A DNA stretch of 64,000 nt, from assembly GCA_944325625.1 (NCBI GenBank), contig CALVAP010000006.1, positions 1 through 64,000 on the forward strand. Reading direction: 5' to 3'. Under the pieces are notes generated by a model that saw only the letters and a list, made by a program, of their open reading frames with translations, made no database searches and was not told where the DNA came from. Below are positions 1 through 64,000 of the stretch, one piece after another; position 1 is the first letter of the stretch, and each line of letters opens with the position of its first letter. The DNA comes from Candidatus Gastranaerophilales bacterium. Its GTDB lineage: Bacteria; Cyanobacteriota; Vampirovibrionia; Gastranaerophilales; Gastranaerophilaceae. The translations under genes and the position numbers were made by a program.

Positions 1-663
1 TTTGAAAAATGTCGTAAAGTTAGAGAGGGTAAAGGACATAACCATTCAAACAAGAGCAAGGATATGAGTTACAACTTATTTAAAGGCATGATTAAATGCA
101 AGAATTGTGGTTGTACTGTAACCCCGGAACCTCCGAAGAAAGGTAAGTATATCTACCTAAGACCGAAACCAAAGAATGGCTGCAACTGCAAGCAAATAAA
201 CGAAACTGTTGCAAATAAGCTTGTTGAGGATACTTTAAAGTCAATGACTATTCCGGAAGATGTGTTAGAAATGTATCTTGGTAAGCTAAAACAACGCTTT
301 GAAACTCAGCAGCATAATGAAATTCTGAAACAAAAGCTGAAAAAGCAAGACTCTGACAACGCTAAAAAACGTCTTGAGAGACTGCTCGATTTGTATCTTG
401 CAGAAGGTATTGATAGAAAAACATACGACACCAAGAAAGCAGAAATAGATAAAGAAATTGACTTACTGGAAGTAGTTTCTAGGATATATGAACTGTATGC
501 GAGTTCGGAAATTGACAGAAAACGTAAGATTTTAAAATTGGTGTTTCCGAACTTTTGGCTCGATGGTCGAAACCTAAGCTATGACATAAAAAAGCCCTTT
601 GATGAATTCATCAAAGGTGCTAATTGTCTCTTAAATTGGAGGTTAGGAGATTCGAACTCCTGA
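1..663 (+). CDS. large serine recombinase, C-terminal part (5' end outside window)
   Basis: The reading frame is open from base 1, so the catalytic N-terminal domain lies left of the window. What is visible is the C-terminal half of a large serine recombinase: a zinc-ribbon-like segment (CKNCG, later CNC) and a charged coiled-coil helix region containing LLDLYLAEGIDRKTYDTKK, typical of the segment after the recombinase zinc beta ribbon. These enzymes integrate and excise phages and mobile elements by strand exchange at att sites. The last nine codons and the stop (637-663) lie antisense on the 3' end of the tRNA-Ala gene, so the reading frame is completed by tRNA sequence. That placement suggests the tRNA 3' end is the attachment site and that the element extends to the left. 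The family assignment is secure; the attachment role is inferred. Confidence 0.85.
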   Translation, partial: FEKCRKVREGKGHNHSNKSKDMSYNLFKGMIKCKNCGCTVTPEPPKKGKYIYLRPKPKNGCNCKQINETVANKLVEDTLKSMTIPEDVLEMYLGKLKQRFETQQHNEILKQKLKKQDSDNAKKRLERLLDLYLAEGIDRKTYDTKKAEIDKEIDLLEVVSRIYELYASSEIDRKRKILKLVFPNFWLDGRNLSYDIKKPFDEFIKGANCLLNWRLGDSNS

Positions 664-709
664 CCCTCTGCGTGCAAAGCAGATGCTCTACCAGCTGAGC
701 TAAACCCCC
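637..709 (-). tRNA. tRNA-Ala (anticodon TGC)
   Basis: On the minus strand the 73 nt fold as a cloverleaf. The acceptor stem GGGGGTT pairs with AACCTCC (one G-T pair) and the discriminator base is A. The D arm contains TAGCTCAGCTGGTAGAGC, the anticodon loop reads CTTTGCACG with anticodon TGC, and the T arm is AGGAG-TTCGAAT-CTCCT. No CCA is encoded. It follows tRNA-Ile after 58 nt in the Ile-Ala order usual for rRNA spacers, although no rRNA is visible in the window. Its 3' end is overlapped by the convergent recombinase frame. Confidence 0.95.
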
Positions 710-767
710 GTTCGGAGTTGATGACTTTATATTATCATCTAATATTTTATTGTCAACCATTTTAAAA

Positions 768-841
<74 letters not shown>

Positions 842-867
842 GCATTGTTTTTATTTTGTTATCAAGT

Positions 868-950
868 CTCAGGTTGTTAGAGTGCACCTTGTGCAAAATT
901 CCAACTTTGGATGACTATGCCATCTCGGACCACCTGAGCTAGTAAGCCCG
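868..950 (-). repeat. two tRNA-Ile-like fragments in opposite orientation
   Basis: On the minus strand, 950-930 repeats the 5' end of tRNA-Ile (GGGCTtaCTAGCTCAGGTGGT). On the plus strand, 868-888 (CTCAGGTTGTTAGAGTGCACC) matches the D-arm region of the same tRNA at 19 of 21 positions. No partner acceptor strand or anticodon arm follows either fragment, so neither is a functional tRNA. The segment lies in the 5' leader of the tRNA transcript, and its outer ends could pair as a hairpin. It may be debris of a duplicated tRNA or of recombination at this site. Confidence 0.55.
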
Positions 951-1025
951 TATATTTTCTTGTCATTTCGCAAAATACAATGCCATTTGTACTCACCGTA
1001 CCTGCACCCTTTAGTTTGCTTCCCT

Positions 1026-1054
1026 AAATTAGCATGCACAAAATTCTGTGTCAA
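1026..1054 (-). promoter_or_regulatory. promoter of the tRNA-Ile/tRNA-Ala unit
   Basis: On the minus strand there is a consensus -35 TTGACA (1054-1049), a 17-nt spacer and an extended -10, TGC-TAATTT (1031-1026). Transcription would begin near 1019 and run through the tRNA-like fragments into tRNA-Ile. Confidence 0.65.
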
Positions 1055-1114
1055 ATACTTTTTCTTTTACTCTTTTTTTAACTTCTCATTGCCTATTTTC
1101 TATTAAAAATATAG

Positions 1115-1143
1115 TTGAAAAATGTTTTTGAGCGTTACATAAT
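1115..1143 (+). promoter_or_regulatory. promoter of eno
   Basis: TTGAAA (1115-1120), a 17-nt spacer and CATAAT (1138-1143). The transcript would have a 5' leader of about 60 nt containing a small hairpin, CGGCA-TGTC-TGCCG (1174-1187), just before the ribosome binding site AAGGAG at 1195-1200. Confidence 0.6.
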
Positions 1144-1155
1144 AATTTTGAGTAA

Positions 1156-2523
<1,368 letters not shown>

Positions 2524-2541
2524 TAATAACTAAATTGTCAC

Positions 2542-2580
2542 AATAGGGGGACAGCTGTGTATTAGTTGCCCCCTATTTTA
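2542..2580 (+). terminator. terminator of eno
   Basis: AATAGGGGG (2542-2550) pairs with CCCCCTATT (2569-2577), with an 18-nt loop and a short T run at the end. It lies between the converging eno and the minus-strand gene that ends at 2581, so it may act in both directions. Confidence 0.6.
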
Positions 2581-4329
2581 CTAGTCTTTATAGAAAAAAG
2601 CTGTTTCTGGATGAGCGTAGTTTGCTTGGTATACTTTTTTTAGAAACGGCTCAAATAGCTTCATAGCTTTTTGGAGGTCCGGTGAATCTTTTGCCAATTC
2701 TTCCTTGTAAACTCGCGAGAATGATCCATAAGCTTCGTCGGAATCTATGTGTATGCCGAGTTTTTTAGCTTTTTCTAATACCGCACCTATGATTAGGTCA
2801 TAGTATACTGCTGGCATTTGGCGTTTTTTCATTCCTGCCAATAGGCTTCCTTCTCCTTTTTCGGGTGCACAACTGAGTTTAGTATATTCGGTTAATACCT
2901 CTAATACATTATCTGCATTGATACCATCTATAGCTACCCCAAACGCATTAGTGTCTACTTCGGAGGCAATTAATGCTGTATATAGTTTTAATGCAATGTT
3001 CTTACCTGATTCGGTTGTTTTGCGGCAACTCCTTTGTATTGAAGGTGAATGCCAGTAAAGAACAGTTTGAATATCGCTCTTAATTCTCTTTATTTGAACT
3101 TCATATTCATTTCTTTCCTTAACAGTGGTTGGGGTTTTCAGGTTAACTGCTTCACAGATAGAACCTCTAATCCATTTCTTTTTCTCGTCAGGGACATCTT
3201 CTGATGAAAGAAATTCATCAATATATTTTTTTCCGGTTTCGCTAAGGCCAAGTTTCTCATAGGCATCTTCACAATCTTGAGTTGTAATATTATCTTGGGT
3301 CTTAGTTGTATTAACTGTAGCTTTATCTGTATTCTCAGGACTTGAGGCGCTCTTTGACTGGCCATTATTTGCACCTGGCGTGCCCTCTGTTGGAATAACT
3401 GTTTCAATGTTTGTGCCTGATGATGGGGTACCATTTGCATTTTGAGTTGAAGTCGATTGGGCATTATTTGCACCTGGCGTGCCCTCTGTTGGAATAACTG
3501 TCTCAGTGTTTGTGCCGAATGATGGGGTACCATTTGCATTTTGAGTTGAAGCTGACTGTTTATCATTTGTACTTGGCGTGTCCTCTGTTGGAATAACTGT
3601 TTCAATGTTTGTGCCTAATGATAGAATATTATCTATATTTTGTCCATAGTCAGCATTTGCCTGAGTCCAATCATTTGACATATAATCTGATACCAAGTAG
3701 TATAAATCCTTTGTCCCATAAGTGTAGTCTGGGGAATAGCTATAGGGTTGAAGTCCTTGATAATATGCTACGGGTCTTGAACTAGTCTGGTTAAGAGTAG
3801 GACTATCTATATTTGGAGCGTTAAAGGGCATAACATCTGAATCAGAGCTATAGTATTTTGGTATAGACCCCATTACTAAAGAGCATAAATCATCGCTATT
3901 GGGATATGAGTAGTATGGCATATCCGAATTTGGAGGATATGCTACATCCTGTGTTGCTGCTTTTGAGAGAGCTCCGAATGTCGTAATTTCTTCGATTACT
4001 CCATTGTTATCAATTCTAGACGGGTCAAACAGATTTCCGGAAGTTTGTAAGTCTTTGAGTTCTGTAACCGCATCAATTGTTTTACCATTTATGTAACCAA
4101 GAAGGTTGTCGATTAAACCGGCATCGACTTGAGGAGTGCAGGCCATTCCTTTAGCATCAGTTGCTTTGACTACAATTTTATCTCCAACGTCAAATGTCTT
4201 GTTGCCGTCAGAGTTTGCGAAAATAGTAACAACCGTCTTATTTCCTTTTGCATCATTATAAGTAATAGAAACAGATTGTTGATTTCGGTTATAACTAATT
4301 TGATGACCAATAGTATTTGTTGTTGACAT
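2581..4329 (-). CDS. unknown lineage-specific protein, paralog A
   Basis: I do not recognise the family. It is the longest of three tandem paralogs (2581-8096). Three parts are visible. An N-terminal domain of about 120 residues carries the shared pattern VSITYNDAKGNKT, FDVGDKIVVKATDAKG and a helical part ending SGNLFDPS. A long Ser/Thr/Asn/Gln-rich linker contains three 33-residue tandem repeats. A helical C-terminal domain starts near YEKLGLSETGKKYIDEFL and ends HPETAFFYKD. There is no signal peptide or membrane segment, and cysteines are few. ATG 4329 is chosen because GGGAGGA precedes it at a good distance, with the same arrangement as paralog B; a longer start at 4347 is possible. The composition resembles a secreted or surface protein, but function is unknown. 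Confidence 0.8.
   Translation of the reverse strand: MSTTNTIGHQISYNRNQQSVSITYNDAKGNKTVVTIFANSDGNKTFDVGDKIVVKATDAKGMACTPQVDAGLIDNLLGYINGKTIDAVTELKDLQTSGNLFDPSRIDNNGVIEEITTFGALSKAATQDVAYPPNSDMPYYSYPNSDDLCSLVMGSIPKYYSSDSDVMPFNAPNIDSPTLNQTSSRPVAYYQGLQPYSYSPDYTYGTKDLYYLVSDYMSNDWTQANADYGQNIDNILSLGTNIETVIPTEDTPSTNDKQSASTQNANGTPSFGTNTETVIPTEGTPGANNAQSTSTQNANGTPSSGTNIETVIPTEGTPGANNGQSKSASSPENTDKATVNTTKTQDNITTQDCEDAYEKLGLSETGKKYIDEFLSSEDVPDEKKKWIRGSICEAVNLKTPTTVKERNEYEVQIKRIKSDIQTVLYWHSPSIQRSCRKTTESGKNIALKLYTALIASEVDTNAFGVAIDGINADNVLEVLTEYTKLSCAPEKGEGSLLAGMKKRQMPAVYYDLIIGAVLEKAKKLGIHIDSDEAYGSFSRVYKEELAKDSPDLQKAMKLFEPFLKKVYQANYAHPETAFFYKD
3353..3620 (-). repeat. three tandem 99-bp coding repeats
   Basis: The string GGAATAACTG recurs at 3392, 3491 and 3590, exactly 99 bases apart, with high identity in between. 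Each unit encodes 33 residues with the core ETVIPTEGTPGANN. The third unit is the most diverged (GTPSTNDK). The in-frame period means copy number can change without breaking the gene. Confidence 0.85.
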
Positions 4330-4347
4330 GCTCCACATTCCTCCCAC

Positions 4348-4872
4348 AAAAAACGTTCCATCTAATATATAAAAGTATATAGGAAATCAAGAATTTCACT
4401 TATACCAATTATCTGTAATGAATCTTAATACTTTTGGGGCGAGTTCATATTATGGGGGTATGGAGGAAGAACAGAATACTTATAGCTTATAAAAATAATT
4501 AGAAAATTAAGGTATAATTGTAAAACCAAAATTCTTGTGAGAAAAAATCTACAAAAAGAGATTTTAGATAAAACTCAATAAAATTAAATTCTTGGAAATA
4601 TTTATTCTGTAAGATACAACAAAAATAATGATGGTGCACATAAGTATGTTTTAATGATGTGGCAAAGGAACGTTTCTTTAGTCATTTTTAAATGAGATTA
4701 ATTACAAAAATTGTAAAATATTTAAGGAATGAGTTGTATTATTACAATAGCTACAGATATCAATGGATTAAATTACAAATGGCTTCTGTTTAGTACAGAA
4801 ACCATTTGTGAAATTTAATGAGTCAACAATTGTTTGCGTATCGAGATGCCACGGCTTGCTGTGATATCGAGA
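4348..4872. other. 525-bp intergenic region with a strong hairpin
   Basis: No convincing gene is seen. Bases 4775-4809 form a hairpin, ACAAATGG-c-TTCTGT over ACAGAA-a-CCATTTGT, with a five-base loop. It lies just beyond the 3' end of paralog B and is its likely transcription stop, although the T run is poor. TATCGAGA/ATATCGAGA occurs twice near 4838-4871. The rest is AT-rich and presumably carries the promoter of paralog A near 4350-4550, which I could not place firmly. Confidence 0.5.
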
Positions 4873-6252
4873 CTAATTACCAGAGAAAAAGGCTGTTTCT
4901 GGACGCTCGTAGCTCGCTTTGTATACTTTCTTTAAGAACGTATTAAACAGGTCTCGAACATCTTCTTCATTGGTATTACCGTCAGTCACTGATGTTTTTG
5001 CAAATTCTCTTTCGTATGCCCTAATGAATGCTCTGTAATCTTCGTCTTTATCAACGTCTATACCGAGCTTTTTAGCTTTTTCAGTTAGTGCCTTTACTAT
5101 TGGATCATAATAGCTTTTCTTTGTAGCGGTTGTCATCCATTCATTTTCAATGCCTTCCCAGAGATTTTCTTCCCCATCTGTTTTTTTATCGTAGGCCCTA
5201 AAGACTTCTAAAACATTATCTGCATCAATTTCGCCAAGTGCATTTTCAAAAAGATCGTTATCGAAGTAAAAATCGTCTATTTCTTCATGCAGCCTATCTG
5301 CAATATCTTCACCATCTTCTTTTTTCTTGTCGAGTTCATCTTTTATTGATGGTAAGCCCCAATAGAGAAGTTTTTGTATAGAGGCCCTAATTTTTTTTAT
5401 TTGGGTATCATATTTGGTCTTTTCTGAGAGAGTGGAATTTGGGTCAAGAGTTTCTAAGTTAACTGCGTTACTTATCAAACCTTTCATCCACCTTTTGTGC
5501 TCATCTTTAACCTTTGTCGATGAAAGAAATTCTTCAACATATTTTCTTTCTTTTGAGCTAAGCCCAAGTTTATCGTAGGCATATTGGCTGTCTTCAACGG
5601 TAATTGTTTCCGGTGTGGTATTTCCACGACTTGCAGTTCTGCCGGTAGAGACTTGAGCTGTTTGTTTAGATTCCGCGGAACTTGTATTAGGCTGCTCAGG
5701 AACAACGGAAGTACCGTTATTACTGTTTCTCTCATTTGACTTTTGATAGGGCATAACATCTGAATCAGGGCGATAGTATCTTGGTATAGACCCCATTACT
5801 AAAGAGCATAAATCATCGCCAGCGGAAGGTGAGTAGTATGACATATCCGAAAATGGAGGATATGATACATCTTGTGCCGCTACTTTTGAGAGATCTCCGA
5901 ATGTCTTAACTTCTTTGCTTACTCCATTGTTATTGATTATAGATGGGTCAATCATATTTCCGGAAGTTTGTAAGCTTTTAAGTTCTGTAACTGCATCAAT
6001 TGTTTTACCATTTATGTAACCAAGAAGGTTGTCGATTAAACCGGCGTCGATTTGGGGAGTGCACGATTCTCCTTTAGCATTAGTTGCTTTGATTACAATC
6101 TTATCCCCGACGTCAAATGTTGTGTTGCCATCAGAGCCTGCGAAAATAGTAACAATAGTCTTATTCCCTTTGGCATCATTATAACTAATCGAAACTGATT
6201 GGTTGTCACGGTTATAACTAACTTGATGCCCAATAGCATTTGTTGTTGTCAT
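4873..6252 (-). CDS. unknown lineage-specific protein, paralog B
   Basis: Second of the three paralogs, about 459 residues. The N-terminal domain is nearly identical to that of paralog A (VSISYNDAKGNKT, FDVGDKIVIKATNAKG, DAGLIDNLLGYINGKTIDA). The linker is much shorter and lacks the 33-residue repeats. The helical C-terminal domain is more diverged and ends RPETAFFSGN. ATG 6252 follows GGAGG at the same distance as in paralog A. No signal peptide or membrane segment is visible. The pattern of conserved ends with a variable middle suggests the N- and C-terminal domains carry the shared function. No known family recognised. Confidence 0.8.
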   Translation of the reverse strand: MTTTNAIGHQVSYNRDNQSVSISYNDAKGNKTIVTIFAGSDGNTTFDVGDKIVIKATNAKGESCTPQIDAGLIDNLLGYINGKTIDAVTELKSLQTSGNMIDPSIINNNGVSKEVKTFGDLSKVAAQDVSYPPFSDMSYYSPSAGDDLCSLVMGSIPRYYRPDSDVMPYQKSNERNSNNGTSVVPEQPNTSSAESKQTAQVSTGRTASRGNTTPETITVEDSQYAYDKLGLSSKERKYVEEFLSSTKVKDEHKRWMKGLISNAVNLETLDPNSTLSEKTKYDTQIKKIRASIQKLLYWGLPSIKDELDKKKEDGEDIADRLHEEIDDFYFDNDLFENALGEIDADNVLEVFRAYDKKTDGEENLWEGIENEWMTTATKKSYYDPIVKALTEKAKKLGIDVDKDEDYRAFIRAYEREFAKTSVTDGNTNEEDVRDLFNTFLKKVYKASYERPETAFFSGN

Positions 6253-6506
6253 GTTGTACATTCCTCCCTATTAAACATTCTATCTTATTATATAAAGTAT
6301 ACTTGTAGTGGAAAATTTTATTTGAATTTTTGTTTTGTAATAAATCTTAATATTTTGGGGTTTGTTTGTATTACATTGAAAGAGTAATTAATGTGTTTAA
6401 AAATAATGATATGGTCTGTGATGAATACGTTGTATTCGCTAGTTAAGATAAACAAGAGTTTAACAAGTCTAAAGCAATTAGCTTTCTTCCTTTTCGGTTT
6501 GTATCT

Positions 6507-8096
6507 TTATTTGTTGTTGTTAAAAAATGTTTTATATTTTGAGTCTTTATCGAGCTTATTCATTTCTTGTATTAGTGTGGTGAATGATTGACAAAGCGCA
6601 GCATAGCCTTCCTCGGTCATATCTGTTTTTGGGTTTTTATATTTACTAATGTGGTCCATGAAATCCTTATATGCTTTATTAGTATTAATATCCATACCTA
6701 ACGCTACGGCTCTTTGGCTTAGTAGATATACAATTCTTTGCATGTCCTTTTCATTTGTATCTTGAAAAATATTGTCGCCATTTTTTGATGCTGATGCATT
6801 TAAAGCATTAACTACTTCTAAGACGTTATCTTCATTAATATTTCCGAAAAAGCCTTCAATGTCGTTGCTATCATACTTATCTACTATCGCTTGAATATTT
6901 AATGTTTCTTGTCCACGCGCCTTGGAAATAAGTGGAGATTTTTCGTATACAAGTTTCAGTAACTTGTCTTTAAGTTCATTTATTTTTTCGTAATTGGGAA
7001 TCATATTTTCGCTGACGCTATATTTCAATGCTTCTCCAAGTATTTCCATAATAGCTTCTCTGTCTTCCTGACTACCGTTCTCAATCACATCGTAAATGTA
7101 TTTTTCAGCGGTGTCATTAAGTCCAAGCGTACTAAGGGCAGTGCTTAGATCTTGTTTGGTTTTTATTGCCTGAGTCGAATCTGCTTTGTCGTCGCTTTTA
7201 GGCGTAACCGAAGGAGTTTCATCCTCAGATATGACTGGTACAGTTGTTGTTGGATGTGTAGTGTCGGATTTTCGAGTTCCTACTACACCAATGTTGGTTA
7301 GATCTTCTTCCGTTTTTCCTTGGCTTTGGAGTTCAGACTTTATTGCAGCCGCCTCGTTATTTATGTAATCTATTGCATCTTGTATAGAGATACCTGCAGA
7401 CTCTTGAAATGCAATTACTGCCGGATGATTTTGCATTGCAACGAGTGCTGCAATGTCGAATCCATTATTAGCAAAAATTTGTGGAACCATTCCAATAAAT
7501 GGAGAATTGAGTGTATCCATTGTCATTTGTGATTGTCCAACCAAATTTGCAAGGTTTTGTAATATCATTTTTTTGTTTTGTAACGCCCCGTACCGTTCGC
7601 GGAGTTTGCTAAGCTCAGTGCCATTAGGTGCTGTTGGTGTGGTGCTGCTATCTGTACTGTCCGAAGAAGATGTTTTGGCGCTTTGCGAAGCATTATTTGC
7701 TGAATCCAAAAGGGCGCCAAAGGTTATATCTTGTCTTCTTACCCCATTAATGTTTGTTGGATCAAACATGTTTCCAGACGGTAGTATTTCTATAATTTTG
7801 CTCGCTTGATCAATAGTTTGATTTTCTATGTTGCTTAGTAGTTTGCTGATTACCATGGAATCAACTTGAGGTGGAGTTGTCATGCTTACAGGCTTTCCTT
7901 GTGCATCTACGACAGTAACAGTAATCTTATCACCAGAGTCGAAGATTGAGTTGTTTTCCGGTTTTTTCTGATCTCCCGAATCGGCGAAAATCGTCACAGT
8001 TGTTTTTCTTCCGCTTTTATCTGTCGATATCACAGAAACGGTTTTTTCGTTCTTGTTGAAACAAATTGGAGGTTTTGAGCTGTATATTTCTGTCAC
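6507..8096 (-). CDS. unknown lineage-specific protein, paralog C
   Basis: Third and most distant paralog, 529 residues, with a GTG start preceded by GAGGG at nine bases. It keeps the N-terminal domain pattern (VTIFADSGDQ, FDSGDKITVTVVDAQGKP, IDQASKIIEILPSGNMFDP, ITFGALLDSA) and the C-terminal helical domain (LGLNDTAEKYIYDVI onward), and ends in an asparagine-rich FFNNNK. Between them is a unique insert of about 180 residues with a coiled-coil-like segment (SKLRERYGALQNKKMILQNL) and a Ser/Thr/Pro linker. A TATAAT-like -10 is seen at 8139-8134, without a convincing -35. Function unknown. Confidence 0.8.
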   Translation of the reverse strand: MTEIYSSKPPICFNKNEKTVSVISTDKSGRKTTVTIFADSGDQKKPENNSIFDSGDKITVTVVDAQGKPVSMTTPPQVDSMVISKLLSNIENQTIDQASKIIEILPSGNMFDPTNINGVRRQDITFGALLDSANNASQSAKTSSSDSTDSSTTPTAPNGTELSKLRERYGALQNKKMILQNLANLVGQSQMTMDTLNSPFIGMVPQIFANNGFDIAALVAMQNHPAVIAFQESAGISIQDAIDYINNEAAAIKSELQSQGKTEEDLTNIGVVGTRKSDTTHPTTTVPVISEDETPSVTPKSDDKADSTQAIKTKQDLSTALSTLGLNDTAEKYIYDVIENGSQEDREAIMEILGEALKYSVSENMIPNYEKINELKDKLLKLVYEKSPLISKARGQETLNIQAIVDKYDSNDIEGFFGNINEDNVLEVVNALNASASKNGDNIFQDTNEKDMQRIVYLLSQRAVALGMDINTNKAYKDFMDHISKYKNPKTDMTEEGYAALCQSFTTLIQEMNKLDKDSKYKTFFNNNK

Positions 8097-8300
8097 TTTA
8101 AAAAACCCTCATGCTTGCATAAATACTCTCTCAATTATAGAAAGTATTTTAACAGGTTAAAATTGCTTATTAGTTAGATTTTAGTTAACACAACTTAACA
8201 AAAAGCTCTTAAACTAAAGTATAAGATTTGTAACAAATATCAAAGTTTAAAAAATAAAAGCCGAAGAAATAAACAAGATGACATGTAAAATAGGAATATT

Positions 8301-9671
8301 ATGAAGGAAAAGGCACTCAAAAATAGCGCGTCAATGTTTTCGCGAAGCGCACATTTAATGGAGAATGATCCATTGGAGGAAATATTTGCGCTTAACCTTG
8401 GTGAGTTTATGACCGAGCACTTAATATCAGAAGAATTGGTGGAAAGAATTTCACATAAGGCATGTGATAGAACATTGGCTCTAAAAAACCAACTTAGAGA
8501 GCTTAACTCAATTTATTCTATCAACAATACCCTAAGTGTTCTTGGTTTTGACAATAAAGATGATTACATAATATATAACTCGATAGCAAAGACGATCAGC
8601 CAAATGCTAGATGTAGAACGTTGCCATATTTTCTTGGCTCGTGAGCATGCAAGAGGGTTGGACAGGGGGAATAATGACCTTGTGTTGGTTGGTACTTCTT
8701 TAGATCTGGAAGAGGATATTTATTCCTTTAACATAGGATATAACTTGACACAAAGAGATATAGCGGTAAGAGCATTTTTATCTAAAACGACAATTATGCC
8801 AGAATGTGTGGCGTTGGATGAAAATTTTCATCCTATAGAGAAATTGAAGGAAAATGAAACCAGACTTTATGCTGCAATTCCGATGTATAACAGTGAGATG
8901 TCGGTTGGAGTAATCATAGTTGAAAATAATACAGATAAAAAGTTTTCAACAGAATGCATGACATTGATAGAGGATACGGCAAGACTGTTTGCAACGTCGA
9001 TGCATCTGCAAAAATTAACGGAGCAAACTACAAAAGCCATAGAGGCAGAAGATTCTTCTAATGTATCGCACCTTCAACATCTACGAGCAGAACTGACGGC
9101 AGTAATAGGTGATTTAGGAGATGAACAGCAGGCGTTTGTAGAACAACTTGCAGTAGCAGTGGATGCCAAAGGTCAGTATAAAAATAATCATTCTAAAAAA
9201 ACTGCAGAGCTCTCAAGAGAGTTATGTAAAGTGTTGGAATTGAATGAAAAGACTAAAGACTTAATATATTATGCAGGTTTATTGCAGAATATAGGGAAAA
9301 TAACATTACCAGAAGAGCTTTTTAACAAGAAAGGCAAGTTGTCCAAGGAAGATTGGGAAAAACTTCAAAATCACCCGAATGTAGGTGTCAATCTTTTGAT
9401 GAGTATAAACTTTTTATCGGAAGTAATTCCTTATATACATTACCACAAAGAGCGTTGGGACGGAAAAGGTGTTCCGGAAGGATTGAAAGGACATAGTATT
9501 CCGTTAGGTTCGAGAATTATAGCAGTGGCAGACGCGTTTACGGCTATGACTACGGATAGGTCGTACCGTGAAGCAATGGATGTTGGAAAAGCACTTGATA
9601 TCATCAAGGAAGAGTCGGGTATCAAGTGGGATCCTGTGGTTGTGGATGCGCTTGTTCGTATCAAGACGTAG
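8301..9671 (+). CDS. GAF domain protein with degenerate HD-GYP domain
   Basis: 456 residues. A GAF-like sensory domain covers about 80-235, and an HD-GYP domain covers about 285-450. HD-GYP domains hydrolyse c-di-GMP using metals bound by conserved His and Asp residues. Here the first His is kept (H297 in NHSKKTAE), but the defining HD pair is QN at 329-330 (GLLQNIGK), the HHE motif is HKE at 382-384, and GYP is GVP at 390-392. Catalysis is therefore unlikely, and the protein may instead sense or bind c-di-GMP or act as an adaptor. The two other HD-GYP proteins in the window keep these residues. The start ATG has only a weak ribosome binding site (TAGGAAT). No membrane segment. Confidence 0.85.
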   Translation: MKEKALKNSASMFSRSAHLMENDPLEEIFALNLGEFMTEHLISEELVERISHKACDRTLALKNQLRELNSIYSINNTLSVLGFDNKDDYIIYNSIAKTISQMLDVERCHIFLAREHARGLDRGNNDLVLVGTSLDLEEDIYSFNIGYNLTQRDIAVRAFLSKTTIMPECVALDENFHPIEKLKENETRLYAAIPMYNSEMSVGVIIVENNTDKKFSTECMTLIEDTARLFATSMHLQKLTEQTTKAIEAEDSSNVSHLQHLRAELTAVIGDLGDEQQAFVEQLAVAVDAKGQYKNNHSKKTAELSRELCKVLELNEKTKDLIYYAGLLQNIGKITLPEELFNKKGKLSKEDWEKLQNHPNVGVNLLMSINFLSEVIPYIHYHKERWDGKGVPEGLKGHSIPLGSRIIAVADAFTAMTTDRSYREAMDVGKALDIIKEESGIKWDPVVVDALVRIKT

Positions 9672-9704
9672 GATTTATCGGATTTTAATCACAGGAAGTT
9701 AGAG

Positions 9705-10481
9705 ATGAGAAAGTCAATATTTTCAACATTATTAGTTCTTATTATGCTCTTTTGCTTGGCTGGTGGAGGGTATGCAGCGACAAGTAAGCAGACGATTTTT
9801 GACGTGGAGTATGAGACAAGTGATAGTTTTATAATTCACTCAACGTTGACGTATCCGTCAGAGGCTAAAACGGTATATCCGTTGGTTGTAATGTTGCATT
9901 CTCTTGGTTATGCAAGTTCATATTGGGGAACATTGGCGTCGGATTTTAACAAAGCAGGTTTTGCAACTTTGGAGGTCGACTTAAAGGGACATGGTAAGAG
10001 TGCGACTGATACATATTTTAGGCGGCGTTCTTGGATATATTTTGACGATAAAGATTTTCAGACATTTCCTCAGGATGTTGTAGGTATTTTAAAAGAAACC
10101 TTGTCTCAGCATAAAAATATTTCAGCTAATTATGTAAGTTATGTAGGGGCCGACCTTGGTGCGAATGTAGCTATATGGGCGGCGCAAATGAATAATCCTA
10201 AACCGGTATGTATGGTTTTAATTTCTCCATATATTTATTTTAAGGGACTGCATACGCCAATAAGACTTGCGAATGCAGGGAAACCTGCTGTAATGGCAAT
10301 AGCAGCACAGAAAGATTACAATTCGGTTAAGCAGGTAGACGAGCTGGGCAAATATGCTCAGGGTTCTTATCTCAAGAAAATTTATCCTAACGGAGGTACG
10401 GGCATGATAATGCTGAAGCTCAATAGTGGGATGTCAGAGGATATTGTCAATTGGGTAGTAAATGAAGTGAATAAAAAATAG
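9705..10481 (+). CDS. secreted alpha/beta-hydrolase-like protein
   Basis: 258 residues with a clear signal peptide (positively charged start, hydrophobic core, cleavage near GGYAA at about 21-25), so periplasmic or exported. The fold is indicated by VVMLHSLGYASSYWG (oxyanion-loop region), LEVDLKGHGKS and the nucleophile-elbow segment YVGADLGANVA. At the elbow the usual serine of GxSxG is aspartate (D150 in GADLG), and no obvious catalytic histidine follows near the C-terminus. It may be an Asp-nucleophile hydrolase or an inactive relative. It begins 33 bases after the degenerate HD-GYP gene with no terminator between, so the two are probably co-transcribed. Substrate unknown. Confidence 0.75.
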   Translation: MRKSIFSTLLVLIMLFCLAGGGYAATSKQTIFDVEYETSDSFIIHSTLTYPSEAKTVYPLVVMLHSLGYASSYWGTLASDFNKAGFATLEVDLKGHGKSATDTYFRRRSWIYFDDKDFQTFPQDVVGILKETLSQHKNISANYVSYVGADLGANVAIWAAQMNNPKPVCMVLISPYIYFKGLHTPIRLANAGKPAVMAIAAQKDYNSVKQVDELGKYAQGSYLKKIYPNGGTGMIMLKLNSGMSEDIVNWVVNEVNKK

Positions 10482-10534
10482 TAATTTTATGCGAGTTTTA
10501 GCAGGGGAGTAAAGAGAATTTAATTGCCAAAATG

Positions 10535-10753
10535 CTATTTTTTGAAGTTACATAAAGAACTAACAGATGTTTTAAGTGCGTTGGCAATTTCTATTAATGT
10601 ATTCAAACTCGGTCTTGAGAAGGCAACTTCAATTTTGCCTATAAAGTTTAGACTTTTATTTGTTTTTTCAGCAAGCTCTTCTTGAGTAAGTTTTAGCTCC
10701 TCTCTGCGTTTTTTTATCTGCTTACCTAGGTTTTTATAGAAATCTTCGTGCAT
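10535..10753 (-). CDS. XRE/Cro-type transcriptional regulator
   Basis: 72 residues, essentially a single helix-turn-helix domain of the Cro/CI family (RREELKLTQEELAEKTNKS then FIGKIE and PSLNTLIEIANALKTS). The ATG at 10753 has no ribosome binding site. A plausible -10 TATAAA (10767-10762), with GTAACA 16 bases upstream, would start the RNA only a base or two before the ATG, so the message is probably leaderless, as for lambda cI. The gene is divergent from the prepilin-like gene at 10853, and the 100 bases between hold four TACGTA boxes, the likely operators. Autoregulation and control of the neighbour are inferred. Confidence 0.85.
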   Translation of the reverse strand: MHEDFYKNLGKQIKKRREELKLTQEELAEKTNKSLNFIGKIEVAFSRPSLNTLIEIANALKTSVSSLCNFKK

Positions 10754-10829
10754 ACGTACAGTTTATACGTAAATTTTTTTAAATGTTACGTATTATCAGT
10801 ACGTAAAAATGAAGTATATATGATATAAT
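10753..10829. promoter_or_regulatory. four TACGTA operator boxes and divergent promoters
   Basis: TACGTA occurs at 10753, 10766, 10787 and 10800. The boxes form two pairs with 13-base internal spacing, separated by 21 bases, and the two pairs are inverted relative to each other (TTACGTAT on the inner sides). Box 1 covers the regulator start codon and box 2 its -10 region. Box 4 occupies the -35 position of the rightward promoter, whose -10 TATAAT is at 10824-10829. Binding of the adjacent XRE protein would block both promoters. Confidence 0.7.
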
Positions 10830-10852
10830 TTCTTTAAAACTTAGGAGAAAAA

Positions 10853-11536
10853 ATGAAGAGAAAATATGCTTTTTCGCTGGCAGAGGTGCTGGTAACATTG
10901 ACAATTATTGGTGTTATTTCTGTTTTGACAATTCCAAATTTAATTTCTAAGTACCATGCTCATCAAAATTATGTAATGCTAAAAAAGTATCAGTCAATTT
11001 TAGCTAATGCCTACGCATTAATAATAAAGGAAGAAGATACTTTTGATACGTGGAAATTAGTTGATGGGCTTTATGGTTCGAAAGTTGTAGCAAATTATAT
11101 TCTCGAAAACGTAAAAGCTGAGAAGGTCTGTATTGATAATGTAGGTTGTTGGTCACCAACAATTACTAAGGCATTGAACAAGAAGGTTAATGTAACTTTG
11201 GGAGGATTGGAAGGTATAGGTTTAAACATTGTATGTGCAAAGTTATCGGATGGGGTAAATATATGTATTGATATGTGGGGTGGAGGTGATATTAGAAATA
11301 TTTTTGGGGTAAATACAAATTTGAATTATGCTTCATCAATTTGGGTAGACGTCAACGGAAATAGTGGACCAAATGTAGTAGGAAGAGATGTTTTTGCATT
11401 TGTGATGACAGAAAAAGGGTTAAAACCCGCGGGTTCTGATAGTAATGCACAAAAGTGTAATCCCAAAGACATGTCGAGTACTTCAGGGGTTCAATGTGCG
11501 TATAAAGTTATTAAAGAGCTTGGGATAAAATATTAA
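10853..11536 (+). CDS. prepilin-like protein (type IV pilin/pseudopilin N-terminus)
   Basis: 227 residues. The N-terminus is a class III prepilin signal: short basic leader MKRKYAFSLA, glutamate at the +5-type position (AEVLVTL), then a hydrophobic helix TIIGVISVLTIPNLI that anchors the protein and packs in pilus cores. The rest is a soluble domain with several cysteines (CIDNVGCW, CAKLSDGVNICID, KCNPKD, QCAYK) that could form disulfides. It follows AGGAG by seven bases. Control by the divergent XRE regulator is likely from the TACGTA boxes. No pilus assembly genes lie next to it, so it may be an accessory or minor pilin. Specific role unknown. Confidence 0.8.
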   Translation: MKRKYAFSLAEVLVTLTIIGVISVLTIPNLISKYHAHQNYVMLKKYQSILANAYALIIKEEDTFDTWKLVDGLYGSKVVANYILENVKAEKVCIDNVGCWSPTITKALNKKVNVTLGGLEGIGLNIVCAKLSDGVNICIDMWGGGDIRNIFGVNTNLNYASSIWVDVNGNSGPNVVGRDVFAFVMTEKGLKPAGSDSNAQKCNPKDMSSTSGVQCAYKVIKELGIKY

Positions 11537-11563
11537 TTGACTTCCATAAAAGAATCATTAAAC

Positions 11564-11616
11564 ACTGCATGAAGGTATGAAGTTGATAGAACTCATCTAA
11601 ATGCAGGTTTTTTTTT
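11564..11616 (+). terminator. terminator after the prepilin-like gene
   Basis: CTGCAT near 11565 pairs with ATGCAG at 11601-11606, with weaker pairing inside, followed by a run of nine or more T (11608-11616). Confidence 0.6.
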
Positions 11617-11689
11617 CTTTGTATAAAAGGAAAATAGTAAATAAACCGTAGTTAAAAGTGTATAGTGAAAAATAGTGAGGTAAAAGCCA

Positions 11690-12133
11690 ATGAGCATAAT
11701 GGAATCAATGGATATCGGTGTAAAAAGCCTTGCTGTGCACGGAAAACGTATTGATTTGCATGCAAAAAACATAGCAAACCTTGATACGCCGAACTACGTG
11801 AGAAAAATACCGGTATTAAACGCAACAGAAGATTTATCGTTTCATGGATTGATGAATGCGATGAAGGAAGACGTATTTGGGGTAGGAACAATACCATTTT
11901 ACCAGGGCGGTGTCGTATGGTCCGGAGTAGTAGAAGACCCGACGTTGGGTGAAAAAATATACAAACCCGGGCACCCAGATGCAGATGCAAACGGATATAT
12001 AAGAGCGTCAAATGTCAATCCTTTAGTTGAAATGGCAGACGCACAAACATCGCAAAGAGCCTATGAAGCTAACCTTGCGGTATTGACTATATCAAAATCT
12101 ATGGCACAAAAAGCTATTGAAATAGGTAGATAA
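11690..12133 (+). CDS. flgC: flagellar basal-body rod protein FlgC
   Basis: 147 residues, usual length for FlgC, a proximal rod subunit exported by the flagellar type III apparatus. The N-terminus has the rod-family signature (KRIDLHAKNIANLDTPNYVRK), and the C-terminus has NPLVEMADAQTSQRAYEANL, also typical. The ribosome binding site is GTGAGG upstream of ATG 11690. It is the first gene of an export operon. FlgB, which normally precedes flgC, is not found upstream. Confidence 0.92.
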   Translation: MSIMESMDIGVKSLAVHGKRIDLHAKNIANLDTPNYVRKIPVLNATEDLSFHGLMNAMKEDVFGVGTIPFYQGGVVWSGVVEDPTLGEKIYKPGHPDADANGYIRASNVNPLVEMADAQTSQRAYEANLAVLTISKSMAQKAIEIGR

Positions 12134-12136
12134 TAA

Positions 12137-12772
12137 ATGACATTTTCACCCAAAATACAAAGTTATATAGACTCAAGCGGTAAAGAAATTGCGATGCAGA
12201 GGTATGCGCAAATACAGGCTTATGTTGATAATTTTGATAAAAAGGTAAACGGTGAGAAAGATTTAAAAGAAACAAAGCTTGAAACGTTTGCAGATGTCCT
12301 AAAGACTTCAGACAGTGCGGCTACAGGGTTTAGGGTGTTGCCCTCAAAGCTGGAAGCCACATCTTCTACTATGGGATATAATTCCGGAAGTATAACAAAG
12401 GCGCAAATACAAGGAATAGTATCAAGAGTAGCCAAAAAATACGAGGTGGATGAAAGGCTTATAAATGCAGTAATAAAGCAAGAGTCTGGATTTAATCCCA
12501 AAGCTACGTCGCACTGCGGAGCAATGGGTCTTATGCAGTTAATGCCGGCAACGGCAAAAGGGCTTGGAGTGAAAGACGCATACAATCCGCTGCAAAATAT
12601 TGAAGGTGGAGTTAAGTATCTAAGCAACTTGCTCAAAAAATATAATGGAAACACAGTTCTTGCATTGGCAGCATACAATGCAGGATCTGGTGCGGTTGAT
12701 AAGTATAATGGGGTTCCTCCATATAAAGAGACACAAAACTACGTAAAAAATATTTTGGCAAATTATTTGTAA
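12137..12772 (+). CDS. lytic transglycosylase (SLT domain), flagella-associated
   Basis: 211 residues. The N-terminal third is a poorly conserved linker. From about residue 95 there is a Slt70-type domain with catalytic glutamate in VIKQESGFNP, then GAMGLMQLMPATAKGLGV, NIEGGVKYLSNLL and LALAAYNAGSGAV. It cleaves peptidoglycan glycan strands and would open the wall for the rod, taking the role of the FlgJ muramidase domain. No signal peptide is visible, so it may be exported through the type III route. It starts three bases after the flgC stop. Confidence 0.88.
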   Translation: MTFSPKIQSYIDSSGKEIAMQRYAQIQAYVDNFDKKVNGEKDLKETKLETFADVLKTSDSAATGFRVLPSKLEATSSTMGYNSGSITKAQIQGIVSRVAKKYEVDERLINAVIKQESGFNPKATSHCGAMGLMQLMPATAKGLGVKDAYNPLQNIEGGVKYLSNLLKKYNGNTVLALAAYNAGSGAVDKYNGVPPYKETQNYVKNILANYL

Positions 12773-12794
12773 ACATAATTAAAGGAAGGTTTAA

Positions 12795-13136
12795 ATGTTC
12801 AAGCATCAGTTAGTACCAAATATCAATTTATTTGAAAGAATTCAACCGACAAAGTTGGATATGAATTCCGGCATTGATACAATGCGTTTACAAAGGATAG
12901 AAAAACCTGAGACGCAAGATTTTAAGGCGGTATTTTCCGGATTGGTGGAAAATCTGAATACGGAAATGAATGCTCCGGATAATTTAATGAAAGATGTCGC
13001 GATGGGTAATTCAAATGTAGATATTCACGATGTTATGACAGCGATGGCAAAAGCGGAATTAGGTGTCAATGTGGCAACCGGAATAACAGGAAAAATCATC
13101 CAAGCGTATGATAAAATTACACAAATTCAAGTATAA
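12795..13136 (+). CDS. fliE: flagellar hook-basal body complex protein FliE
   Basis: 113 residues. FliE joins the MS ring to the rod and is an early export substrate. The C-terminal half carries the family pattern (MGNSNVDIHDVMTAMAKAELGVNVATGI then KIIQAYDKI), preceded by a disordered N-terminus. AAGGAAGG precedes the ATG. Its position between flgC and fliF matches flagellar operons. Confidence 0.9.
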   Translation: MFKHQLVPNINLFERIQPTKLDMNSGIDTMRLQRIEKPETQDFKAVFSGLVENLNTEMNAPDNLMKDVAMGNSNVDIHDVMTAMAKAELGVNVATGITGKIIQAYDKITQIQV

Positions 13137-13138
13137 TG

Positions 13139-13167
13139 TTAACTTTTCATTAAAAATGTAGTATAAT
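13139..13167 (+). promoter_or_regulatory. possible internal promoter before fliF
   Basis: TTAACT (13139-13144), a 17-nt spacer and TATAAT (13162-13167), just after the fliE stop. It could give separate expression of fliF and downstream genes. Confidence 0.45.
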
Positions 13168-13190
13168 TTTCTCGGGAGAGATTGTATTTA

Positions 13191-14867
13191 ATGAATTTCC
13201 AACAGTTAATAAAAGACAGAAGAGTTCAGATTGGGATAGTAGCAGCGTTGGTGGTACTAATATTACTAAGCGTTGTTGTAGTTGCGTCAAACAAAAAAGA
13301 CGCCAAGACTCTCTCTCGGATAAAACAAGAAAGACCGCTAAAAGAAGATATAAAACTCTTGTCAACGGATAATATAGGTAAAGCAATAGAAATACAGGCT
13401 CTATTGGCAAGAGAAGGAATAACGGCAGCAAGAGAAACAGACGGTTCGAAGTCCGCAATAGTTCTTAAAAAAGGCGAATCTAATATGGGCGAGCGTGATA
13501 GAGCGCTTCTTGCCATAGTTAAAAGCGGTTTAATGGACCAAAACATGGGGTTGGAAATCTTTGACAAAGGAGATTTTACCTCAACAAAAGAAGATAAACG
13601 CATAAGGTTGGCAAGAGCTGTAAATGGTGAACTCGCAAGATTAATTAGAAGAATACCTCCGATTGAAAATGCATCTGTATTTGTTTCAATTCCGGAGCAA
13701 ACGATGTTTACATCGCAGCAAAAACCTGTGACGGCAACAGTACAAGTCACTATGCCAAGCGGAGATAAACTTGATCAAACAAAAGTAAAAGCGATTACCA
13801 ATTTGCTCTTAGGGTCGGTTACAGGCTTGGAAGCAAAAAATGTAACTATTTCCGATACAAATGGAACAGTCTATTCGAGTATAATAAATGCGTCAGATGA
13901 TATGCTTGCAAAACTCGAAGAAAATGACCGGTATATGGAAAATAAAGTTCGAGCTCAGTTGGATAGGCTTGTCGGAAAAGGGAATTATGTAGCCACGGTA
14001 AGTACGTTTTTAAGACAAGCACCGGTTGAAAAAGCCAGTATAATTTATGATCCTGAGTTAAAGACTTCAGTTAGTGAACAAACTTTTTCTGAGGGATTGG
14101 GAGATCAAACAAGAGATACTAATAAATCTATCAATGCAGTAAGTGTTTATCTGCCAAACGGTTTGCCCGGTGCGAATGCGGACTCTGCGCAGGATAGGAG
14201 TTACTCAAGGACAGCGAAAGAAACTCAGTATGGTGTTACAAAAACGCAAGTAAATGAGTATATGAGCGCAGGTGTAATAGAAGAGATATCAATAGCAGTA
14301 ACGCTGGAACAAGCTGCAATACCGGCTAATGTGACAATAGAAGAGTTAAAAGAGTTGTTGTCAAAGGCAGCAAGTCCAAAGGTAAGTCCGGAAAATGTTT
14401 CAATAGCATTTGCAGACTCTGTAGATCCGCTTTTGGCAGGCGATAGACCAGTAACGTTACCAAGACCGGATGAGACGGGTAATCCTTGGTGGATAGCAAT
14501 CGCGCTTATAGTAATTGGATTAGTAGGTGGTCTTGCATTTATATCCAAAAAGGTAAAATTGGCGCAAGAAAAACAAAGACAAGAACTCGAGGAGTTGCGT
14601 ACAAAATCACAGGATCAAGAGCGTCAGTTGAGAGATGTAAATTTGAAGGCAGCAGAATTGATAGAGAAACAATCACAGTTGGCGCAAGGTCTGTTGGAAC
14701 ATCAACAACAGCCGCAGCAAATTGCCCAAGTTCAGCAGCCGCAACCTCAGCCGATTCCTCAAGCTGCACCAATTACTGACGCAATTGGCGAGATAGCGTC
14801 AGAAGTTGAAGAGGTTGATGATGACGAAATGGTGGATAAGTTAAAAAGTTGGATAGAAAAGGCATAA
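13191..14867 (+). CDS. fliF: flagellar MS-ring protein FliF
   Basis: FliF builds the inner-membrane MS ring around the export gate. About 558 residues from ATG 13191, which follows GGGAGAG by ten bases (a TTG at 13182 is too close). A first membrane helix lies at about 13-30 (VQIGIVAALVVLILLSVVVV). It is followed by the ring-building secretin-like domains (GKAIEIQALLAREGI; ARAVNGELARLIRRIPPIENASVFVSIPE) and a long periplasmic part. A second membrane helix follows (WWIAIALIVIGLVGGLAF), then a coiled coil, a Gln/Pro-rich linker and an acidic C-terminal helix (DDDEMVDKLKSWIE). The C-terminal helix is where FliF normally binds FliG, implying a partner. Full flagellar architecture, not the short SctJ form. 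Confidence 0.92.
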   Translation: MNFQQLIKDRRVQIGIVAALVVLILLSVVVVASNKKDAKTLSRIKQERPLKEDIKLLSTDNIGKAIEIQALLAREGITAARETDGSKSAIVLKKGESNMGERDRALLAIVKSGLMDQNMGLEIFDKGDFTSTKEDKRIRLARAVNGELARLIRRIPPIENASVFVSIPEQTMFTSQQKPVTATVQVTMPSGDKLDQTKVKAITNLLLGSVTGLEAKNVTISDTNGTVYSSIINASDDMLAKLEENDRYMENKVRAQLDRLVGKGNYVATVSTFLRQAPVEKASIIYDPELKTSVSEQTFSEGLGDQTRDTNKSINAVSVYLPNGLPGANADSAQDRSYSRTAKETQYGVTKTQVNEYMSAGVIEEISIAVTLEQAAIPANVTIEELKELLSKAASPKVSPENVSIAFADSVDPLLAGDRPVTLPRPDETGNPWWIAIALIVIGLVGGLAFISKKVKLAQEKQRQELEELRTKSQDQERQLRDVNLKAAELIEKQSQLAQGLLEHQQQPQQIAQVQQPQPQPIPQAAPITDAIGEIASEVEEVDDDEMVDKLKSWIEKA

Positions 14868-14887
14868 ACTAAAATAGGGGGGATAAG

Positions 14888-15811
14888 TTGCCAATACCTG
14901 ATTTTGATTACAAAGCGTTTGCAACAAATTTGGCACAACAGGCATCAGCAGTTGTTCCGCCGGAGATTTCGAAGCCCGACAAGGATTACATAGTAAGCCT
15001 TGTTTTGAACTTTTGTAATATGTCAGGTGAGGCGCTGTATAATGATACGGAATACAAATATTCCGCTGATAACGCCTATATAATAACACAGTTAATAGGG
15101 GAGTGGACGTTCCACAAGGCAATAGACCTGATACATGGAAAAATTCCCAGACAGCATAGGGATAAAATACTTCAGCAGATAGCGTTCACTGTTTTTGAAA
15201 TATCGAAGCAGTGTATAAAAAGGAACATGCCACAGCCTGAAATAATAAGGGTTGTAGAGGCACAGGTAAAAAGAACTTGTACAAAAGCGTTAATGGATTT
15301 ACAAAAACGAGGGGCGTTAACAGCAGAGCAAGCAAGCAATGCTGCTAAAATGTCTAATCTGGATGATATGTCTCAACAGCAAGCCGGTGCAAACGCCAGT
15401 GATACAAAGCTGTTAAAACTTGTTTCTTTTGCAATGGTATTAAGAAGTATGCCGCAAGATAAAGTTCAAACAATAATAAACAAATTTGAAAAGGATGATG
15501 CAGATATTTTAAGGGAATATCTTAAGATGGATGATTTGGAGCATAAGCTTGATCAGGGTGTAATTTCAAAGTATCTTGATGAAATAAAGTCAAATATGCC
15601 TGCGAGAAATAAGGTATCAATGCCAAAAGTTATTGGTAAAATGAAGAAACTCATTAAGCCAAATAACAAAAAATTTGTAACAAAGCTATTTGAAGGTGAG
15701 CGAGATGCGCTTAAGAGATTTGTTTTTCCGGAGGACGGGGAGCAAGAGATAGTAACTCCGCGAATAGCAGATGTGGTTTGTAGGTATCTGGAAGAAAAAT
15801 TATCATGCTAA
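14888..15811 (+). CDS. protein at the fliG position, FliG not confirmed
   Basis: 307 residues, all helical by appearance, without membrane segments. It sits between fliF and fliH, where fliG (rotor/switch protein) normally is, and FliF has a FliG-binding-type C-terminus. However, I cannot find the usual FliG charged C-terminal motor motif. The second half has short repeats of a helical kind (VSFAMVLRSMPQDKVQTIINKF and KDDADILREYLKMDDLEHKL) that could match the FliG middle domain. It overlaps fliH by seven bases. It is either a very divergent FliG or a different adaptor that replaces it, as SctK/SctQ-type proteins do in injectisomes. Confidence 0.7.
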   Translation: MPIPDFDYKAFATNLAQQASAVVPPEISKPDKDYIVSLVLNFCNMSGEALYNDTEYKYSADNAYIITQLIGEWTFHKAIDLIHGKIPRQHRDKILQQIAFTVFEISKQCIKRNMPQPEIIRVVEAQVKRTCTKALMDLQKRGALTAEQASNAAKMSNLDDMSQQQAGANASDTKLLKLVSFAMVLRSMPQDKVQTIINKFEKDDADILREYLKMDDLEHKLDQGVISKYLDEIKSNMPARNKVSMPKVIGKMKKLIKPNNKKFVTKLFEGERDALKRFVFPEDGEQEIVTPRIADVVCRYLEEKLSC

Positions 15812-16521
15812 TAAGAAGGCGAAAAACTCAAAACGGTGATGAGCAAAATATAGAGAAAAAAGAAGAGATTTTCCCTGAACCTCAAGAGTCTGAAAATCAA
15901 GCGGCAAAGGAAGAAGAAGCTCAGATTTTTGACATAGATAATTTTGACTTTTTACAACGCGAAGAAAGAAGAAGAGGAGACAGGCGAAGAGGTTACAGAC
16001 GGATAGATGACAGAAATCTTGTGTCAAGGGCACAGTTGGAAGCTGCATCTATTAAAGAAGATGCTGTAAAAGAGGGATATAATCAGGGCTTGGCAAAGGC
16101 ACAGGAGGACATAAACTTTTTACGAGAAAGCATAAAAGACTTTTTTGCATATAAAGAAGAGGCGATGAAGGCTGTATCCGGAGATGTTTTAGAGATAGCA
16201 CTTGATGTTGCGCAAACAATCATTAAGAAGGAAGTAGAGCAGGACAAAGAAATTTTGCTTAACACAATAGTAGATATTCTTAAGTCCAATGCAAAAGCGG
16301 ATGAGCGAATAACATTGAAGGTTTCGCCAGATGACGCAGAATTTGTAAAGCTCTCGATTCCTCAAATGTTGTCAATTTCTCAAACAGAGGCTAAAATATC
16401 AGTAGTAGCTCAAGAGAATATTGATAAGGGGTCGGTAATTGTAGAAACATCAAGCGGAATAGTAGATGCGAGTTTTAAAACGCAGCTGGATGTTTTAAGG
16501 GAAGCGTTTAAGGGTATTTAA
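15805..16521 (+). CDS. fliH: flagellar export stator FliH (SctL family)
   Basis: 238 residues. FliH dimers hold and inhibit the export ATPase. The N-terminal 80 residues are highly charged (EERRRGDRRRGYRR), then comes a coiled coil with EGYNQGLAKAQEDI, typical of the FliH/SctL/V-ATPase E-subunit family. The C-terminal domain (VLEIALDVAQTIIKKEVEQD, later GSVIVETSSGIVDASFKTQLD) closely follows the family. The ATG overlaps the end of the preceding gene, indicating translational coupling. Confidence 0.88.
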   Translation: MLIRRRKTQNGDEQNIEKKEEIFPEPQESENQAAKEEEAQIFDIDNFDFLQREERRRGDRRRGYRRIDDRNLVSRAQLEAASIKEDAVKEGYNQGLAKAQEDINFLRESIKDFFAYKEEAMKAVSGDVLEIALDVAQTIIKKEVEQDKEILLNTIVDILKSNAKADERITLKVSPDDAEFVKLSIPQMLSISQTEAKISVVAQENIDKGSVIVETSSGIVDASFKTQLDVLREAFKGI

Positions 16522-16524
16522 GAA

Positions 16525-18636
16525 ATGGCAATGCCGCAACAAGGTGGAAACGGAAATATATTAAGTGAATTAGGGTTAGCCCTTTTCGTTTTGACGCTTG
16601 TTTTAATTTTGATAATCGAAATGCCGACTTGGATAATAAACTTTTCTATAAGTTTGAATATAGCAATAGGAATAACTCTGTTAATGATTTCGTTATATGT
16701 TCAAAAGCCGTTAGAGTTGGCTGCGTTTCCATCAATTATTTTGATAGGAACAATGTTTAGACTGGTATTGTCTATAGCATCGACCAGATTGATATTGGCA
16801 AAAGGTGATGCAGGAGAGGTAGTTGAGGCGTTTGGGACGTTTGTAACCGGTGGGAATCTGATTGTAGGATTTGTAATATTTGCGATAATTACGATTGTAC
16901 AATTTATGGTAATAACGAAAGGTGCAGAGCGTATAGCCGAAGTAGCGGCAAGGTTTGCATTGGATGCGATGCCCGGTAAGCAGATGACAATTGATGCGGA
17001 TTTTAACGCCGGATTAATATCACCTGAAGAAGCCGTAAGAAAACGTGAAGACTTGCAAAGAGAGTCTAGTTTATACGGTTCGATGGACGGTGCTATGAAG
17101 TTTGTAAAAGGTGATACTATAGCAGGTATCATCATTACGGTTATAAACATAGTAGGCGGTTTGGCAGTTGGTATGATAATGGAGAACATGCCTGCGGCTG
17201 ATGCGGTTTCAAAGTATACAACATTAACTGTAGGTGATGGCTTGTCGGCACAGCTACCGTCTTTATTGATGGCAATATCAGCTGGTATTGTAATGACTCG
17301 TTCGTCAGCACAAGGCAGTTCATTGGGTACTGATTTAGCCGGACAAATAATGGGTAAGCCCAAGAGTTTAATGTTGGCTTGTTTGTTTTTTGTATTGATA
17401 ATATTGAGCAGTCCGTTTACGGGTTTGCCTTGGTGGCCATTTGCCTTGTTTATAGTAATTATAGGACTTGCTTGGTTTACAGCGCAAGTCAATCAGGATG
17501 TAGCGGCGCAGTTGGGTCAACTCGATGCCGTTAAACAAAATATGCAGGATTTGGTTAATCCAAATAGGATGTATGAGCGATTGGGAGTAGATGTTTTAGC
17601 TCTGCAAGTTGGAACAGGTTTGTTAAGTATAGCGGATCCGGAACAAGATGGGCAGTTGTTGGCTAAAATTGCAGCTCTTAGACAACGTGTTACGGATGAA
17701 CTTGGTTTTATTATCCCGAATATAAGAATTATGGATTCCAGTGCACTGGACGCGAATGAATATGCTATATTGATTCGTAATAACAAGGTGGCGACCGGAT
17801 TTGTTTATCCGGGAAAAGTTATGGTGCTTGCAGATCAGTGGGATAGCTTGAATAAGCCTGTACCGCAGGATGCTATAGTTGGTTTAGATCCGACTTATCA
17901 AACTCAGGCTTATTGGGTTTCTAAAGATAGCATAAGTCCTGATGAAAAGATTTCACAAACTGAGCCGACAGATGTTGTTGTAACGCACTTACAAGAGAGT
18001 GTGAGAAAATATGTTGATGAAGTAATGACAAAAACTGATGTGCTTAAGCTTATGGAATTGGTGAAATCGCAAGACCCGACATTGGTTAATGACCTTGTCC
18101 CGACGATTATATCAACGAGTGATTTACGTAAGATATTTGTAAACTTAATTCGTGAGAGAGTATCGATTAAGGATATAATATTCATTTTTGAGCGGTTATG
18201 TGATTACGCCAGATTTTCAAAGGAACCTGATATACTTTCAGAAAGGTTAAGAGCGGCATTGGGTCGTCAGATATGTTTGACTCATGCAACACAAGATAAA
18301 GTTCTTTATGCACTTACATTGTCCAGTGAATGGGAAAAAACGTTGGATGACAGTTGTCAGCGTACGGAGCTGGGAACAATGTTTCTTTTAAATCCTTTGC
18401 AGGTGCAAGAATTAATTGAGATGTCAGCAACGGCGTTGATGCGGGCACATCAAAATATTGGTCGTGCGCCGGTAATTTTGTGTTCACCACGTATAAGGTT
18501 ACCGTTGTATCAACTTTTAGAACGGCATATTCCAACTATAGTAGTCATTTCATACAGTGAATTGATAACCGATATTAAAGTTGAGGCGGTGGATACGATA
18601 GGTGAGTCTTATATGTCGGAATATAACTTTGGCTAA
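16525..18636 (+). CDS. FHIPEP export gate protein, closer to SctV than to FlhA
   Basis: 703 residues. An N-terminal membrane domain with about eight helices is followed by a cytoplasmic ring domain from about residue 350. Family motifs are clear: FRLVLSIASTRLIL, LDAMPGKQMTIDADFN, VGDGLSAQLPSLLM. Several positions match injectisome SctV (LcrD/InvA) rather than flagellar FlhA: FRLVLS instead of FRLxLN, GGNLIVGFVIFAIITIVQF, TKGAERIAEVAARF instead of GAGRxAEVSARF, and MDGAMKFVKGD instead of MDGASKFVKGD. The second FHIPEP gene at 38392 has the FlhA forms at each site. No fliP/Q/R/flhB set accompanies this copy, so it must share the gate encoded at 40.5-43.5 kb or use genes outside the window. Confidence 0.9.
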   Translation: MAMPQQGGNGNILSELGLALFVLTLVLILIIEMPTWIINFSISLNIAIGITLLMISLYVQKPLELAAFPSIILIGTMFRLVLSIASTRLILAKGDAGEVVEAFGTFVTGGNLIVGFVIFAIITIVQFMVITKGAERIAEVAARFALDAMPGKQMTIDADFNAGLISPEEAVRKREDLQRESSLYGSMDGAMKFVKGDTIAGIIITVINIVGGLAVGMIMENMPAADAVSKYTTLTVGDGLSAQLPSLLMAISAGIVMTRSSAQGSSLGTDLAGQIMGKPKSLMLACLFFVLIILSSPFTGLPWWPFALFIVIIGLAWFTAQVNQDVAAQLGQLDAVKQNMQDLVNPNRMYERLGVDVLALQVGTGLLSIADPEQDGQLLAKIAALRQRVTDELGFIIPNIRIMDSSALDANEYAILIRNNKVATGFVYPGKVMVLADQWDSLNKPVPQDAIVGLDPTYQTQAYWVSKDSISPDEKISQTEPTDVVVTHLQESVRKYVDEVMTKTDVLKLMELVKSQDPTLVNDLVPTIISTSDLRKIFVNLIRERVSIKDIIFIFERLCDYARFSKEPDILSERLRAALGRQICLTHATQDKVLYALTLSSEWEKTLDDSCQRTELGTMFLLNPLQVQELIEMSATALMRAHQNIGRAPVILCSPRIRLPLYQLLERHIPTIVVISYSELITDIKVEAVDTIGESYMSEYNFG

Positions 18637-18656
18637 GGGAAAAGGGCTTTGTAAAA

Positions 18657-20006
18657 ATGCTTGAACAGTCAACGGAAAAGTCAATAGAGTATATGAAGCG
18701 AAGAGCGTATGAGATTACGCACAATACGCCTTTGTACCAGTATAAAGGGAGTGTATCAAAATTATTGGGCTTAACGGTAGAGGTAAAGTTACCGGGATTA
18801 AAAGTTGGAGATTTGTGTTTTATAGAGGATTATCAAGGAGAAAAGAAGGCCGCTGAAGTAGTAGCATTCAAGGGAGAAGCTGCTCAACTTCTTTTATTAT
18901 ATGATGGAGCAGGAATAGGACAGGGCAGCTTAGTATCAACTACGGGAAAGCCAATTACTGTTCCGGTTGGAGATTTTTTGTTGGGACGATTAATAAACCC
19001 ACTTGGAGAGCCGATAGACGGCAAACCATTAGACGTTTCTGATGCAAAATGGAGATGCATAGACGGACCGCCACCGGATGCATTTGAACGCCCGATTATC
19101 AAAGAAATGTTTTCAACAGGAGTAAGAGCTATTGACGCATGTATGACATTAGGCGGTGGGCAGCGTATGGGGTTGTTTGCAGGCTCCGGAGTCGGAAAAA
19201 GTACAATGCTTGGGATGATAGCAAGAAACTCTGATGCTGATGTCAATGTAGTTGCGCTAATTGGAGAACGTGGCAGGGAGGTCAAGGAGTTTGTAGAGGA
19301 TTCTCTGGGTGAAAAAGGTATGGCGAAATCGGTTCTTGTTTGTTCAACTGGTGATCAGCCGCCGTTAATTCGTATGAAATGTTTGCAGACGGCAACTGCT
19401 ATATGTGAATATTTTCGCGATCAAGGCAAGAAAGTATTTCTGATGACGGACACAGTAACAAGATGTGCAATGGCAGGTCGTGAGGTTGGTTTGTCGATTG
19501 GAGAACCACCGACAATGAAGGGTTATCCGCCCTCTATATTCTCATGGTTGCAAAAAGTTCTTGAACGTACAGGGAATTCTGAGCGTGGGTCTGTGACTGC
19601 TCTATATACGGTATTAATGGAGGGGGATGATATAAATGACCCCATAGTTGATACGGTTAGAGGTATTGTAGACGGACATATTTTCTTATCAAGAAAAGTG
19701 GCTGAAATGAACCATTATCCGGCAATAGATGTTTTGGGCAGTATATCTAGGCTTATGTCATCAATTGCGACACCGGAACATAAAGAGGCGGCAGGAAAAA
19801 TGCGAAAACTTATGGCTCTTTATCGCGATAATAAAGACCTTATAGATGTCGGAATGTATCAGGCGGGTTCTAACCCGAGATTAGATATTGCAATAGAGAT
19901 GATGCCCCAAATTAATGCGTTTTTGCAACAACGTGTTGAAGACAGTGTTACTATGGAAACGACTATATCAACATTAATTACTATGATGGAGAATGTTGAT
20001 ATATAG
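18657..20006 (+). CDS. fliI: type III export ATPase FliI (SctN family)
   Basis: 449 residues. Hexameric ATPase that unfolds and delivers export substrates. A beta-barrel N-terminal domain is followed by Walker A GSGVGKST at 176-183, ALIGERGREVKEFVEDSLG, a Walker B region ending in LMTDTVTR, and GEPPTMKGYPPSIF, then RGIVDGHIFLSRKVAEMNHYPAIDVL. Some positions are flagellar-like (MGLFAGSGVGKS), others injectisome-like (ERGSVTALYTVLMEGDD), so it fits the mixed character of this operon. It is the last clear gene of the operon; no fliJ follows. Confidence 0.92.
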   Translation: MLEQSTEKSIEYMKRRAYEITHNTPLYQYKGSVSKLLGLTVEVKLPGLKVGDLCFIEDYQGEKKAAEVVAFKGEAAQLLLLYDGAGIGQGSLVSTTGKPITVPVGDFLLGRLINPLGEPIDGKPLDVSDAKWRCIDGPPPDAFERPIIKEMFSTGVRAIDACMTLGGGQRMGLFAGSGVGKSTMLGMIARNSDADVNVVALIGERGREVKEFVEDSLGEKGMAKSVLVCSTGDQPPLIRMKCLQTATAICEYFRDQGKKVFLMTDTVTRCAMAGREVGLSIGEPPTMKGYPPSIFSWLQKVLERTGNSERGSVTALYTVLMEGDDINDPIVDTVRGIVDGHIFLSRKVAEMNHYPAIDVLGSISRLMSSIATPEHKEAAGKMRKLMALYRDNKDLIDVGMYQAGSNPRLDIAIEMMPQINAFLQQRVEDSVTMETTISTLITMMENVDI

Positions 20007-20065
20007 TTTTATTTTGTTGGATTTGATTGCTTGATTATTGATTTTATCTAATCTAAACTTATTCT

Positions 20066-21718
20066 ATGCAAAATATTAAGCGAATAGATTGGATATTTCT
20101 TATAGTCCTGATATTAATTGCTCTGGTTGGTGAAGTTTTATTTTTCAACAGGCAAGGCGATTTTATGGTAGATGTCGGACGAGAATTTTATCTTTCGAAA
20201 GAAGTTGCGCTTGGAAAGTTACTTTATAAAGATATTTTTAATATTTATGGACCGCTATCATACCAAATAAATGCCTGTTTGTTTAAGCTTTTTGGTTTTC
20301 ATACAAACGTATTGGTGATTGCAGGCAACATTTGTGGTTTGGCTATTGTTGGCAGTTTTTATTCTCTTTCAAGACAGTTTCTGGCTCCTGTGTTTTCATT
20401 TGCAATAACGGCTTTCATAACTTTTGCCGGTATTTATAATGATTGGATTTTTAGTTTTACGGTTGCTTACAGTTATGCAATGATATATGGCTTGCTTGCT
20501 GTTATTGTGGCTTTAATCTTTCTTGTAAAATATGTTAAAAATAAGGAAAACAATAAATATCTTTACTTAAGTTTGTTATTTGCAGGTTCGTTACTTGTTT
20601 TTAAGTATGATTATCTGCCATTTTTGTTGTTGTATCCTTATGTGTTTATTACGGAAAAAGTAGAGTATAAAGTATTTCCCAAAGCGTTTGCGTGCTTTTT
20701 TCTTGTGCCGTTAATTTCAGTTTTGCCGTTATTTTGGGGTGGATTAAATTATGGTGATATTGTTTTTAATGTAGAGCTTATGAAAAAGGTTTCATCTGCA
20801 CCTTCATTAAAATATTTCTATGGTTTTATGGAGGTAATGCCAAATGCAGAAACTTTTATAAAAACACTTATAAATCTTTTTTTGATAAGCGGTATTTTGG
20901 GCTTGATTTATAAAATATTTTCTCGAGTAGAAAATATTTGGGTTTATTTACTGGTCGGTTTTGTTTGTTTTATTATTCAGGGGCTGGACTTTATTTTTGT
21001 GAAAAAACTTTCATTTTTAAGTGTATTGATATTAGCCTTGGCTTTGATTTTAAACAGAAAAATTACTAATAAGACACATTGGCTTCTTATCTTATCTGCG
21101 CTGTTGTTGTCTATGAAAATGTTTTTATGGACCAATCTTTTTACATATGGAATTTATTGTTTTCCATTTCTTTTATTATGTGTTGTAGTCTTGTTGAAAG
21201 ATTATTTATGTAGACATGAAAAGGCCTTTGAACATAGTATTGTAATATTTTTGATACTTTTGGTTTTGCCATTATTATTTTTTAGATATGAACACTCTAA
21301 GAACTACGATGTAAAAGTAGAAACACAATATGGTACGCTTCGTACCCACAAAGAGCTTTCACCGGTAAAGTTGTTACTGGAATATATGACAAAGAAGTTG
21401 AAAGAAAGTGATAGCGTAGTTATATTACCGGAGGGACATATTATAAATTTTTTAACAAATACTAAAAGTGATGATTTTTATAGTAATTTTATTCCAATGT
21501 ATGTGGAAGCTTTTGGAGAGGACAACATAATAAATCATTACAAAAAGAATAGTCCCGACTACTTTATTTTATCGACAAGAGATTCTACAGAATACGGGTA
21601 TACGTATATTTGCAAAGATTATGCGCAAAATTTGTGCGATTGGATATTTAATAATTATTATGTTGTAGCTAAAATCGTAGGAGAGCCGCAATATACAATA
21701 TTGAGGAAAAATAAATGA
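20066..21718 (+). CDS. membrane glycosyltransferase-like protein (GT-C/ArnT-PMT type)
   Basis: 550 residues with about ten membrane helices. Near the N-terminus, after the first helix, is a conserved-looking loop with acidic residues (GDFMVDVGREFYLSKEVALGKLLYKDIFNIYGPLSY), the place of the catalytic Asp in dolichyl-phosphate-mannose/ArnT-type GT-C transferases. The C-terminal part is a soluble periplasmic domain. Such enzymes transfer sugars from lipid carriers to proteins or lipids outside the membrane. Substrate unknown. It lies 59 bases after fliI and overlaps rimO by four bases (ATGA). Confidence 0.75.
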   Translation: MQNIKRIDWIFLIVLILIALVGEVLFFNRQGDFMVDVGREFYLSKEVALGKLLYKDIFNIYGPLSYQINACLFKLFGFHTNVLVIAGNICGLAIVGSFYSLSRQFLAPVFSFAITAFITFAGIYNDWIFSFTVAYSYAMIYGLLAVIVALIFLVKYVKNKENNKYLYLSLLFAGSLLVFKYDYLPFLLLYPYVFITEKVEYKVFPKAFACFFLVPLISVLPLFWGGLNYGDIVFNVELMKKVSSAPSLKYFYGFMEVMPNAETFIKTLINLFLISGILGLIYKIFSRVENIWVYLLVGFVCFIIQGLDFIFVKKLSFLSVLILALALILNRKITNKTHWLLILSALLLSMKMFLWTNLFTYGIYCFPFLLLCVVVLLKDYLCRHEKAFEHSIVIFLILLVLPLLFFRYEHSKNYDVKVETQYGTLRTHKELSPVKLLLEYMTKKLKESDSVVILPEGHIINFLTNTKSDDFYSNFIPMYVEAFGEDNIINHYKKNSPDYFILSTRDSTEYGYTYICKDYAQNLCDWIFNNYYVVAKIVGEPQYTILRKNK

Positions 21719-23028
21719 AAAAAGTAGCTTTGATAAATCATGGATGTGCAAAAAACCTTGTAGACAGTGAACTAATGTTGGGAATGTTAAGCGAGGCAGG
21801 GTTTGAAGTAACGTTGGATGAAAAGGATTGTGATGTTGTTATAGTAAACACGTGTTCTTTTATACATGATGCCGAAGCGGAAAGTGTTCAGTCAATATTG
21901 CAAATGGTAAATGAAGGAAAAAAAGTTGTGATAACCGGTTGTTTACCGCAAAGACATAAAATGGAAATACATGAGGCGATTCCCGAAGCTGTAGCAATGG
22001 TAGGAACTTCGGATATAAGTAAAATAGTCGAAGTCGTAAAAGAAGTAACAGAAGGGAAAAGGGACTTTGTATATGAGATAACCGAAAAACCGGAATACAT
22101 ATATCCCGAAATGATAGAGCGTCAACAAATTACACTTGGTGCAAGTTCGTATATAAAAATAGCGGACGGATGTAACTACCAGTGTGGTTATTGCATAATC
22201 CCGCAGCTAAGGGGGTTGTATCGCTCTCGTCCGATAGGAAATATTGTCGAAGAAGCCAGAAAAATGGCACAAAAAGGAGTAAGCGAGATTGTACTGGTGG
22301 CGCAAGATACGACAAGTTATGGTATTGATATTTATTCAAAACCGTCTTTAGCGCGGTTACTTAAAGAACTGGAAAAAGTTGAAGAAATAAGCTGGATAAG
22401 AGTTATGTATGCATATCCATCGATGTTTAATGATGAACTTATTGAAGTGTTTAAAAATTCAAAAAAAATTGTCAAATATGTAGATATACCGCTACAACAT
22501 TCGCATCCTGAGATTTTAAGAGCAATGAAAAGACCTGAGGTTTGTTATGAGGATTTAATAAAAAAACTAAGGGAAAATATAGAAGGGGTTGCTCTTAGAA
22601 CTACTTTTATTGTTGGATATCCCGGAGAAAAAGAAGAGCACTTTAATCATCTTAAGGACTTTATATCAAGAATGAGATTTGATAGACTCGGAGTTTTTGA
22701 ATATTCGCGAGAGAAAAATACATATTCGTATGATTTAGATGAACAGGTTCCGGCTAAAACGAAAAAGGCAAGGAAAAAAGAGTTGATGCTGCTCCAAAAG
22801 AAAATTTCATCAGAAATAAATGAAGGATTTGTGGGCAAAAAAGTTCCTTGTATAATTGAGGCAATAACTGATGATGGCAAAGTACTTGGCAGAACATATA
22901 GAGATGCGCCCGAAATTGACGGGGTTATATTTATAGATGATAATGAACAAAATGTTATACCGGGCGATATAGTAGATGTCGAAGTAACCTGTGCGGACGA
23001 TTATGATATGTATGGCGTTATTGCATAA
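21715..23028 (+). CDS. rimO: ribosomal protein S12 methylthiotransferase RimO
   Basis: 437 residues. Radical-SAM enzyme that adds a methylthio group to the conserved aspartate of ribosomal protein S12. The N-terminal UPF0004 domain has three cluster cysteines (HGCAKN, NTCSF, TGCLPQ). The radical-SAM motif is CNYQCGYC, followed by IPQLRGLYRSR. A TRAM domain closes the protein. Start ATG overlaps the stop of the preceding membrane protein (ATGA), so the two are translationally coupled. Confidence 0.96.
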   Translation: MKKVALINHGCAKNLVDSELMLGMLSEAGFEVTLDEKDCDVVIVNTCSFIHDAEAESVQSILQMVNEGKKVVITGCLPQRHKMEIHEAIPEAVAMVGTSDISKIVEVVKEVTEGKRDFVYEITEKPEYIYPEMIERQQITLGASSYIKIADGCNYQCGYCIIPQLRGLYRSRPIGNIVEEARKMAQKGVSEIVLVAQDTTSYGIDIYSKPSLARLLKELEKVEEISWIRVMYAYPSMFNDELIEVFKNSKKIVKYVDIPLQHSHPEILRAMKRPEVCYEDLIKKLRENIEGVALRTTFIVGYPGEKEEHFNHLKDFISRMRFDRLGVFEYSREKNTYSYDLDEQVPAKTKKARKKELMLLQKKISSEINEGFVGKKVPCIIEAITDDGKVLGRTYRDAPEIDGVIFIDDNEQNVIPGDIVDVEVTCADDYDMYGVIA

Positions 23029-23080
23029 AGCTAAATCGAATGATATAATAAACCAAGTAAAAATATTGAGGTGGAAAAGT

Positions 23081-23815
23081 ATGAAAAGATTATTATCAAC
23101 ATTATTATTAGCGTCTTTTGTTTGCGCTAATACGGCAGCATTTGCGGATGTAACCCTTGCAACAGAACAAAATAGTTCTCAACCGCAGCCGATTATAGAA
23201 ACCCTTAAAGGTGGCAAAGGTGAAGTAAATACGGTTCGTGTGTTTGAGGATAAAGTTGTTCTTGTGAAAGGCAATATAATAAAAATTGCATTTGCCCAAG
23301 AATTTACGACAAAGGACTTAAAAGAAGGTGATAAGGTTAATTTTATATTGAAGGATAATCTTCAAACAAAACAAGGCAGAATGATACTTCCTGTGGGAAC
23401 ACAGATAATAGCAACGGCAGTGAAGCTGGAACCGGCAAAATCATTTAATCGAAATGCAAAGGTTCTTTTGTCAATGGGAGATTTGTTACTTCCAAACGGA
23501 CAAACAGGAACAATTTCAGCGCAAGTTAATGCTAAAGATGGAATGTTAAAACGTTCCGGTTGGAATATCTTTGCAAAGATATCAGAATGGACAGTAGGAA
23601 TGTTGGGAGTTGGAGCCGGAGCAGGAGCAGCAATAGCAGCAGGCTCTGGAGCAGTAGGTGTAGGCTGTTTGGCGATAGGTCTGCCTATTGGTGCAGGCGT
23701 AGGATTGATTGTGGGTTCGGTTACTCCTGGTATCAATTATCATGTTAAAGCAGGTAAGGAAATTAACGTTGTTTTAACAGAGGATTTGGACATAATTGTT
23801 CGTGAATCTTTGTAA
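23081..23815 (+). CDS. exported protein of unknown function
   Basis: 244 residues from ATG 23081, preceded by GAGGTGG; an upstream in-frame start inside rimO is rejected. Signal peptide MKRLLSTLLLASFVCANTAAFA. The mature part holds a beta-rich region (FTTKDLKEGDKVNFILKDNL, GRMILPVGTQIIATAVKLEP) that resembles conjugation/pilus-associated TrbI-like or outer-surface beta domains only loosely. A long glycine/alanine hydrophobic stretch follows (VGAGAGAAIAAGSGAVGVG) and could be membrane-associated like a glycine-zipper segment. It ends with a beta segment (KEINVVLTEDLDIIV). Function unknown. Confidence 0.75.
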   Translation: MKRLLSTLLLASFVCANTAAFADVTLATEQNSSQPQPIIETLKGGKGEVNTVRVFEDKVVLVKGNIIKIAFAQEFTTKDLKEGDKVNFILKDNLQTKQGRMILPVGTQIIATAVKLEPAKSFNRNAKVLLSMGDLLLPNGQTGTISAQVNAKDGMLKRSGWNIFAKISEWTVGMLGVGAGAGAAIAAGSGAVGVGCLAIGLPIGAGVGLIVGSVTPGINYHVKAGKEINVVLTEDLDIIVRESL

Positions 23816-23831
23816 TCGTGATAAAAATCTT

Positions 23832-23864
23832 AAATGGCGCAGTATGAATAATACTGCGCCATTT
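23832..23864 (+). terminator. terminator hairpin before secA
   Basis: Perfect 14-bp stem AAATGGCGCAGTAT / ATACTGCGCCATTT with a five-base loop GAATA. The T tail is short. Confidence 0.75.
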
Positions 23865-23986
23865 GTTCTGTAAATACATCGTAAAATATTATACATTTGG
23901 CTGCTTTTTATTTTTTATTTATGCTAAAATTAGGTAAAATATAATATATTTAATATGAATTAGATGTTAGGGACGAGGATTTTATA

Positions 23987-26695
23987 ATGTTAAGTTTATT
24001 ATTAAAACTATTGGGTGACCCAAATGAAAGAAAAATAAAAAAGGTAATGCCGATAGTTGAACATATAAATGCATTGGAACCTGAGTTTGAGAAGCTTTCA
24101 GATGAGGAATTGAGGGCAAAAACGGATGAATTCAAGGCAATTTTGGCTAAACGTCCGACATCAAACAATATATTGGAAGATAGGAAACTAGAAAAAGCAG
24201 CGTTGGATAAGATATTACCGGAAGCCTTTGCTACGGTACGGGAAGCAGGAAAACGTGTATTAAATATGCGCCATTTTGACGTGCAGCTTATAGGTGGTAT
24301 ATTTTTGCACGAAGCACACATTGCAGAGATGCGAACAGGTGAGGGAAAAACTTTGGTGGCAACTTTGCCTGCATATCTTAACGCCCTTACGGGAAAAGGT
24401 GTTCATGTAATAACTGTTAATGATTATCTTGCAAAGCGTGATAGCGAGTGGATGGGGAAAATTTATAAATTCCTCGGTCTAAGTGTAGGTGTGGTTCTTG
24501 CGGATAGGGAAAATAATGACTTTGAAAGTAAAAGACAAGCCTATCTTTGCGATATAACTTATGGAACAAATAATGAGTTTGGATTTGATTATTTGAGAGA
24601 TAACATGGCAGGGTCAGTAGAACAATTGGTTCAAAGACCCGTAAATTATGCGATTATTGACGAAGTTGACTCGATTTTGATAGATGAAGCAAGAACTCCG
24701 TTGATAATTTCAGGCAGATTGGATAAGTCGGCCGAAACGTATAAGCTTATGGCTAAAATAGCTCCTTTGCTAGAGAAAGATAAAGATTATGAAGTTGATG
24801 AGAAAAATAAAAACGTTATTTTAACCGAGGATGGTATAGATAGAGCTCAAGAGCTTATCGGGGTAAAGGACCTTTTTGATATATCAACACAGTACGCACA
24901 CCATTTATTGCAGGCACTGAAGGCAAAAGAGCTTTTTAAACTGGATACGGATTATGTAATCAAAAATGGTGAAGTTGTTATAGTAGATGAGTTTACAGGT
25001 CGCTTGATGGAAGGTAGGCGTTGGTCAGATGGACTTCATCAGGCGGTTGAGGCAAAAGAAGGTGTAAAAATCCAAGATGAGACTCAAACTCTTGCAAGTA
25101 TAACATTCCAAAATCTGTTTCGTTTATATCCCAAATTGGCAGGTATGACAGGTACTGCAATGACAGAGGAAGCCGAATTTGGTAAGATATACAATCTTGA
25201 AGTTACTGTAATTCCAACTAATAAAAAGGATGTCAGAGTTGATATGCCTGATGTTATTTATAAGGGAGAGGAGCAAAAGTATAAGGCAGTAGTTGATGAA
25301 ATACTGGAGATGCACAAGCAGGGTAGACCTGTTTTGGTTGGGACTATAAGTATTGACCGCTCGGAATATCTTTCGTCATTATTGAAAAAACAAGGTATTA
25401 AGCATAATGTCTTAAATGCAAAGCACCACGAAAGAGAAGCCTATATAATAGCTCAAGCCGGAAGATATGGGGCGGTGACAATTGCAACAAACATGGCAGG
25501 TCGGGGAACGGATATTTTGCTGGGAGGAAACCCCGAATATTTGGCAAAAGAAGAGCTGGAGAAAAAAGGAGTTACACCGGATTCGGAAAACTATGAAACA
25601 ATAAAACAATACACATTAGAGCAGGCAAGAAAAGCTTGTGAGGCGGACCATGCAAAAGTAGTCGCAGCCGGGGGACTTCACGTAATAGGTACAGAACGAC
25701 ATGAATCAAGACGTATAGACAATCAATTGAGAGGTCGTGCAGCAAGGCAGGGTGATCCGGGTTCAACAAGATTTTTCCTTTCGCTTCAAGATAATCTAAT
25801 GCGTATTTTTGGCGGTGAAAAAGTCATTAATATTATGAATGCGCTTAATGTAGAAGATGATATGGCGATAGAACACTCTATAATTACAAGACAGATTGAG
25901 GCGGCTCAAAGGAAAGTCGAAGTTTATCACTTTGATATTCGTAAAAATGTTCTTGAATATGATGATGTAATGAACATGCAACGTGAGAAGTTCTATGCTC
26001 AGCGCCGTAAGGTACTTAATGGAACCGATTTAAGAGAAGATATTAATTATATGATTGAGCGTGAAACTAATCGTATAATTAGCAGTTATATTTCACCGGA
26101 AATGAATCCGGATGAATACATATATGAAGATATTCAAGGTTTGATTAGAGAAGTGCATTCTATGATGCCGCAGCTGAGTAATTTTGAAGTTAAAGATGTA
26201 CAGGGGTTAAAATTTGATTTGTTGTATGATAAACTGAAAAATCTGGCACTAGAGGCTTATAGAAAGCATGAAGAAAATACGATAGCTTTTTATAATGACG
26301 TGCTTGCTAAGTATGAAGAAAATCCTGAACTACAGGAACCGTATGCTGCAGATAATGTAATGAGGGGGCTTGAGCGAGATATTTTGCTTCGTGTAGTTGA
26401 TAATAAATGGATTGACCACTTGCATAATATAGATATGCTTAGAGAAGGTATAGGCCTAAGAGCTTATGGACAAAAAGACCCGCTTATAGAATATAAAAGA
26501 GAAGCATATGACTTGTTTAATAAAATGATGTATGAAATACAGTCAGAAACGGTAAGACATTTATTCCGTGCAAAATTCGGATTTCAGATTATAAATATGC
26601 AAGGAGATGAGGTAATAGAAGAACATCAAATGGCTAATGAGGTATTCTCTCATCCAGACGAGGATGGTAATACACAAAGAGATGAGCTGGCATAA
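23987..26695 (+). CDS. secA: preprotein translocase ATPase SecA
   Basis: 902 residues. SecA drives proteins through SecYEG. Walker A is MRTGEGKT, Walker [18 protein letters not shown]. The preprotein cross-linking domain follows, then [24 protein letters not shown] and [11 protein letters not shown] of the second ATPase domain, and the helical scaffold. It ends [16 protein letters not shown] without the CxCx8CH zinc tail found in many SecAs. Ribosome binding site AGGGACGAGG. Monocistronic, flanked by hairpins. Confidence 0.98.
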
Positions 26696-26730
26696 GTTAA
26701 GCAGGGTTTAACTATAAAGGGTTAATAACC

Positions 26731-26760
26731 AAAAGGAGCGCATAAGTTTGCGCTCCTTTT
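26731..26760 (+). terminator. terminator of secA
   Basis: AAAAGGAGCGCA / TGCGCTCCTTTT, a near-perfect 12-bp stem with a six-base loop and T run. Its symmetry allows action from either side, also serving the minus-strand small gene ending at 26777. Confidence 0.85.
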
Positions 26761-26776
26761 GACTTGGGTCCTGCGT

Positions 26777-26995
26777 TTACAGGAAAAGGTTGTTTTTTTG
26801 TTTTTGTTTTGCAGTTTCTTCATTGTCATATTCATTTGCTCCTGGGAACAGCAGGAATGACTGGTTGTACTGCGGACTTGAGTCAAAAAGATTTTGTTCT
26901 GGGGTTAACTCTTTTCTTGTGTTTGGAGTATTAACCTGAATATAATGGTGGGTTTGTCTAATATTGTTGATATTTTGTAAGTCATTGATACTCAT
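26777..26995 (-). CDS. small protein of unknown function
   Basis: 72 residues, polar and Asn/Gln-rich, with no membrane segment or recognised motif (ends KQKQKNNLFL). ATG 26995 is preceded by AGGGATAAC. It lies alone between secA and an HD-GYP regulator. It is supported only by the start signal and the lack of any competing gene. Confidence 0.45.
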   Translation of the reverse strand: MSINDLQNINNIRQTHHYIQVNTPNTRKELTPEQNLFDSSPQYNQSFLLFPGANEYDNEETAKQKQKNNLFL

Positions 26996-27150
26996 GTTAT
27001 CCCTACGCTTTCTTTTTCTTACTATATTAATAATATAATCGGCAAAATCAAAAAAAACTTTAAAAAAATTTTGATTATGTGAAGTAAAAGTTATAAAGCA
27101 CCCGTAAATAAAGCACTTTTAGTGTAAAGAAAATTAACAAAAATTAGGGA

Positions 27151-28272
27151 CTAAAATTTTATTCCCATAGAATTTTTTAGATAACTGTATTTTTCATAGT
27201 ATTCTTCAGGGTTTTCTTTTGCAGCGAGGATTTTATCTTGATTTTTAATAAAGAGTTCAGCCAATTGAGGGTCAAATTGAGTTCCAGCGCAGCGTTTAAT
27301 TTCTTCAATGGCAACATCATGACTAAGTGCTTGACGGTATGAACGTGTTGAAGTCATAGCATCATAAGTATCAGCAAGAGCTATAATTCTTGCTGAAATT
27401 GGGATTTCTTCACCTTTTAGCCCGCTCGGATATCCTTTCCCGTCCCAACGCTCATGATGCGTTTTAAGCCAGTCAGAGATTATGTCCAGCTTTTTGATTT
27501 TTTTGACTATTTTTTCACCCTGTTCGGGGTGTGATTTCATCACCTCAAATTCTTCATCTGTAAGTTTTCCTGGCTTACAAAGAATGCTTTGGGGGATGCC
27601 TACTTTTCCAATATCGTGCAACAGTCCGGCGGTTTCAATTTCTTCAAGAGTTTTGTCGTCTAAGCCTAGTTCTTTTGCCAAAACCAAAGAATAAAGTGTA
27701 ACCCGCATCGAATGTCCATGGGTATATGGATCTTTTGCATCAAGTGCTGAAGAAATGGATTTTATGGTTTTGTAAAAGAGTTCTCTTAAATCTTTGAGCA
27801 TTGCTGTTTTATTATGTGCAAGGTCAAACTTATCAATACCGCTTTTAATTGTTTCTAAGAGCTCAATTGGGTCAAAAGGCTTAAGGACATACTGGTATAT
27901 TTGACATTCATTAATTGAATCAACCATTATATCTGTATCAGCTTGGCCGGTTAGTAAAATTTTAACTATATCCGGGTGTTGTTTTGCGATTTGTTTTAGA
28001 AATTCTGTTCCGCTCATTTCGGGCATGCGCTGATCGCTTACAATAAGGGAAATATCATCACCATGTTCAGAAACTACGTCTAGCGCTTTTTTACCGTCTG
28101 TAGCGGTAAGAATTTCATATTTTCCTCTTAGCGTACGTTTGAGAAGTTGAAGGTTATTCTCCTCATCATCCACAAGAAGTATTGTTTTTTTCTCATCAGG
28201 ATTTTCAGACAACAAAACTTTTTCTATGCTCTCGTTTAAAAACTCTGTTTCTTTACCCGCAAGGTAATCCAT
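27151..28272 (-). CDS. response regulator with HD-GYP c-di-GMP phosphodiesterase domain
   Basis: 373 residues. A receiver domain lies at about 29-150, with acidic pocket VDDEE and phospho-acceptor D80 (SDQRMPEMSG). It is followed by an intact HD-GYP domain: THGHSMRV, HD at 219-220 (GLLHDIGK), SHPEQGE, HHERWDGKGYPSG and DTYDAMTSTRSYR. It should hydrolyse c-di-GMP (RpfG-like) under control of phosphorylation. No kinase gene is adjacent. The upstream region 28273-28458 carries divergent signals for this gene and tpiA. Confidence 0.93.
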   Translation of the reverse strand: MDYLAGKETEFLNESIEKVLLSENPDEKKTILLVDDEENNLQLLKRTLRGKYEILTATDGKKALDVVSEHGDDISLIVSDQRMPEMSGTEFLKQIAKQHPDIVKILLTGQADTDIMVDSINECQIYQYVLKPFDPIELLETIKSGIDKFDLAHNKTAMLKDLRELFYKTIKSISSALDAKDPYTHGHSMRVTLYSLVLAKELGLDDKTLEEIETAGLLHDIGKVGIPQSILCKPGKLTDEEFEVMKSHPEQGEKIVKKIKKLDIISDWLKTHHERWDGKGYPSGLKGEEIPISARIIALADTYDAMTSTRSYRQALSHDVAIEEIKRCAGTQFDPQLAELFIKNQDKILAAKENPEEYYEKYSYLKNSMGIKF

Positions 28273-28396
28273 ACCAACTCCGACATAACTCTGCTTTAGT
28301 ACTTAACGGCTAGTCTAATTAAAAACTTTAATATTCCAGCCAACTTTTTACATATTATAACATTTTTTAATATTCTTGTATATAAAGAGAATTAAC

Positions 28397-28425
28397 TTGA
28401 AAACAAACGCTGTTTGCAATAACAT
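28397..28425 (+). promoter_or_regulatory. possible tpiA promoter
   Basis: TTGAAA (28397-28402), a 17-nt spacer and TAACAT (28420-28425), about 30 bases upstream of the start codon. Confidence 0.4.
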
Positions 28426-28458
28426 TAAGGAGTAAGAGAATTATTAGAGGATAAGATT

Positions 28459-29235
28459 ATGTCAAGAAAACCAATTATTGCGGGTAACTGGAAAATGCAC
28501 AAACTGCAAGCAGAGGCAGTTACGCTTGTTAATGATGTAATGGCAGAATTAAGACCGATAGAAAAGTCAGAATTGCCGGAAGTAATTGTGGCTCCTGTGT
28601 TCACATCTTTGCATGTTGTGAGAAAAGCTATGGATGATTGTGGTTGCGGAAAAGTTAAACTTGCAGCTCAAAATTGTTACTATGAACCACAAGGTGCTTT
28701 TACTGGTGAAGTTTCAACAGAAATGGTTAAAGATGCAGGTGTTGACTATGTTATTATCGGACACTCCGAAAGAAGACAGTATTTTGGAGAAACAGATGAG
28801 ATGATTAATAAAAAGGCAAAAGCAATCCTTGCTAACGGACTTTTACCTATTATCTGCTGTGGTGAAACTTTGGAACAAAGGGAAGCAGGAGTTACAGATT
28901 CTCACATAGAATCTCAAATCAGAGCTGCTTTGGATGGAATTTCTTCAGAAGATATATCTAAATCAGTTATTGCTTATGAGCCGATATGGGCAATAGGAAC
29001 AGGCAAAACTTGCGATTCTCAAGAAGCAAACAGAGTAATTGCGATGATTAGAAATGTTGTTAAATCTGTAGCAGGTGTTGAAGCAGCAGATTCAATAAGA
29101 ATTCTCTACGGCGGTAGTGTTAAGCCTGAAACAATTGAAGAACAAATGGCTCAGTCTGATATTGATGGTGCACTCGTTGGTGGCGCTAGTCTTAAGGCAG
29201 ACAGCTTTGCGAAAATTGTTAAAGGTGCTATGTAA
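28459..29235 (+). CDS. tpiA: triosephosphate isomerase
   Basis: 258 residues. Interconverts dihydroxyacetone phosphate and glyceraldehyde 3-phosphate in glycolysis. Conserved residues are present: Asn-Lys in GNWKMHK, catalytic His in IIGHSERR, catalytic Glu in AYEPIWAIGTG, and phosphate loop YGGSVKPE. ATG preceded by AGAGGATAAG. Single gene with a strong terminator. Confidence 0.98.
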   Translation: MSRKPIIAGNWKMHKLQAEAVTLVNDVMAELRPIEKSELPEVIVAPVFTSLHVVRKAMDDCGCGKVKLAAQNCYYEPQGAFTGEVSTEMVKDAGVDYVIIGHSERRQYFGETDEMINKKAKAILANGLLPIICCGETLEQREAGVTDSHIESQIRAALDGISSEDISKSVIAYEPIWAIGTGKTCDSQEANRVIAMIRNVVKSVAGVEAADSIRILYGGSVKPETIEEQMAQSDIDGALVGGASLKADSFAKIVKGAM

Positions 29236-29254
29236 TTTATTTTATTTTGTTCTA

Positions 29255-29290
29255 CAAAAAAGCCTGCTTTTTATTAAGCGGGCTTTTTTT
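29255..29290 (+). terminator. terminator of tpiA
   Basis: AAAAAAGCCTGCTT pairs with AAGCGGGCTTTTTT around a short loop and ends in a T run, a classic intrinsic terminator. Confidence 0.88.
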
Positions 29291-29335
29291 ATTTAAAAAG
29301 TTGCCCTTTATTTAAAATAAAACTATAATTCTAGT

Positions 29336-30571
29336 ATGCAAAATATTAATTTAGTAAAAATCTTAAAAGACATTCCTGCTTTATTATCTTCATCCAATGA
29401 TGTTGAAGCGACAATGGATAACGTTATTTCCGAAATTAAGGAAAATCTTGAGCTCGAAAGTGCTGCCATATATTATCTTTCAGAAGAAAATGCTTATTTG
29501 AAATTTCCCCAAGACGCTGAAGAGTTTAAAGATTTTGTTGTAGATAGTGAGTTGTTGGGTAAAATCGAAAATGTAGGTGTTTGCGAGGTTGTGCCATCTT
29601 ATGTTGGTTTTTGTGAGGAATATAAAAACCTTACACTGTTTCCGCTAAAGATACGAGATACGGTATTTGGATTTATTTGTGTACCGAACAATTCTATTAA
29701 TGAAACACAAAGGGATGTATTGAGCATGCTTGCCTCTGTAGCGGCATATTCTATTAAGGATAGTGAGCTTTCTAACGTTTTTAAAATTCAGCTGAGGGCA
29801 CTGCAATCTGGCATTAAGGAAAAAACTCTTGCCGTTAAAACAATAAAAGAGCAAAATGAAAAAATTTTGGAGGCGGATAAGGCGAAAAATGAGTTTATTG
29901 CAAACATATCTCACGAGCTAAGAACTCCCTTAAATGCAATAATAGGCTTTTCAGAAGTATTAAGTTCAAAAATATTTGGAGAACTTAATGAGAAGCAATC
30001 CGAGTACATAAATGATATTTATACTTCGGGTGTCCATTTATTAGGAATGATTAATGAAATTCTTGATATTTCGAAGCTGGAATCTAATGCGATGAGTGTA
30101 AGTTATACAGAATTTATTCCAAAAGCTGCGATTGAAGAAGTTATAAATGTTATGCGTCCATTAGCTAATAAAAAGAAACTGAATGTTGGGTTTAATTGTT
30201 TATACGACCAAAAGGCAGTTTTGGACTATCAAAAATTACAGCAAATTTTATATAATCTTATAAGTAATGCAATAAAATTCACACCGGAAGGTGGAAAAGT
30301 TGACATAGAATTGCTGAAATCGGAGAATAATATAGTAATAACTGTAAAAGATAGTGGTGTTGGTGTTGATAAAAAAGCACAAGAAAAGATATTCGAAAAG
30401 TTTGTGCAGCTCGAGAATGCCTACACAAAAACAGGAAGTTCTACCGGTCTGGGGCTCACAATAACTAAGAGATTTGTTGAACTTATGAACGGCACAATTA
30501 AGCTAGAAAGTGCTTTGGGAAAAGGGGCAATGTTTATTATTACTTTGCCGTTGGAGAAAAGTAATGGCTAG
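29336..30571 (+). CDS. soluble sensor histidine kinase
   Basis: 411 residues, no membrane helix, so a cytoplasmic sensor. A GAF-like domain lies at about 15-145, then a coiled coil, a HisKA domain with phospho-accepting histidine in NISHELRTPLNAIIGFSE, and a HATPase domain with N box NLISNAIKFTPEGG, G1 DSGVGV and G2 GSSTGLGL. Its signal is unknown. It overlaps the next gene, a lone receiver protein, by eight bases, so the pair is its own two-component system. The ribosome binding site is weak. Confidence 0.93.
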   Translation: MQNINLVKILKDIPALLSSSNDVEATMDNVISEIKENLELESAAIYYLSEENAYLKFPQDAEEFKDFVVDSELLGKIENVGVCEVVPSYVGFCEEYKNLTLFPLKIRDTVFGFICVPNNSINETQRDVLSMLASVAAYSIKDSELSNVFKIQLRALQSGIKEKTLAVKTIKEQNEKILEADKAKNEFIANISHELRTPLNAIIGFSEVLSSKIFGELNEKQSEYINDIYTSGVHLLGMINEILDISKLESNAMSVSYTEFIPKAAIEEVINVMRPLANKKKLNVGFNCLYDQKAVLDYQKLQQILYNLISNAIKFTPEGGKVDIELLKSENNIVITVKDSGVGVDKKAQEKIFEKFVQLENAYTKTGSSTGLGLTITKRFVELMNGTIKLESALGKGAMFIITLPLEKSNG

Positions 30572-30911
30572 GATTTTGATTGCTGAAGATAACGAGTCGA
30601 ATATGAAACTCATGTTTGACGTGCTCGTTGCCAGTGGTTTTGAGGTCGAAAAAGCCTTTGACGGAGTTGAGGCTCTTGAAAAATTATCAAAAAATGATTA
30701 TGACTTGCTCATATTGGATATTCAAATGCCTAAAAAGTCAGGATATGATGTTTTAAAGGAGATTAAGAAAAATATCAAGGTTCTTGTAGTTTCAGCATGC
30801 GCGATGGAGAAGGATATTGCGTTGGCTAAAAATATAGGGTGCTTAGATTATATGACAAAACCTGTTAAAATTTTTGTTTTACTAGAAAAAGTGAAGAATA
30901 TTTTACAATAG
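30564..30911 (+). CDS. single-domain response regulator (CheY-like)
   Basis: 115 residues from ATG 30564, with GGAGAAAAGTA just upstream inside the kinase gene. A receiver domain only: AEDNESN acidic pocket, phospho-acceptor Asp in LLILDIQMPKKSGYDVL, switch Ser in VVSACA and Lys in YMTKPVK. No output domain, so it acts by protein contact, perhaps as a phosphorelay intermediate. Most likely the direct partner of the overlapping kinase. Confidence 0.93.
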   Translation: MARILIAEDNESNMKLMFDVLVASGFEVEKAFDGVEALEKLSKNDYDLLILDIQMPKKSGYDVLKEIKKNIKVLVVSACAMEKDIALAKNIGCLDYMTKPVKIFVLLEKVKNILQ

Positions 30912-30990
30912 TATTTGAAAAACTTTATTTAAAGCAATTTTTTTGTTTTAGTTGTTTTATGATGATGTGAATGTCTGTGAAGGAGATTTT

Positions 30991-31356
30991 ATGATACAAC
31001 CGCTAGGAAAAGTAGGCTGTTCACTGAGGACAAGAATACCGGGTTTAGTAGTCGATATGGCTGAGGTTGGTAAAGGTTCGGCTTTGGAAAAAGGTTTTAA
31101 TCGCCATGCCAAGATACTAAAAAACTTTGTAAAGACCGGTCTTAAACAAGGCGGAACACTTCCCGACGGTAGAAGAGTAGGGTTTCATAAGATAGGTGAC
31201 ACAGAATTTTATAAGGTTTTTTATGCTCCAAATAAGTCAAATTGGCCAGACGTCTCTTATGAGGTTTCGAAAGACGGTGTCTCCATCATTACTGATAAGT
31301 TAAAATATTTCAAAAATTCTCAAGAAATTATTAGGCACTTATTTAGTAAAAAATAA
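30991..31356 (+). CDS. small basic protein of unknown function
   Basis: 121 residues from ATG 30991, chosen because AAGGAG lies five bases before it. No signal peptide or membrane segment. The sequence has a basic middle (NRHAKILKNFVKTGLKQGG) and a beta-rich second half (RRVGFHKIGDTEFYKVFYAP, YEVSKDGVSIIT). No family recognised. It ends at a strong terminator. Confidence 0.65.
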   Translation: MIQPLGKVGCSLRTRIPGLVVDMAEVGKGSALEKGFNRHAKILKNFVKTGLKQGGTLPDGRRVGFHKIGDTEFYKVFYAPNKSNWPDVSYEVSKDGVSIITDKLKYFKNSQEIIRHLFSKK

Positions 31357-31359
31357 AAA

Positions 31360-31386
31360 AACTCCCGATATACGGGAGTTTTTTTT
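31360..31386. terminator. terminator between converging genes
   Basis: AACTCCCG-ATATA-CGGGAGTT followed by eight T. A-rich sequence on the other side lets it also stop pgk transcription from the minus strand. Confidence 0.85.
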
Positions 31387-31400
31387 GTGCTTATATGAAA

Positions 31401-32594
31401 CTAGTCATCTAATGCTGCAACGCCTGGAAGAATTTTGCCTTCAATAAATTCAAGGCTTGCGCCCCCACCTGTCGAAACGTGGGTGAAATCTTCAGCTTTA
31501 CAGAATTTCTTTGCCGCACTTACGGAGTCACCACCACCAATGACAGATACCGCACCATTTTTAGTAGCGTCAACGATTGCTTCCAATACTGCCTTTGTAC
31601 CTTCTGCAAATGCGGGGTTTTCAAATGCACCGACAGGTCCGTTCATAAGTATTGTTTTTGAATTTTTAAGAACTTCTGCAAATGCTTTTCTTGATTCCGG
31701 ACCGGCGTCTACACCTTCAAATCCGTCAGGAATTTCATTAATTTTAACGAATTTGTTGGTTCCATTGCCTGAAAAATCATCTGTTACAAGAACATCCGTA
31801 GCCATAACAAGTTTTACGCCCTTTTCTGCAGCTTTCTTTTCGATGGATTTAGCAACTTCAAGTTGATCATCTTCACAGATTGAGTTCCCTATTTTTCCGC
31901 CGTTAGCTTTTACAAAGGTATATGCCATGCCACCACCGATAATGAGGTTATCAACCTTGTCAATAAGATTTTCTAAAACGCCTATCTTAGACGAAACCTT
32001 AGCTCCGCCTACAACTGCGGTAAATGGTCTTACCGGATTGTCCAGTGCTTGTGAAAGACATCTTAGTTCTTTTTCCATTAACAAGCCTGATACTGCAGGT
32101 TTTAAAACTTTCGCAAGTTTTGCTGTAGATGTGTGGTTTCTATGCGCTGCACCAAAGGCATCGTTAACATAAAAATCGCCAAGTTTTGCCAATTCATTTG
32201 CAAATGTCATATCGTCATCTTTTGCTTCTTCAGCTTTGTAGAAGCGAATATTTTCCAATAACGCAACTTGTCCGTCTTGAAGCTTTTCTACATAAGGAGC
32301 AGCTTCTTCCACACTCGGTATAAACACAACTTCTTCTCCAAGAACTTTGGACATATATTTTGCGACAGGAGCAAGTGTGAATTCAGGATTTTTTTCACCT
32401 TTTGGTCTTCCAAGGTGTGCCATAAGTACAATTTTAGCTCCTTTGTCTTTCAAGTAGTTTAATGTTGGTAGAATAGCTCTAATTCTTGTATCATCAGTAA
32501 CATTTTTGTCAGCATCAAGAGGAACGTTTATATCAACGCGCACGAGTGCTGTTTTTCCCTTGATGTCTTGTAAATCTTTGATTGATTTTTTCAT
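31401..32594 (-). CDS. pgk: phosphoglycerate kinase
   Basis: 397 residues. Makes ATP from 1,3-bisphosphoglycerate in glycolysis. Conserved N-terminal KTALVRVDINVPLD, LMAHLGRPKG, NDAFGAAHRNHTS, hinge GGAKVSSKIGVLENL and nucleotide loop VIGGGDSVSA with STGGGASLEFIEG. AAGAGGG precedes the start. It follows pnp on the same strand with a hairpin between them. Confidence 0.98.
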   Translation of the reverse strand: MKKSIKDLQDIKGKTALVRVDINVPLDADKNVTDDTRIRAILPTLNYLKDKGAKIVLMAHLGRPKGEKNPEFTLAPVAKYMSKVLGEEVVFIPSVEEAAPYVEKLQDGQVALLENIRFYKAEEAKDDDMTFANELAKLGDFYVNDAFGAAHRNHTSTAKLAKVLKPAVSGLLMEKELRCLSQALDNPVRPFTAVVGGAKVSSKIGVLENLIDKVDNLIIGGGMAYTFVKANGGKIGNSICEDDQLEVAKSIEKKAAEKGVKLVMATDVLVTDDFSGNGTNKFVKINEIPDGFEGVDAGPESRKAFAEVLKNSKTILMNGPVGAFENPAFAEGTKAVLEAIVDATKNGAVSVIGGGDSVSAAKKFCKAEDFTHVSTGGGASLEFIEGKILPGVAALDD

Positions 32595-32635
32595 TTTTGT
32601 ACCCTCTTAAACTTAGTATTTAGTATTTGTTTTAT

Positions 32636-32666
32636 AACGGGCTGCCGATAAAATCGGCAGCCCATA
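32636..32666 (-). terminator. hairpin between pnp and pgk
   Basis: GGGCTGCCGAT / ATCGGCAGCCC, a perfect 11-bp stem with a three-base loop directly after the pnp stop. The T tail is weak, so it may stop transcription or protect the pnp RNA end. Confidence 0.65.
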
Positions 32667-32671
32667 TGAGT

Positions 32672-34804
32672 TTATAATACGTTTGCTTTTTCTTCTTCAC
32701 TAACACCTTTGATTGTGAGGTTAACTCTACCCTTATCGTCTATTTTGATAACTTTTACTATAACTTCGTCACCAACACTCAGACGGCTTTCAACGGTGTC
32801 AATTCTTTCATTACAAACTTGTGATATGTGAACCATTCCATCTTTACCGGGGGCCAATTCAACGAAAGCTCCAATTGGAATAATTCTTACAACCTTTCCG
32901 CGACGAACCATTCCTGCTTCAGCTTTGAAGGTTGCATCATCTATCATTCTTCTTGCTATTTCAAGCCCTTCCTTATCATTTGATGTGATGGTTACAAGTC
33001 CGGAATCCTGAATATCAATTTCAGCACCGGAGCAGTCTATTATGTTTCTAATATTCTTTCCACCAGGTCCGATTACTGTTCCAATATCTTTTTGGTCGAT
33101 TGTCATTGTGAATATACGCGGAGCGTATGGAGAAAGCTCTTTTGCTGGTTCAGATATTGCTTTTTTCATTTCTTCCATAATGTGCAATCTACCGCGTTTT
33201 GCTTGTTCCAATGCCCTTCTCAATGTCGGGTTTGAAATCCCTTTGATTTTCATATCCATTTGTAGAGCCGTTATTCCTGTATCATTACCGGTTACTTTGA
33301 AGTCCATATCACCTAAGAAGTCTTCAATTCCTTGAATATCTGTTAAGACTGTATCTGTTTCTCCTTCTTTGATTAACCCCATTGCAACACCAGAAATCAT
33401 ACACTTTACAGGAACTCCTGCATTCATTAGTGCCATTGAGCTTCCACATGTTGATGCCATTGATGTTGAACCGTTTGACTCTAATACATCAGAAGTTACT
33501 CGAATTGTATAGCCGAATTCTTCCTGAGAAGGCAAAGCTGGTACGTTAGCACGTTCTGCGAGATTACCGTGACCAACTTCTCTTCTTCCCGGACCTCTTA
33601 GCGGTTTAACTTCACCAACAGAAAATCCGGGGAAAATGTATTTATGCATATATGTTTTGCTTTTTACGGGGTCTACACCGTCAAATTCTTGCGCCATTCC
33701 CGGACCTGCAAGTGTTGCAACAGAAAGAACCTGTGTTTGCCCTCTTGTGAATACGGCTGAACCATGCGCTCTTGGAAGAACTCCAACTTCGCACCATATC
33801 GGGCGAACATCTTCAATTTTTCTTCCATCAGCTCTTATGCCTTCTTCTGTAATCATTTTACGCATTACTTTCTTTTCTAATGCTTTAAACTGTTCTGCTA
33901 CAAAGTCAATTCCGGTTTCTTCCATCATAACTTTTATAGGATGTTCATCATCAAGTGCTTCGATTTTGTCTCGAACAGCTTGTTTAGTTTCATCTAGTTT
34001 AGCTTTTCTGTAATCTCTGTCAAAGTTATGGTATGCATCGAATATGGCGTCATAGCTTGTTTCTTTGATTATGTTGTCAAGTTCTGTTGTATCATATGGA
34101 TTTACAAATTCAACCCTTTCTACGCCACATTCTTTTGCAAAAGCAAGTTGGGCTTCTACTTGTTTTCTTATTTCAACTTGAGCAAATTCAACAGCAGCCA
34201 TTATGTCGTCTTCTGTAACAAATTTACAACCTGCTTCAACCATAATTACAGAATCATGTGTTCCTGCAATAACTATATCCATATCGGATTCTTCAGCTTG
34301 TTTGTATGTCGGGTTTGCTATAAATTCTCCATTTATTCTACCTACTCTAACAGCACCGACAGGTCCTTCAAACGGAGCACCTGAAAGCATTAACGCAGTT
34401 GATGCTGCCAAAATTGACAATGTATCGGGCTGGTTTTCTTGGTCAGAACTGAAAAGCTGTGAAACTATTTGAATATCGTTTCTGTATCCTTTTGGAAACA
34501 ACGGACGAATGGGTCTATCTATCAGTCTTGATATTAGTACAGCTTTTTCAGATGGTTTACCTTCTGTTTTTGTATATCCTCCCGGAATTTTTCCGATTGC
34601 TGACATTCTTTCTTCGTAGTCAATTAAAAGTGGGAAAAAGTCTATTCCTACTCTTGGTTCTGATGCTACTGTACAGTGTACGAACAACATTGTGTCTCCA
34701 CATCTCACCGTTACTGATGAAGTAGCTGATTTTGCATACTTACCTGTTTCGATGACAACCGGTTTTCCTCCGATTTCGATTTCGAATCTTTTTACTTCGT
34801 TCAT
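32672..34804 (-). CDS. pnp: polyribonucleotide nucleotidyltransferase (PNPase)
   Basis: 710 residues. A phosphorolytic 3'-5' exoribonuclease of the degradosome type. Two RNase PH-like domains (SSVTVRCGDTMLFVHCT; GSAVFTRGQTQVLSVATLAG) are separated by a helical domain. They are followed by a KH domain (IGTVIGPGGKNIRNI) and an S1 RNA-binding domain (GKVVRIIPIGAFVELAPGKDGMVHISQ). Full family length. It starts 124 bases after the HD-GYP regulator upstream on the same strand. Confidence 0.98.
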   Translation of the reverse strand: MNEVKRFEIEIGGKPVVIETGKYAKSATSSVTVRCGDTMLFVHCTVASEPRVGIDFFPLLIDYEERMSAIGKIPGGYTKTEGKPSEKAVLISRLIDRPIRPLFPKGYRNDIQIVSQLFSSDQENQPDTLSILAASTALMLSGAPFEGPVGAVRVGRINGEFIANPTYKQAEESDMDIVIAGTHDSVIMVEAGCKFVTEDDIMAAVEFAQVEIRKQVEAQLAFAKECGVERVEFVNPYDTTELDNIIKETSYDAIFDAYHNFDRDYRKAKLDETKQAVRDKIEALDDEHPIKVMMEETGIDFVAEQFKALEKKVMRKMITEEGIRADGRKIEDVRPIWCEVGVLPRAHGSAVFTRGQTQVLSVATLAGPGMAQEFDGVDPVKSKTYMHKYIFPGFSVGEVKPLRGPGRREVGHGNLAERANVPALPSQEEFGYTIRVTSDVLESNGSTSMASTCGSSMALMNAGVPVKCMISGVAMGLIKEGETDTVLTDIQGIEDFLGDMDFKVTGNDTGITALQMDMKIKGISNPTLRRALEQAKRGRLHIMEEMKKAISEPAKELSPYAPRIFTMTIDQKDIGTVIGPGGKNIRNIIDCSGAEIDIQDSGLVTITSNDKEGLEIARRMIDDATFKAEAGMVRRGKVVRIIPIGAFVELAPGKDGMVHISQVCNERIDTVESRLSVGDEVIVKVIKIDDKGRVNLTIKGVSEEEKANVL

Positions 34805-34928
34805 CTTTTTTCTCTTTCTTTTTTAAGTGATACTCGTCTTTATTTGTCTAAATTATAGGACAAAAACAAATTATTGAAAAGTCTATTTTTCTTTCCATAT
34901 CACTGCAAATAGAGAAAATTATAAAAAT

Positions 34929-35936
34929 TTATGCTTTTGTTGTTTGTTCAAACTCTGCAATTTCTTTAAGTAATTCAGGTAATATTTCTCTAAAGCTTTG
35001 TACAATTTGAGGGTCAAATTGTTTTCCTGCAAGTTTTTCGAGTACCTGCATTGCATCTTCCGGTTTCATCGCTTCACGATAGGCTCTATTTGAGACCATA
35101 CCGTCATATGCGTCGGCTATCGCTATTATTCTCGAGCCGATTGGGATTTCTTCACCTTTTATTCCGTATGGATATCCGTTTCCATCAAAGTGTTCGTGGT
35201 GATATTTTATTATTGTTATTACATCTTTAAGCTGTTTTATATCTTCGAGAATTCTTACACCATGATCAACGTGTGATTTAATTTCTTGAAATTCTTCATC
35301 TGTAAGTTTTTCTGTTTTTAGCAGTACATCATCGGAAACCCCAATCATTCCTATATCATGCAGCAGACCTGCAAGTTCTATCTTTCCGTAATCTGCGTCG
35401 CTCAAATTCAGCTTTTTCGCTATTTTTAATGAATAATATGTAACTCTTCTGCTTCTGCCTAATGTATAAGAATCCTTGGCATCAAGAGCTTCTATAATTG
35501 CGCGAATTGTCCCTGAAAAAAGTTCTTTTAAGTCGCTAATTAGTACTTCATTATCTTTTTTTAATTGGAAGTATTCCAGACCTGCTTCTACCACAAGCTC
35601 AAGTTCTGCTGGGTTAAAGGGTTTTTTTATGTAGCGATATATTTTTGCTTCGTTTATTGAGCCTATTAGTATTGTTATGTCGGAGTAGGCTGTAACCAGA
35701 ATTCTTACGGTTTCGGGATAGTTCTCATATACGTGCTTAAGTAACTCGACCCCGTCCATTTCAGGCATTTTATGGTCTGATAAAATCAAATGAAACTGTT
35801 GTGTTTTCATAAGTTCTATCGCATCTAATGGAGACGTCGTTTTTACAATGTCATACTTCCCCCTTAGAGTACGATATAATAACATTAAATTATTTTCTTC
35901 ATCATCTACGAGTAAAATTTTATACTTATCGTTCAT
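34929..35936 (-). CDS. response regulator with intact HD-GYP domain
   Basis: 335 residues from ATG 35936, which overlaps the kinase gene by 11 bases; a longer start at 35969 is possible. The receiver has VDDEENN and phospho-acceptor Asp in LILSDHKMPEMDG. The HD-GYP part has YTLGRSRRV, HD in GLLHDIGM, KSHVDHG, and YHHEHFDGNGYPYG, so catalysis of c-di-GMP hydrolysis is expected. One deviation is the first conserved position, which lacks the His of HSxRV (GRSRRV), though other ligands remain. It is the last gene of the operon that begins with fliP, so kinase signals there would adjust c-di-GMP for the neighbouring PilZ protein. Confidence 0.92.
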   Translation of the reverse strand: MNDKYKILLVDDEENNLMLLYRTLRGKYDIVKTTSPLDAIELMKTQQFHLILSDHKMPEMDGVELLKHVYENYPETVRILVTAYSDITILIGSINEAKIYRYIKKPFNPAELELVVEAGLEYFQLKKDNEVLISDLKELFSGTIRAIIEALDAKDSYTLGRSRRVTYYSLKIAKKLNLSDADYGKIELAGLLHDIGMIGVSDDVLLKTEKLTDEEFQEIKSHVDHGVRILEDIKQLKDVITIIKYHHEHFDGNGYPYGIKGEEIPIGSRIIAIADAYDGMVSNRAYREAMKPEDAMQVLEKLAGKQFDPQIVQSFREILPELLKEIAEFEQTTKA

Positions 35937-37554
35937 CTTCTGCTCTTTCTTCTTGTGCATCTTTTTCAAATTTTATGGGTAATGTGAGTATAAATTTTGT
36001 TCCCTTATTCGGTTCGGTTTTTATCCTTATGTCTCCGTGGTGGTCTTTTATTACTCTGTAACTGATAGACATTCCAAGCCCTGTTCCTTTACCAACCGGT
36101 TTGGTTGTGAAAAACGGATCAAATATGCGTTCTGCCGTTTCTCTATCCATGCCTTTTCCATTATCTTCAAATTCTATTATAACATTTTCACCTTCATGTT
36201 TGGTTCTTATGTATACGTCACCTTTGTCTTCTATTGCATAAAATGCGTTATCTAATATGTTCATAAAGACTTGATTAAGTTGTCCACCGTAACTTTCAAC
36301 CAAGGGTAAATTTTCTTCGTATTCTTTATGAATTTCTATGCGATTTTTATATTTCGAATGTAAAATATTTAATGTTGTATCAATTTCTTTGGCTATGTTA
36401 ATGCTGCTAAGAACTCTTTCTTCCATTCTTGAAAAGTTCTTTAGGTCCATGATTATATTCTTTGTTCTTTCTGTCCCTTCTCTACAGCTGTTTATCAAGG
36501 CTCCTAAGTCTTCTTTAAGAAAGGCTAAATCTATATCATTTTTTATCTGTTCAATTTCCTTTTTATGTTCTTCAAGTAACTCACCTTCGTATTCCCCATA
36601 TTTATCTATCAGCATTATTAAATCATTAGTATAATTGGTAAGATGAATTAAGTTTCCATATATAAAGTTGACGGGATTGTTTATTTCGTGTGTTATTCCC
36701 GCAACCAATTCCCCTAATGATTTCATCTTTTCTGAATGAACCATCATTGCCTGTGTGCTTTGTAGTTCTTTATATGCTTTGTTTAATTGTTTTGTTCTTT
36801 CTGCTACTTTATTTTCCAATGATGTATACATATCTCTTAAGTTTTCCGCCATTGTATTGTAAGAGTCTACCAATTTGTCTATTTCTTCATAGTTGAAGTA
36901 TTCTATGCGGTGGTTAAAATCACCTTCCGCAAATCTTTTTGAACCTTCAGAAAGTTTTTCTATGGGTTTTATTACTATCTTTGTTAATCTGTGCGACAAA
37001 AAGAGTCCTAAAATAATAGAAAATATGACTATATAACTCATGTTATTAATAAAGTTTTCGATGTTTTGGTTTAGTAAAGCCTTAGAGTAAAATCCGACGT
37101 ACATTGTTGTGTCTTTTTTTGCCCCAGTTACGTAGTATGTTCCTGTGTTTCCATGCGGAGTGTAGGTGTCTATGTCTTTTGCTTTTATTCCGTTTAGTAT
37201 TTGTGTTGAAAAAATCTTTCCCTTTAATGCTGGTATCGATGAGTATTCTATTTTGTTATTGGTATTATTTTTAACTACAAAGTATGCTATCAGGTCGCTG
37301 TTTATGGCGTTATTTACTACATTTTGTATATTTGAATAGTTTTTTTTATCTACGGCATTTCCTAAAATTTGAAAAAGAGAGGTGGAGAGCGCTCGATTTA
37401 TAGAACTGGACTGGGTATCCACTTTTATGGTTATTTCTTTCAAAAAAAGCATTACATATGCTGCAATACATAATGTTATTATTCCTATTAGCACGGACGA
37501 TATTAGTGCCATATGAGTGCTTAACTTTATTTTGGAAGTGTGTTTTTCGCTCAT
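35926..37554 (-). CDS. membrane sensor histidine kinase
   Basis: 542 residues. Two membrane helices (about 15-33 and 173-190) enclose a periplasmic sensor of about 140 residues. A HAMP domain follows (PIEKLSEGSKRFAEGDFNHRI), then a coiled coil, a HisKA-type helix with histidine in GITHEINNPVNFIYGN, and a HATPase domain with QVFMNILDNAFYAI, EDNGKGMD and GKGTGLGMSI. It belongs to the NtrB-like class with the HEINNP form. Its partner is the overlapping HD-GYP regulator. Position in the flagellar export operon suggests it controls motility or export through c-di-GMP. Confidence 0.93.
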   Translation of the reverse strand: MSEKHTSKIKLSTHMALISSVLIGIITLCIAAYVMLFLKEITIKVDTQSSSINRALSTSLFQILGNAVDKKNYSNIQNVVNNAINSDLIAYFVVKNNTNNKIEYSSIPALKGKIFSTQILNGIKAKDIDTYTPHGNTGTYYVTGAKKDTTMYVGFYSKALLNQNIENFINNMSYIVIFSIILGLFLSHRLTKIVIKPIEKLSEGSKRFAEGDFNHRIEYFNYEEIDKLVDSYNTMAENLRDMYTSLENKVAERTKQLNKAYKELQSTQAMMVHSEKMKSLGELVAGITHEINNPVNFIYGNLIHLTNYTNDLIMLIDKYGEYEGELLEEHKKEIEQIKNDIDLAFLKEDLGALINSCREGTERTKNIIMDLKNFSRMEERVLSSINIAKEIDTTLNILHSKYKNRIEIHKEYEENLPLVESYGGQLNQVFMNILDNAFYAIEDKGDVYIRTKHEGENVIIEFEDNGKGMDRETAERIFDPFFTTKPVGKGTGLGMSISYRVIKDHHGDIRIKTEPNKGTKFILTLPIKFEKDAQEERAEDER

Positions 37555-37570
37555 TTTTTTCCCTTACTTT

Positions 37571-37786
37571 TTACTTTTTCCTTCCTCTCGGGTTATCCAG
37601 TATTGCCCCTGTAAGATGCCCCAGATATCCCATTATCAAGGCTGCTGGTAACACCCGAATGAGTACAAATTTTAGAGTAGTTACATCTACAGTCATTGTT
37701 TGTATTAGATTCATTCCCAATAATACGATTATGGAAAAGGATGCTAATATTCCTGATAATTTCTTTGAATAAGTTAATTCCGCCAT
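37571..37786 (-). CDS. small two-helix membrane protein
   Basis: 71 residues with two hydrophobic segments (ILASFSIIVLLGMNLIQ and FVLIRVLPAALIMGYLGHLTGAIL) and a basic end PRGRKK. Its start overlaps the stop of the PilZ gene by one base, and it ends 16 bases before the kinase gene, so it is translated within this operon. Function unknown; it might anchor or couple the PilZ protein or the kinase. Confidence 0.75.
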   Translation of the reverse strand: MAELTYSKKLSGILASFSIIVLLGMNLIQTMTVDVTTLKFVLIRVLPAALIMGYLGHLTGAILDNPRGRKK

Positions 37787-38376
37787 TATTTGTTTGTGTT
37801 CTCCATGTATTTTCTGAAACAGAATTGAGCTAGAGTTATTCTATCCCTGTTTGATATCATCTTGAACTTTCCGGAAGTTGCATAGGTATTTGTTTCTGTT
37901 TTATCTTGTCTTATCGGTGCAAATATTCCGGTTATTATTTGCTTTTTATCTATCGTTAAACTGAAGCTGTAATCTTCACTCATTGATAATTCTTTTTGTG
38001 AAACAACTTTCATTCCTCCTGCTGATAAATCTGTTATGAGGACATCAATTTGTTGGGTTGATGTTTTTAGCTGTATATTCGCATTAAATTCTATTCTTGT
38101 GTATTCTCTTCTTTGGAGTGTTTTTTGTGTTATAGGTAATGTCAGTTTATAGAGATTATCTTCAATTTTACTTATTTTGGACTTGAAGTAGATTATCCCA
38201 TCTTCAGCCAAAGTAAAGCATTCTGCCTTGCCGGTTATATCTTTGTCTGATATTGGCTGTTCGGGCGTAATGCACAAAAACTCACCGCAACTATCTTTAA
38301 CTCTTACACTGCAGGCAGCTTCCACGTCTGTTGGTACTATTTTTATTATTTGGTTCTCTTTGAATGTTGATAACAT
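37786..38376 (-). CDS. PilZ-domain c-di-GMP receptor (YcgR-like)
   Basis: 196 residues. An N-terminal flagellar-brake-like beta domain (about 1-85) is followed by a C-terminal PilZ domain with both c-di-GMP motifs, RxxxR in LQRREYTRIEF and DxSxxG in ITDLSAGGMKV. This two-domain layout is that of YcgR/FlgZ, which slows flagellar motors on binding c-di-GMP. It directly follows flhA by 15 bases on the same strand. Likely job: linking c-di-GMP to the flagellum or export gate. Confidence 0.9.
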   Translation of the reverse strand: MLSTFKENQIIKIVPTDVEAACSVRVKDSCGEFLCITPEQPISDKDITGKAECFTLAEDGIIYFKSKISKIEDNLYKLTLPITQKTLQRREYTRIEFNANIQLKTSTQQIDVLITDLSAGGMKVVSQKELSMSEDYSFSLTIDKKQIITGIFAPIRQDKTETNTYATSGKFKMISNRDRITLAQFCFRKYMENTNK

Positions 38377-38391
38377 TTTTAATTTTCCTTT

Positions 38392-40500
38392 TTATATGTT
38401 TGTTCTTGTTGGAGCTGTTTTTACTACTCCAACCGATTTTGCTTTTGTATTATTACTTATCTCATTATACGACATAACAAAAATTTGTGGATAGGTTCTT
38501 TCTATTAACCGTCTAAAAGGTAGTCTTATTGGTGATGAGCAAAGTATTACCGGTTGTGTTCCACTGTTTTTTATTGCCTTTTCAAGTTCATAATTCAACC
38601 CGTCAAGAAGTTTTCTTGTAAAATCAGGGTCTAAAGTAAGACTTTGACCGTCAGGACTTATTCCTTGCGCTATAATATTTTCCACATCCGGTGCAAGTGT
38701 TATTGCCAGAAGCTCTCCTGTGTCTGAGAGGTTTTGTTTGCAGATTGTTCTTGATAATGCCTGTCTGACTTGTTCTGTTAGAAAATCAGCATTTTTAGAT
38801 ACTTTAGACTGCAAACTCATTACTTCTAAAATAGTTCTCAAGTCCCTTATGGAAACTCGTTCTTTTAGCAGATTTTGAATTACCTGTTGGACTTCTGCTG
38901 TTGTTATATCTTTCATCAGATCGTTCACATAATCTTCTGAAAATTCTTTTTTTAAATTATCTATAAGTTGAGTTATATCTGCACGTGAAAGTATTTCCGC
39001 AGCATTTTTTTTGATAACTTCTGTCAGGTGTGTTGAGATTACTGCGGAGGGGCTTACTACTGTATAGCTGTTCATTTCCGCATAATCTTTATCTTTTTCT
39101 TCAATCCATAATGCGGGAAGTCCAAAAGCAGGTTCTATTGCACTTATTCCTTTAAGTTCCGGATCATCAGCTCCCCCGAGTGCATTCATCGCAAGACTCC
39201 TGTCCGGATAAACTTCACCATGTTCTATTGGGACACCTTTGAGGTTTATTTGATATTGGTTTGGCGGTAGTTGCAAGTTATCCCTTACTCTGATAGAGGG
39301 CAGAACTAAACCCAATTCCAGTGCTGTTTGACGACGAATTTGTGCGATTCTTTCCAATAAATCCCCGCCTTGTTCCACATTTATTAGTGGTACTAGTCGA
39401 TAGCCTATTTCTATTTCTATTGTTTCTACGTTCAAAAGCTCCATTACGCTTTCTTTGGTTATTTTTTTGCGTTTTTTTCCTGTTTTTTCTGCAATGACCT
39501 TTTGTTCTTCAGCTACTTTTGCAGCTTCTTCTTCTGCTTTCTTTTCCTTGTTCTTTTTAAGTGCAAACCAGCCTACGCCTGCTCCAACCAGAAAAAACGG
39601 CAGTGTTGGCATTCCGGGAATTATTCCCAGTAACAAGAGCAACCCTGAAACAACTCCCAAGACTATTGGGTTTGAAAACATTTCCATTTTGATGTCATCT
39701 GAAAGAGATGAATCCTGACCGCTTGCACGGGTTATTATCAAACCTGTTGCGAAGGAAATTAACAGTGCCGGAATTTGTGATACCAACCCATCTCCGACTG
39801 TTAGTATTGTATAGGTGCTCAGCGCATTGAGGATATCCATTTTTAGCTGCCATACGCCTATGATTAATCCGCCAAAAATATTTATTACGGTTATTACTAT
39901 ACCCGCAGTTGCATCCCCTTTTACAAATTTTGAGGCACCATCCATTGTTCCGTAAAAATCTGCTTCTCTTTCTAATTTGCGTCGCCTTGCTTTTGCTTGC
40001 TCTTCGTTTATCAATCCGGAGTTTAGATCGGCGTCTATCGATAATTGTTTACCAGGCATGCTGTCTAATGTAAATCTTGCCGATACTTCTGCGACTCTCC
40101 CAGCTCCGCCTGTTATAACCATAAAGTTTATTAATACCAGTATCGCAAATATTATAAATCCGACTACGTAGTTTCCTCCTACAACAAATTCTCCAAACGA
40201 GCTTATAACCTGTCCGGCTTCAGCTTTTAGCAGAATCAATCTTGTCGAACTTACGTTTAATCCAAGCCTAAATATTGTTGATATTAGCAATATAATCGGA
40301 AAGGATGAATATTCCAGCGGTTCTTTTGTAAATAAGCAAACTAAAAGAATTATTACGGATAGTGAAATATTCAGAGTAAGTAAGACGTCCAATAGCTGCG
40401 GTGGAAGCGGTAAAATCATCATTGATATGATAATTACCAAACCAACGGCAAGAATTACGTCATTATTCTTAAATAGTGTTGCTAGATTAGACAAATTCAT
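38392..40500 (-). CDS. flhA: flagellar export gate protein FlhA
   Basis: 702 residues, an eight-helix membrane domain plus a large cytoplasmic ring domain. Motifs match flagellar FlhA: STIFRLGLNVSSTRLIL, FVVGGNYVVGFIIFAIL, GAGRVAEVSARFTLDSMPGKQ, IDADLNSGLI, READFYGTMDGASKFVKGD and VGDGLVSQIPALL. A charged linker near 325-350 (KKNKEKKAEEEAAKVAEEQ) is followed by the ring domain, which recognises export chaperones and substrates. Sits after flhB, as usual. This is one of two FHIPEP genes in the window; the other (16525) has SctV-like residues. Confidence 0.95.
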   Translation of the reverse strand: MNLSNLATLFKNNDVILAVGLVIIISMMILPLPPQLLDVLLTLNISLSVIILLVCLFTKEPLEYSSFPIILLISTIFRLGLNVSSTRLILLKAEAGQVISSFGEFVVGGNYVVGFIIFAILVLINFMVITGGAGRVAEVSARFTLDSMPGKQLSIDADLNSGLINEEQAKARRRKLEREADFYGTMDGASKFVKGDATAGIVITVINIFGGLIIGVWQLKMDILNALSTYTILTVGDGLVSQIPALLISFATGLIITRASGQDSSLSDDIKMEMFSNPIVLGVVSGLLLLLGIIPGMPTLPFFLVGAGVGWFALKKNKEKKAEEEAAKVAEEQKVIAEKTGKKRKKITKESVMELLNVETIEIEIGYRLVPLINVEQGGDLLERIAQIRRQTALELGLVLPSIRVRDNLQLPPNQYQINLKGVPIEHGEVYPDRSLAMNALGGADDPELKGISAIEPAFGLPALWIEEKDKDYAEMNSYTVVSPSAVISTHLTEVIKKNAAEILSRADITQLIDNLKKEFSEDYVNDLMKDITTAEVQQVIQNLLKERVSIRDLRTILEVMSLQSKVSKNADFLTEQVRQALSRTICKQNLSDTGELLAITLAPDVENIIAQGISPDGQSLTLDPDFTRKLLDGLNYELEKAIKNSGTQPVILCSSPIRLPFRRLIERTYPQIFVMSYNEISNNTKAKSVGVVKTAPTRTNI

Positions 40501-40517
40501 TGACCGCTATTTTTACC

Positions 40518-41594
40518 TCATACTCCACTCTTATTTTTATTGTACACGAAAGCAAGGATTTCGGCTACTGCTACATACAATTCAGCCGGAATTATTGCAT
40601 CAAGTTTTACTAATTTATATAAAGCCCTTGCCAATGGAGGGTTTTCTACTATAGGTACATTATTATGCCTTGCGACTTCCCTTATTTTGAATGCCATAAA
40701 ATCTACACCTTTTGCAACAACTTTTGGTGCCGGTGCTTCGGTTTTATCATATTTGATTGCAACGGCATAATGAGTTGGGTTTGCTACAACTACGTCTGAT
40801 TTTGGAATAGCTGACATCATTTTTTGCTGTGCAAATTGCATTTGTGCAGATTTTATTTTGGACTTAATTAATGGATCCCCTTCTGCGTTTTTCCATTCAT
40901 CTTTGACTTCTTGTTTTGTCATTTTTATTGACTTGTTGTATTCGTAATCTTGATACTTCTTGTCTATAAAACCTATTATTAGCATAGCAATACAAATATT
41001 TATTATCATTTGGGTTAGAACAGACCCCAGTACGGCAAAACCTGTGTTAATATCTGCACCCATTAGTCCGTAGAGTTCATCTTTTCTTGATAGTACTGCA
41101 GAAAATCCGCAATATGCTACTACCGCCATTTTGGCAAGAGATTTTGCCAGTTCCATTAAGTTTTTTGGTGAGAAGGGGTTTAGGGTCTTTTTTAATCCAT
41201 TTATGATTTGGGACGGCGAGAGCTTGTCCAGTGAGGGTTTTAGCTTTTTTATCGCAAACAATGAGCCTACTTGCAGTCTTAATGCTACTGCAGTTACTGC
41301 TGCAAGTGCTAATAAAAATGGAAGCAGAATGTCCCCTGCACTTTTGGCAAAAGGTACCAATATTGCTATAATGTCATCTGTGGGAATTTCTTTTGGGGTA
41401 AGGTGGGTTACTGTTTGGTACATAAGCTCTTTGGTATTTGTTATTATTTGGGATGCCAGAAAAAGCATCAAAGCACACCCTGCACTTATTGTTATTGCAG
41501 AGTTTAAGTCTTGACTTTTGGAAATATTTCCTTTTTCTCGTTCTTTTTCCCGCCGTCGCGGTGTTGCTTCTTCTGTTTTGTTATCCGCCGCCAT
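40518..41594 (-). CDS. flhB: flagellar export gate and specificity switch protein FlhB
   Basis: 358 residues. Four membrane helices and a cytoplasmic domain with the self-cleaving motif NPTH at 272-275 (VVVANPTHYAVAIKYD), which changes export from rod/hook to filament-type substrates. The basic N-terminus (EEATPRRREKEREKGN) is typical. 17-18 base gaps to fliR and flhA show one operon. Intact motif indicates a working switch, although hook and filament genes are not in the window. Confidence 0.95.
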   Translation of the reverse strand: MAADNKTEEATPRRREKEREKGNISKSQDLNSAITISAGCALMLFLASQIITNTKELMYQTVTHLTPKEIPTDDIIAILVPFAKSAGDILLPFLLALAAVTAVALRLQVGSLFAIKKLKPSLDKLSPSQIINGLKKTLNPFSPKNLMELAKSLAKMAVVAYCGFSAVLSRKDELYGLMGADINTGFAVLGSVLTQMIINICIAMLIIGFIDKKYQDYEYNKSIKMTKQEVKDEWKNAEGDPLIKSKIKSAQMQFAQQKMMSAIPKSDVVVANPTHYAVAIKYDKTEAPAPKVVAKGVDFMAFKIREVARHNNVPIVENPPLARALYKLVKLDAIIPAELYVAVAEILAFVYNKNKSGV

Positions 41595-41612
41595 TGGCGT
41601 TTCTCCTCCTTA

Positions 41613-42401
41613 TTAGCCCATAAACAGTTTGAGTATTCCTGCCATGTATTTCTCTATTGCATACGCCAAATAAGAGATTGTCGGTGCAATAAACATTATT
41701 ATCAAAATTAGTCCCAGCCCTATCTTAAATGGTAATGCAACCATGAATATATTCATTTGCGGCATCATTTTTGCGACAAAACCCATAAGCACTTCGCTTA
41801 TAAATAAAACACAAAAAATAGGGAGTATGATTTGAAATGAAATTACAAACATATGTGAAAAAAGCATTATTACCTGTTTTACAAGAGCTGGCGTGAATAT
41901 AAATTCCAATCCCGGTGGTATAGCAGCAAAACTCTTGTAAATCGATATGAATAGCCAATGGTGCGCATTCAATGCTAAAAAGACTATAGTTGCAACATAA
42001 ACATAAACTTGTCCTATTATAGGTGTTTGTTCATTTGATGTTGGGTCTAGAACTTGTCCCATTGTTATACCCATTTGTATTCCAAGGGTTTGCCCGGCTA
42101 TTTGGACCGCAGAAAAGATGAAGCGTGCTATAAATCCGATTAAAAATCCAACGAAAAATTCTTTAACGAGAAACAACGTAAGTTCAATCATGTTGTTTGG
42201 TATTGATAAAGCCGAAGTCTTGATAACAACAGGGTACATGATAAAGGCCACAGTCGCGCACAGCCAGATTTTTGCCTGGGTTGGAATTGGGTAAGTCGAA
42301 AAAAGTGGTGCTGATGCTATCATTCCTGATAATCTGGTAAAAACTATTATAAAAATTATTATACTATTTGGTGATAAAAGTGATAATAAGTCCTGCGCCA
42401 T
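41613..42401 (-). CDS. fliR: flagellar export gate protein FliR
   Basis: 262 residues, mostly membrane helices. FliR with FliP and FliQ forms the helical core pore of the gate. Recognised by FTRLSGMIASAPLFSTYPIPTQAKI, EFFVGFLIGFIARFIFSAVQIAGQTLGIQMG and ILPIFCVLFISEVLMGFVAKMMPQMNIFMVALP (read as separate segments). Located between fliQ and flhB as in other bacteria. Confidence 0.94.
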   Translation of the reverse strand: MAQDLLSLLSPNSIIIFIIVFTRLSGMIASAPLFSTYPIPTQAKIWLCATVAFIMYPVVIKTSALSIPNNMIELTLFLVKEFFVGFLIGFIARFIFSAVQIAGQTLGIQMGITMGQVLDPTSNEQTPIIGQVYVYVATIVFLALNAHHWLFISIYKSFAAIPPGLEFIFTPALVKQVIMLFSHMFVISFQIILPIFCVLFISEVLMGFVAKMMPQMNIFMVALPFKIGLGLILIIMFIAPTISYLAYAIEKYMAGILKLFMG

Positions 42402-42421
42402 TCGTTTTGCTCCTCAATCTG

Positions 42422-42691
42422 TCAATGTATTAACGCCGGAATTTGTGCGAAAAGTTCGTTTGTTCGCTCAATAAAAACATTTACCATCCATGGTAGAAGA
42501 ATAATAAGTGTTAATACGCAGGCAATAATCTTTGGTACAAAAGTTAGTGTTGATTCTTGTATTTGTGTTACTGTTTGAAAAATACTTATTATAAGCCCCA
42601 CAACTATTGCAACCAACAATACCGGTGACATCATTTGAAGCATCAGTATCAATGTAGTTTGAGTTAGTGATAGAATGACTGTTTGTTCCAT
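42422..42691 (-). CDS. fliQ: flagellar export gate protein FliQ
   Basis: 89 residues, two membrane helices (LMLQMMSPVLLVAIVVGLII; FVPKIIACVLTLIILLPWM) joined by the conserved cytoplasmic loop SIFQTVTQIQESTLTF. Length and motif are standard. It lies 12 bases after fliP. Confidence 0.95.
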   Translation of the reverse strand: MEQTVILSLTQTTLILMLQMMSPVLLVAIVVGLIISIFQTVTQIQESTLTFVPKIIACVLTLIILLPWMVNVFIERTNELFAQIPALIH

Positions 42692-42703
42692 TTTTATCCT
42701 TTA

Positions 42704-43465
42704 TCAGGTTATAAAGCCTTCAATCAATGATTTAGTAATTAAGTACCAACCATCAATCATTACAAAAAGTATAAGTTTGAACGGAGTTGCAATTGTTGCA
42801 GGAGGCAAAAACAGCATCCCCATCGAAACAAGTATACTCGATACTACGATATCAATTACCAAAAACGGTAAAAATATTACAAAGCCGATTTTAAAAGATG
42901 TTTTTAGTTCACTTAAAACAAATGCAGGAATAAGAATATAATTTTCCACCTCACTTGCATTTTTGGGCTTTTCCATTTTTGCCATGTTAATAAAGAGTCC
43001 AAGTTCTTTTTCACCGGTTTGTTTAAGCATAAACATTCTTAGTGGCTGCATTGCCTTTTCAAGTGCAACTTCTTGAGTGATTTGATTTTTCATATAGGGT
43101 TGGATGGCTGTTTCATTAATTTTATTTATTGTCGGGGACATTACAAAAAATGTTAAAATTATTGCCAACCCTGCAAGGACTTGATTTGGCGGAAGGGTTG
43201 TTGTTCCGATTGCTTGACGAGTTAGTGCCAATACAATAACTATCCTTATGAAGGCGGTTGTCATAATAATTATGCTCGGTGCCAAAGTTAGTATTGTCAA
43301 AAGCACCAGAATTTGTACACCTTGTGTAAATTCTTGCGGGGTATTTGCTGTTTGCATTCCTATGTTTATGTTTGGAAATGCTATTGCACAAAAAGCAGGC
43401 ATGCTTTGCATTATTGTGTAAAACACCGCCAAAATCGTCCCCAACAGTACGTTTCTATGTTTCAT
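42704..43465 (-). CDS. fliP: flagellar export gate protein FliP
   Basis: 253 residues. A signal-type first helix is followed by periplasmic sequence, then the conserved core TLTLAPSIIIMTTAFIRIVIVL, LPPNQVLAGLAIILTFFVMSP, the long loop with PLRMFMLKQTGEKEL, and LIPAFVLSELKTSFKIGFVIFLPFLVIDIVVSSIL (read in pieces), ending IDGWYLITKSLIEGF. First gene of the operon running to 34929. FliO, which helps FliP assemble, is not seen. Confidence 0.95.
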   Translation of the reverse strand: MKHRNVLLGTILAVFYTIMQSMPAFCAIAFPNINIGMQTANTPQEFTQGVQILVLLTILTLAPSIIIMTTAFIRIVIVLALTRQAIGTTTLPPNQVLAGLAIILTFFVMSPTINKINETAIQPYMKNQITQEVALEKAMQPLRMFMLKQTGEKELGLFINMAKMEKPKNASEVENYILIPAFVLSELKTSFKIGFVIFLPFLVIDIVVSSILVSMGMLFLPPATIATPFKLILFVMIDGWYLITKSLIEGFIT

Positions 43466-43559
43466 TTATAATTTCTTTCGATTATTTTAGATACTCAAAC
43501 TAATAACATAATATACATTCTTTTCTATCGTTTCCACTTCTTAAACAAACTTAAAGATT

Positions 43560-44228
43560 ATGTCAAAAAAAAATATGTTTGTATTTAGTTCGTATATGAA
43601 AATTGGTAATAATCAGAATTTTAATACTCAATACAGACCGGCTTTTTCGGGGCAAAGGATATGTAGTGTTGGCTTGAAAAGAGTTTTAAATGGTGTAAAT
43701 CAATATATGTCTGCATATTTTACTCGCTTAACCAAAGAAGATATAGATTTGGTTGATAGTGCACGAAGTACTTGGGGGGTGGCGAATTATTCAAGTCTAA
43801 TTGTAGCTGATTGTTTGCGGATACTAAGTAAACCAATAACGTCAAAAGAAAAATGTAAAAGTTTTTTTATGATTGAAGAACCATATTTTTTGAATCCGGT
43901 TGATAAAATAAAAGCATTGGCTGAAACGCAAATTGAGGAAGATTCATTAGTGTTATCTTTTCTTCAGTCTGCAACTTCTATTAATCCCAAAGATAAAGTT
44001 TCCGGTGCAGGTACCGCTATAATATATGGTTTGACAAAAATTGCACGCAAAATGGGTTTGAATGAAATCAGGCTTACTTCTGCAAATTATACTACGGATG
44101 AATGGTATAACAAACTTGGCTTTTCCTCTGACATATATGGTAATTCTTTTGATATGATTTTGTCTTCGCGAGACTTTAATAGGTTTCAGAAGATAGTTGA
44201 GAATAAATATAAATTCAAAGGTGAGTAA
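43560..44228 (+). CDS. GNAT-like acetyltransferase paralog 1
   Basis: 222 residues. An N-terminal extension of about 40 residues contains PAFSG at 27-31 and ICSVGL. The rest has GNAT features: a pyrophosphate-loop-like VSGAGTAIIYGLTKIARKMG and, near the C-terminus, IRLTSANYTTDEWYNKLGFS, the usual final GNAT helix and strand. The first of three tandem paralogs. No signal peptide or membrane segment. Substrate unknown. Promoter and ribosome binding site are not clear; the fliP promoter region lies back to back with it in the 94-base gap. Confidence 0.75.
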   Translation: MSKKNMFVFSSYMKIGNNQNFNTQYRPAFSGQRICSVGLKRVLNGVNQYMSAYFTRLTKEDIDLVDSARSTWGVANYSSLIVADCLRILSKPITSKEKCKSFFMIEEPYFLNPVDKIKALAETQIEEDSLVLSFLQSATSINPKDKVSGAGTAIIYGLTKIARKMGLNEIRLTSANYTTDEWYNKLGFSSDIYGNSFDMILSSRDFNRFQKIVENKYKFKGE

Positions 44229-44290
44229 TTTTCACAGTAACATTATATTCACAAAATATTTTTTAATTTAAAAATAGCGCAAAATATTTT

Positions 44291-44944
44291 ATGTTTGGAT
44301 TTAATTTGAATATGCAAATAAATAGTAATTCGTCATTAAGTGTTCAGAAATTACCCTCTTTTCGCGGAGAAAGGATATGTTCTGTTGGGTTAAGAAAATT
44401 GGTAAACGGGAGGGATAAATACATCCCTGCTTTTTTTACAAGATTAACAAAAGAAGATGAAGGCTTGATAAATCGCATAAAATCTATATGGGAAAATAAG
44501 TTTTATGCTCGAATAATTGTTTCAGATTTTTTGAGGTGCTTAAGGGAACCTTTACCCAGGGAGCATAAGTATAAAAGATTTTTTATGGTAGAAGATCCCA
44601 ATTCATTGAAACCTGATGACAGAATAAAATCATTAGCCATGGTTTTGCTAGAAGATGAAAGTTTGTATTTGTCTTTTTTGCAGTCGGCTAGTAGTTTAAA
44701 ACTTGAGGATAAGGTTTCTGGGGGCGGTGTTGCTATGATATATGGACTAACTAAGCTTGCTCAAAAGATGGGCTTAAAAGAAATTAGACTGACCTCAGCT
44801 AATTTTGAAACAGATGTTTGGTACAAACGACTAGGATTTACTTCTAAGCTTTTTGGAAAAACATACGAGATGTATTTGCCTCAAAAAAAGTTTGCTAAAC
44901 TTCAAAAGTCTGTAGAGACGATGTATGAATTTGAAGGAAAATAG
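44291..44944 (+). CDS. GNAT-like acetyltransferase paralog 2
   Basis: 217 residues, clearly a duplicate of paralog 1: PSFRG at 22-26, ICSVGLRKLVNG, AFFTRLTKED, VSGGGVAMIYGLTKLAQKMG and IRLTSANFETDVWYKRLGFT all align. The loop is SGGGVA, still fitting acetyl-CoA binding. The two proteins differ most in the first 20 residues and the middle. Same strand as paralog 1, 62 bases away. Confidence 0.75.
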   Translation: MFGFNLNMQINSNSSLSVQKLPSFRGERICSVGLRKLVNGRDKYIPAFFTRLTKEDEGLINRIKSIWENKFYARIIVSDFLRCLREPLPREHKYKRFFMVEDPNSLKPDDRIKSLAMVLLEDESLYLSFLQSASSLKLEDKVSGGGVAMIYGLTKLAQKMGLKEIRLTSANFETDVWYKRLGFTSKLFGKTYEMYLPQKKFAKLQKSVETMYEFEGK

Positions 44945-45021
44945 TCTAATATGATAATATCTTCTAATTTCAATCAAAACTTTAAATCACGCCTTCTTTT
45001 TCGTCATTAAGACTGTATCCT

Positions 45022-45564
45022 GTGAAACTGAAAAATATTCCTGCATGTAATCAAGAAGAAATAGTGGCTGCGTATTTTTCCAAATTAACAACAGAGGATA
45101 TCCCATTTGTTCGAAAAGTTCAAAACTTGTGGAATAAAACAGATTTTGGAGAATTTATACTTGATGATTTTTTAAAGGCACAAAAATTTGGTTCTCAGTT
45201 AGATAAAAGTGAAAAACTTACCTACGTGGTTGAGAAACCTGATGTTGCAGATGTAAAAATGAGGGCAAAAGCCTTTGCTAGTGTTTATGTACATGGAAAA
45301 TCTATGGCGGTTGATTTTTTACAAACACTGTCATCACAAATTCCATTGGAAAGAATTTTGGGTGCCGGAACTGCTATAATGTATGGGCTTTGTAAACAGG
45401 CACAAGAGATGGGGGTGGGTACAATCTACCTTATACCATCGAGTGCAAAAACTTGTGCTTGGTACAGGAGGTTGGGATTTGAGCACAGTGTTCGATGTAG
45501 CTTTTTAAGTTCTGACAAATTTACTACTTTTCAAAAAAATATTGAGCAAAAATTTAACTATTAA
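45022..45564 (+). CDS. GNAT-like paralog 3, probably with a frameshifted 5' end
   Basis: 180 residues if translation starts at GTG 45022. It keeps the GNAT core (ILGAGTAIMYGLCKQAQEMGVG; CAWYRRLGFEHS) but lacks the N-terminal part of the two neighbours. An ATG at 44951 opens a frame (MIISSNFNQNFKSR...) that stops at 45008, and in the GTG frame bases 44992-45021 encode PSFSSLRLYPV, which lines up with PSFRGERICSV of paralog 2. A single shift near 44985-44992 would restore a full-length protein, so this copy looks broken or uses the shorter start. It overlaps the converging gene by four bases. Confidence 0.65.
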   Translation: MKLKNIPACNQEEIVAAYFSKLTTEDIPFVRKVQNLWNKTDFGEFILDDFLKAQKFGSQLDKSEKLTYVVEKPDVADVKMRAKAFASVYVHGKSMAVDFLQTLSSQIPLERILGAGTAIMYGLCKQAQEMGVGTIYLIPSSAKTCAWYRRLGFEHSVRCSFLSSDKFTTFQKNIEQKFNY

Positions 45565-46142
45565 TTTTCAAGTAGTATATCGATTTTTCTTTCTTTTATT
45601 ACTTTATCAATTGTTTCTTTATTTTTTTCGTTGGTGTTTATGATTATTTCAGATATGTTTTGAGGTAGTTTTATATCAAGCGCAAATTTTGTGTTTATGA
45701 AGGATTGATTCAAACTTAAAAATTCTTTGTATGTTTTTGCAATATCAACCCATTCCGAGGGAAAACTTAGTGTCTTTCCAAGGTAGAATTTACAATCTTC
45801 AGGGTATTTGTTCATATAAGCAATAAGAAGATTTACCTCTGAATAGAGTTCATCTTCTGTTATATTTTTACTCTTTAGGTCAACTCCAAAAAATGGGTTA
45901 TTTTCAATTTCTGCTTCCGGGAAAGTTTCTTTGATGTATTTAGCCCACATAAGACAGCCTTTATAGAACGATATGGAATTTTTTACAAGACCGGTTATTT
46001 GAGGTTGTAATTTTTGAAAATTAAATCTCCGCTGGTTAGGAATTTTTGTGCTGAAGAGTAAATTTTCAACAGCCTTAATATTATCTGTAAAGGAATATAC
46101 CATAGGTGCAAATCCCGGATCAAAAGGAACTTTTTTATTCAT
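45561..46142 (-). CDS. protein of unknown function
   Basis: 193 residues from ATG 46142, chosen because AAAGGG is seven bases upstream; an ATG at 46148 is too close to it. Mixed helical sequence, no membrane segment or signal peptide, no motif that I recognise. Its 3' end overlaps GNAT-like paralog 3 by four bases. Confidence 0.65.
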   Translation of the reverse strand: MNKKVPFDPGFAPMVYSFTDNIKAVENLLFSTKIPNQRRFNFQKLQPQITGLVKNSISFYKGCLMWAKYIKETFPEAEIENNPFFGVDLKSKNITEDELYSEVNLLIAYMNKYPEDCKFYLGKTLSFPSEWVDIAKTYKEFLSLNQSFINTKFALDIKLPQNISEIIINTNEKNKETIDKVIKERKIDILLEN

Positions 46143-46248
46143 GAGCATGCCCTTTCATTAATATTTGTAAATAATTCATATTAATTCTATCATATAAAAA
46201 CTTTTACGAGCTTAAAATAATATGAGAAATCAAGGAGGTTTATGATAG

Positions 46249-47970
46249 TTGCAGCACTTAGCTACATATTTGACATATAAAGAACATGTTAAAGATGTTC
46301 CACAGTTCAGGCACGCTAACCGCGTGAAGGAGGCTGTGCGTAAAGAAGCCTTTGAAAATAAGGTTTTGACGTCAGAAGAACTAAGTATTGCTAAAAAAAG
46401 GGGAGAAGTTTTGAAGCGCACAATAGATGCGCTTGATGAGTACTCTCAGACCAAAACAGAGGATGTTGAATCTGTAACCCAGACGGTTTTGGGATATATT
46501 ATAGGCGGGCTTACGACCATGGGGGTTGGAATTGGAAAAATTTTCCAATCTACTGACCACGGAGAAAGATTAACAAAGTTTATTGCGTCTAAAATGGGGT
46601 CATTAAAATCAGCTGCTCCAAAGGTTATTCCTGCCACTACAGGGCTTTTATTTGCGATAGGGTCCAGTTTGCCGGTTTTATTCTCGCTCACTACAATTGA
46701 AATTCAAACCCCAAGAATCGCAAGGTTTGAAACCCTAAAAGGTGAACTTTCCAATACAAATGACTTTGCAATTTTGACAGATGAGCAGATTGCGCAGGCT
46801 GAAAAAAACTCAAAAAAAATAGAGCTCCCTAAACAAAAGCATGAGCAAAGGTCTTTGCTTTCGAGTTTGAATATATGGGGACAAATCCAGTCTTATATGG
46901 ATATTGTGGCAAAACGTGCAATATATAATAAAGATAAGGAAAATTTTGACTCTTCTTGGGCAAAAAAGATGGAAATTGCAAAAGAAGAGAATTTCACCTC
47001 TGAAGAGTTAGCTAAGGCGGATGAAACAAGAGAAATTACCCAGCGTTTGGTAAACAAAATTGATTTAGAATCACAAGATTATATTGAAAGAGTTTTCAAA
47101 ATTCTTGATGTAACATCAATGTGTCTGTTTGGGTTCGGTGTAGTTGGGTATTGGGCACTGGAAAAAGCGATGAGTCTGCTTAAAGTTACTAATGGCAAAT
47201 ACAAACGTCTTTTTTCAGCTGCAGCGTCTATTTTAGGCGTAATTATGATGAATAGTAAGATTGCAGAGTATCGAAACAATGCGATTAGAATTGCCAGACA
47301 CAAGCAAATGAATGAGATACTTTCAGATCCGACTAATTTTTTAAAAACACCCGAGAATAAATCTTCCAATGGTAATTTGAAAAGAATAAAGGTTGAACCT
47401 CCTAAAAAACAAGGACTTTTTAGTTTTTTGAGTCAATTTATTAGAGATAGAGAAGAATATGAAAACTATACAAAAAACCAAATGCTTAAGGATAAAAAGT
47501 TTAAGCATGCTGTTCGTGATATAAAATTATCCCCCGAGCAGATGAAAGAGGCCAGATTAAATCAAATAAATATCTTTAAAACAATAAATGTGGCAGATAA
47601 TAATAAAAAGAAATTCGAAGAAACATATGAAATTTTTGTAACCTTATTATCAACGCCTATGGGATTGGTTGCAGCAACATTAGGAACGGCTTTTGGAACA
47701 GCATTGCACCACATTAAAAAAGCACCGGAATCTCGCATGCCTTTATATTCTATTATAGGCACCGCAGTCGGGCTCGTACCTGCGATTGCAATTGAACTTT
47801 ATACAACTATTCAGGTTAGGAAGGCTTCAAGAGTTGCTTATATGAATGCTCAAAAAGAGCTTGATGACAAAAAACTTTTCCTTGATTATTCTAAAGTTCA
47901 GATGGAAGAAAATCCTTTTTTGAGAATGTCATTTAAACATGACAATCCGACGTTTAAAGCGTTTAAATAA
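46249..47970 (+). CDS. membrane protein with threefold internal repeat
   Basis: 573 residues. The start is TTG 46249, nine bases after a strong AAGGAGG; the nearer ATG at 46242 is out of frame and too close. The protein consists of three related units of about 170-220 residues. Each has a charged helical part with a similar turn (LTSEELSIAKK, FTSEELAKADE, LSPEQMKEARL), then a pair of hydrophobic helices (VLGYIIGGLTTMGVGIG and TTGLLFAIGSSLPVLFSL; VTSMCLFGFGVVGYWAL and LFSAAASILGVIMM; LVAATLGTAFGTAL and YSIIGTAVGLVPAIAI). No family recognised. Isolated, with its own promoter region. Confidence 0.75.
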   Translation: MQHLATYLTYKEHVKDVPQFRHANRVKEAVRKEAFENKVLTSEELSIAKKRGEVLKRTIDALDEYSQTKTEDVESVTQTVLGYIIGGLTTMGVGIGKIFQSTDHGERLTKFIASKMGSLKSAAPKVIPATTGLLFAIGSSLPVLFSLTTIEIQTPRIARFETLKGELSNTNDFAILTDEQIAQAEKNSKKIELPKQKHEQRSLLSSLNIWGQIQSYMDIVAKRAIYNKDKENFDSSWAKKMEIAKEENFTSEELAKADETREITQRLVNKIDLESQDYIERVFKILDVTSMCLFGFGVVGYWALEKAMSLLKVTNGKYKRLFSAAASILGVIMMNSKIAEYRNNAIRIARHKQMNEILSDPTNFLKTPENKSSNGNLKRIKVEPPKKQGLFSFLSQFIRDREEYENYTKNQMLKDKKFKHAVRDIKLSPEQMKEARLNQINIFKTINVADNNKKKFEETYEIFVTLLSTPMGLVAATLGTAFGTALHHIKKAPESRMPLYSIIGTAVGLVPAIAIELYTTIQVRKASRVAYMNAQKELDDKKLFLDYSKVQMEENPFLRMSFKHDNPTFKAFK

Positions 47971-48056
47971 TTCTTACGCTTCTTGCAAAACTTTTTAAAA
48001 GATGTTTTAATATTCAAAAGGTGTTTAACATTAGTATAGTTAATCAGGTTTAAGAA

Positions 48057-49376
48057 ATGATGCGAGCATATAAAGCAAAATGGATAATTACGGCAGAGGG
48101 CGAACCGCTTGAAAATCACTATTTAATTGTAGATGAGGGTAAAGTTGTTGATGTCTTGCCCCATGATAGGGTAAATTTTGATGAGCTTGTTAAGGTTAAG
48201 GATTTTGGTAATGTTGTTATTACACCGGGGTTTATTAACCTTTTTGCCCAGCTTCAATATACCGATATAAATAAATATCGCTCTAAAACGCTTAAATCCG
48301 TATTAAAAAGATTGTTCAAAAATATTATAAGAAAATATATTTTTGCAGGTATTCCGCAAAACAGTTATGTGCGGGGACTTGCGAGAATGTATAAAGAGTA
48401 CTTTTGTTGGGAACGCTCTGAAAAAATTAAATCATTTAAACATGGGCTTGAGAAAGCTATGCTTTCTGGTACTACTTGTATAGCTCAAGTTTCAAAAGAA
48501 AATAAGTATTTCCAAATACTTAATAATACTCCGATTAAAACATATTTGTTTTTCGAGCTATATGCTGACTCAAGTGATACCGGTAAACGTGAATTTAAAA
48601 AAATCAGCAGTAAGATAGAGTATTTTATAAAAAATAAGTCTGATAATATGTTTATAGGTGTTGCACCGTCTTCACTTTCTATGGTGCATAAGCGATTATG
48701 GAAAATTATTTCCAAATATGCAAGAAAAAATAACCTTCTTATGTTGATTCGTATTGCAGAATCTCAAGAGGAAATGGATTGGCTTAAGTATGGATTTTCT
48801 GATATTGACATGCTTCATATGTATTTGGGAATGAAAAAACTTACGCCATACAAACGTAATATTTCCCCAGTAGAATATCTTACGGATTTAAACGTATTGT
48901 CTAAAAAAGTTCTCGTTGCTAACGCAAATTATCTTTCTAAAACTGAATTTCAGGAGCTTGCAGATACTTCTGTTAAATTTGTTTATTCGCCCAGATATGA
49001 TGATATTAATCATGGTCGTAAACAAGATTTTAAAGATGTTGTGGATTTATTTGGTGAAGATTTTGGATTTGGAACGGAAAGTTACTTTAATATCGGCGAA
49101 GATTATAGTCTTATAAATGAGGCTAATTATGCTAATCAAAGTGAAGTTTTAGATACATTAGAATTGTTGAAGCATCTAACTATTTACCCGGCCAAAATTT
49201 TGAGGTTAGACTCGATAATCGGTTCTCTTGTGAAAGGAAAGCATGCAGATTTTAATGTTTTTGAGCTTGAGGATGGAGAAGATTATTCGGCTGTTTTAAA
49301 GAAGCATAACCCTGATATGGTGTACGTTAACGGTCATAGAATAGTACAAAGCAAGCAGTTAAGACACAAACTATAA
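48057..49376 (+). CDS. amidohydrolase-like protein lacking metal ligands (pseudoenzyme)
   Basis: 439 residues with the layout of SsnA/chlorohydrolase-type amidohydrolases: the N-terminal beta part AKWIITAEGEPLENHYLIVDEGKVVDV (in pieces), PGFIN, a TIM-barrel core and a C-terminal strand part GSLVKGKHADFNVF. The metal and catalytic residues are all replaced. The PGxxNxHxH site is PGFINLFAQ (F63, Q65), the APHA histidine is S205, the strand-5 His of xHxAES is R232 (IRIAES), the strand-6 His is N289 (VANANYLS) and the strand-8 Asp of GTD is E341 (FGTES). It is therefore probably not an active hydrolase. Role unknown. Confidence 0.82.
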   Translation: MMRAYKAKWIITAEGEPLENHYLIVDEGKVVDVLPHDRVNFDELVKVKDFGNVVITPGFINLFAQLQYTDINKYRSKTLKSVLKRLFKNIIRKYIFAGIPQNSYVRGLARMYKEYFCWERSEKIKSFKHGLEKAMLSGTTCIAQVSKENKYFQILNNTPIKTYLFFELYADSSDTGKREFKKISSKIEYFIKNKSDNMFIGVAPSSLSMVHKRLWKIISKYARKNNLLMLIRIAESQEEMDWLKYGFSDIDMLHMYLGMKKLTPYKRNISPVEYLTDLNVLSKKVLVANANYLSKTEFQELADTSVKFVYSPRYDDINHGRKQDFKDVVDLFGEDFGFGTESYFNIGEDYSLINEANYANQSEVLDTLELLKHLTIYPAKILRLDSIIGSLVKGKHADFNVFELEDGEDYSAVLKKHNPDMVYVNGHRIVQSKQLRHKL

Positions 49377-49380
49377 TTTT

Positions 49381-50766
49381 TTAAATATTTTGAAGTTCTC
49401 TTTCTATGTTAAACACGGCGTCAGGTCTGTTGTTCTGTTTATAAATATTCTGTGCTTTTTTTAGCAGTGATTTTGCTTTTCCTTTGTTACCAAGCTTTAG
49501 CATAAGGTTTGAGGACTTTTCGTAGTTGTCTGCCAATGCCAACACATCTTGATTTTTATTGAAAAAGTAGCTTGATTGTTTGTAGTAATCCAGGGCAGTT
49601 TTGGGTTCATTTAGTGTGCTCATTTTACTTGCAGATAACTTGTAAACTTTTGCAGAAAGAGTGTCACTTGATGTTTCTTCTGCAATTTGTTGAGCAGATT
49701 GATAGTAGTTTTTAGCTTCGGCTGTGTTGTATTTATCGGCATACATATTTGCTATACCCATAAGCGAGTAGGTCTGTGTTTTTAGGTTTTCGCTTTCTCC
49801 TGCAAATGCAATAGATGCGTAGTAGTGTTCCATTGCAGGGTGAAATTGTACTGCATCATCATAAATTTTTGCCATTGCGTAGTAGGCTTTTGTTTTTATT
49901 GTTGGGTCTTGTGTGGTTGTTGCAGCTTTATTGTACAGAGTCAGGGCTTGTGGAAGAAGGTCATAACCATCGTATATTTTTGCTACTTCAAGAAATATTA
50001 AGGGCTTGGCTGTAGTATCTTCGTTTTCCTCAGCGAGTTTTAGCGCATTTTCAAATGCCGAAAGGGCACTTGCTGCGTCATTTATAGCTTTATATTTTTT
50101 TCCTTGCAGGTATGCTTTTTTTACTTCTTTATTTTCGGGAGTGGTTGGATATTTAATTTGCTGAGGTTCTATGGGGTAAATTTCAGGTTGTGGAGTTGCT
50201 TCTATTACCGTTTGAGGTTCTGTTTTTTGCGGTAATTGTACTTGAAAATCTGGATTTATCGCTGTTGGGTCAGATTTAAAGTCAATTTTTTGCAGAAATA
50301 ATGCATCAATCCATTTTTCTACGACATCGGAGGGTTTTTTGAGAGTTGCAGCTATGTAATTGTCTAAAACCTGCGAAGCTGTTTTGAGGTTTGTTTGAAT
50401 TATTTTACCATTTGGACTTTCTTTTAGTGATTCATTCTCTATTAACCCAAGGTAGGTTTCGACTTCGGTTTTGATGTCTTCAGGTGCGCCGATTGCAGCA
50501 GTTGTATTTTTGAAGTCTGTTATAATTTGAGCAACATTAACAGTCGAACGAGAGTAGTCTATTGCCGTTGGTTGACCGTTGGGATATTGTTGACGGGGAA
50601 AACGATTTACACTACGATTGTTAGCCGGTTCGTGTTGAGCTTGCTCTTGTGCTTCTTGTGTTTGCGCCTTTGAACCGGAGGAACCTTCATCGTCCTCCTT
50701 GCGTTTTACAAACCCCCTATTTATCATGTACGGTTTTACATTAACCGGATAAAGTGAATTGTACAT
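49381..50766 (-). CDS. TPR-repeat protein
   Basis: 461 residues. The N-terminal 200 residues are polar and low in complexity (Gln/Asn/Pro-rich). From about 205 to 455 there are about six tetratricopeptide repeats with the usual Ala/Gly/Tyr spacing (KKAYLQGKKYKAINDAASALSAFENALKLAEE; QALTLYNKAA; HPAMEHYYASIAFAGE; AKNYYQSAQQIAEE; ALDYYKQSSYFFNKN). These form a protein-binding scaffold. No signal peptide. It converges on the amidohydrolase-like gene with a four-base gap. Partner unknown. Confidence 0.85.
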   Translation of the reverse strand: MYNSLYPVNVKPYMINRGFVKRKEDDEGSSGSKAQTQEAQEQAQHEPANNRSVNRFPRQQYPNGQPTAIDYSRSTVNVAQIITDFKNTTAAIGAPEDIKTEVETYLGLIENESLKESPNGKIIQTNLKTASQVLDNYIAATLKKPSDVVEKWIDALFLQKIDFKSDPTAINPDFQVQLPQKTEPQTVIEATPQPEIYPIEPQQIKYPTTPENKEVKKAYLQGKKYKAINDAASALSAFENALKLAEENEDTTAKPLIFLEVAKIYDGYDLLPQALTLYNKAATTTQDPTIKTKAYYAMAKIYDDAVQFHPAMEHYYASIAFAGESENLKTQTYSLMGIANMYADKYNTAEAKNYYQSAQQIAEETSSDTLSAKVYKLSASKMSTLNEPKTALDYYKQSSYFFNKNQDVLALADNYEKSSNLMLKLGNKGKAKSLLKKAQNIYKQNNRPDAVFNIERELQNI

Positions 50767-51075
50767 AACCTGACACTAACTGATATACCCTTACTATTTT
50801 ACCTTTAATTTCCGCTCAAATAAAGGTTTTTTGCTAAAAATCATATATGCGTATGATACTGTAGCATGTTTGTTTTAATGAATTTTTTACTTGGGTCAAA
50901 TCTTACTGCAAATGAAATGTTAAAAAATGTAAAGGTATATACTATATAAATAACAATTATTTATCCGTTGTTGTTTTTATATTATTACAGAGAGATAAAA
51001 AATGAATTAAAAAATTATTTATCACAAACCTATTACCTACCTATTTATTAACCGTTTATTAGAGGAGATTTAACT
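50767..51075. other. 309-bp divergent upstream region
   Basis: Lies between the divergent TPR gene and the small helical protein gene. It is AT-rich and without a gene. Several TATA-like -10 candidates are present (TATACT at 50938, TATAAA at 50945), but I could not match them with a good -35. The start of the rightward gene has a strong GAGGAG at 51063-51068. Confidence 0.4.
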
Positions 51076-51405
51076 ATGACAATGGCTGCTGCACAAGCGA
51101 GAATGCTTACCTTGACACTGTACAAAAGCGACTTAGAGTACAGATTAATGAGTATTACAAACCAAAAACAAGCTTTAGCAATGCAATCATCCGCATATGC
51201 TGCTGCATATGCTGAAAATGGCGGAACAGGCAGTTTGGAAAATGATCCGTATATGCTTGCTATTCAATACCAAGACAAGGCTCTTGAAACTGAACAAAAG
51301 ACACTTGAAACTCAACAACAGGCTGCTTCTACTGACCTTGAGTCTATTAAAAAACTTGTAGAGAACAACGTAAAGAATGATTTCAAACTCAACCTTGGTA
51401 TGTAA
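51076..51405 (+). CDS. small helical coiled-coil protein of unknown function
   Basis: 109 residues. Two helices are evident: an Ala/Met/Leu-rich N-terminal one (AAAQARMLTLTLYKSDLEYR onward) and a Gln/Glu-rich C-terminal one (QDKALETEQKTLETQQQAAS), joined by a Gly/Asn turn (ENGGTGSLENDPY). No signal peptide, no cysteine. Strong ribosome binding site GAGGAG and a dedicated upstream region suggest high expression. Size and two-helix hairpin form resemble small export substrates such as needle, rod or WXG-type proteins, but this is resemblance of shape only. Confidence 0.75.
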   Translation: MTMAAAQARMLTLTLYKSDLEYRLMSITNQKQALAMQSSAYAAAYAENGGTGSLENDPYMLAIQYQDKALETEQKTLETQQQAASTDLESIKKLVENNVKNDFKLNLGM

Positions 51406-51500
51406 TCTTGAGTAAAAATAAAATTTAAATTTCTACCAAAAGTCGTAAATTATCTTTTTGAAGTATTGCATATTAGCCATAAATTTTGTAATATGGCAGT

Positions 51501-51752
51501 ATGAATAATATTTTAAAAACTTTTGAGATGTTTTTGTCGTTGCCTATAAGCCTTATTCGCAGGGGTATAGTGCAAATATTGCATGTTGAAACTAATAACA
51601 AAGAAGTTGAAAAAGGATTAAATGTTACGGCTGATGAGAACGTGACGAATATAAATGTAGTTAATAATTATAAGATGTACAGCTTGCTTACAAGCGTTAT
51701 GTACAAAAAAAGAATGTATGAAAAGAATAACACCGGCAAAATTTATAATTAG
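51501..51752 (+). CDS. small protein upstream of engB, unknown
   Basis: 83 residues. A hydrophobic-amphipathic N-terminus (FEMFLSLPISLIRRGIVQIL) is followed by a polar Asn-rich part. It overlaps engB by 35 bases, which would couple their translation. No family recognised, and the start has no clear ribosome binding site. Confidence 0.45.
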   Translation: MNNILKTFEMFLSLPISLIRRGIVQILHVETNNKEVEKGLNVTADENVTNINVVNNYKMYSLLTSVMYKKRMYEKNNTGKIYN

Positions 51753-52317
51753 TGCGCCGAAGTTGTCTTTGTGTCCGGACTTTGGAAGTGTACCAGAGTT
51801 TGCACTTTTGGGTCGGTCTAATGTTGGGAAATCTTCTTTTATAAATAGGTTGGCAAATAACAACAAGTTGGCAAAAACGAGTAATAAACCGGGCAAAACA
51901 AGGTTAATAAACTTTTTTGATTTTAACGGGCAGTTTATTATTGCGGATATGCCTGGATATGGGTTTGCAAATGTCAAAAAAGAGATGAAAGATGAGTGGG
52001 AGCGCAATTTAAGTCATTATCTTGAAAAAAGACACTCTCTTTGTGCTTGTATTCAGTTTATTGATGCCAGGCATCCTGTTCAAAAAAATGATTATCAAAT
52101 GAGAGAATGGTTGGCTATAAAAAACCTTCCTGTTATCACTATTGCGACAAAGGTGGATTGTCTTGCAAAAAGCAAAATTGCTAATGTTGTTAACTCGATT
52201 AAGGTGGAATTGGACTGCGAAGTATTACCATTTTCTGCAAAGGATAACTATTATCGGGAAAATATTATAAAGTACCTTCTAAATTATAATGAAAGCCGTG
52301 GAGATAGTATCACATAG
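51718..52317 (+). CDS. engB: ribosome biogenesis GTPase EngB (YihA/YsxC)
   Basis: 199 residues. Small GTPase needed for large-subunit assembly. G1 GRSNVGKSSFIN, G2/switch NKPGKTRLINFF, G3 ADMPGYGFA, G4 ATKVD and G5 FSAKD are all present. Length is standard. Confidence 0.96.
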   Translation: MKRITPAKFIISAPKLSLCPDFGSVPEFALLGRSNVGKSSFINRLANNNKLAKTSNKPGKTRLINFFDFNGQFIIADMPGYGFANVKKEMKDEWERNLSHYLEKRHSLCACIQFIDARHPVQKNDYQMREWLAIKNLPVITIATKVDCLAKSKIANVVNSIKVELDCEVLPFSAKDNYYRENIIKYLLNYNESRGDSIT

Positions 52318-52433
52318 TTGTATTATTGTTTTAAATCTTTGTTGAGATTGGAATTTTTTTAAATCAACCTTATGAAGGATTAAAATTGCCTAAAAATCTT
52401 ACATGCTGATATTAGGTATGAAGGGGAGGGAGT

Positions 52434-52655
52434 ATGGCGATAAATTCTTATTTTGATTATGATTTTGTTCCACAAAACAATGGTGTGCTCTCGGATTCTA
52501 TTATGCAAAATTGGACGGAGCAGGCTATTGAATGTTACAGTCTTTGCGGTGACTGTTCGAGGTGCTCTATTTCAAAAGGGCGCTACTCTTTCGTCTGCCA
52601 GATGTCAAAGGTTGTTAAGATGCTTTTGAAAACTCTTGGCGAGCCTCAAATTTGA
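52434..52655 (+). CDS. small cysteine-motif protein of unknown function
   Basis: 73 residues with the cluster YSLCGDCSRCSI and one more Cys (FVCQMSK), a possible metal-binding site of four cysteines. Strong ribosome binding site GGGGAGGG. No membrane segment. Not recognised; conserved-looking because of the motif and start signal. Confidence 0.65.
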   Translation: MAINSYFDYDFVPQNNGVLSDSIMQNWTEQAIECYSLCGDCSRCSISKGRYSFVCQMSKVVKMLLKTLGEPQI

Positions 52656-52725
52656 TGGCAACTTTTTTTAAGAATAGTTTTTTGTATATATGGTATTAAC
52701 TTAAGAAATGAGTTAGAATATATAT

Positions 52726-52905
52726 ATGGACGAAAAGGAAAAAATAGCTCAAATATCACAACATCCTGATTTTATGAAAAAGGATTTACAAGAAGACAAA
52801 ATTATGCCCGAGTTAAAAAAAGTTACTAATCCTATTGTGAAAAATTTCATAAAATACGGGAAATTTTTTGGTGGGAAATTTAGTCCGAAAGATATTCTAA
52901 GATAA
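52726..52905 (+). CDS. small protein of 59 residues, coupled to the next gene
   Basis: ATG 52726 to TAA 52905, encoding a lysine-rich protein (MDEKEKIAQISQHPDFMKK at the start, FFGGKFSPKDILR at the end). Its stop overlaps the next start in TAATG, which argues that it is translated. No hydrophobic segment and no family recognised. No good ribosome binding site is seen. Confidence 0.55.
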   Translation: MDEKEKIAQISQHPDFMKKDLQEDKIMPELKKVTNPIVKNFIKYGKFFGGKFSPKDILR

Positions 52906-53411
52906 TGTATCAAGTTAAGAACAGTATTTTTTTAAATTTAACCAAAAATCAGAAGTCTGATTTTTTATCTTTTGTCAAAATATATACTAAAAATTATTTT
53001 ACTTGTGATGAGCAGAGTATTTTTTACAATTTGATAGATGAAATTGAATACTTCCATAAACAGAACCTAGGGCGTTTTGATTACATAGACATTAATAGCG
53101 AAAAACACCTTGAGGATATAAAAAAATACATACATGCCTGTAAAGTATATTATGAATACAAAGCATCACAGCATAAATTGTATGAGGAACAAAAGAGAGT
53201 TCAAAAAGAGATAAAATCAAAAATTGTTGAAGCCAAGCAAAAGAAAGAGCCGGCTACAAAAAAACAGGTTTCCTATTACCAAAATCTTTGTAGAAGGTAT
53301 TCTCTTAACCCAAAAGATATTAATTCACTGAGTAAATACGATATAAAAATGGAAATAAGTCGTATCCTACAAGAGGCAGAAAAAAACAGGCATGAGCTTG
53401 TTGGTGAATAG
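52905..53411 (+). CDS. coiled-coil protein of unknown function
   Basis: 168 residues. A helical N-terminal half, then a long lysine/glutamate coiled coil (LYEEQKRVQKEIKSKIVEAK), and a C-terminal segment ATKKQVSYYQNLCRRYSL then LSKYDIKMEISRIL. That last part resembles the short 'A/T-x-K-Q-x-x-Y/L-x-x-L' domain found at the ends of some phage and plasmid proteins. Translation is coupled to the preceding 59-residue gene. Converges on tlyA. Confidence 0.65.
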   Translation: MYQVKNSIFLNLTKNQKSDFLSFVKIYTKNYFTCDEQSIFYNLIDEIEYFHKQNLGRFDYIDINSEKHLEDIKKYIHACKVYYEYKASQHKLYEEQKRVQKEIKSKIVEAKQKKEPATKKQVSYYQNLCRRYSLNPKDINSLSKYDIKMEISRILQEAEKNRHELVGE

Positions 53412-53413
53412 TT

Positions 53414-54226
53414 CTATACTGTTTGGAAGGCTTCATTGACTATTTCATTTATATTTACTTCATTTTCTTGAGGAATATTATTTTTCAAGTGGATTAAGTA
53501 TTCGATGTTGCCTTTTGGACCTCGGATTGGTGAAAATTGCAGGTTATGTGTGAAAAGCGAAAGGTCTTTAGCACAATTGATGACATTGTTAATAACATCT
53601 GCGTGTGTTGATTTTTCTCTTACTACTCCATTTTTGCCTACAAGTTCTTTTCCTGCTTCAAATTGCGGTTTGATTAATAAAACGAGTTCTTTGTCTTTTC
53701 CAAGAAGTTTAACAATGTTTGGAAGAACTTTAGTAATAGAAATAAAGGACAAATCCATAGCGCAAAACTCGGCAATGGGTTCGTTTTCAGAGTAAATATC
53801 TTCGAAAGAGCAGTTTTTTACGTTTGTGCGTTCTATAACTTTAATTTTGTTTGATTGACGCAATTTCCAGGCAAATTGACCATATCCTACGTCAACTGCA
53901 TAAATAAACCCGGCTCCATGTTGGAGCATGCAGTCTGAAAACCCGCCTGTAGAAGCACCAGCATCAAGACAAATCTTGTCTTTGAGGTCTATTTGAAAAC
54001 TCTTTAGCGCTTTTTCGAGCTTAAATCCGCCGCGTGAAACAAAAGGCATGGTTTTAATTTCTATTTGGGTTTTCTCATCAATAGCAATTTGAAACCCTGA
54101 TTTTGTGATAGTTTCCCCATTTACTTTGACATCTTGTGCCATTATTGCAGCTTGAGCTTTTTGGCGTGTTTCGAAATAGCCTTGGTCAACCAAAATTTTA
54201 TCCAGACGTTCTTTTTTGTTTCCCAT
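53414..54226 (-). CDS. tlyA: TlyA-family rRNA methyltransferase (S4 plus FtsJ-like domain)
   Basis: 270 residues. An N-terminal S4 RNA-binding domain (RLDKILVDQGYFETRQKAQ, VKVNGE) is followed by an FtsJ-like SAM methyltransferase domain with CLDAGASTGGFSDCMLQ, AVDVGYGQ, and LSFISI. The family methylates rRNA 2'-hydroxyls and includes the so-called hemolysin TlyA. Start codon overlaps the tatD stop by one base (TAATG). Confidence 0.93.
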   Translation of the reverse strand: MGNKKERLDKILVDQGYFETRQKAQAAIMAQDVKVNGETITKSGFQIAIDEKTQIEIKTMPFVSRGGFKLEKALKSFQIDLKDKICLDAGASTGGFSDCMLQHGAGFIYAVDVGYGQFAWKLRQSNKIKVIERTNVKNCSFEDIYSENEPIAEFCAMDLSFISITKVLPNIVKLLGKDKELVLLIKPQFEAGKELVGKNGVVREKSTHADVINNVINCAKDLSLFTHNLQFSPIRGPKGNIEYLIHLKNNIPQENEVNINEIVNEAFQTV

Positions 54227-54990
54227 TAGATTTTAAAAGCCCTTTTTGCATTTCGTGTTGTAATTTCTTCAATTTCTGTTGTAGATAGTCCTCGAATTTG
54301 TGCAATTTTTTCAACTACATATTTTAAATAAGCCGGTTGATTTTCTTTGCCTCTAAACGGTTCTGGAGTTAGGTACGGGGAGTCGGTTTCAAGAAGCAGA
54401 AATTCAAGCGGCATTTTTTCTATAACTTCATGAACTTTTTTTGCATTTTTAAACGTTGAAACCCCGCCAAATGCCAAAAAATAACCCTCCTTTATACATT
54501 CCATTCCAAATTCATAGCTGCCTGAAAAACAATGCATAACAACAGGTGTTTTGGGTAGGATATTTTCTTTCAAAAGCGTTATTGTATCCAGATGAGCTTC
54601 TCTATCGTGGACTATGAGTGTTTTGTTAAGCTCATTTGCCAGTTTTATTTGTTTTTTAAATACTTCTTTTTGTATATCATTGAAAGACTTATCCCAATAG
54701 TAATCTAAGCCGCATTCTCCTATTGCAATTACTTTTGGATTTTTACAGTTTTGAATAATTATTTGTTCAACTTCTTCATTGTATGTTTTAGCTTCTGAGG
54801 GGTGAATGCCCATTGCACAGTATATATTCTCATATTTCTCGGCTAGTTTCAAAATTCTATCAAAAGTTGATGGTTCTACTGCAGGAATTATAATTTTTTC
54901 CACGTGGTTATTATTTGCAGCTTCGAGCATCTCATCAAATTTATTGGCATATTCATCAAAGTCTATATGAGCATGCGTATCTATTATCAT
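54226..54990 (-). CDS. tatD: TatD-family metal-dependent DNase
   Basis: 254 residues. TIM-barrel nuclease with metal ligands visible: DTHAHIDF at the N-terminus, IGECGLDYYWD, VHDREAH, VMHCFSG and LLETDSPYLTPEPFRG. Part of a three-gene minus-strand operon with an upstream membrane protein and tlyA; its ATG directly follows the upstream stop codon. Confidence 0.95.
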   Translation of the reverse strand: MIIDTHAHIDFDEYANKFDEMLEAANNNHVEKIIIPAVEPSTFDRILKLAEKYENIYCAMGIHPSEAKTYNEEVEQIIIQNCKNPKVIAIGECGLDYYWDKSFNDIQKEVFKKQIKLANELNKTLIVHDREAHLDTITLLKENILPKTPVVMHCFSGSYEFGMECIKEGYFLAFGGVSTFKNAKKVHEVIEKMPLEFLLLETDSPYLTPEPFRGKENQPAYLKYVVEKIAQIRGLSTTEIEEITTRNAKRAFKI

Positions 54991-55347
54991 TTAGAACTCC
55001 AGTATTGATTTTGCAAATTTACTTACAATATCATACATCGAAAAAAAGTTCAGAAGGCTTTTTCTCTTTTTATAAAGAATTATTGCCACAGCAATTGATT
55101 TTAGAAGTACTAAGTTTCTATAGACTTTTATTTTATTTTGGTGTTTGAAAAATGCTTCAATTGCTTTATTTGTATTTTGCAGTGTTGTTCTTATCTTTTC
55201 GAACTTGGGTTTAATTTGTGGAATTAGCTTTTCGACTTTGACATTCAGTTCCACTATTTTATTATTTAGCACAGTGAGGCCTTTTACGCCAAAATAAGCA
55301 ATGGCAAACTGGAAGGAAATTATAAATAATATTAAGATTGCGCACAT
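54991..55347 (-). CDS. small membrane-anchored protein of unknown function
   Basis: 118 residues. An N-terminal membrane helix (ILILFIISFQFAIAYFGV), then an amphipathic coiled-coil region (LNNKIVELNVKVEKLIPQIK), a short hydrophobic stretch (LVLLKSIAVAIILY) and a helical tail. First gene of the tatD-tlyA operon. No family recognised. Confidence 0.7.
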   Translation of the reverse strand: MCAILILFIISFQFAIAYFGVKGLTVLNNKIVELNVKVEKLIPQIKPKFEKIRTTLQNTNKAIEAFFKHQNKIKVYRNLVLLKSIAVAIILYKKRKSLLNFFSMYDIVSKFAKSILEF

Positions 55348-55418
55348 AATATACTTAAACCTTTTTTTAGATTATAATGTAAATTATTAGGATAATAAAT
55401 ACATAATTAGCATTATTT

Positions 55419-56765
55419 ATGGATAAGATTAATAAGTTTAGATTTTACAGCGCATTGTTTGGGGCGAAGATAGTATCAAGATTATTAAAATTGCGCTCTA
55501 AAGATGCAGGAACCTCTTTTCCCGGAATGGCTGCATTGAGGCTAGATAATAATTTTCTTTCAGGAACGGTAAATTATTGCAAGAAAAAGATTATAACAGT
55601 AACGGGAACCAATGGAAAAACTACAACTTCAGGTCTTTTGGCTTCGATATTAAAACAGAATGGAGAGTTAATTCTCCATAATCAAAAAGGTGCTAATATG
55701 CCTCAAGGCATTGCCAGTGCGCTAGCTCTTGGGATTAATCCTTTTAAAAAAGCGGATTACTTTGTCTTGGAGAATGATGAGGCATATCTAAGCAAGATTT
55801 ATGACAAAATAAAAGCGGACTATTTGATTGTTACAAATTTGTTTCGTGATCAGTTAGACAGGTATGGTGAACTTGATACAACGGCCAGAAAGATAAAAGA
55901 AGCAATTGATAAAAATCCTGACTTGGTTGTGGTCTTAAATGCCGATGATCCGATGTTGCATTCGCTTTATACGCAAAACACTATTACTTATGGTTTTGAG
56001 AATATAGAGATGACGGATGGAACCTGTGAATCCCATTCGCCTAAAGAGAATGTCTATTGTGATTGTTCAAAAATTTTAAACTACGGTAAGAATTTTTATG
56101 CGCATATTGGACATTATTATTGTAGTTGCGGGTATAAAAGACCAACACCTGATGTGTGTGCATATGCAAAAGTTTATAAAGATAAATCACTGCTAAGTGT
56201 AAGATATAAAAATGAAGTATATGAGTTTTGTATTAATATCCCAGGGGTATATAATGCATATAATGCTTTAGCTGCGATAACAATGGGATTAACTCTTGGT
56301 GTTAAGCAGGATATAATACAAGGTGCATTTGACTCGTATAAGTCTGTATTTGGTCGAGCTGAGAGATTAAAAGTGGGAGAAAAGGATATTTTTGTCCAGC
56401 TGATTAAAAACCCTGTTGGAGCAAGTGAAGTTTTGAGAACAATTAGCTCGGATAAAAATTCTTGGTTTTTAATAATAATAAATGATGAATACGCTGACGG
56501 TAGAGATGTTTCATGGCTTTGGGATGCGGATTTTGAGGCGCTCCAAGAGCAAACTAACAATATTATTGTAGCCGGAAAACGAGCTTATGACATGGCTTTG
56601 CGCCTAAAGTATGCAGGTGTTTTGGAGAATAAAATAGTGGTAATTGATGATATCGAATTAGCTATTAAATCTGCTTTGAATAATGTAAAAAAATCGCAAA
56701 CCCTCAATATCTTGCCTACATATACAGCGCTGCTTGAAATGCAGGGTATTTTAAAAAAGTTGTGA
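55419..56765 (+). CDS. murT: MurT-like lipid II amidotransferase subunit (Mur ligase family)
   Basis: 448 residues. Mur-ligase fold with ATP loop VTGTNGKTTTSGLLASIL, NLFRDQLDRYGELD, and LNADDP, then the MurT-specific C-terminal domain (DUF1727). MurT with GatD amidates the D-glutamate of lipid II to isoglutamine. The zinc-ribbon insertion is present between about 205 and 240 but with CxC pairs (YCDCSK, YYCSCGYKRP) in place of the usual CxxC. No gatD gene lies next to it, unlike the typical murT-gatD pair. Its 3' end overlaps the converging gene by 15 bases. Confidence 0.9.
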   Translation: MDKINKFRFYSALFGAKIVSRLLKLRSKDAGTSFPGMAALRLDNNFLSGTVNYCKKKIITVTGTNGKTTTSGLLASILKQNGELILHNQKGANMPQGIASALALGINPFKKADYFVLENDEAYLSKIYDKIKADYLIVTNLFRDQLDRYGELDTTARKIKEAIDKNPDLVVVLNADDPMLHSLYTQNTITYGFENIEMTDGTCESHSPKENVYCDCSKILNYGKNFYAHIGHYYCSCGYKRPTPDVCAYAKVYKDKSLLSVRYKNEVYEFCINIPGVYNAYNALAAITMGLTLGVKQDIIQGAFDSYKSVFGRAERLKVGEKDIFVQLIKNPVGASEVLRTISSDKNSWFLIIINDEYADGRDVSWLWDADFEALQEQTNNIIVAGKRAYDMALRLKYAGVLENKIVVIDDIELAIKSALNNVKKSQTLNILPTYTALLEMQGILKKL

Positions 56766-57761
56766 TTTAAATGCGGGATTTGAGTTTATATCGGTGTAAA
56801 ACACGTTTCTTATAACTTGAGAATCATCTTTAATTGTTCTGAACAGGTCTTTTACAAGAATTACAAAACTATTTGCCGCTTCGTATGAATTGTTTTTTAA
56901 TACATTTTCAAAGTGGTTTGCTGTTTGTAGACAATATTTATTTGTAACATAAAAATTGAGATTTTGGGTTCGTTTTTGTGCGAGTTTAAGGGAATAGTTA
57001 AGGATTGATTCAAAAGCGTATTCATATCCTTTTGAAAGTAAGCAGTCTAAAATATAGTTTTTATTATCATTCGTTTTTAGTACAAGATAACAAATCAACT
57101 GTTTTCTTTCTTTATGTTCGATGACGTAGCGAAACTGAGAATTTGGAAGCAGTCCGGCAAAAATATTTTCATGGAATTCCGCTTTGTTTTTGTTCAAAGA
57201 TGGACGAAAATGTGGTTGTAATGTGTCGTTGTACAATTCACAAACAGCTCCGGCATCAGAATTTTTAAAAGGGCGAATAGAAAGTTCTTTTAGGACTTCC
57301 AGGTTTGGTGAATAATTTGTGCAACGCCAGAATTGGTGGCGAGAACAATGCCTAAAACCTGCACCATCAATAAGTAGTTGGATAAGTTCATTCTGGTTTT
57401 CTTCAATTGCGGCAAGAAATGTATGAACCCCTTTTGCAGCAAACTTAGTAACTGCATATTGAATTAGAACTCTTACTGCTTCATGAGGGCTATCGGACAT
57501 CAATAGTTTGGATATCTCCCATTTTCTGTGATTTCCGTTACATCTTTTTACGGAAATACATGCCAGAAGTTTTTTTTTGTCTGTTAGAACATAAGATTCC
57601 GGTAAAAACTTAAATCTTAATGGCAGAATTTTATAAAAAATATCAAACGGTGCAGGCAGGATTATTCCGTCAAAAAATGAATATGGTTCCCTATCAACAA
57701 AAGACAATAATTTGTTAATCTGCCATATATCAAATAATGCTAAGTCCCGAATTTTTGCCAT
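56751..57761 (-). CDS. GNAT-like two-domain protein
   Basis: 336 residues from ATG 57761, preceded by AAAAAGG; the frame continues upstream to 57881 but begins within a hydrophobic AT-rich stretch that looks non-coding. The N-terminal half resembles a GNAT domain (IRDLALFDIWQINKLL; LLACISVKRC; GVHTFLAAIEENQNELIQLLIDGAGF). The second half begins with another GNAT-like start (SIRPFKNSDAGAVCELYNDT). Substrate unknown. It lies opposite murT and divergent from the kinase-like gene at 57913. Confidence 0.65.
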   Translation of the reverse strand: MAKIRDLALFDIWQINKLLSFVDREPYSFFDGIILPAPFDIFYKILPLRFKFLPESYVLTDKKKLLACISVKRCNGNHRKWEISKLLMSDSPHEAVRVLIQYAVTKFAAKGVHTFLAAIEENQNELIQLLIDGAGFRHCSRHQFWRCTNYSPNLEVLKELSIRPFKNSDAGAVCELYNDTLQPHFRPSLNKNKAEFHENIFAGLLPNSQFRYVIEHKERKQLICYLVLKTNDNKNYILDCLLSKGYEYAFESILNYSLKLAQKRTQNLNFYVTNKYCLQTANHFENVLKNNSYEAANSFVILVKDLFRTIKDDSQVIRNVFYTDINSNPAFKSQLF

Positions 57762-57912
57762 ACGTACCTTTTTTATCAGATAAAACATTTTATCATTTTT
57801 ACGTATTAAAAAGCAAGTAATAAACATAATATATCCCCAATGTAAATTAATGTGAAAATAAAACCTTGGTAACAATAGCAAAAAAATAAAATTTTGGGTT
57901 TTTTGCGCAAGT

Positions 57913-58977
57913 ATGATAAATGCGGCAATAAACCAAGCAGAAATAAAACATAGGAATATAAGTTTTAAAGGTGCACCAACAAAAGCTTTATTTAGTGATG
58001 TTCGTGGAATTATGGGAAATTTGCCGGAGGGGATACTGGTAGCAGTAAAAAGTAGGAGGGATGAAGTTACGGCTTTTGATGGTTTTAGGGCGTTAGCGAG
58101 TATATTGAGGAAATTTGAAATTGAAGAATCCAGAGCGCATTCATTTATAAATGTTCGTAATGCTTTATTGAAGAATTTGGGGGAGTTGTTTAGTAAGGAA
58201 GAATTTAATTTTTTTAAGAAGTTCTTACCTGAAAAAGATGTTCAATCAGAAATTTTTGGTAGGGCATCTGAAAAACTGGAGCAAAACTTAAAAAAAATTG
58301 ATGCGTTACCTCAAGGCACTGAGGTAAAATGCGACTATGCAGGAGCAGGTGGTTTGGGGCAGGTTTTCAGACTATCATTTTTGAATTCGCAAAACTATAA
58401 CACTATGCCTGATATGGCTTTTAAATTATATCGTTCCAGATGGCGGTATGTTATGAATGTGTTTAATTTTCTTAGAGCCAAAAAATCTATATTAACTGAT
58501 AAAAAGGAACAAGTAGATAAATTTATAAGTGATTTATTAGCTAATAATCAAGACAATGATTCGTTAATAGATTTTATTGGTCTTGTGCAAAAGCGTTTAA
58601 ACTCCTTTTCTGCTCTCAGCTTTCTGTCAAAACTACGCAGTGATCAAAAATATATTAATCAGTATAATCACGGATTTATTCCCGAGATGAGGCTTTCTAT
58701 GCTTCTAAAACAAAGATATCAAGATGATTTGGGACGCTATGATGTTGCTGATACTTATTTTTATGATGAGAAAAAGAGATTTGCTCTGTATGATTTTGTA
58801 ACGGATAAGACCCCTGCTCCAACAGATAAAGTAAATTATAGTGCACTTGGAATTATTATGTGTGATAATCATGAGAATAATTATATTAATGGGAGAAGAA
58901 TTGATTTCGGTGGTTATAAATACTTGAGAAGTTATTTGGATTTAATCATTGCAAAACAATTCGGAAAGTCAAATTAA
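57913..58977 (+). CDS. kinase-fold-like protein of unknown function
   Basis: 354 residues. The N-terminal extension contains ISFKG at 16-20. From about residue 140 kinase-type landmarks appear in order: a glycine-rich loop GAGGLGQVF (144-152), a possible ATP lysine in MAFKLYR (K171), a possible helix-C Glu in FIPEMRLSML, a hinge-like ALYDFV, a catalytic-loop-like CDNHENNYI (D318, N323) and a DFG-like IDFGG (D331). Spacing of the last two is short, as in some atypical kinases. No signal peptide or membrane segment. The family is unknown; it may be an atypical kinase or pseudokinase. Confidence 0.7.
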   Translation: MINAAINQAEIKHRNISFKGAPTKALFSDVRGIMGNLPEGILVAVKSRRDEVTAFDGFRALASILRKFEIEESRAHSFINVRNALLKNLGELFSKEEFNFFKKFLPEKDVQSEIFGRASEKLEQNLKKIDALPQGTEVKCDYAGAGGLGQVFRLSFLNSQNYNTMPDMAFKLYRSRWRYVMNVFNFLRAKKSILTDKKEQVDKFISDLLANNQDNDSLIDFIGLVQKRLNSFSALSFLSKLRSDQKYINQYNHGFIPEMRLSMLLKQRYQDDLGRYDVADTYFYDEKKRFALYDFVTDKTPAPTDKVNYSALGIIMCDNHENNYINGRRIDFGGYKYLRSYLDLIIAKQFGKSN

Positions 58978-59015
58978 TTATTTATGACTTCCCGAATATA
59001 CACTATGAAAACAGC

Positions 59016-61682
59016 TTAGTTTAAAAGATTAGAAAGTTGTATTTCTAGATCATTCAATATCTTATCTATATCAGACATATCCTTGGCTCCGCCCTGAGCA
59101 AAGTTTGGTTTCCCTCCGCCGTTACCACCGCATTTTTTTGCAATTTCACCAACGATTTTACCAGCATTTACACCGAGTTTGACAAAATTGTCAGAAACTT
59201 TGACAATAATCATTCCGGTATTGTCTGATTTTTTTGAAGCAAGAACGATTATAGAGTTTCCAAGTTTGTCTGATAGTGCATCTGTTGCAATTTTTAGAAC
59301 TTGAGGCTCAAATGCTTCCACCTGTGTGATTAGAAGTTTACCGCCTTTTATTTCTTGAGCCTTGGATATAAAGGAACCAAATTTATATTTTGCAACTTCT
59401 GCTTTTAGGTTTGCAACTTCGTTTTGAAGCTCCTTGTTCTCTGAAACTATTTTTTCAACTCGAGATGAAAGCTCCATTACAGGTGTTTTCAAGGTTGCTG
59501 CAATATTATCAATTTCGTTAGCTTTGTCATTAAGCATTTTTAACGCCGAGTTTGAGCAAACAGCTTCAATACGTCTGGAGCCTGCCGAGATCGCGCTTTC
59601 GGAAATAATTTTTGCTAATCTCAGTTCGGAAGTGTTGTCAATATGTGTACCGCCGCAAAGTTCTTTTGAAACATTGCCAATAGAAACAACACGAACTTTG
59701 TCTTCGTATTTTTCACCAAATAGCGCAGTTGCTCCTTGGTTTTTTGCCTCGTTTATATCCATAACTTCCGTTTTTTGTTCGATTTGTTGCGATATCCAGT
59801 TGTTAATAATATCTTCAACTTCTTTAATCTCATTTTTTGTCATTGCGCGAGGGAAAGAAAAGTCGAATCTGGTACGATTTTCGTCAACCCAAGAGCCTGC
59901 CTGATGAACTTCATTGCCAAGTACTTTTATTAATGCAGCTTGCAATAAATGTGCCAAAGAGTGGTGTACTCGTGTTTCTTGCCTTTTGGCAACATCTATT
60001 TGTGCAGACACTACGTCGCTTAATTTTACTTCTCCGTCTGTGATTTTGACACGATGAACAAAAAGTTTATTGACCTTGAAGGTGTTTAGAACTTCGCATT
60101 CAAACCCTTTTGCAAAAAGTTTTCCCGTATCACCAACCTGACCGCCAGATTCTGCGTAAAACGGAGTTTTGTCAAGAATGATGTCAACTATTTCGTCGCC
60201 GGAATCAGCATTTTCAATAACTTCTCCATCTTTAACCATAGCAACAACTTTTGCGTCTTCACAAGAGTTTTCACAATAACCGATAAAGTTTGTTGAGCCT
60301 TTCGCTTTTTCTATATTTACATAGACAAGCTCATCAGTAAGTACAATTTTTTGAACGGAAGCTTTTGCTCTTTCTCGTTGAATTTCCATTTCCTTTTTAA
60401 ATGCTTCAATATTAACTTTTACGTCTGCTTCTTGTGCAATTTCTACTGTAAGTTCAAGTGGAAAACCGAACGTATCGTATAGTTTGAAGGCGTCCTCACC
60501 ACTGATTGTTTTATTGGAATTCAAAGCTTTTTGAATACTGTCATCGAGAAGTTTTTGACCTCTGTCTAATGTTTGTTTAAATCTGTTCTCTTCTTTTGTT
60601 ATGACGTCGATAATTTTTGATTGTTTTTCAACCAGTTCCGGATAAGTTTTGCCATAACATTCAACTACCGTTGGAACAATTTTGTGAAGAAAATCAACAT
60701 CAACACCAAGGATTTTTCCGTGGCGAAGAGCTCGCCTTAAAATCATTCTAAGTACGTAGCTTCTGCCTTCATTACCGGGGGTTACGCCATCTGCAATCAA
60801 AAAGCTTACACATCTTGCATGGTCAGTGATTATTCGCAAAGAGATGTCTGTTTTTTCGCTTTCTTTGTATTTTACATTGGTAATTTCAGATGTTTTGTTA
60901 AGTATTTTTTGAAGTAAATCGGTTTCGAAAGTTGAAGTTTTGCTCTGAACAACCATAGCAATACGTTCAAGCCCCATGCCTGTATCTACGTTTTTCTTTT
61001 CCAGTGGGGATTGGTTACCTTCTTCATCCTGAAAAAGCTCTGTGAAAACCAAATTCCAAATCTCTACCCATCTATCGCATTCGCAAGTATCAATTCCACA
61101 GTTATCAGAGCATTTTAAATCTTCACCGAGGTCATAGTGTATTTCAGAGCAAGGACCGCAAGACCCTGTTGCTCCGGGAGGACCCCAGAAATTGTCTTTT
61201 TTGCCTTTACGAAGTATTCTTTCCGGTTTGATATCTGTTTTGGTTGTCCAAAGTTCATAAGCTTCATCATCTGTTTCAAAAATGGTTACCCACAAGCGCT
61301 CTTTTTCAAGTCCGAGATGATTTGTAACAAAATCCCATGCCCAAGGAATAACTTCTTTTTTGTAGTAATCGCCAAAAGAGAAATTTCCAAGCATTTCAAA
61401 AAAAGTGTGATGTCTGGGGGTGCGACCAACGTTTTCAATATCAGAATCTTTTCCTCCGGCTCTTGCGCATTTTTGGCAAGAAGTTGCTCTTGCTGGGTTA
61501 TATGGCGATGGTTCCAACCCTAAAAATATTGGCAAAAACTGGAGCATACCGGCAGTTGTCAAAAGCACTGTCGGATTATCCGGAACCAGTGATGAACTTT
61601 TTACGTGGGTATGTTGATGTTCTTTTTCAAAAAACTTTATATATTTCTCTCTAATTTCATCAGTTGTTAAATACTTAGGCAT
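59016..61682 (-). CDS. alaS: alanine--tRNA ligase
   Basis: 888 residues, full length. Class II catalytic core (FFEKEHQHTHVKSSSLVP; GMLQFLPIFLG; RHHTFFEMLGNFSFGDYYK), editing domain with VHHSLAHLLQAAL and zinc ligands ending in KELCGGTHI, and a C-terminal DHHA1-like domain. The catalytic core segment GRTPRHHT is intact. Cytosolic. It has no neighbours on its strand in the immediate vicinity. Confidence 0.98.
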   Translation of the reverse strand: MPKYLTTDEIREKYIKFFEKEHQHTHVKSSSLVPDNPTVLLTTAGMLQFLPIFLGLEPSPYNPARATSCQKCARAGGKDSDIENVGRTPRHHTFFEMLGNFSFGDYYKKEVIPWAWDFVTNHLGLEKERLWVTIFETDDEAYELWTTKTDIKPERILRKGKKDNFWGPPGATGSCGPCSEIHYDLGEDLKCSDNCGIDTCECDRWVEIWNLVFTELFQDEEGNQSPLEKKNVDTGMGLERIAMVVQSKTSTFETDLLQKILNKTSEITNVKYKESEKTDISLRIITDHARCVSFLIADGVTPGNEGRSYVLRMILRRALRHGKILGVDVDFLHKIVPTVVECYGKTYPELVEKQSKIIDVITKEENRFKQTLDRGQKLLDDSIQKALNSNKTISGEDAFKLYDTFGFPLELTVEIAQEADVKVNIEAFKKEMEIQRERAKASVQKIVLTDELVYVNIEKAKGSTNFIGYCENSCEDAKVVAMVKDGEVIENADSGDEIVDIILDKTPFYAESGGQVGDTGKLFAKGFECEVLNTFKVNKLFVHRVKITDGEVKLSDVVSAQIDVAKRQETRVHHSLAHLLQAALIKVLGNEVHQAGSWVDENRTRFDFSFPRAMTKNEIKEVEDIINNWISQQIEQKTEVMDINEAKNQGATALFGEKYEDKVRVVSIGNVSKELCGGTHIDNTSELRLAKIISESAISAGSRRIEAVCSNSALKMLNDKANEIDNIAATLKTPVMELSSRVEKIVSENKELQNEVANLKAEVAKYKFGSFISKAQEIKGGKLLITQVEAFEPQVLKIATDALSDKLGNSIIVLASKKSDNTGMIIVKVSDNFVKLGVNAGKIVGEIAKKCGGNGGGKPNFAQGGAKDMSDIDKILNDLEIQLSNLLN

Positions 61683-61896
61683 AACTATAAATCCTTACTT
61701 ATCAAATTAAATATCTATTCTTATTACTTATTCGCGACTTTAATTAACTTCTCTATGATTATTTTACTACAAAGAAAAATATGCAAAAATTTACAAAAAA
61801 ATTTGCTTGTAAATATTTGTTAAATATATTTTTTCTTATTAAAAATTTTTATTTAGAGATTTTAGAGTTGGAGTGTTATGTAGAGAGGAGAATAAA

Positions 61897-62217
61897 GTGA
61901 ATATTTCAAAAATAACAGCTACGCCGAGCTTTAGAGGATTAATTGTTTCAGGTGATTATGCACTTAATACGAAGAATATTACCAGTGTTGATACTGAAGT
62001 GGATAGCTATGGAGAGGTTTGCGGAGTATGTGTTAGAACGGACATATTGGCAAAGGTAAATAAGCAAAAAGATAAAGGTTATTACGGTAATAGTAGCGGA
62101 AAACAAGATTACTGCTATAAGACTGTCTTTTTTGACTGCACCATGAATAAGTTCTTGCGTGCTTATGAATTGGCAGCTAAAAGCGACTCAGCTGTTCAAG
62201 TTATAGAAGATGTATAA
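61897..62217 (+). CDS. small protein with N-terminal PSFRG motif, unknown
   Basis: 106 residues from GTG 61897, six bases after GAGAGGAG; the ATG at 61873 lies before this site and is rejected. Contains PSFRG at 10-14, as in GNAT-like paralog 2, followed by a mixed domain with several cysteines (EVCGVCVRTD, YCYKTVFFDC). No signal peptide or membrane segment. Its stop codon directly abuts the stop of the converging nanK-like gene. Confidence 0.65.
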   Translation: MNISKITATPSFRGLIVSGDYALNTKNITSVDTEVDSYGEVCGVCVRTDILAKVNKQKDKGYYGNSSGKQDYCYKTVFFDCTMNKFLRAYELAAKSDSAVQVIEDV

Positions 62218-63108
62218 CTAATCAGATTTTGCGTCCAGTGCAAAGAGAGCAGCACCAATTAAACCGGAATTGTTTGCATATTTGGCTGGAACAACTTTGG
62301 TGGGAGTTGTTACAATTTCTTTGTTAACAGCTTCAGTAACTTTAGTGTAATCTACAAACTCTGCCATTGATCCCGAAAGAACAACACAATCGGGATCAAA
62401 TATATTGGCCAGTCCGATTATTCCGTCTATGATATCGTTTTGCCAAGTGTTGAAAATTTTAAGACAAAGTTCATCATTTTTCTTAACGCCATCTATAACA
62501 TCATACGTTGTCATAGCAGGATTGCCGGAAAGTTCTTGAGCGCTTAGCCGCATTCCTGTTCCGGAGGCGTAAATCTCAAAACAGTCGTAAGCCCCGCAAG
62601 TGCATTGACGGCGCTTGTTGCGGCTCATTTTAAAATGCATTTCTCCTGCGGCTCCGTTTTTGCCTTTCAGTAGTTGTCCGTTGACAATTATTCCTCCGCC
62701 AACGCCTGTTCCCAGTGTTAAGACGACTATATTTTTTTTGTCTTTTGCTGCACCTATTTTATATTCCGCCCAGGCGGCACAGTTTGCATCATTTTCGAGT
62801 ACAACTTTTTTATCACTTAATTTCATAAAATTAATTTTGGGATAATCCTTACAAAGATTGCCGGTTGAGCCAAGAATTCGGGTGTTATCATTACTTACAG
62901 AACCTGCTGTTGATATACCAACAACATCTATTACGGCTTCAAACTCTGCTATAATACTTTTTAAACAATTTTCAATTTCATTTCGGGTTTTTGGTGTTGC
63001 GTATTTTTTGATGTCGGATAATATTTTTCCGTTTTTATCAACTACAGCGGCATATATTTTTGTACCGCCAATATCAATTCCAAGTGCTTTTTGAGATTTT
63101 GTTTCCAT
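62218..63108 (-). CDS. nanK: ROK-family sugar kinase, probably N-acetylmannosamine kinase
   Basis: 296 residues. ROK kinase with ATP loop LGIDIGGTKIYAAVVD, catalytic Asp in ENDANCAAWAE, TLGTGVGGGIIVNG, and the zinc-site signature CTCGAYDCFEIYAS. It follows nanE on the same strand with a 29-base gap, which makes ManNAc the likely substrate (ManNAc to ManNAc-6-phosphate); by sequence alone it could also be a glucokinase. AGGAGCC precedes the ATG. Confidence 0.85.
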   Translation of the reverse strand: METKSQKALGIDIGGTKIYAAVVDKNGKILSDIKKYATPKTRNEIENCLKSIIAEFEAVIDVVGISTAGSVSNDNTRILGSTGNLCKDYPKINFMKLSDKKVVLENDANCAAWAEYKIGAAKDKKNIVVLTLGTGVGGGIIVNGQLLKGKNGAAGEMHFKMSRNKRRQCTCGAYDCFEIYASGTGMRLSAQELSGNPAMTTYDVIDGVKKNDELCLKIFNTWQNDIIDGIIGLANIFDPDCVVLSGSMAEFVDYTKVTEAVNKEIVTTPTKVVPAKYANNSGLIGAALFALDAKSD

Positions 63109-63137
63109 AATGGCTCCTGTTATAGTTCGAAAAAAAA

Positions 63138-63833
63138 TTAGTCTGATTGCTTGTCCCAGCTTGTAAACATTTTTGTAATTAGCTGAGGGCGGGTGATAGC
63201 TGAGCCTATAACAACCGAATGGGCTCCAATATCAAATGCTTTTCTTACATGCTCAACGCTCCAGATACGTCCTTCCAAAATAACCGGACAATGAACGGTT
63301 CCTACAAGTTTTTTTAACAATTCAAAATCGGGCTCTTTGCCAGCCGGTTCGGATTGAAGCGTATAGCCCGAAAGGGTTGTGGATACCATATCAGCACCAA
63401 GAGCTCTGGCGTTTAGTCCTTCTTCAAAAGTTGAAACATCTGCCATTGCAAGTTTGTTGTTTATTTTTATAAATTTTATAATATTTTTCAAGGTGTCACC
63501 GCCAGGTCTTTCACGAGTAGTTGCATCGAATGCAATAATGTCAGCATTAGCTTGCACCAGTGCTGCAACGTCTGCAACTGTTGGTGTTATGTAAACTATT
63601 TCCTTGAAATTAGGGGGAATAACAGGCGGCTTGGTTATTCCTATTACAGGTAAATCAGTAAGACTTTTGGCTATTTTTACGTCTCTTATACCAGCTACTC
63701 TCAAGCCTGCCGGATTCCCTTTAAGTACGGATTTTATCATTGCAGTCATACATTCTTCCTGATAAAGAGGTTCATTCGGCATTGCTTGACAGGAAACTAT
63801 TACTTTATTTTTTATTAAATCCAGTTTATTCAT
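63138..63833 (-). CDS. nanE: N-acetylmannosamine-6-phosphate 2-epimerase
   Basis: 231 residues from ATG 63833; an upstream GTG at 63848 lies inside the -10 element and is unlikely. Converts ManNAc-6-phosphate to GlcNAc-6-phosphate, a step in use of sialic acid. NanE-type motifs: VIVSCQAMPNEPL, GLRVAGIRDVK, GADMVSTTLSGYT, VILEGRIW and VVIGSAITRPQLITKMF. With nanK it forms a short ManNAc pathway operon; nanA and a transporter are not visible in the window. No ribosome binding site precedes the ATG, consistent with a leaderless message. Confidence 0.93.
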   Translation of the reverse strand: MNKLDLIKNKVIVSCQAMPNEPLYQEECMTAMIKSVLKGNPAGLRVAGIRDVKIAKSLTDLPVIGITKPPVIPPNFKEIVYITPTVADVAALVQANADIIAFDATTRERPGGDTLKNIIKFIKINNKLAMADVSTFEEGLNARALGADMVSTTLSGYTLQSEPAGKEPDFELLKKLVGTVHCPVILEGRIWSVEHVRKAFDIGAHSVVIGSAITRPQLITKMFTSWDKQSD

Positions 63834-63839
63834 AGGTTG

Positions 63840-63868
63840 ATTATACACTTAAAACATAAACATAACAA
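63840..63868 (-). promoter_or_regulatory. nanE promoter giving a probably leaderless transcript
   Basis: On the minus strand -35 TTGTTA (63868-63863), a 17-nt spacer and -10 TATAAT (63845-63840). Initiation seven bases downstream would fall at 63833, the A of the nanE ATG. Confidence 0.65.
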
Positions 63869-63903
63869 GTAAGTTGTTGCTCTTTTTGGAGTTTAAGGTT
63901 TAA

Positions 63904-63932
63904 TTGAACTTATAAAACAAGTATGTTATAAA
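63904..63932 (+). promoter_or_regulatory. promoter of the gene starting at 63966
   Basis: TTGAAC (63904-63909), a 17-nt spacer and TATAAA (63927-63932), divergent from the nanE promoter. AAAGCGGAGAG lies just before the start codon. Confidence 0.6.
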
Positions 63933-63965
63933 ATAAAAGTCGAAATAGTTTAAAGCGGAGAGATT

Positions 63966-64000
63966 ATGAGTAAGGCAAAAAGGCTGTGGCTTACAATAGT
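63966..64000 (+). CDS. start of an unidentified gene cut by the window end
   Basis: ATG 63966 begins MSKAKRLWLTIV and runs off the window. The basic start followed by hydrophobic residues suggests a membrane or exported protein, but too little is visible to name it. Good ribosome binding site and promoter upstream. Confidence 0.55.
   Translation, partial: MSKAKRLWLTI

Follow-up and report, generated by a model that had tools for sequence, protein, structure and literature searches.

We propose, giving the whole explanation an even chance, that an operon of Candidatus Gastranaerophilales bacterium, a gut-dwelling relative of the cyanobacteria, links genes for flagellar export with a c-di-GMP input cassette of four parts, namely a PilZ protein, a small membrane protein (SMP), a histidine kinase (HK) and a response regulator with an HD-GYP domain (RR*). 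The DNA analysed, hereafter the window, is the stretch of 64,000 nucleotides at positions 1 to 64,000 of contig CALVAP010000006.1 (assembly GCA_944325625.1). Several elements of the proposal are established: the gene order, the co-occurrence of SMP with the flagellum, the position of SMP directly upstream of HK, the two fixed substitutions within HD-GYP, the MotI/YcgR type of the PilZ protein and the separability of HK-RR* from the flagellum. The comparisons cover 146 genomes of Gastranaerophilales, a part of the larger order, and these relatives are not independent of each other.

The order on the minus strand is fliP-fliQ-fliR-flhB-flhA1-PilZ-SMP-HK-RR* (table 1). The first-pass annotation had described nine minus-strand genes with short gaps or overlaps, and we recovered all nine with the same ends, from the RR* stop at 34929 to the fliP ATG at 43465. 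The gaps are of 12 nt (fliP-fliQ), 20 nt (fliQ-fliR), 18 nt (fliR-flhB), 17 nt (flhB-flhA), 15 nt (flhA-PilZ) and 16 nt (SMP-HK). PilZ and SMP overlap by 1 nt, and HK and RR* by 44 nt with the listed TTG start or by 11 nt with the likelier ATG at 35936. FliP, FliQ, FliR, FlhB and FlhA all have Pfam matches and score above the cut-offs of the corresponding NCBIfam equivalogs. The nine genes are likely to share one transcript. A consensus scan found promoter-like sites at chance level (35 versus a shuffle mean of 33.0, s.d. 6.6) and 12 terminator-like sites versus 6.1 in shuffles, none of them at the operon end. The window also encodes a second full-length FlhA (16525-18636, plus strand), absent from the first-pass annotation. 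This FlhA2 system is flagellum-independent and present across the order, and FliO (PF04347) occurs in it.

Table 1. Features of the window, with coordinates in window positions and the evidence for each assignment.
Feature	Coordinates	Strand	Evidence
fliP1, flagellar export gate	42704..43465	-	PF00813 260 bits; TIGR01103 > cut-off
fliQ1	42422..42691	-	PF01313; TIGR01402 > cut-off
fliR1	41613..42401	-	PF01311; TIGR01400 > cut-off
flhB1	40518..41594	-	PF01312; TIGR00328 > cut-off
flhA1, flagellar FlhA	38392..40500	-	PF00771 866 bits; TIGR01398 849 bits vs cut-off 772
PilZ protein, MotI/YcgR-type, two-domain putative c-di-GMP receptor	37786..38376	-	PF07238; 5vx6 match
SMP, 71 aa, two-helix membrane protein	37571..37786	-	alignment; 146-genome profile search
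HK, sensor histidine kinase	35926..37554	-	HAMP, HisKA, HATPase_c; variable extracytoplasmic sensor
RR*, HD-GYP response regulator	34929..35936	-	Response_reg + HD_5; longer TTG frame from 35969
RRHD2, RR* paralogue outside operon	27151..28272	-	PF13487; canonical HD-GYP His/Lys
Second type III export cluster	12795..20006	+	FliE-like, FliF-like, FliG-position protein without family, FliH, FlhA2, FliI

Across the 146 genomes, 51 encode flhA1 and 95 do not. PilZ-SMP lies directly behind flhA1 in 36 of the 51, while HK-RR* is linked to flhA1 in just 24. In 13 others it occupies another place in the genome, and in 14 we did not find it (RR* is missing from one of the 14, G028, solely because its contig stops after HK). 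The first-pass annotation had named separation of signalling genes and gate genes as an outcome that would refute its reading; relatives show such separation of HK-RR*, and partly of PilZ-SMP as well. We rejected a conserved gate-plus-signalling operon because the order is kept in just part of Gastranaerophilales, and an obligatory tie between HK-RR* and the gate is not supported. The linkage partner of the signalling genes is flhA1, not the whole gate: flhA1 is the sole flagellar gene adjoining PilZ-SMP in the 36 genomes, also in genera with fliPQR-flhB elsewhere. Upstream, flhB lies at most 3 kb from flhA1 in 39/51 genomes, a few of the other 12 being contig ends. Some FlhA1 loci stop at contig ends too (e.g. 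G131 and G026), and misplaced ORF starts (HK of L052 and L078) shift gaps by tens of bases.

Within the cassette, SMP is directly upstream of HK in all 37 loci where both were detected as ORFs and, by profile-search coordinates, in G003 and G032; the 492 nt between them in G030 are caused by a broken HK frame. PilZ immediately precedes SMP in 42 of the 52 SMP-bearing genomes, and in the other 10 no recognisable PilZ lies beside SMP. RR* follows HK at -44 to +41 nt in the 51 loci (of 51) where both were found. These patterns bear on an explanation that we hold to be improbable, namely that the shared transcript is a packaging accident bringing together an ordinary MotI/YcgR brake PilZ, an SMP that is an unrelated structural flagellar protein (e.g. 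an export-gate or stator helper) and a passenger HK-RR*. The 13 flhA1 genomes with unlinked HK-RR*, the 14 where it was not found and the retention of RR* in 14 of the 95 genomes without flhA1 all speak for such an accident, as do the 12 genomes where PilZ-SMP stays behind flhA1 with no RR* anywhere. Yet SMP and HK still adjoin in 14 genomes (13 with FlhA1, and G020) whose cassette is away from flhA1, and the tight spacing of HK and RR* also argues against chance assembly. Since 14 genomes with FlhA1 have no HK-RR* that we could find, this pair cannot be indispensable for SMP and PilZ to function. In 10 of the 14 cassettes of genomes without FlhA1, PilZ lies 14-94 nt upstream of HK with SMP absent between them.

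SMP tracks the flagellum. A profile search found it in 51/51 flhA1 genomes, even where it is not beside flhA1, and in 1/95 others, once matches weaker than E 1e-10 had been discarded (those of G041, G055 and G117 and the secondary ones, with E between 7.8e-4 and 0.01). The exception, G020, is 66% complete and flagellin-positive; flhA1 and flagellin occur together in 51/51 genomes. Fisher values for genome co-occurrence overstate the evidence, because related genomes are not independent. The protein has an invariant GxxxG (G56 and G60) and, judging from its sequence, is without a convincing Pfam or PDB relative: the window SMP had no Pfam match, 24 members gave scattered weak hits (best E 1.4e-4, PF14045, in 2/24) and the best E in a PDB profile search was 0.77. 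TatA (2mn7, E 0.8) was taken as a chance match. A FliO-like export helper is another possible identity that we considered. Going by its co-occurrence and position, SMP may have a docking role at the flagellum.

The first-pass annotation placed c-di-GMP reception behind flhA1, and the sequences support a putative receptor there. The window PilZ has an intact c-di-GMP motif, RxxxR (R90..R94) plus [DN]xSxxG (DLSAGG), which is kept in 49/52 PilZ loci; R90 and R94 are present in 27/27 aligned sequences, and NxGxxG replaces [DN]xSxxG in 3/52 (G015, G028 and G030, family f3). The nearest solved structure is MotI (5vx6), both by PDB profile (E 5.5e-10) and by Foldseek with the predicted model (pLDDT 87; E 4.4e-10, 207 columns, probability 1.00), and YcgR (5y6f) matches at E 2.5e-8. 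The model contains an N-terminal barrel domain and the PilZ domain; in G007 and G013 (f7) the protein is 121 aa long and lacks the N-domain. Although PilZ accompanies SMP in 42 genomes, it also occurs in 10 cassettes without FlhA1, these cassette genes being the ones surveyed.

The predicted fold of the PilZ protein, which resembles that of the motor brakes MotI and YcgR, makes rotation more probable than export as the target, and the earlier suggestion of export control gained no support. We regard as very unlikely that the cassette gates export, with PilZ or SMP binding FlhA and throttling secretion. This would account for flhA1 being the one flagellar gene beside PilZ-SMP, even where fliPQR-flhB is elsewhere. 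However, those relatives of the PilZ protein whose structures have been solved are motor brakes, the targets given for YcgR in the available part of PMC10140304 are MotA and FliG, and the cassette lies away from flhA1 in families f2, f3, f6 and part of f4.

The kinase with a periplasmic sensor was also correctly recognised at first pass: HK has an extracytoplasmic sensor, variable among relatives, as well as kinase domains. The kinase His is conserved in 54/54 sequences and a regular expression matched the N-box in 50/54. Foldseek with the predicted sensor model (pLDDT 82) gave no PDB match at E <= 0.001; its weak matches, to the WalK extracellular domain (E 0.051, probability 0.93) and KinD (E 0.042), are only a hint of a Cache-type fold.

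RR* has a clear HD-GYP domain (PF13487, HD_5, 151 bits versus a cut-off of 27.2) with an altered active site. We aligned 54 sequences, from 51 genomes plus L003, L004 and L005, excluding L001 (= G087), L006 (= G132) and L002 (cut before RR*). At the position of PmGH His189, 53 sequences have Arg and one has Lys, and at that of Lys225 (the Lys of HDxGK) 53 have Met and one has Ile, the Lys/Ile sequence being that of G134; in the window these are R161 and M197, counted from the ATG at 35936. The receiver Asp and the GYP motif, with its Tyr, are kept in 54/54, as are the metal ligands H193, H222, H246, H247 and D275, and the substrate-binding positions are basic (Arg314 equivalent, R in 48 and K in 6; Lys317 equivalent, R in 52 and K in 2). 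Both His and Lys are present in all 21 paralogues and outgroups examined. Outgroup f8 genomes gave matches of the 302-374-bit class, at paralogue and not RR* level, in a class-level search whose residue check covered 10 sequences.

According to the available part of PMC4159591, H189A and K225A essentially abolish PmGH activity and GYP mutants do not. With both residues replaced in 54/54 RR*, c-di-GMP breakdown, as claimed at first pass, is doubtful, and we rejected it as the default reading; comparison with this single structure suggests a loss of the active site. With an altered metal centre, cleavage of c-di-GMP may still take place. RR* would then be a working phosphodiesterase and HK would trigger local breakdown, unloading the PilZ brake. 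The intact GYP, the HD_5 score and the metal ligands besides the first His (D194 in 52/54) are compatible with this, and many HD-GYP enzymes have two metals rather than three (PMC4159591, same part). We nonetheless consider it unlikely, for each lost residue is essential in PmGH, none of the 21 paralogues and outgroups lost either, and Asp194 is also Asn in two RR* sequences.

In our preferred explanation, HK would read an extracytoplasmic cue and phosphorylate RR*, which would no longer destroy c-di-GMP and may be a phosphorylation-switched c-di-GMP reader or scaffold. The c-di-GMP-loaded PilZ brake would be coupled to RR*, and SMP would be an inner-membrane adaptor docking this output at the flagellar base, slowing motor rotation. 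With nine GGDEF matches, the genome itself has the means to make c-di-GMP. Where the flagellum is absent, SMP would be lost and PilZ-HK-RR* would act on something else, type IV pili being one candidate, in the manner of RpfG-GGDEF-PilZ in Xanthomonas. Counting against this explanation are the 14 FlhA1 genomes where no HK-RR* was found, the 10 SMP-bearing genomes with no recognisable PilZ next to SMP and the three NxGxxG variants of PilZ. A broader joint reading is tentative, and we lean against it. RR* would found a class of c-di-GMP receptors, a phosphorylation-gated reader arisen once at the base of Gastranaerophilales, whose active-site positive charge moved from Lys225 to position 189 with G-site ligands and substrate-binding arginines kept; SMP would be a new flagellum-specific adaptor plugging reader and PilZ brake into the flagellar base, alone dropped on flagellum loss while the readers were reused. 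If the explanation proposed here is true, it illustrates across a clade how a c-di-GMP hydrolase turns into a reader, a new small protein tracking the flagellum across 146 genomes may plug c-di-GMP signalling into the motor, and the automatic 'phosphodiesterase' annotation would be corrected for a widespread gut lineage.

Of the 12 (of 212) publications listed in a literature search, none was found to tie Melainabacteria/Vampirovibrionia to PilZ or HD-GYP. The PilZ protein shares with the MotI (DgrA/YpfA)/YcgR brakes its two domains and, in 49/52, the c-di-GMP motif, and YcgR acts on MotA and FliG (PMC10140304, available part). Unlike them, it is encoded with a two-TM protein and usually a two-component pair, is kept in 10 genomes without flhA1 and has a putative action on the motor. 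Bd1817 of Bdellovibrio also has an HD-GYP fold without activity (inactivity being putative for RR*), but lacks the Tyr of GYP that RR* keeps in 54/54 (PMC4159591, available part). The best NCBIfam match of RR* is NosR (NF053512), below cut-off (297.3 versus 400 bits). In the accessible sections of PMC12570481, NosK/NosR of Burkholderia pseudomallei is likewise a kinase with a receiver regulator whose HD-GYP is degenerate, and NosR affects swimming. NosR lost HD and GYP (HG-GTP), whereas RR* keeps both and lost the preceding His and following Lys; none of the nine operon genes encodes NosP. The RpfC/RpfG-GGDEF-PilZ (XC_2249)-PilT/PilU chain of Xanthomonas also combines a kinase, a receiver-HD-GYP regulator with GYP kept and a PilZ adaptor, and steers a motility motor (PMC3749722, in the part available). 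There RpfG is an active phosphodiesterase, whereas RR* has its catalytic residues replaced; the operon described here has neighbouring genes, an additional small membrane protein and a flagellum as its linked machine.

All nine genes that the first-pass annotation had placed in one operon were found (fliP-fliQ-fliR-flhB-flhA1-PilZ-SMP-HK-RR*, where SMP is a 71-residue small membrane protein, HK a histidine kinase and RR* a regulator with receiver and HD-GYP domains), with gaps of 12–20 nt or overlaps, in a genome of 1.70 Mb in 17 contigs. We use the name FlhA1 because the window also encodes a second FlhA (FlhA2). FlhA1 is the flagellar protein (TIGR01398, 849 bits for a cut-off of 772), with six relatives in the named genome collection, the nearest two at 92–93%. 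FlhA2 scores 676 bits, under the cut-off, and is ~37% identical to FlhA1-type proteins. FlhA1-type matches (817–891 bits) occur in 51 of 146 compared genomes of the order Gastranaerophilales and FlhA2-type matches (~720 bits) in nearly all; FlhA2 is also full-length in nearly all, but not in the best matches of genomes G045 and G121. Flagellin is encoded by 54 genomes, i.e. all 51 with FlhA1 plus G009, G020 and G095, and in the per-genome tables the genomes with FlhA1 are, with few exceptions, those that also have FliP and the export ATPase twice. Hence, the operon is part of the flagellum and FlhA2 belongs to a second, flagellum-independent export system. At least one FliP and at least one export ATPase were each found in 145 of 146 genomes, flagellin-less ones included. 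Such gene sets were earlier called partial flagella (excerpts of PMC4040986); their conservation across the order suggests a working non-flagellar machine. A 488-residue protein on another contig (C13) holds the cytoplasmic part of FlhA with no membrane half (PF00771 positions 321–655, E = 6e-49); most genomes of the order have additional, lower-scoring FHIPEP matches, which suggest that this form is widespread. Three tandem paralogues (~180–222 aa), the first with no Pfam match, diverge from fliP; two relatives' loci hold two (L001) and three (L002) copies, 20–36% identical to the window's.

Coordinates of the features discussed (window positions unless a locus or contig is named)
Feature	Position	Strand
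HD_5 protein	8301-9671	
Second type III export system, part in the window	12795-20006	+
FlhA2	16525-18636	
RRHD2 (RR* paralogue, HD_5)	27151-28272	-
Nine-gene operon	34929-43465	-
RR* (HD_5)	34929-35969	-
SMP	37571-37786	-
Three tandem paralogues	43560-45564	+
FliMN_C protein-FliO-FliP2-FliQ2-x-FliR2, second export system, own genome	L040:7682-11785	
FlhA cytoplasmic part, own genome	L041:8191-9654	
SMP-HK-RR* beside fliR2-fliQ2-fliP2, genome G006	L152:7018-12732	
PilZ domain match in 1606-aa open frame, own genome	G000:C4:316809-317072	

We analysed the flhA1 surroundings of all 51 FlhA1 genomes (own window counted), labelling ORFs by profiles from the window's proteins. The union of signalling and gate genes read from the window held in part: PilZ and SMP lie behind flhA1 in 36 genomes, but HK and RR* follow them in only 24, the other 12 having RR* nowhere in the genome. 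The 15 genomes without PilZ-SMP behind flhA1 include one contig break (G131), with its PilZ-SMP on another contig. In 39 of the 51, flhB is found no more than 3 kb upstream of flhA1; in genus g14 the run flhA1-PilZ-SMP-HK-RR* persists with no fliPQR-flhB ahead of it. The tie of the cassette is therefore to flhA1 rather than to the whole gate.

The cassette also occurs away from flhA1. A search of the 146 genomes with the RR* profile (A4) found 51 carriers, 37 among the 51 genomes with FlhA1 and 14 among the 95 without. In 13 FlhA1 genomes RR* lies elsewhere in the genome, with SMP upstream of HK (judged in G003 and G032 by coordinates of SMP profile matches) and, in some cases, PilZ preceding SMP. 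The FlhA1-lacking carriers include genera g20 and g22, G134, and G089 and G095, the exceptions in genus g17, which has the full operon. In 10 of these 14, SMP is absent and PilZ precedes HK by 14–94 nt; G016, G123 and G125 have no PilZ before HK, and G020 has SMP in its cassette. HK to RR* spacing is −44 to +41 nt in all 51 loci where both were found. The persistence of PilZ-HK-RR* in the absence of a flagellum is consistent with a second target; type IV pilus motors are among the gene products of a relative from a termite gut (excerpts of PMC5877343). In G006 (family f6), SMP-HK-RR* and the second export system's fliR2-fliQ2-fliP2 converge, with RR* and FliR2 just 7 nt apart.

The presence of SMP follows the flagellum. 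When its profile (A5, 24 members) was searched against the 146 genomes, 52 had clear matches, at E = 1.8e-11 or better: every one of the 51 FlhA1 genomes, and G020 (66% complete, with flagellin). The next-best matches had E = 7.8e-4 or worse. The FlhA1 by SMP table reads 51, 0, 1 and 94, over species that are not independent. FlhA1 loss within g17 coincides with SMP loss, while PilZ-HK-RR* stays. SMP has 71–127 residues and two hydrophobic stretches, the second with GxxxG (G56 and G60 invariant in 34/34 and 24/24); no PDB chain matched (best E = 0.77) and Pfam gave no convincing family. The cytoplasmic tail is variable and almost absent in the window's species. Its conserved short motifs (e.g. 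LLIDDLL, AYEIPSMF, ITLQELNEKL) differ by lineage, among them loci L058, L069 and L071, as if binding lineage-specific partners.

At 49 of 52 loci the PilZ protein carries both RxxxR and [DN]xSxxG. A search with its profile identified MotI/YpfA (5vx6, E = 5.5e-10) and chains of the MrkH/YcgR type, and its model (pLDDT 87) retrieves MotI first and YcgR fourth. Another PilZ domain match falls within a long open frame of the window's genome. HK retains its phospho-acceptor histidine motif in 54/54. Its sensor varies greatly: the mean column identity across 29 N-terminal regions is 30%. The genome has nine GGDEF matches, seven strong, and GGEEF was read in three of these proteins.

RR* had been proposed to break down c-di-GMP, which its residues make doubtful. 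In the solved enzyme PmGH, alanine mutants of H189 (metal ligand) and K225 (the lysine of HDxGK) essentially abolish hydrolysis, unlike GYP mutants (excerpts of PMC4159591). These positions are R161 and M197 in the window (numbered from the ATG at 35936), and are replaced in all 54 RR* sequences (R in 53 and K in one; M in 53 and I in one), G134 being the sole deviant, at both positions together. The other metal ligands are kept in 54/54 (D194 in 52/54), as are Tyr255 of GYP and Ile264, and the substrate-site basic residues persist (R284: R 48, K 6; R287: R 52, K 2). Histidine and lysine are both kept in 21/21 comparison proteins (11 RRHD2-type, including the window's, and 10 outgroup). A single branch (100/98) of a 75-row maximum-likelihood tree sets RR* apart on one side, and among the genome's eight HD_5 proteins (cores readable in seven) only RR* has the Arg/Met pair. 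A 28-kb stretch around the two export clusters contains three of the eight. The simplest reading is that RR* would be a phosphodiesterase that lost catalysis a single time, after which the protein, its fold and its ligand surface were retained throughout the order. Binding c-di-GMP without cutting is plausible, because the PmGH complex was captured with G-site iron alone, according to the same excerpts.

An outside cue sensed by HK would then lead to phosphorylation of RR*, acting as a reader of c-di-GMP rather than a remover, or as a scaffold; c-di-GMP-loaded PilZ would brake the motor, and SMP may keep this output at the flagellum. Sequence supports the presence, residues, co-occurrence and adjacency of these components, from which we infer their interactions. 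As a working model, the RpfC/RpfG-GGDEF-PilZ-PilT/U system of Xanthomonas comes closest (excerpts of PMC3749722). PilZ brakes are already known, as are inactive HD-GYP regulators, which the excerpts consulted exemplify with Bd1817 (PMC4159591), NosR (PMC12570481) and HdgB of Streptomyces. As far as the searched literature, represented partly by excerpts, shows, the new elements are the fixed exchange to Arg/Met in a domain that still has GYP, the SMP family with its flagellar co-occurrence, and the union of PilZ, SMP, HK and RR* in one cassette.
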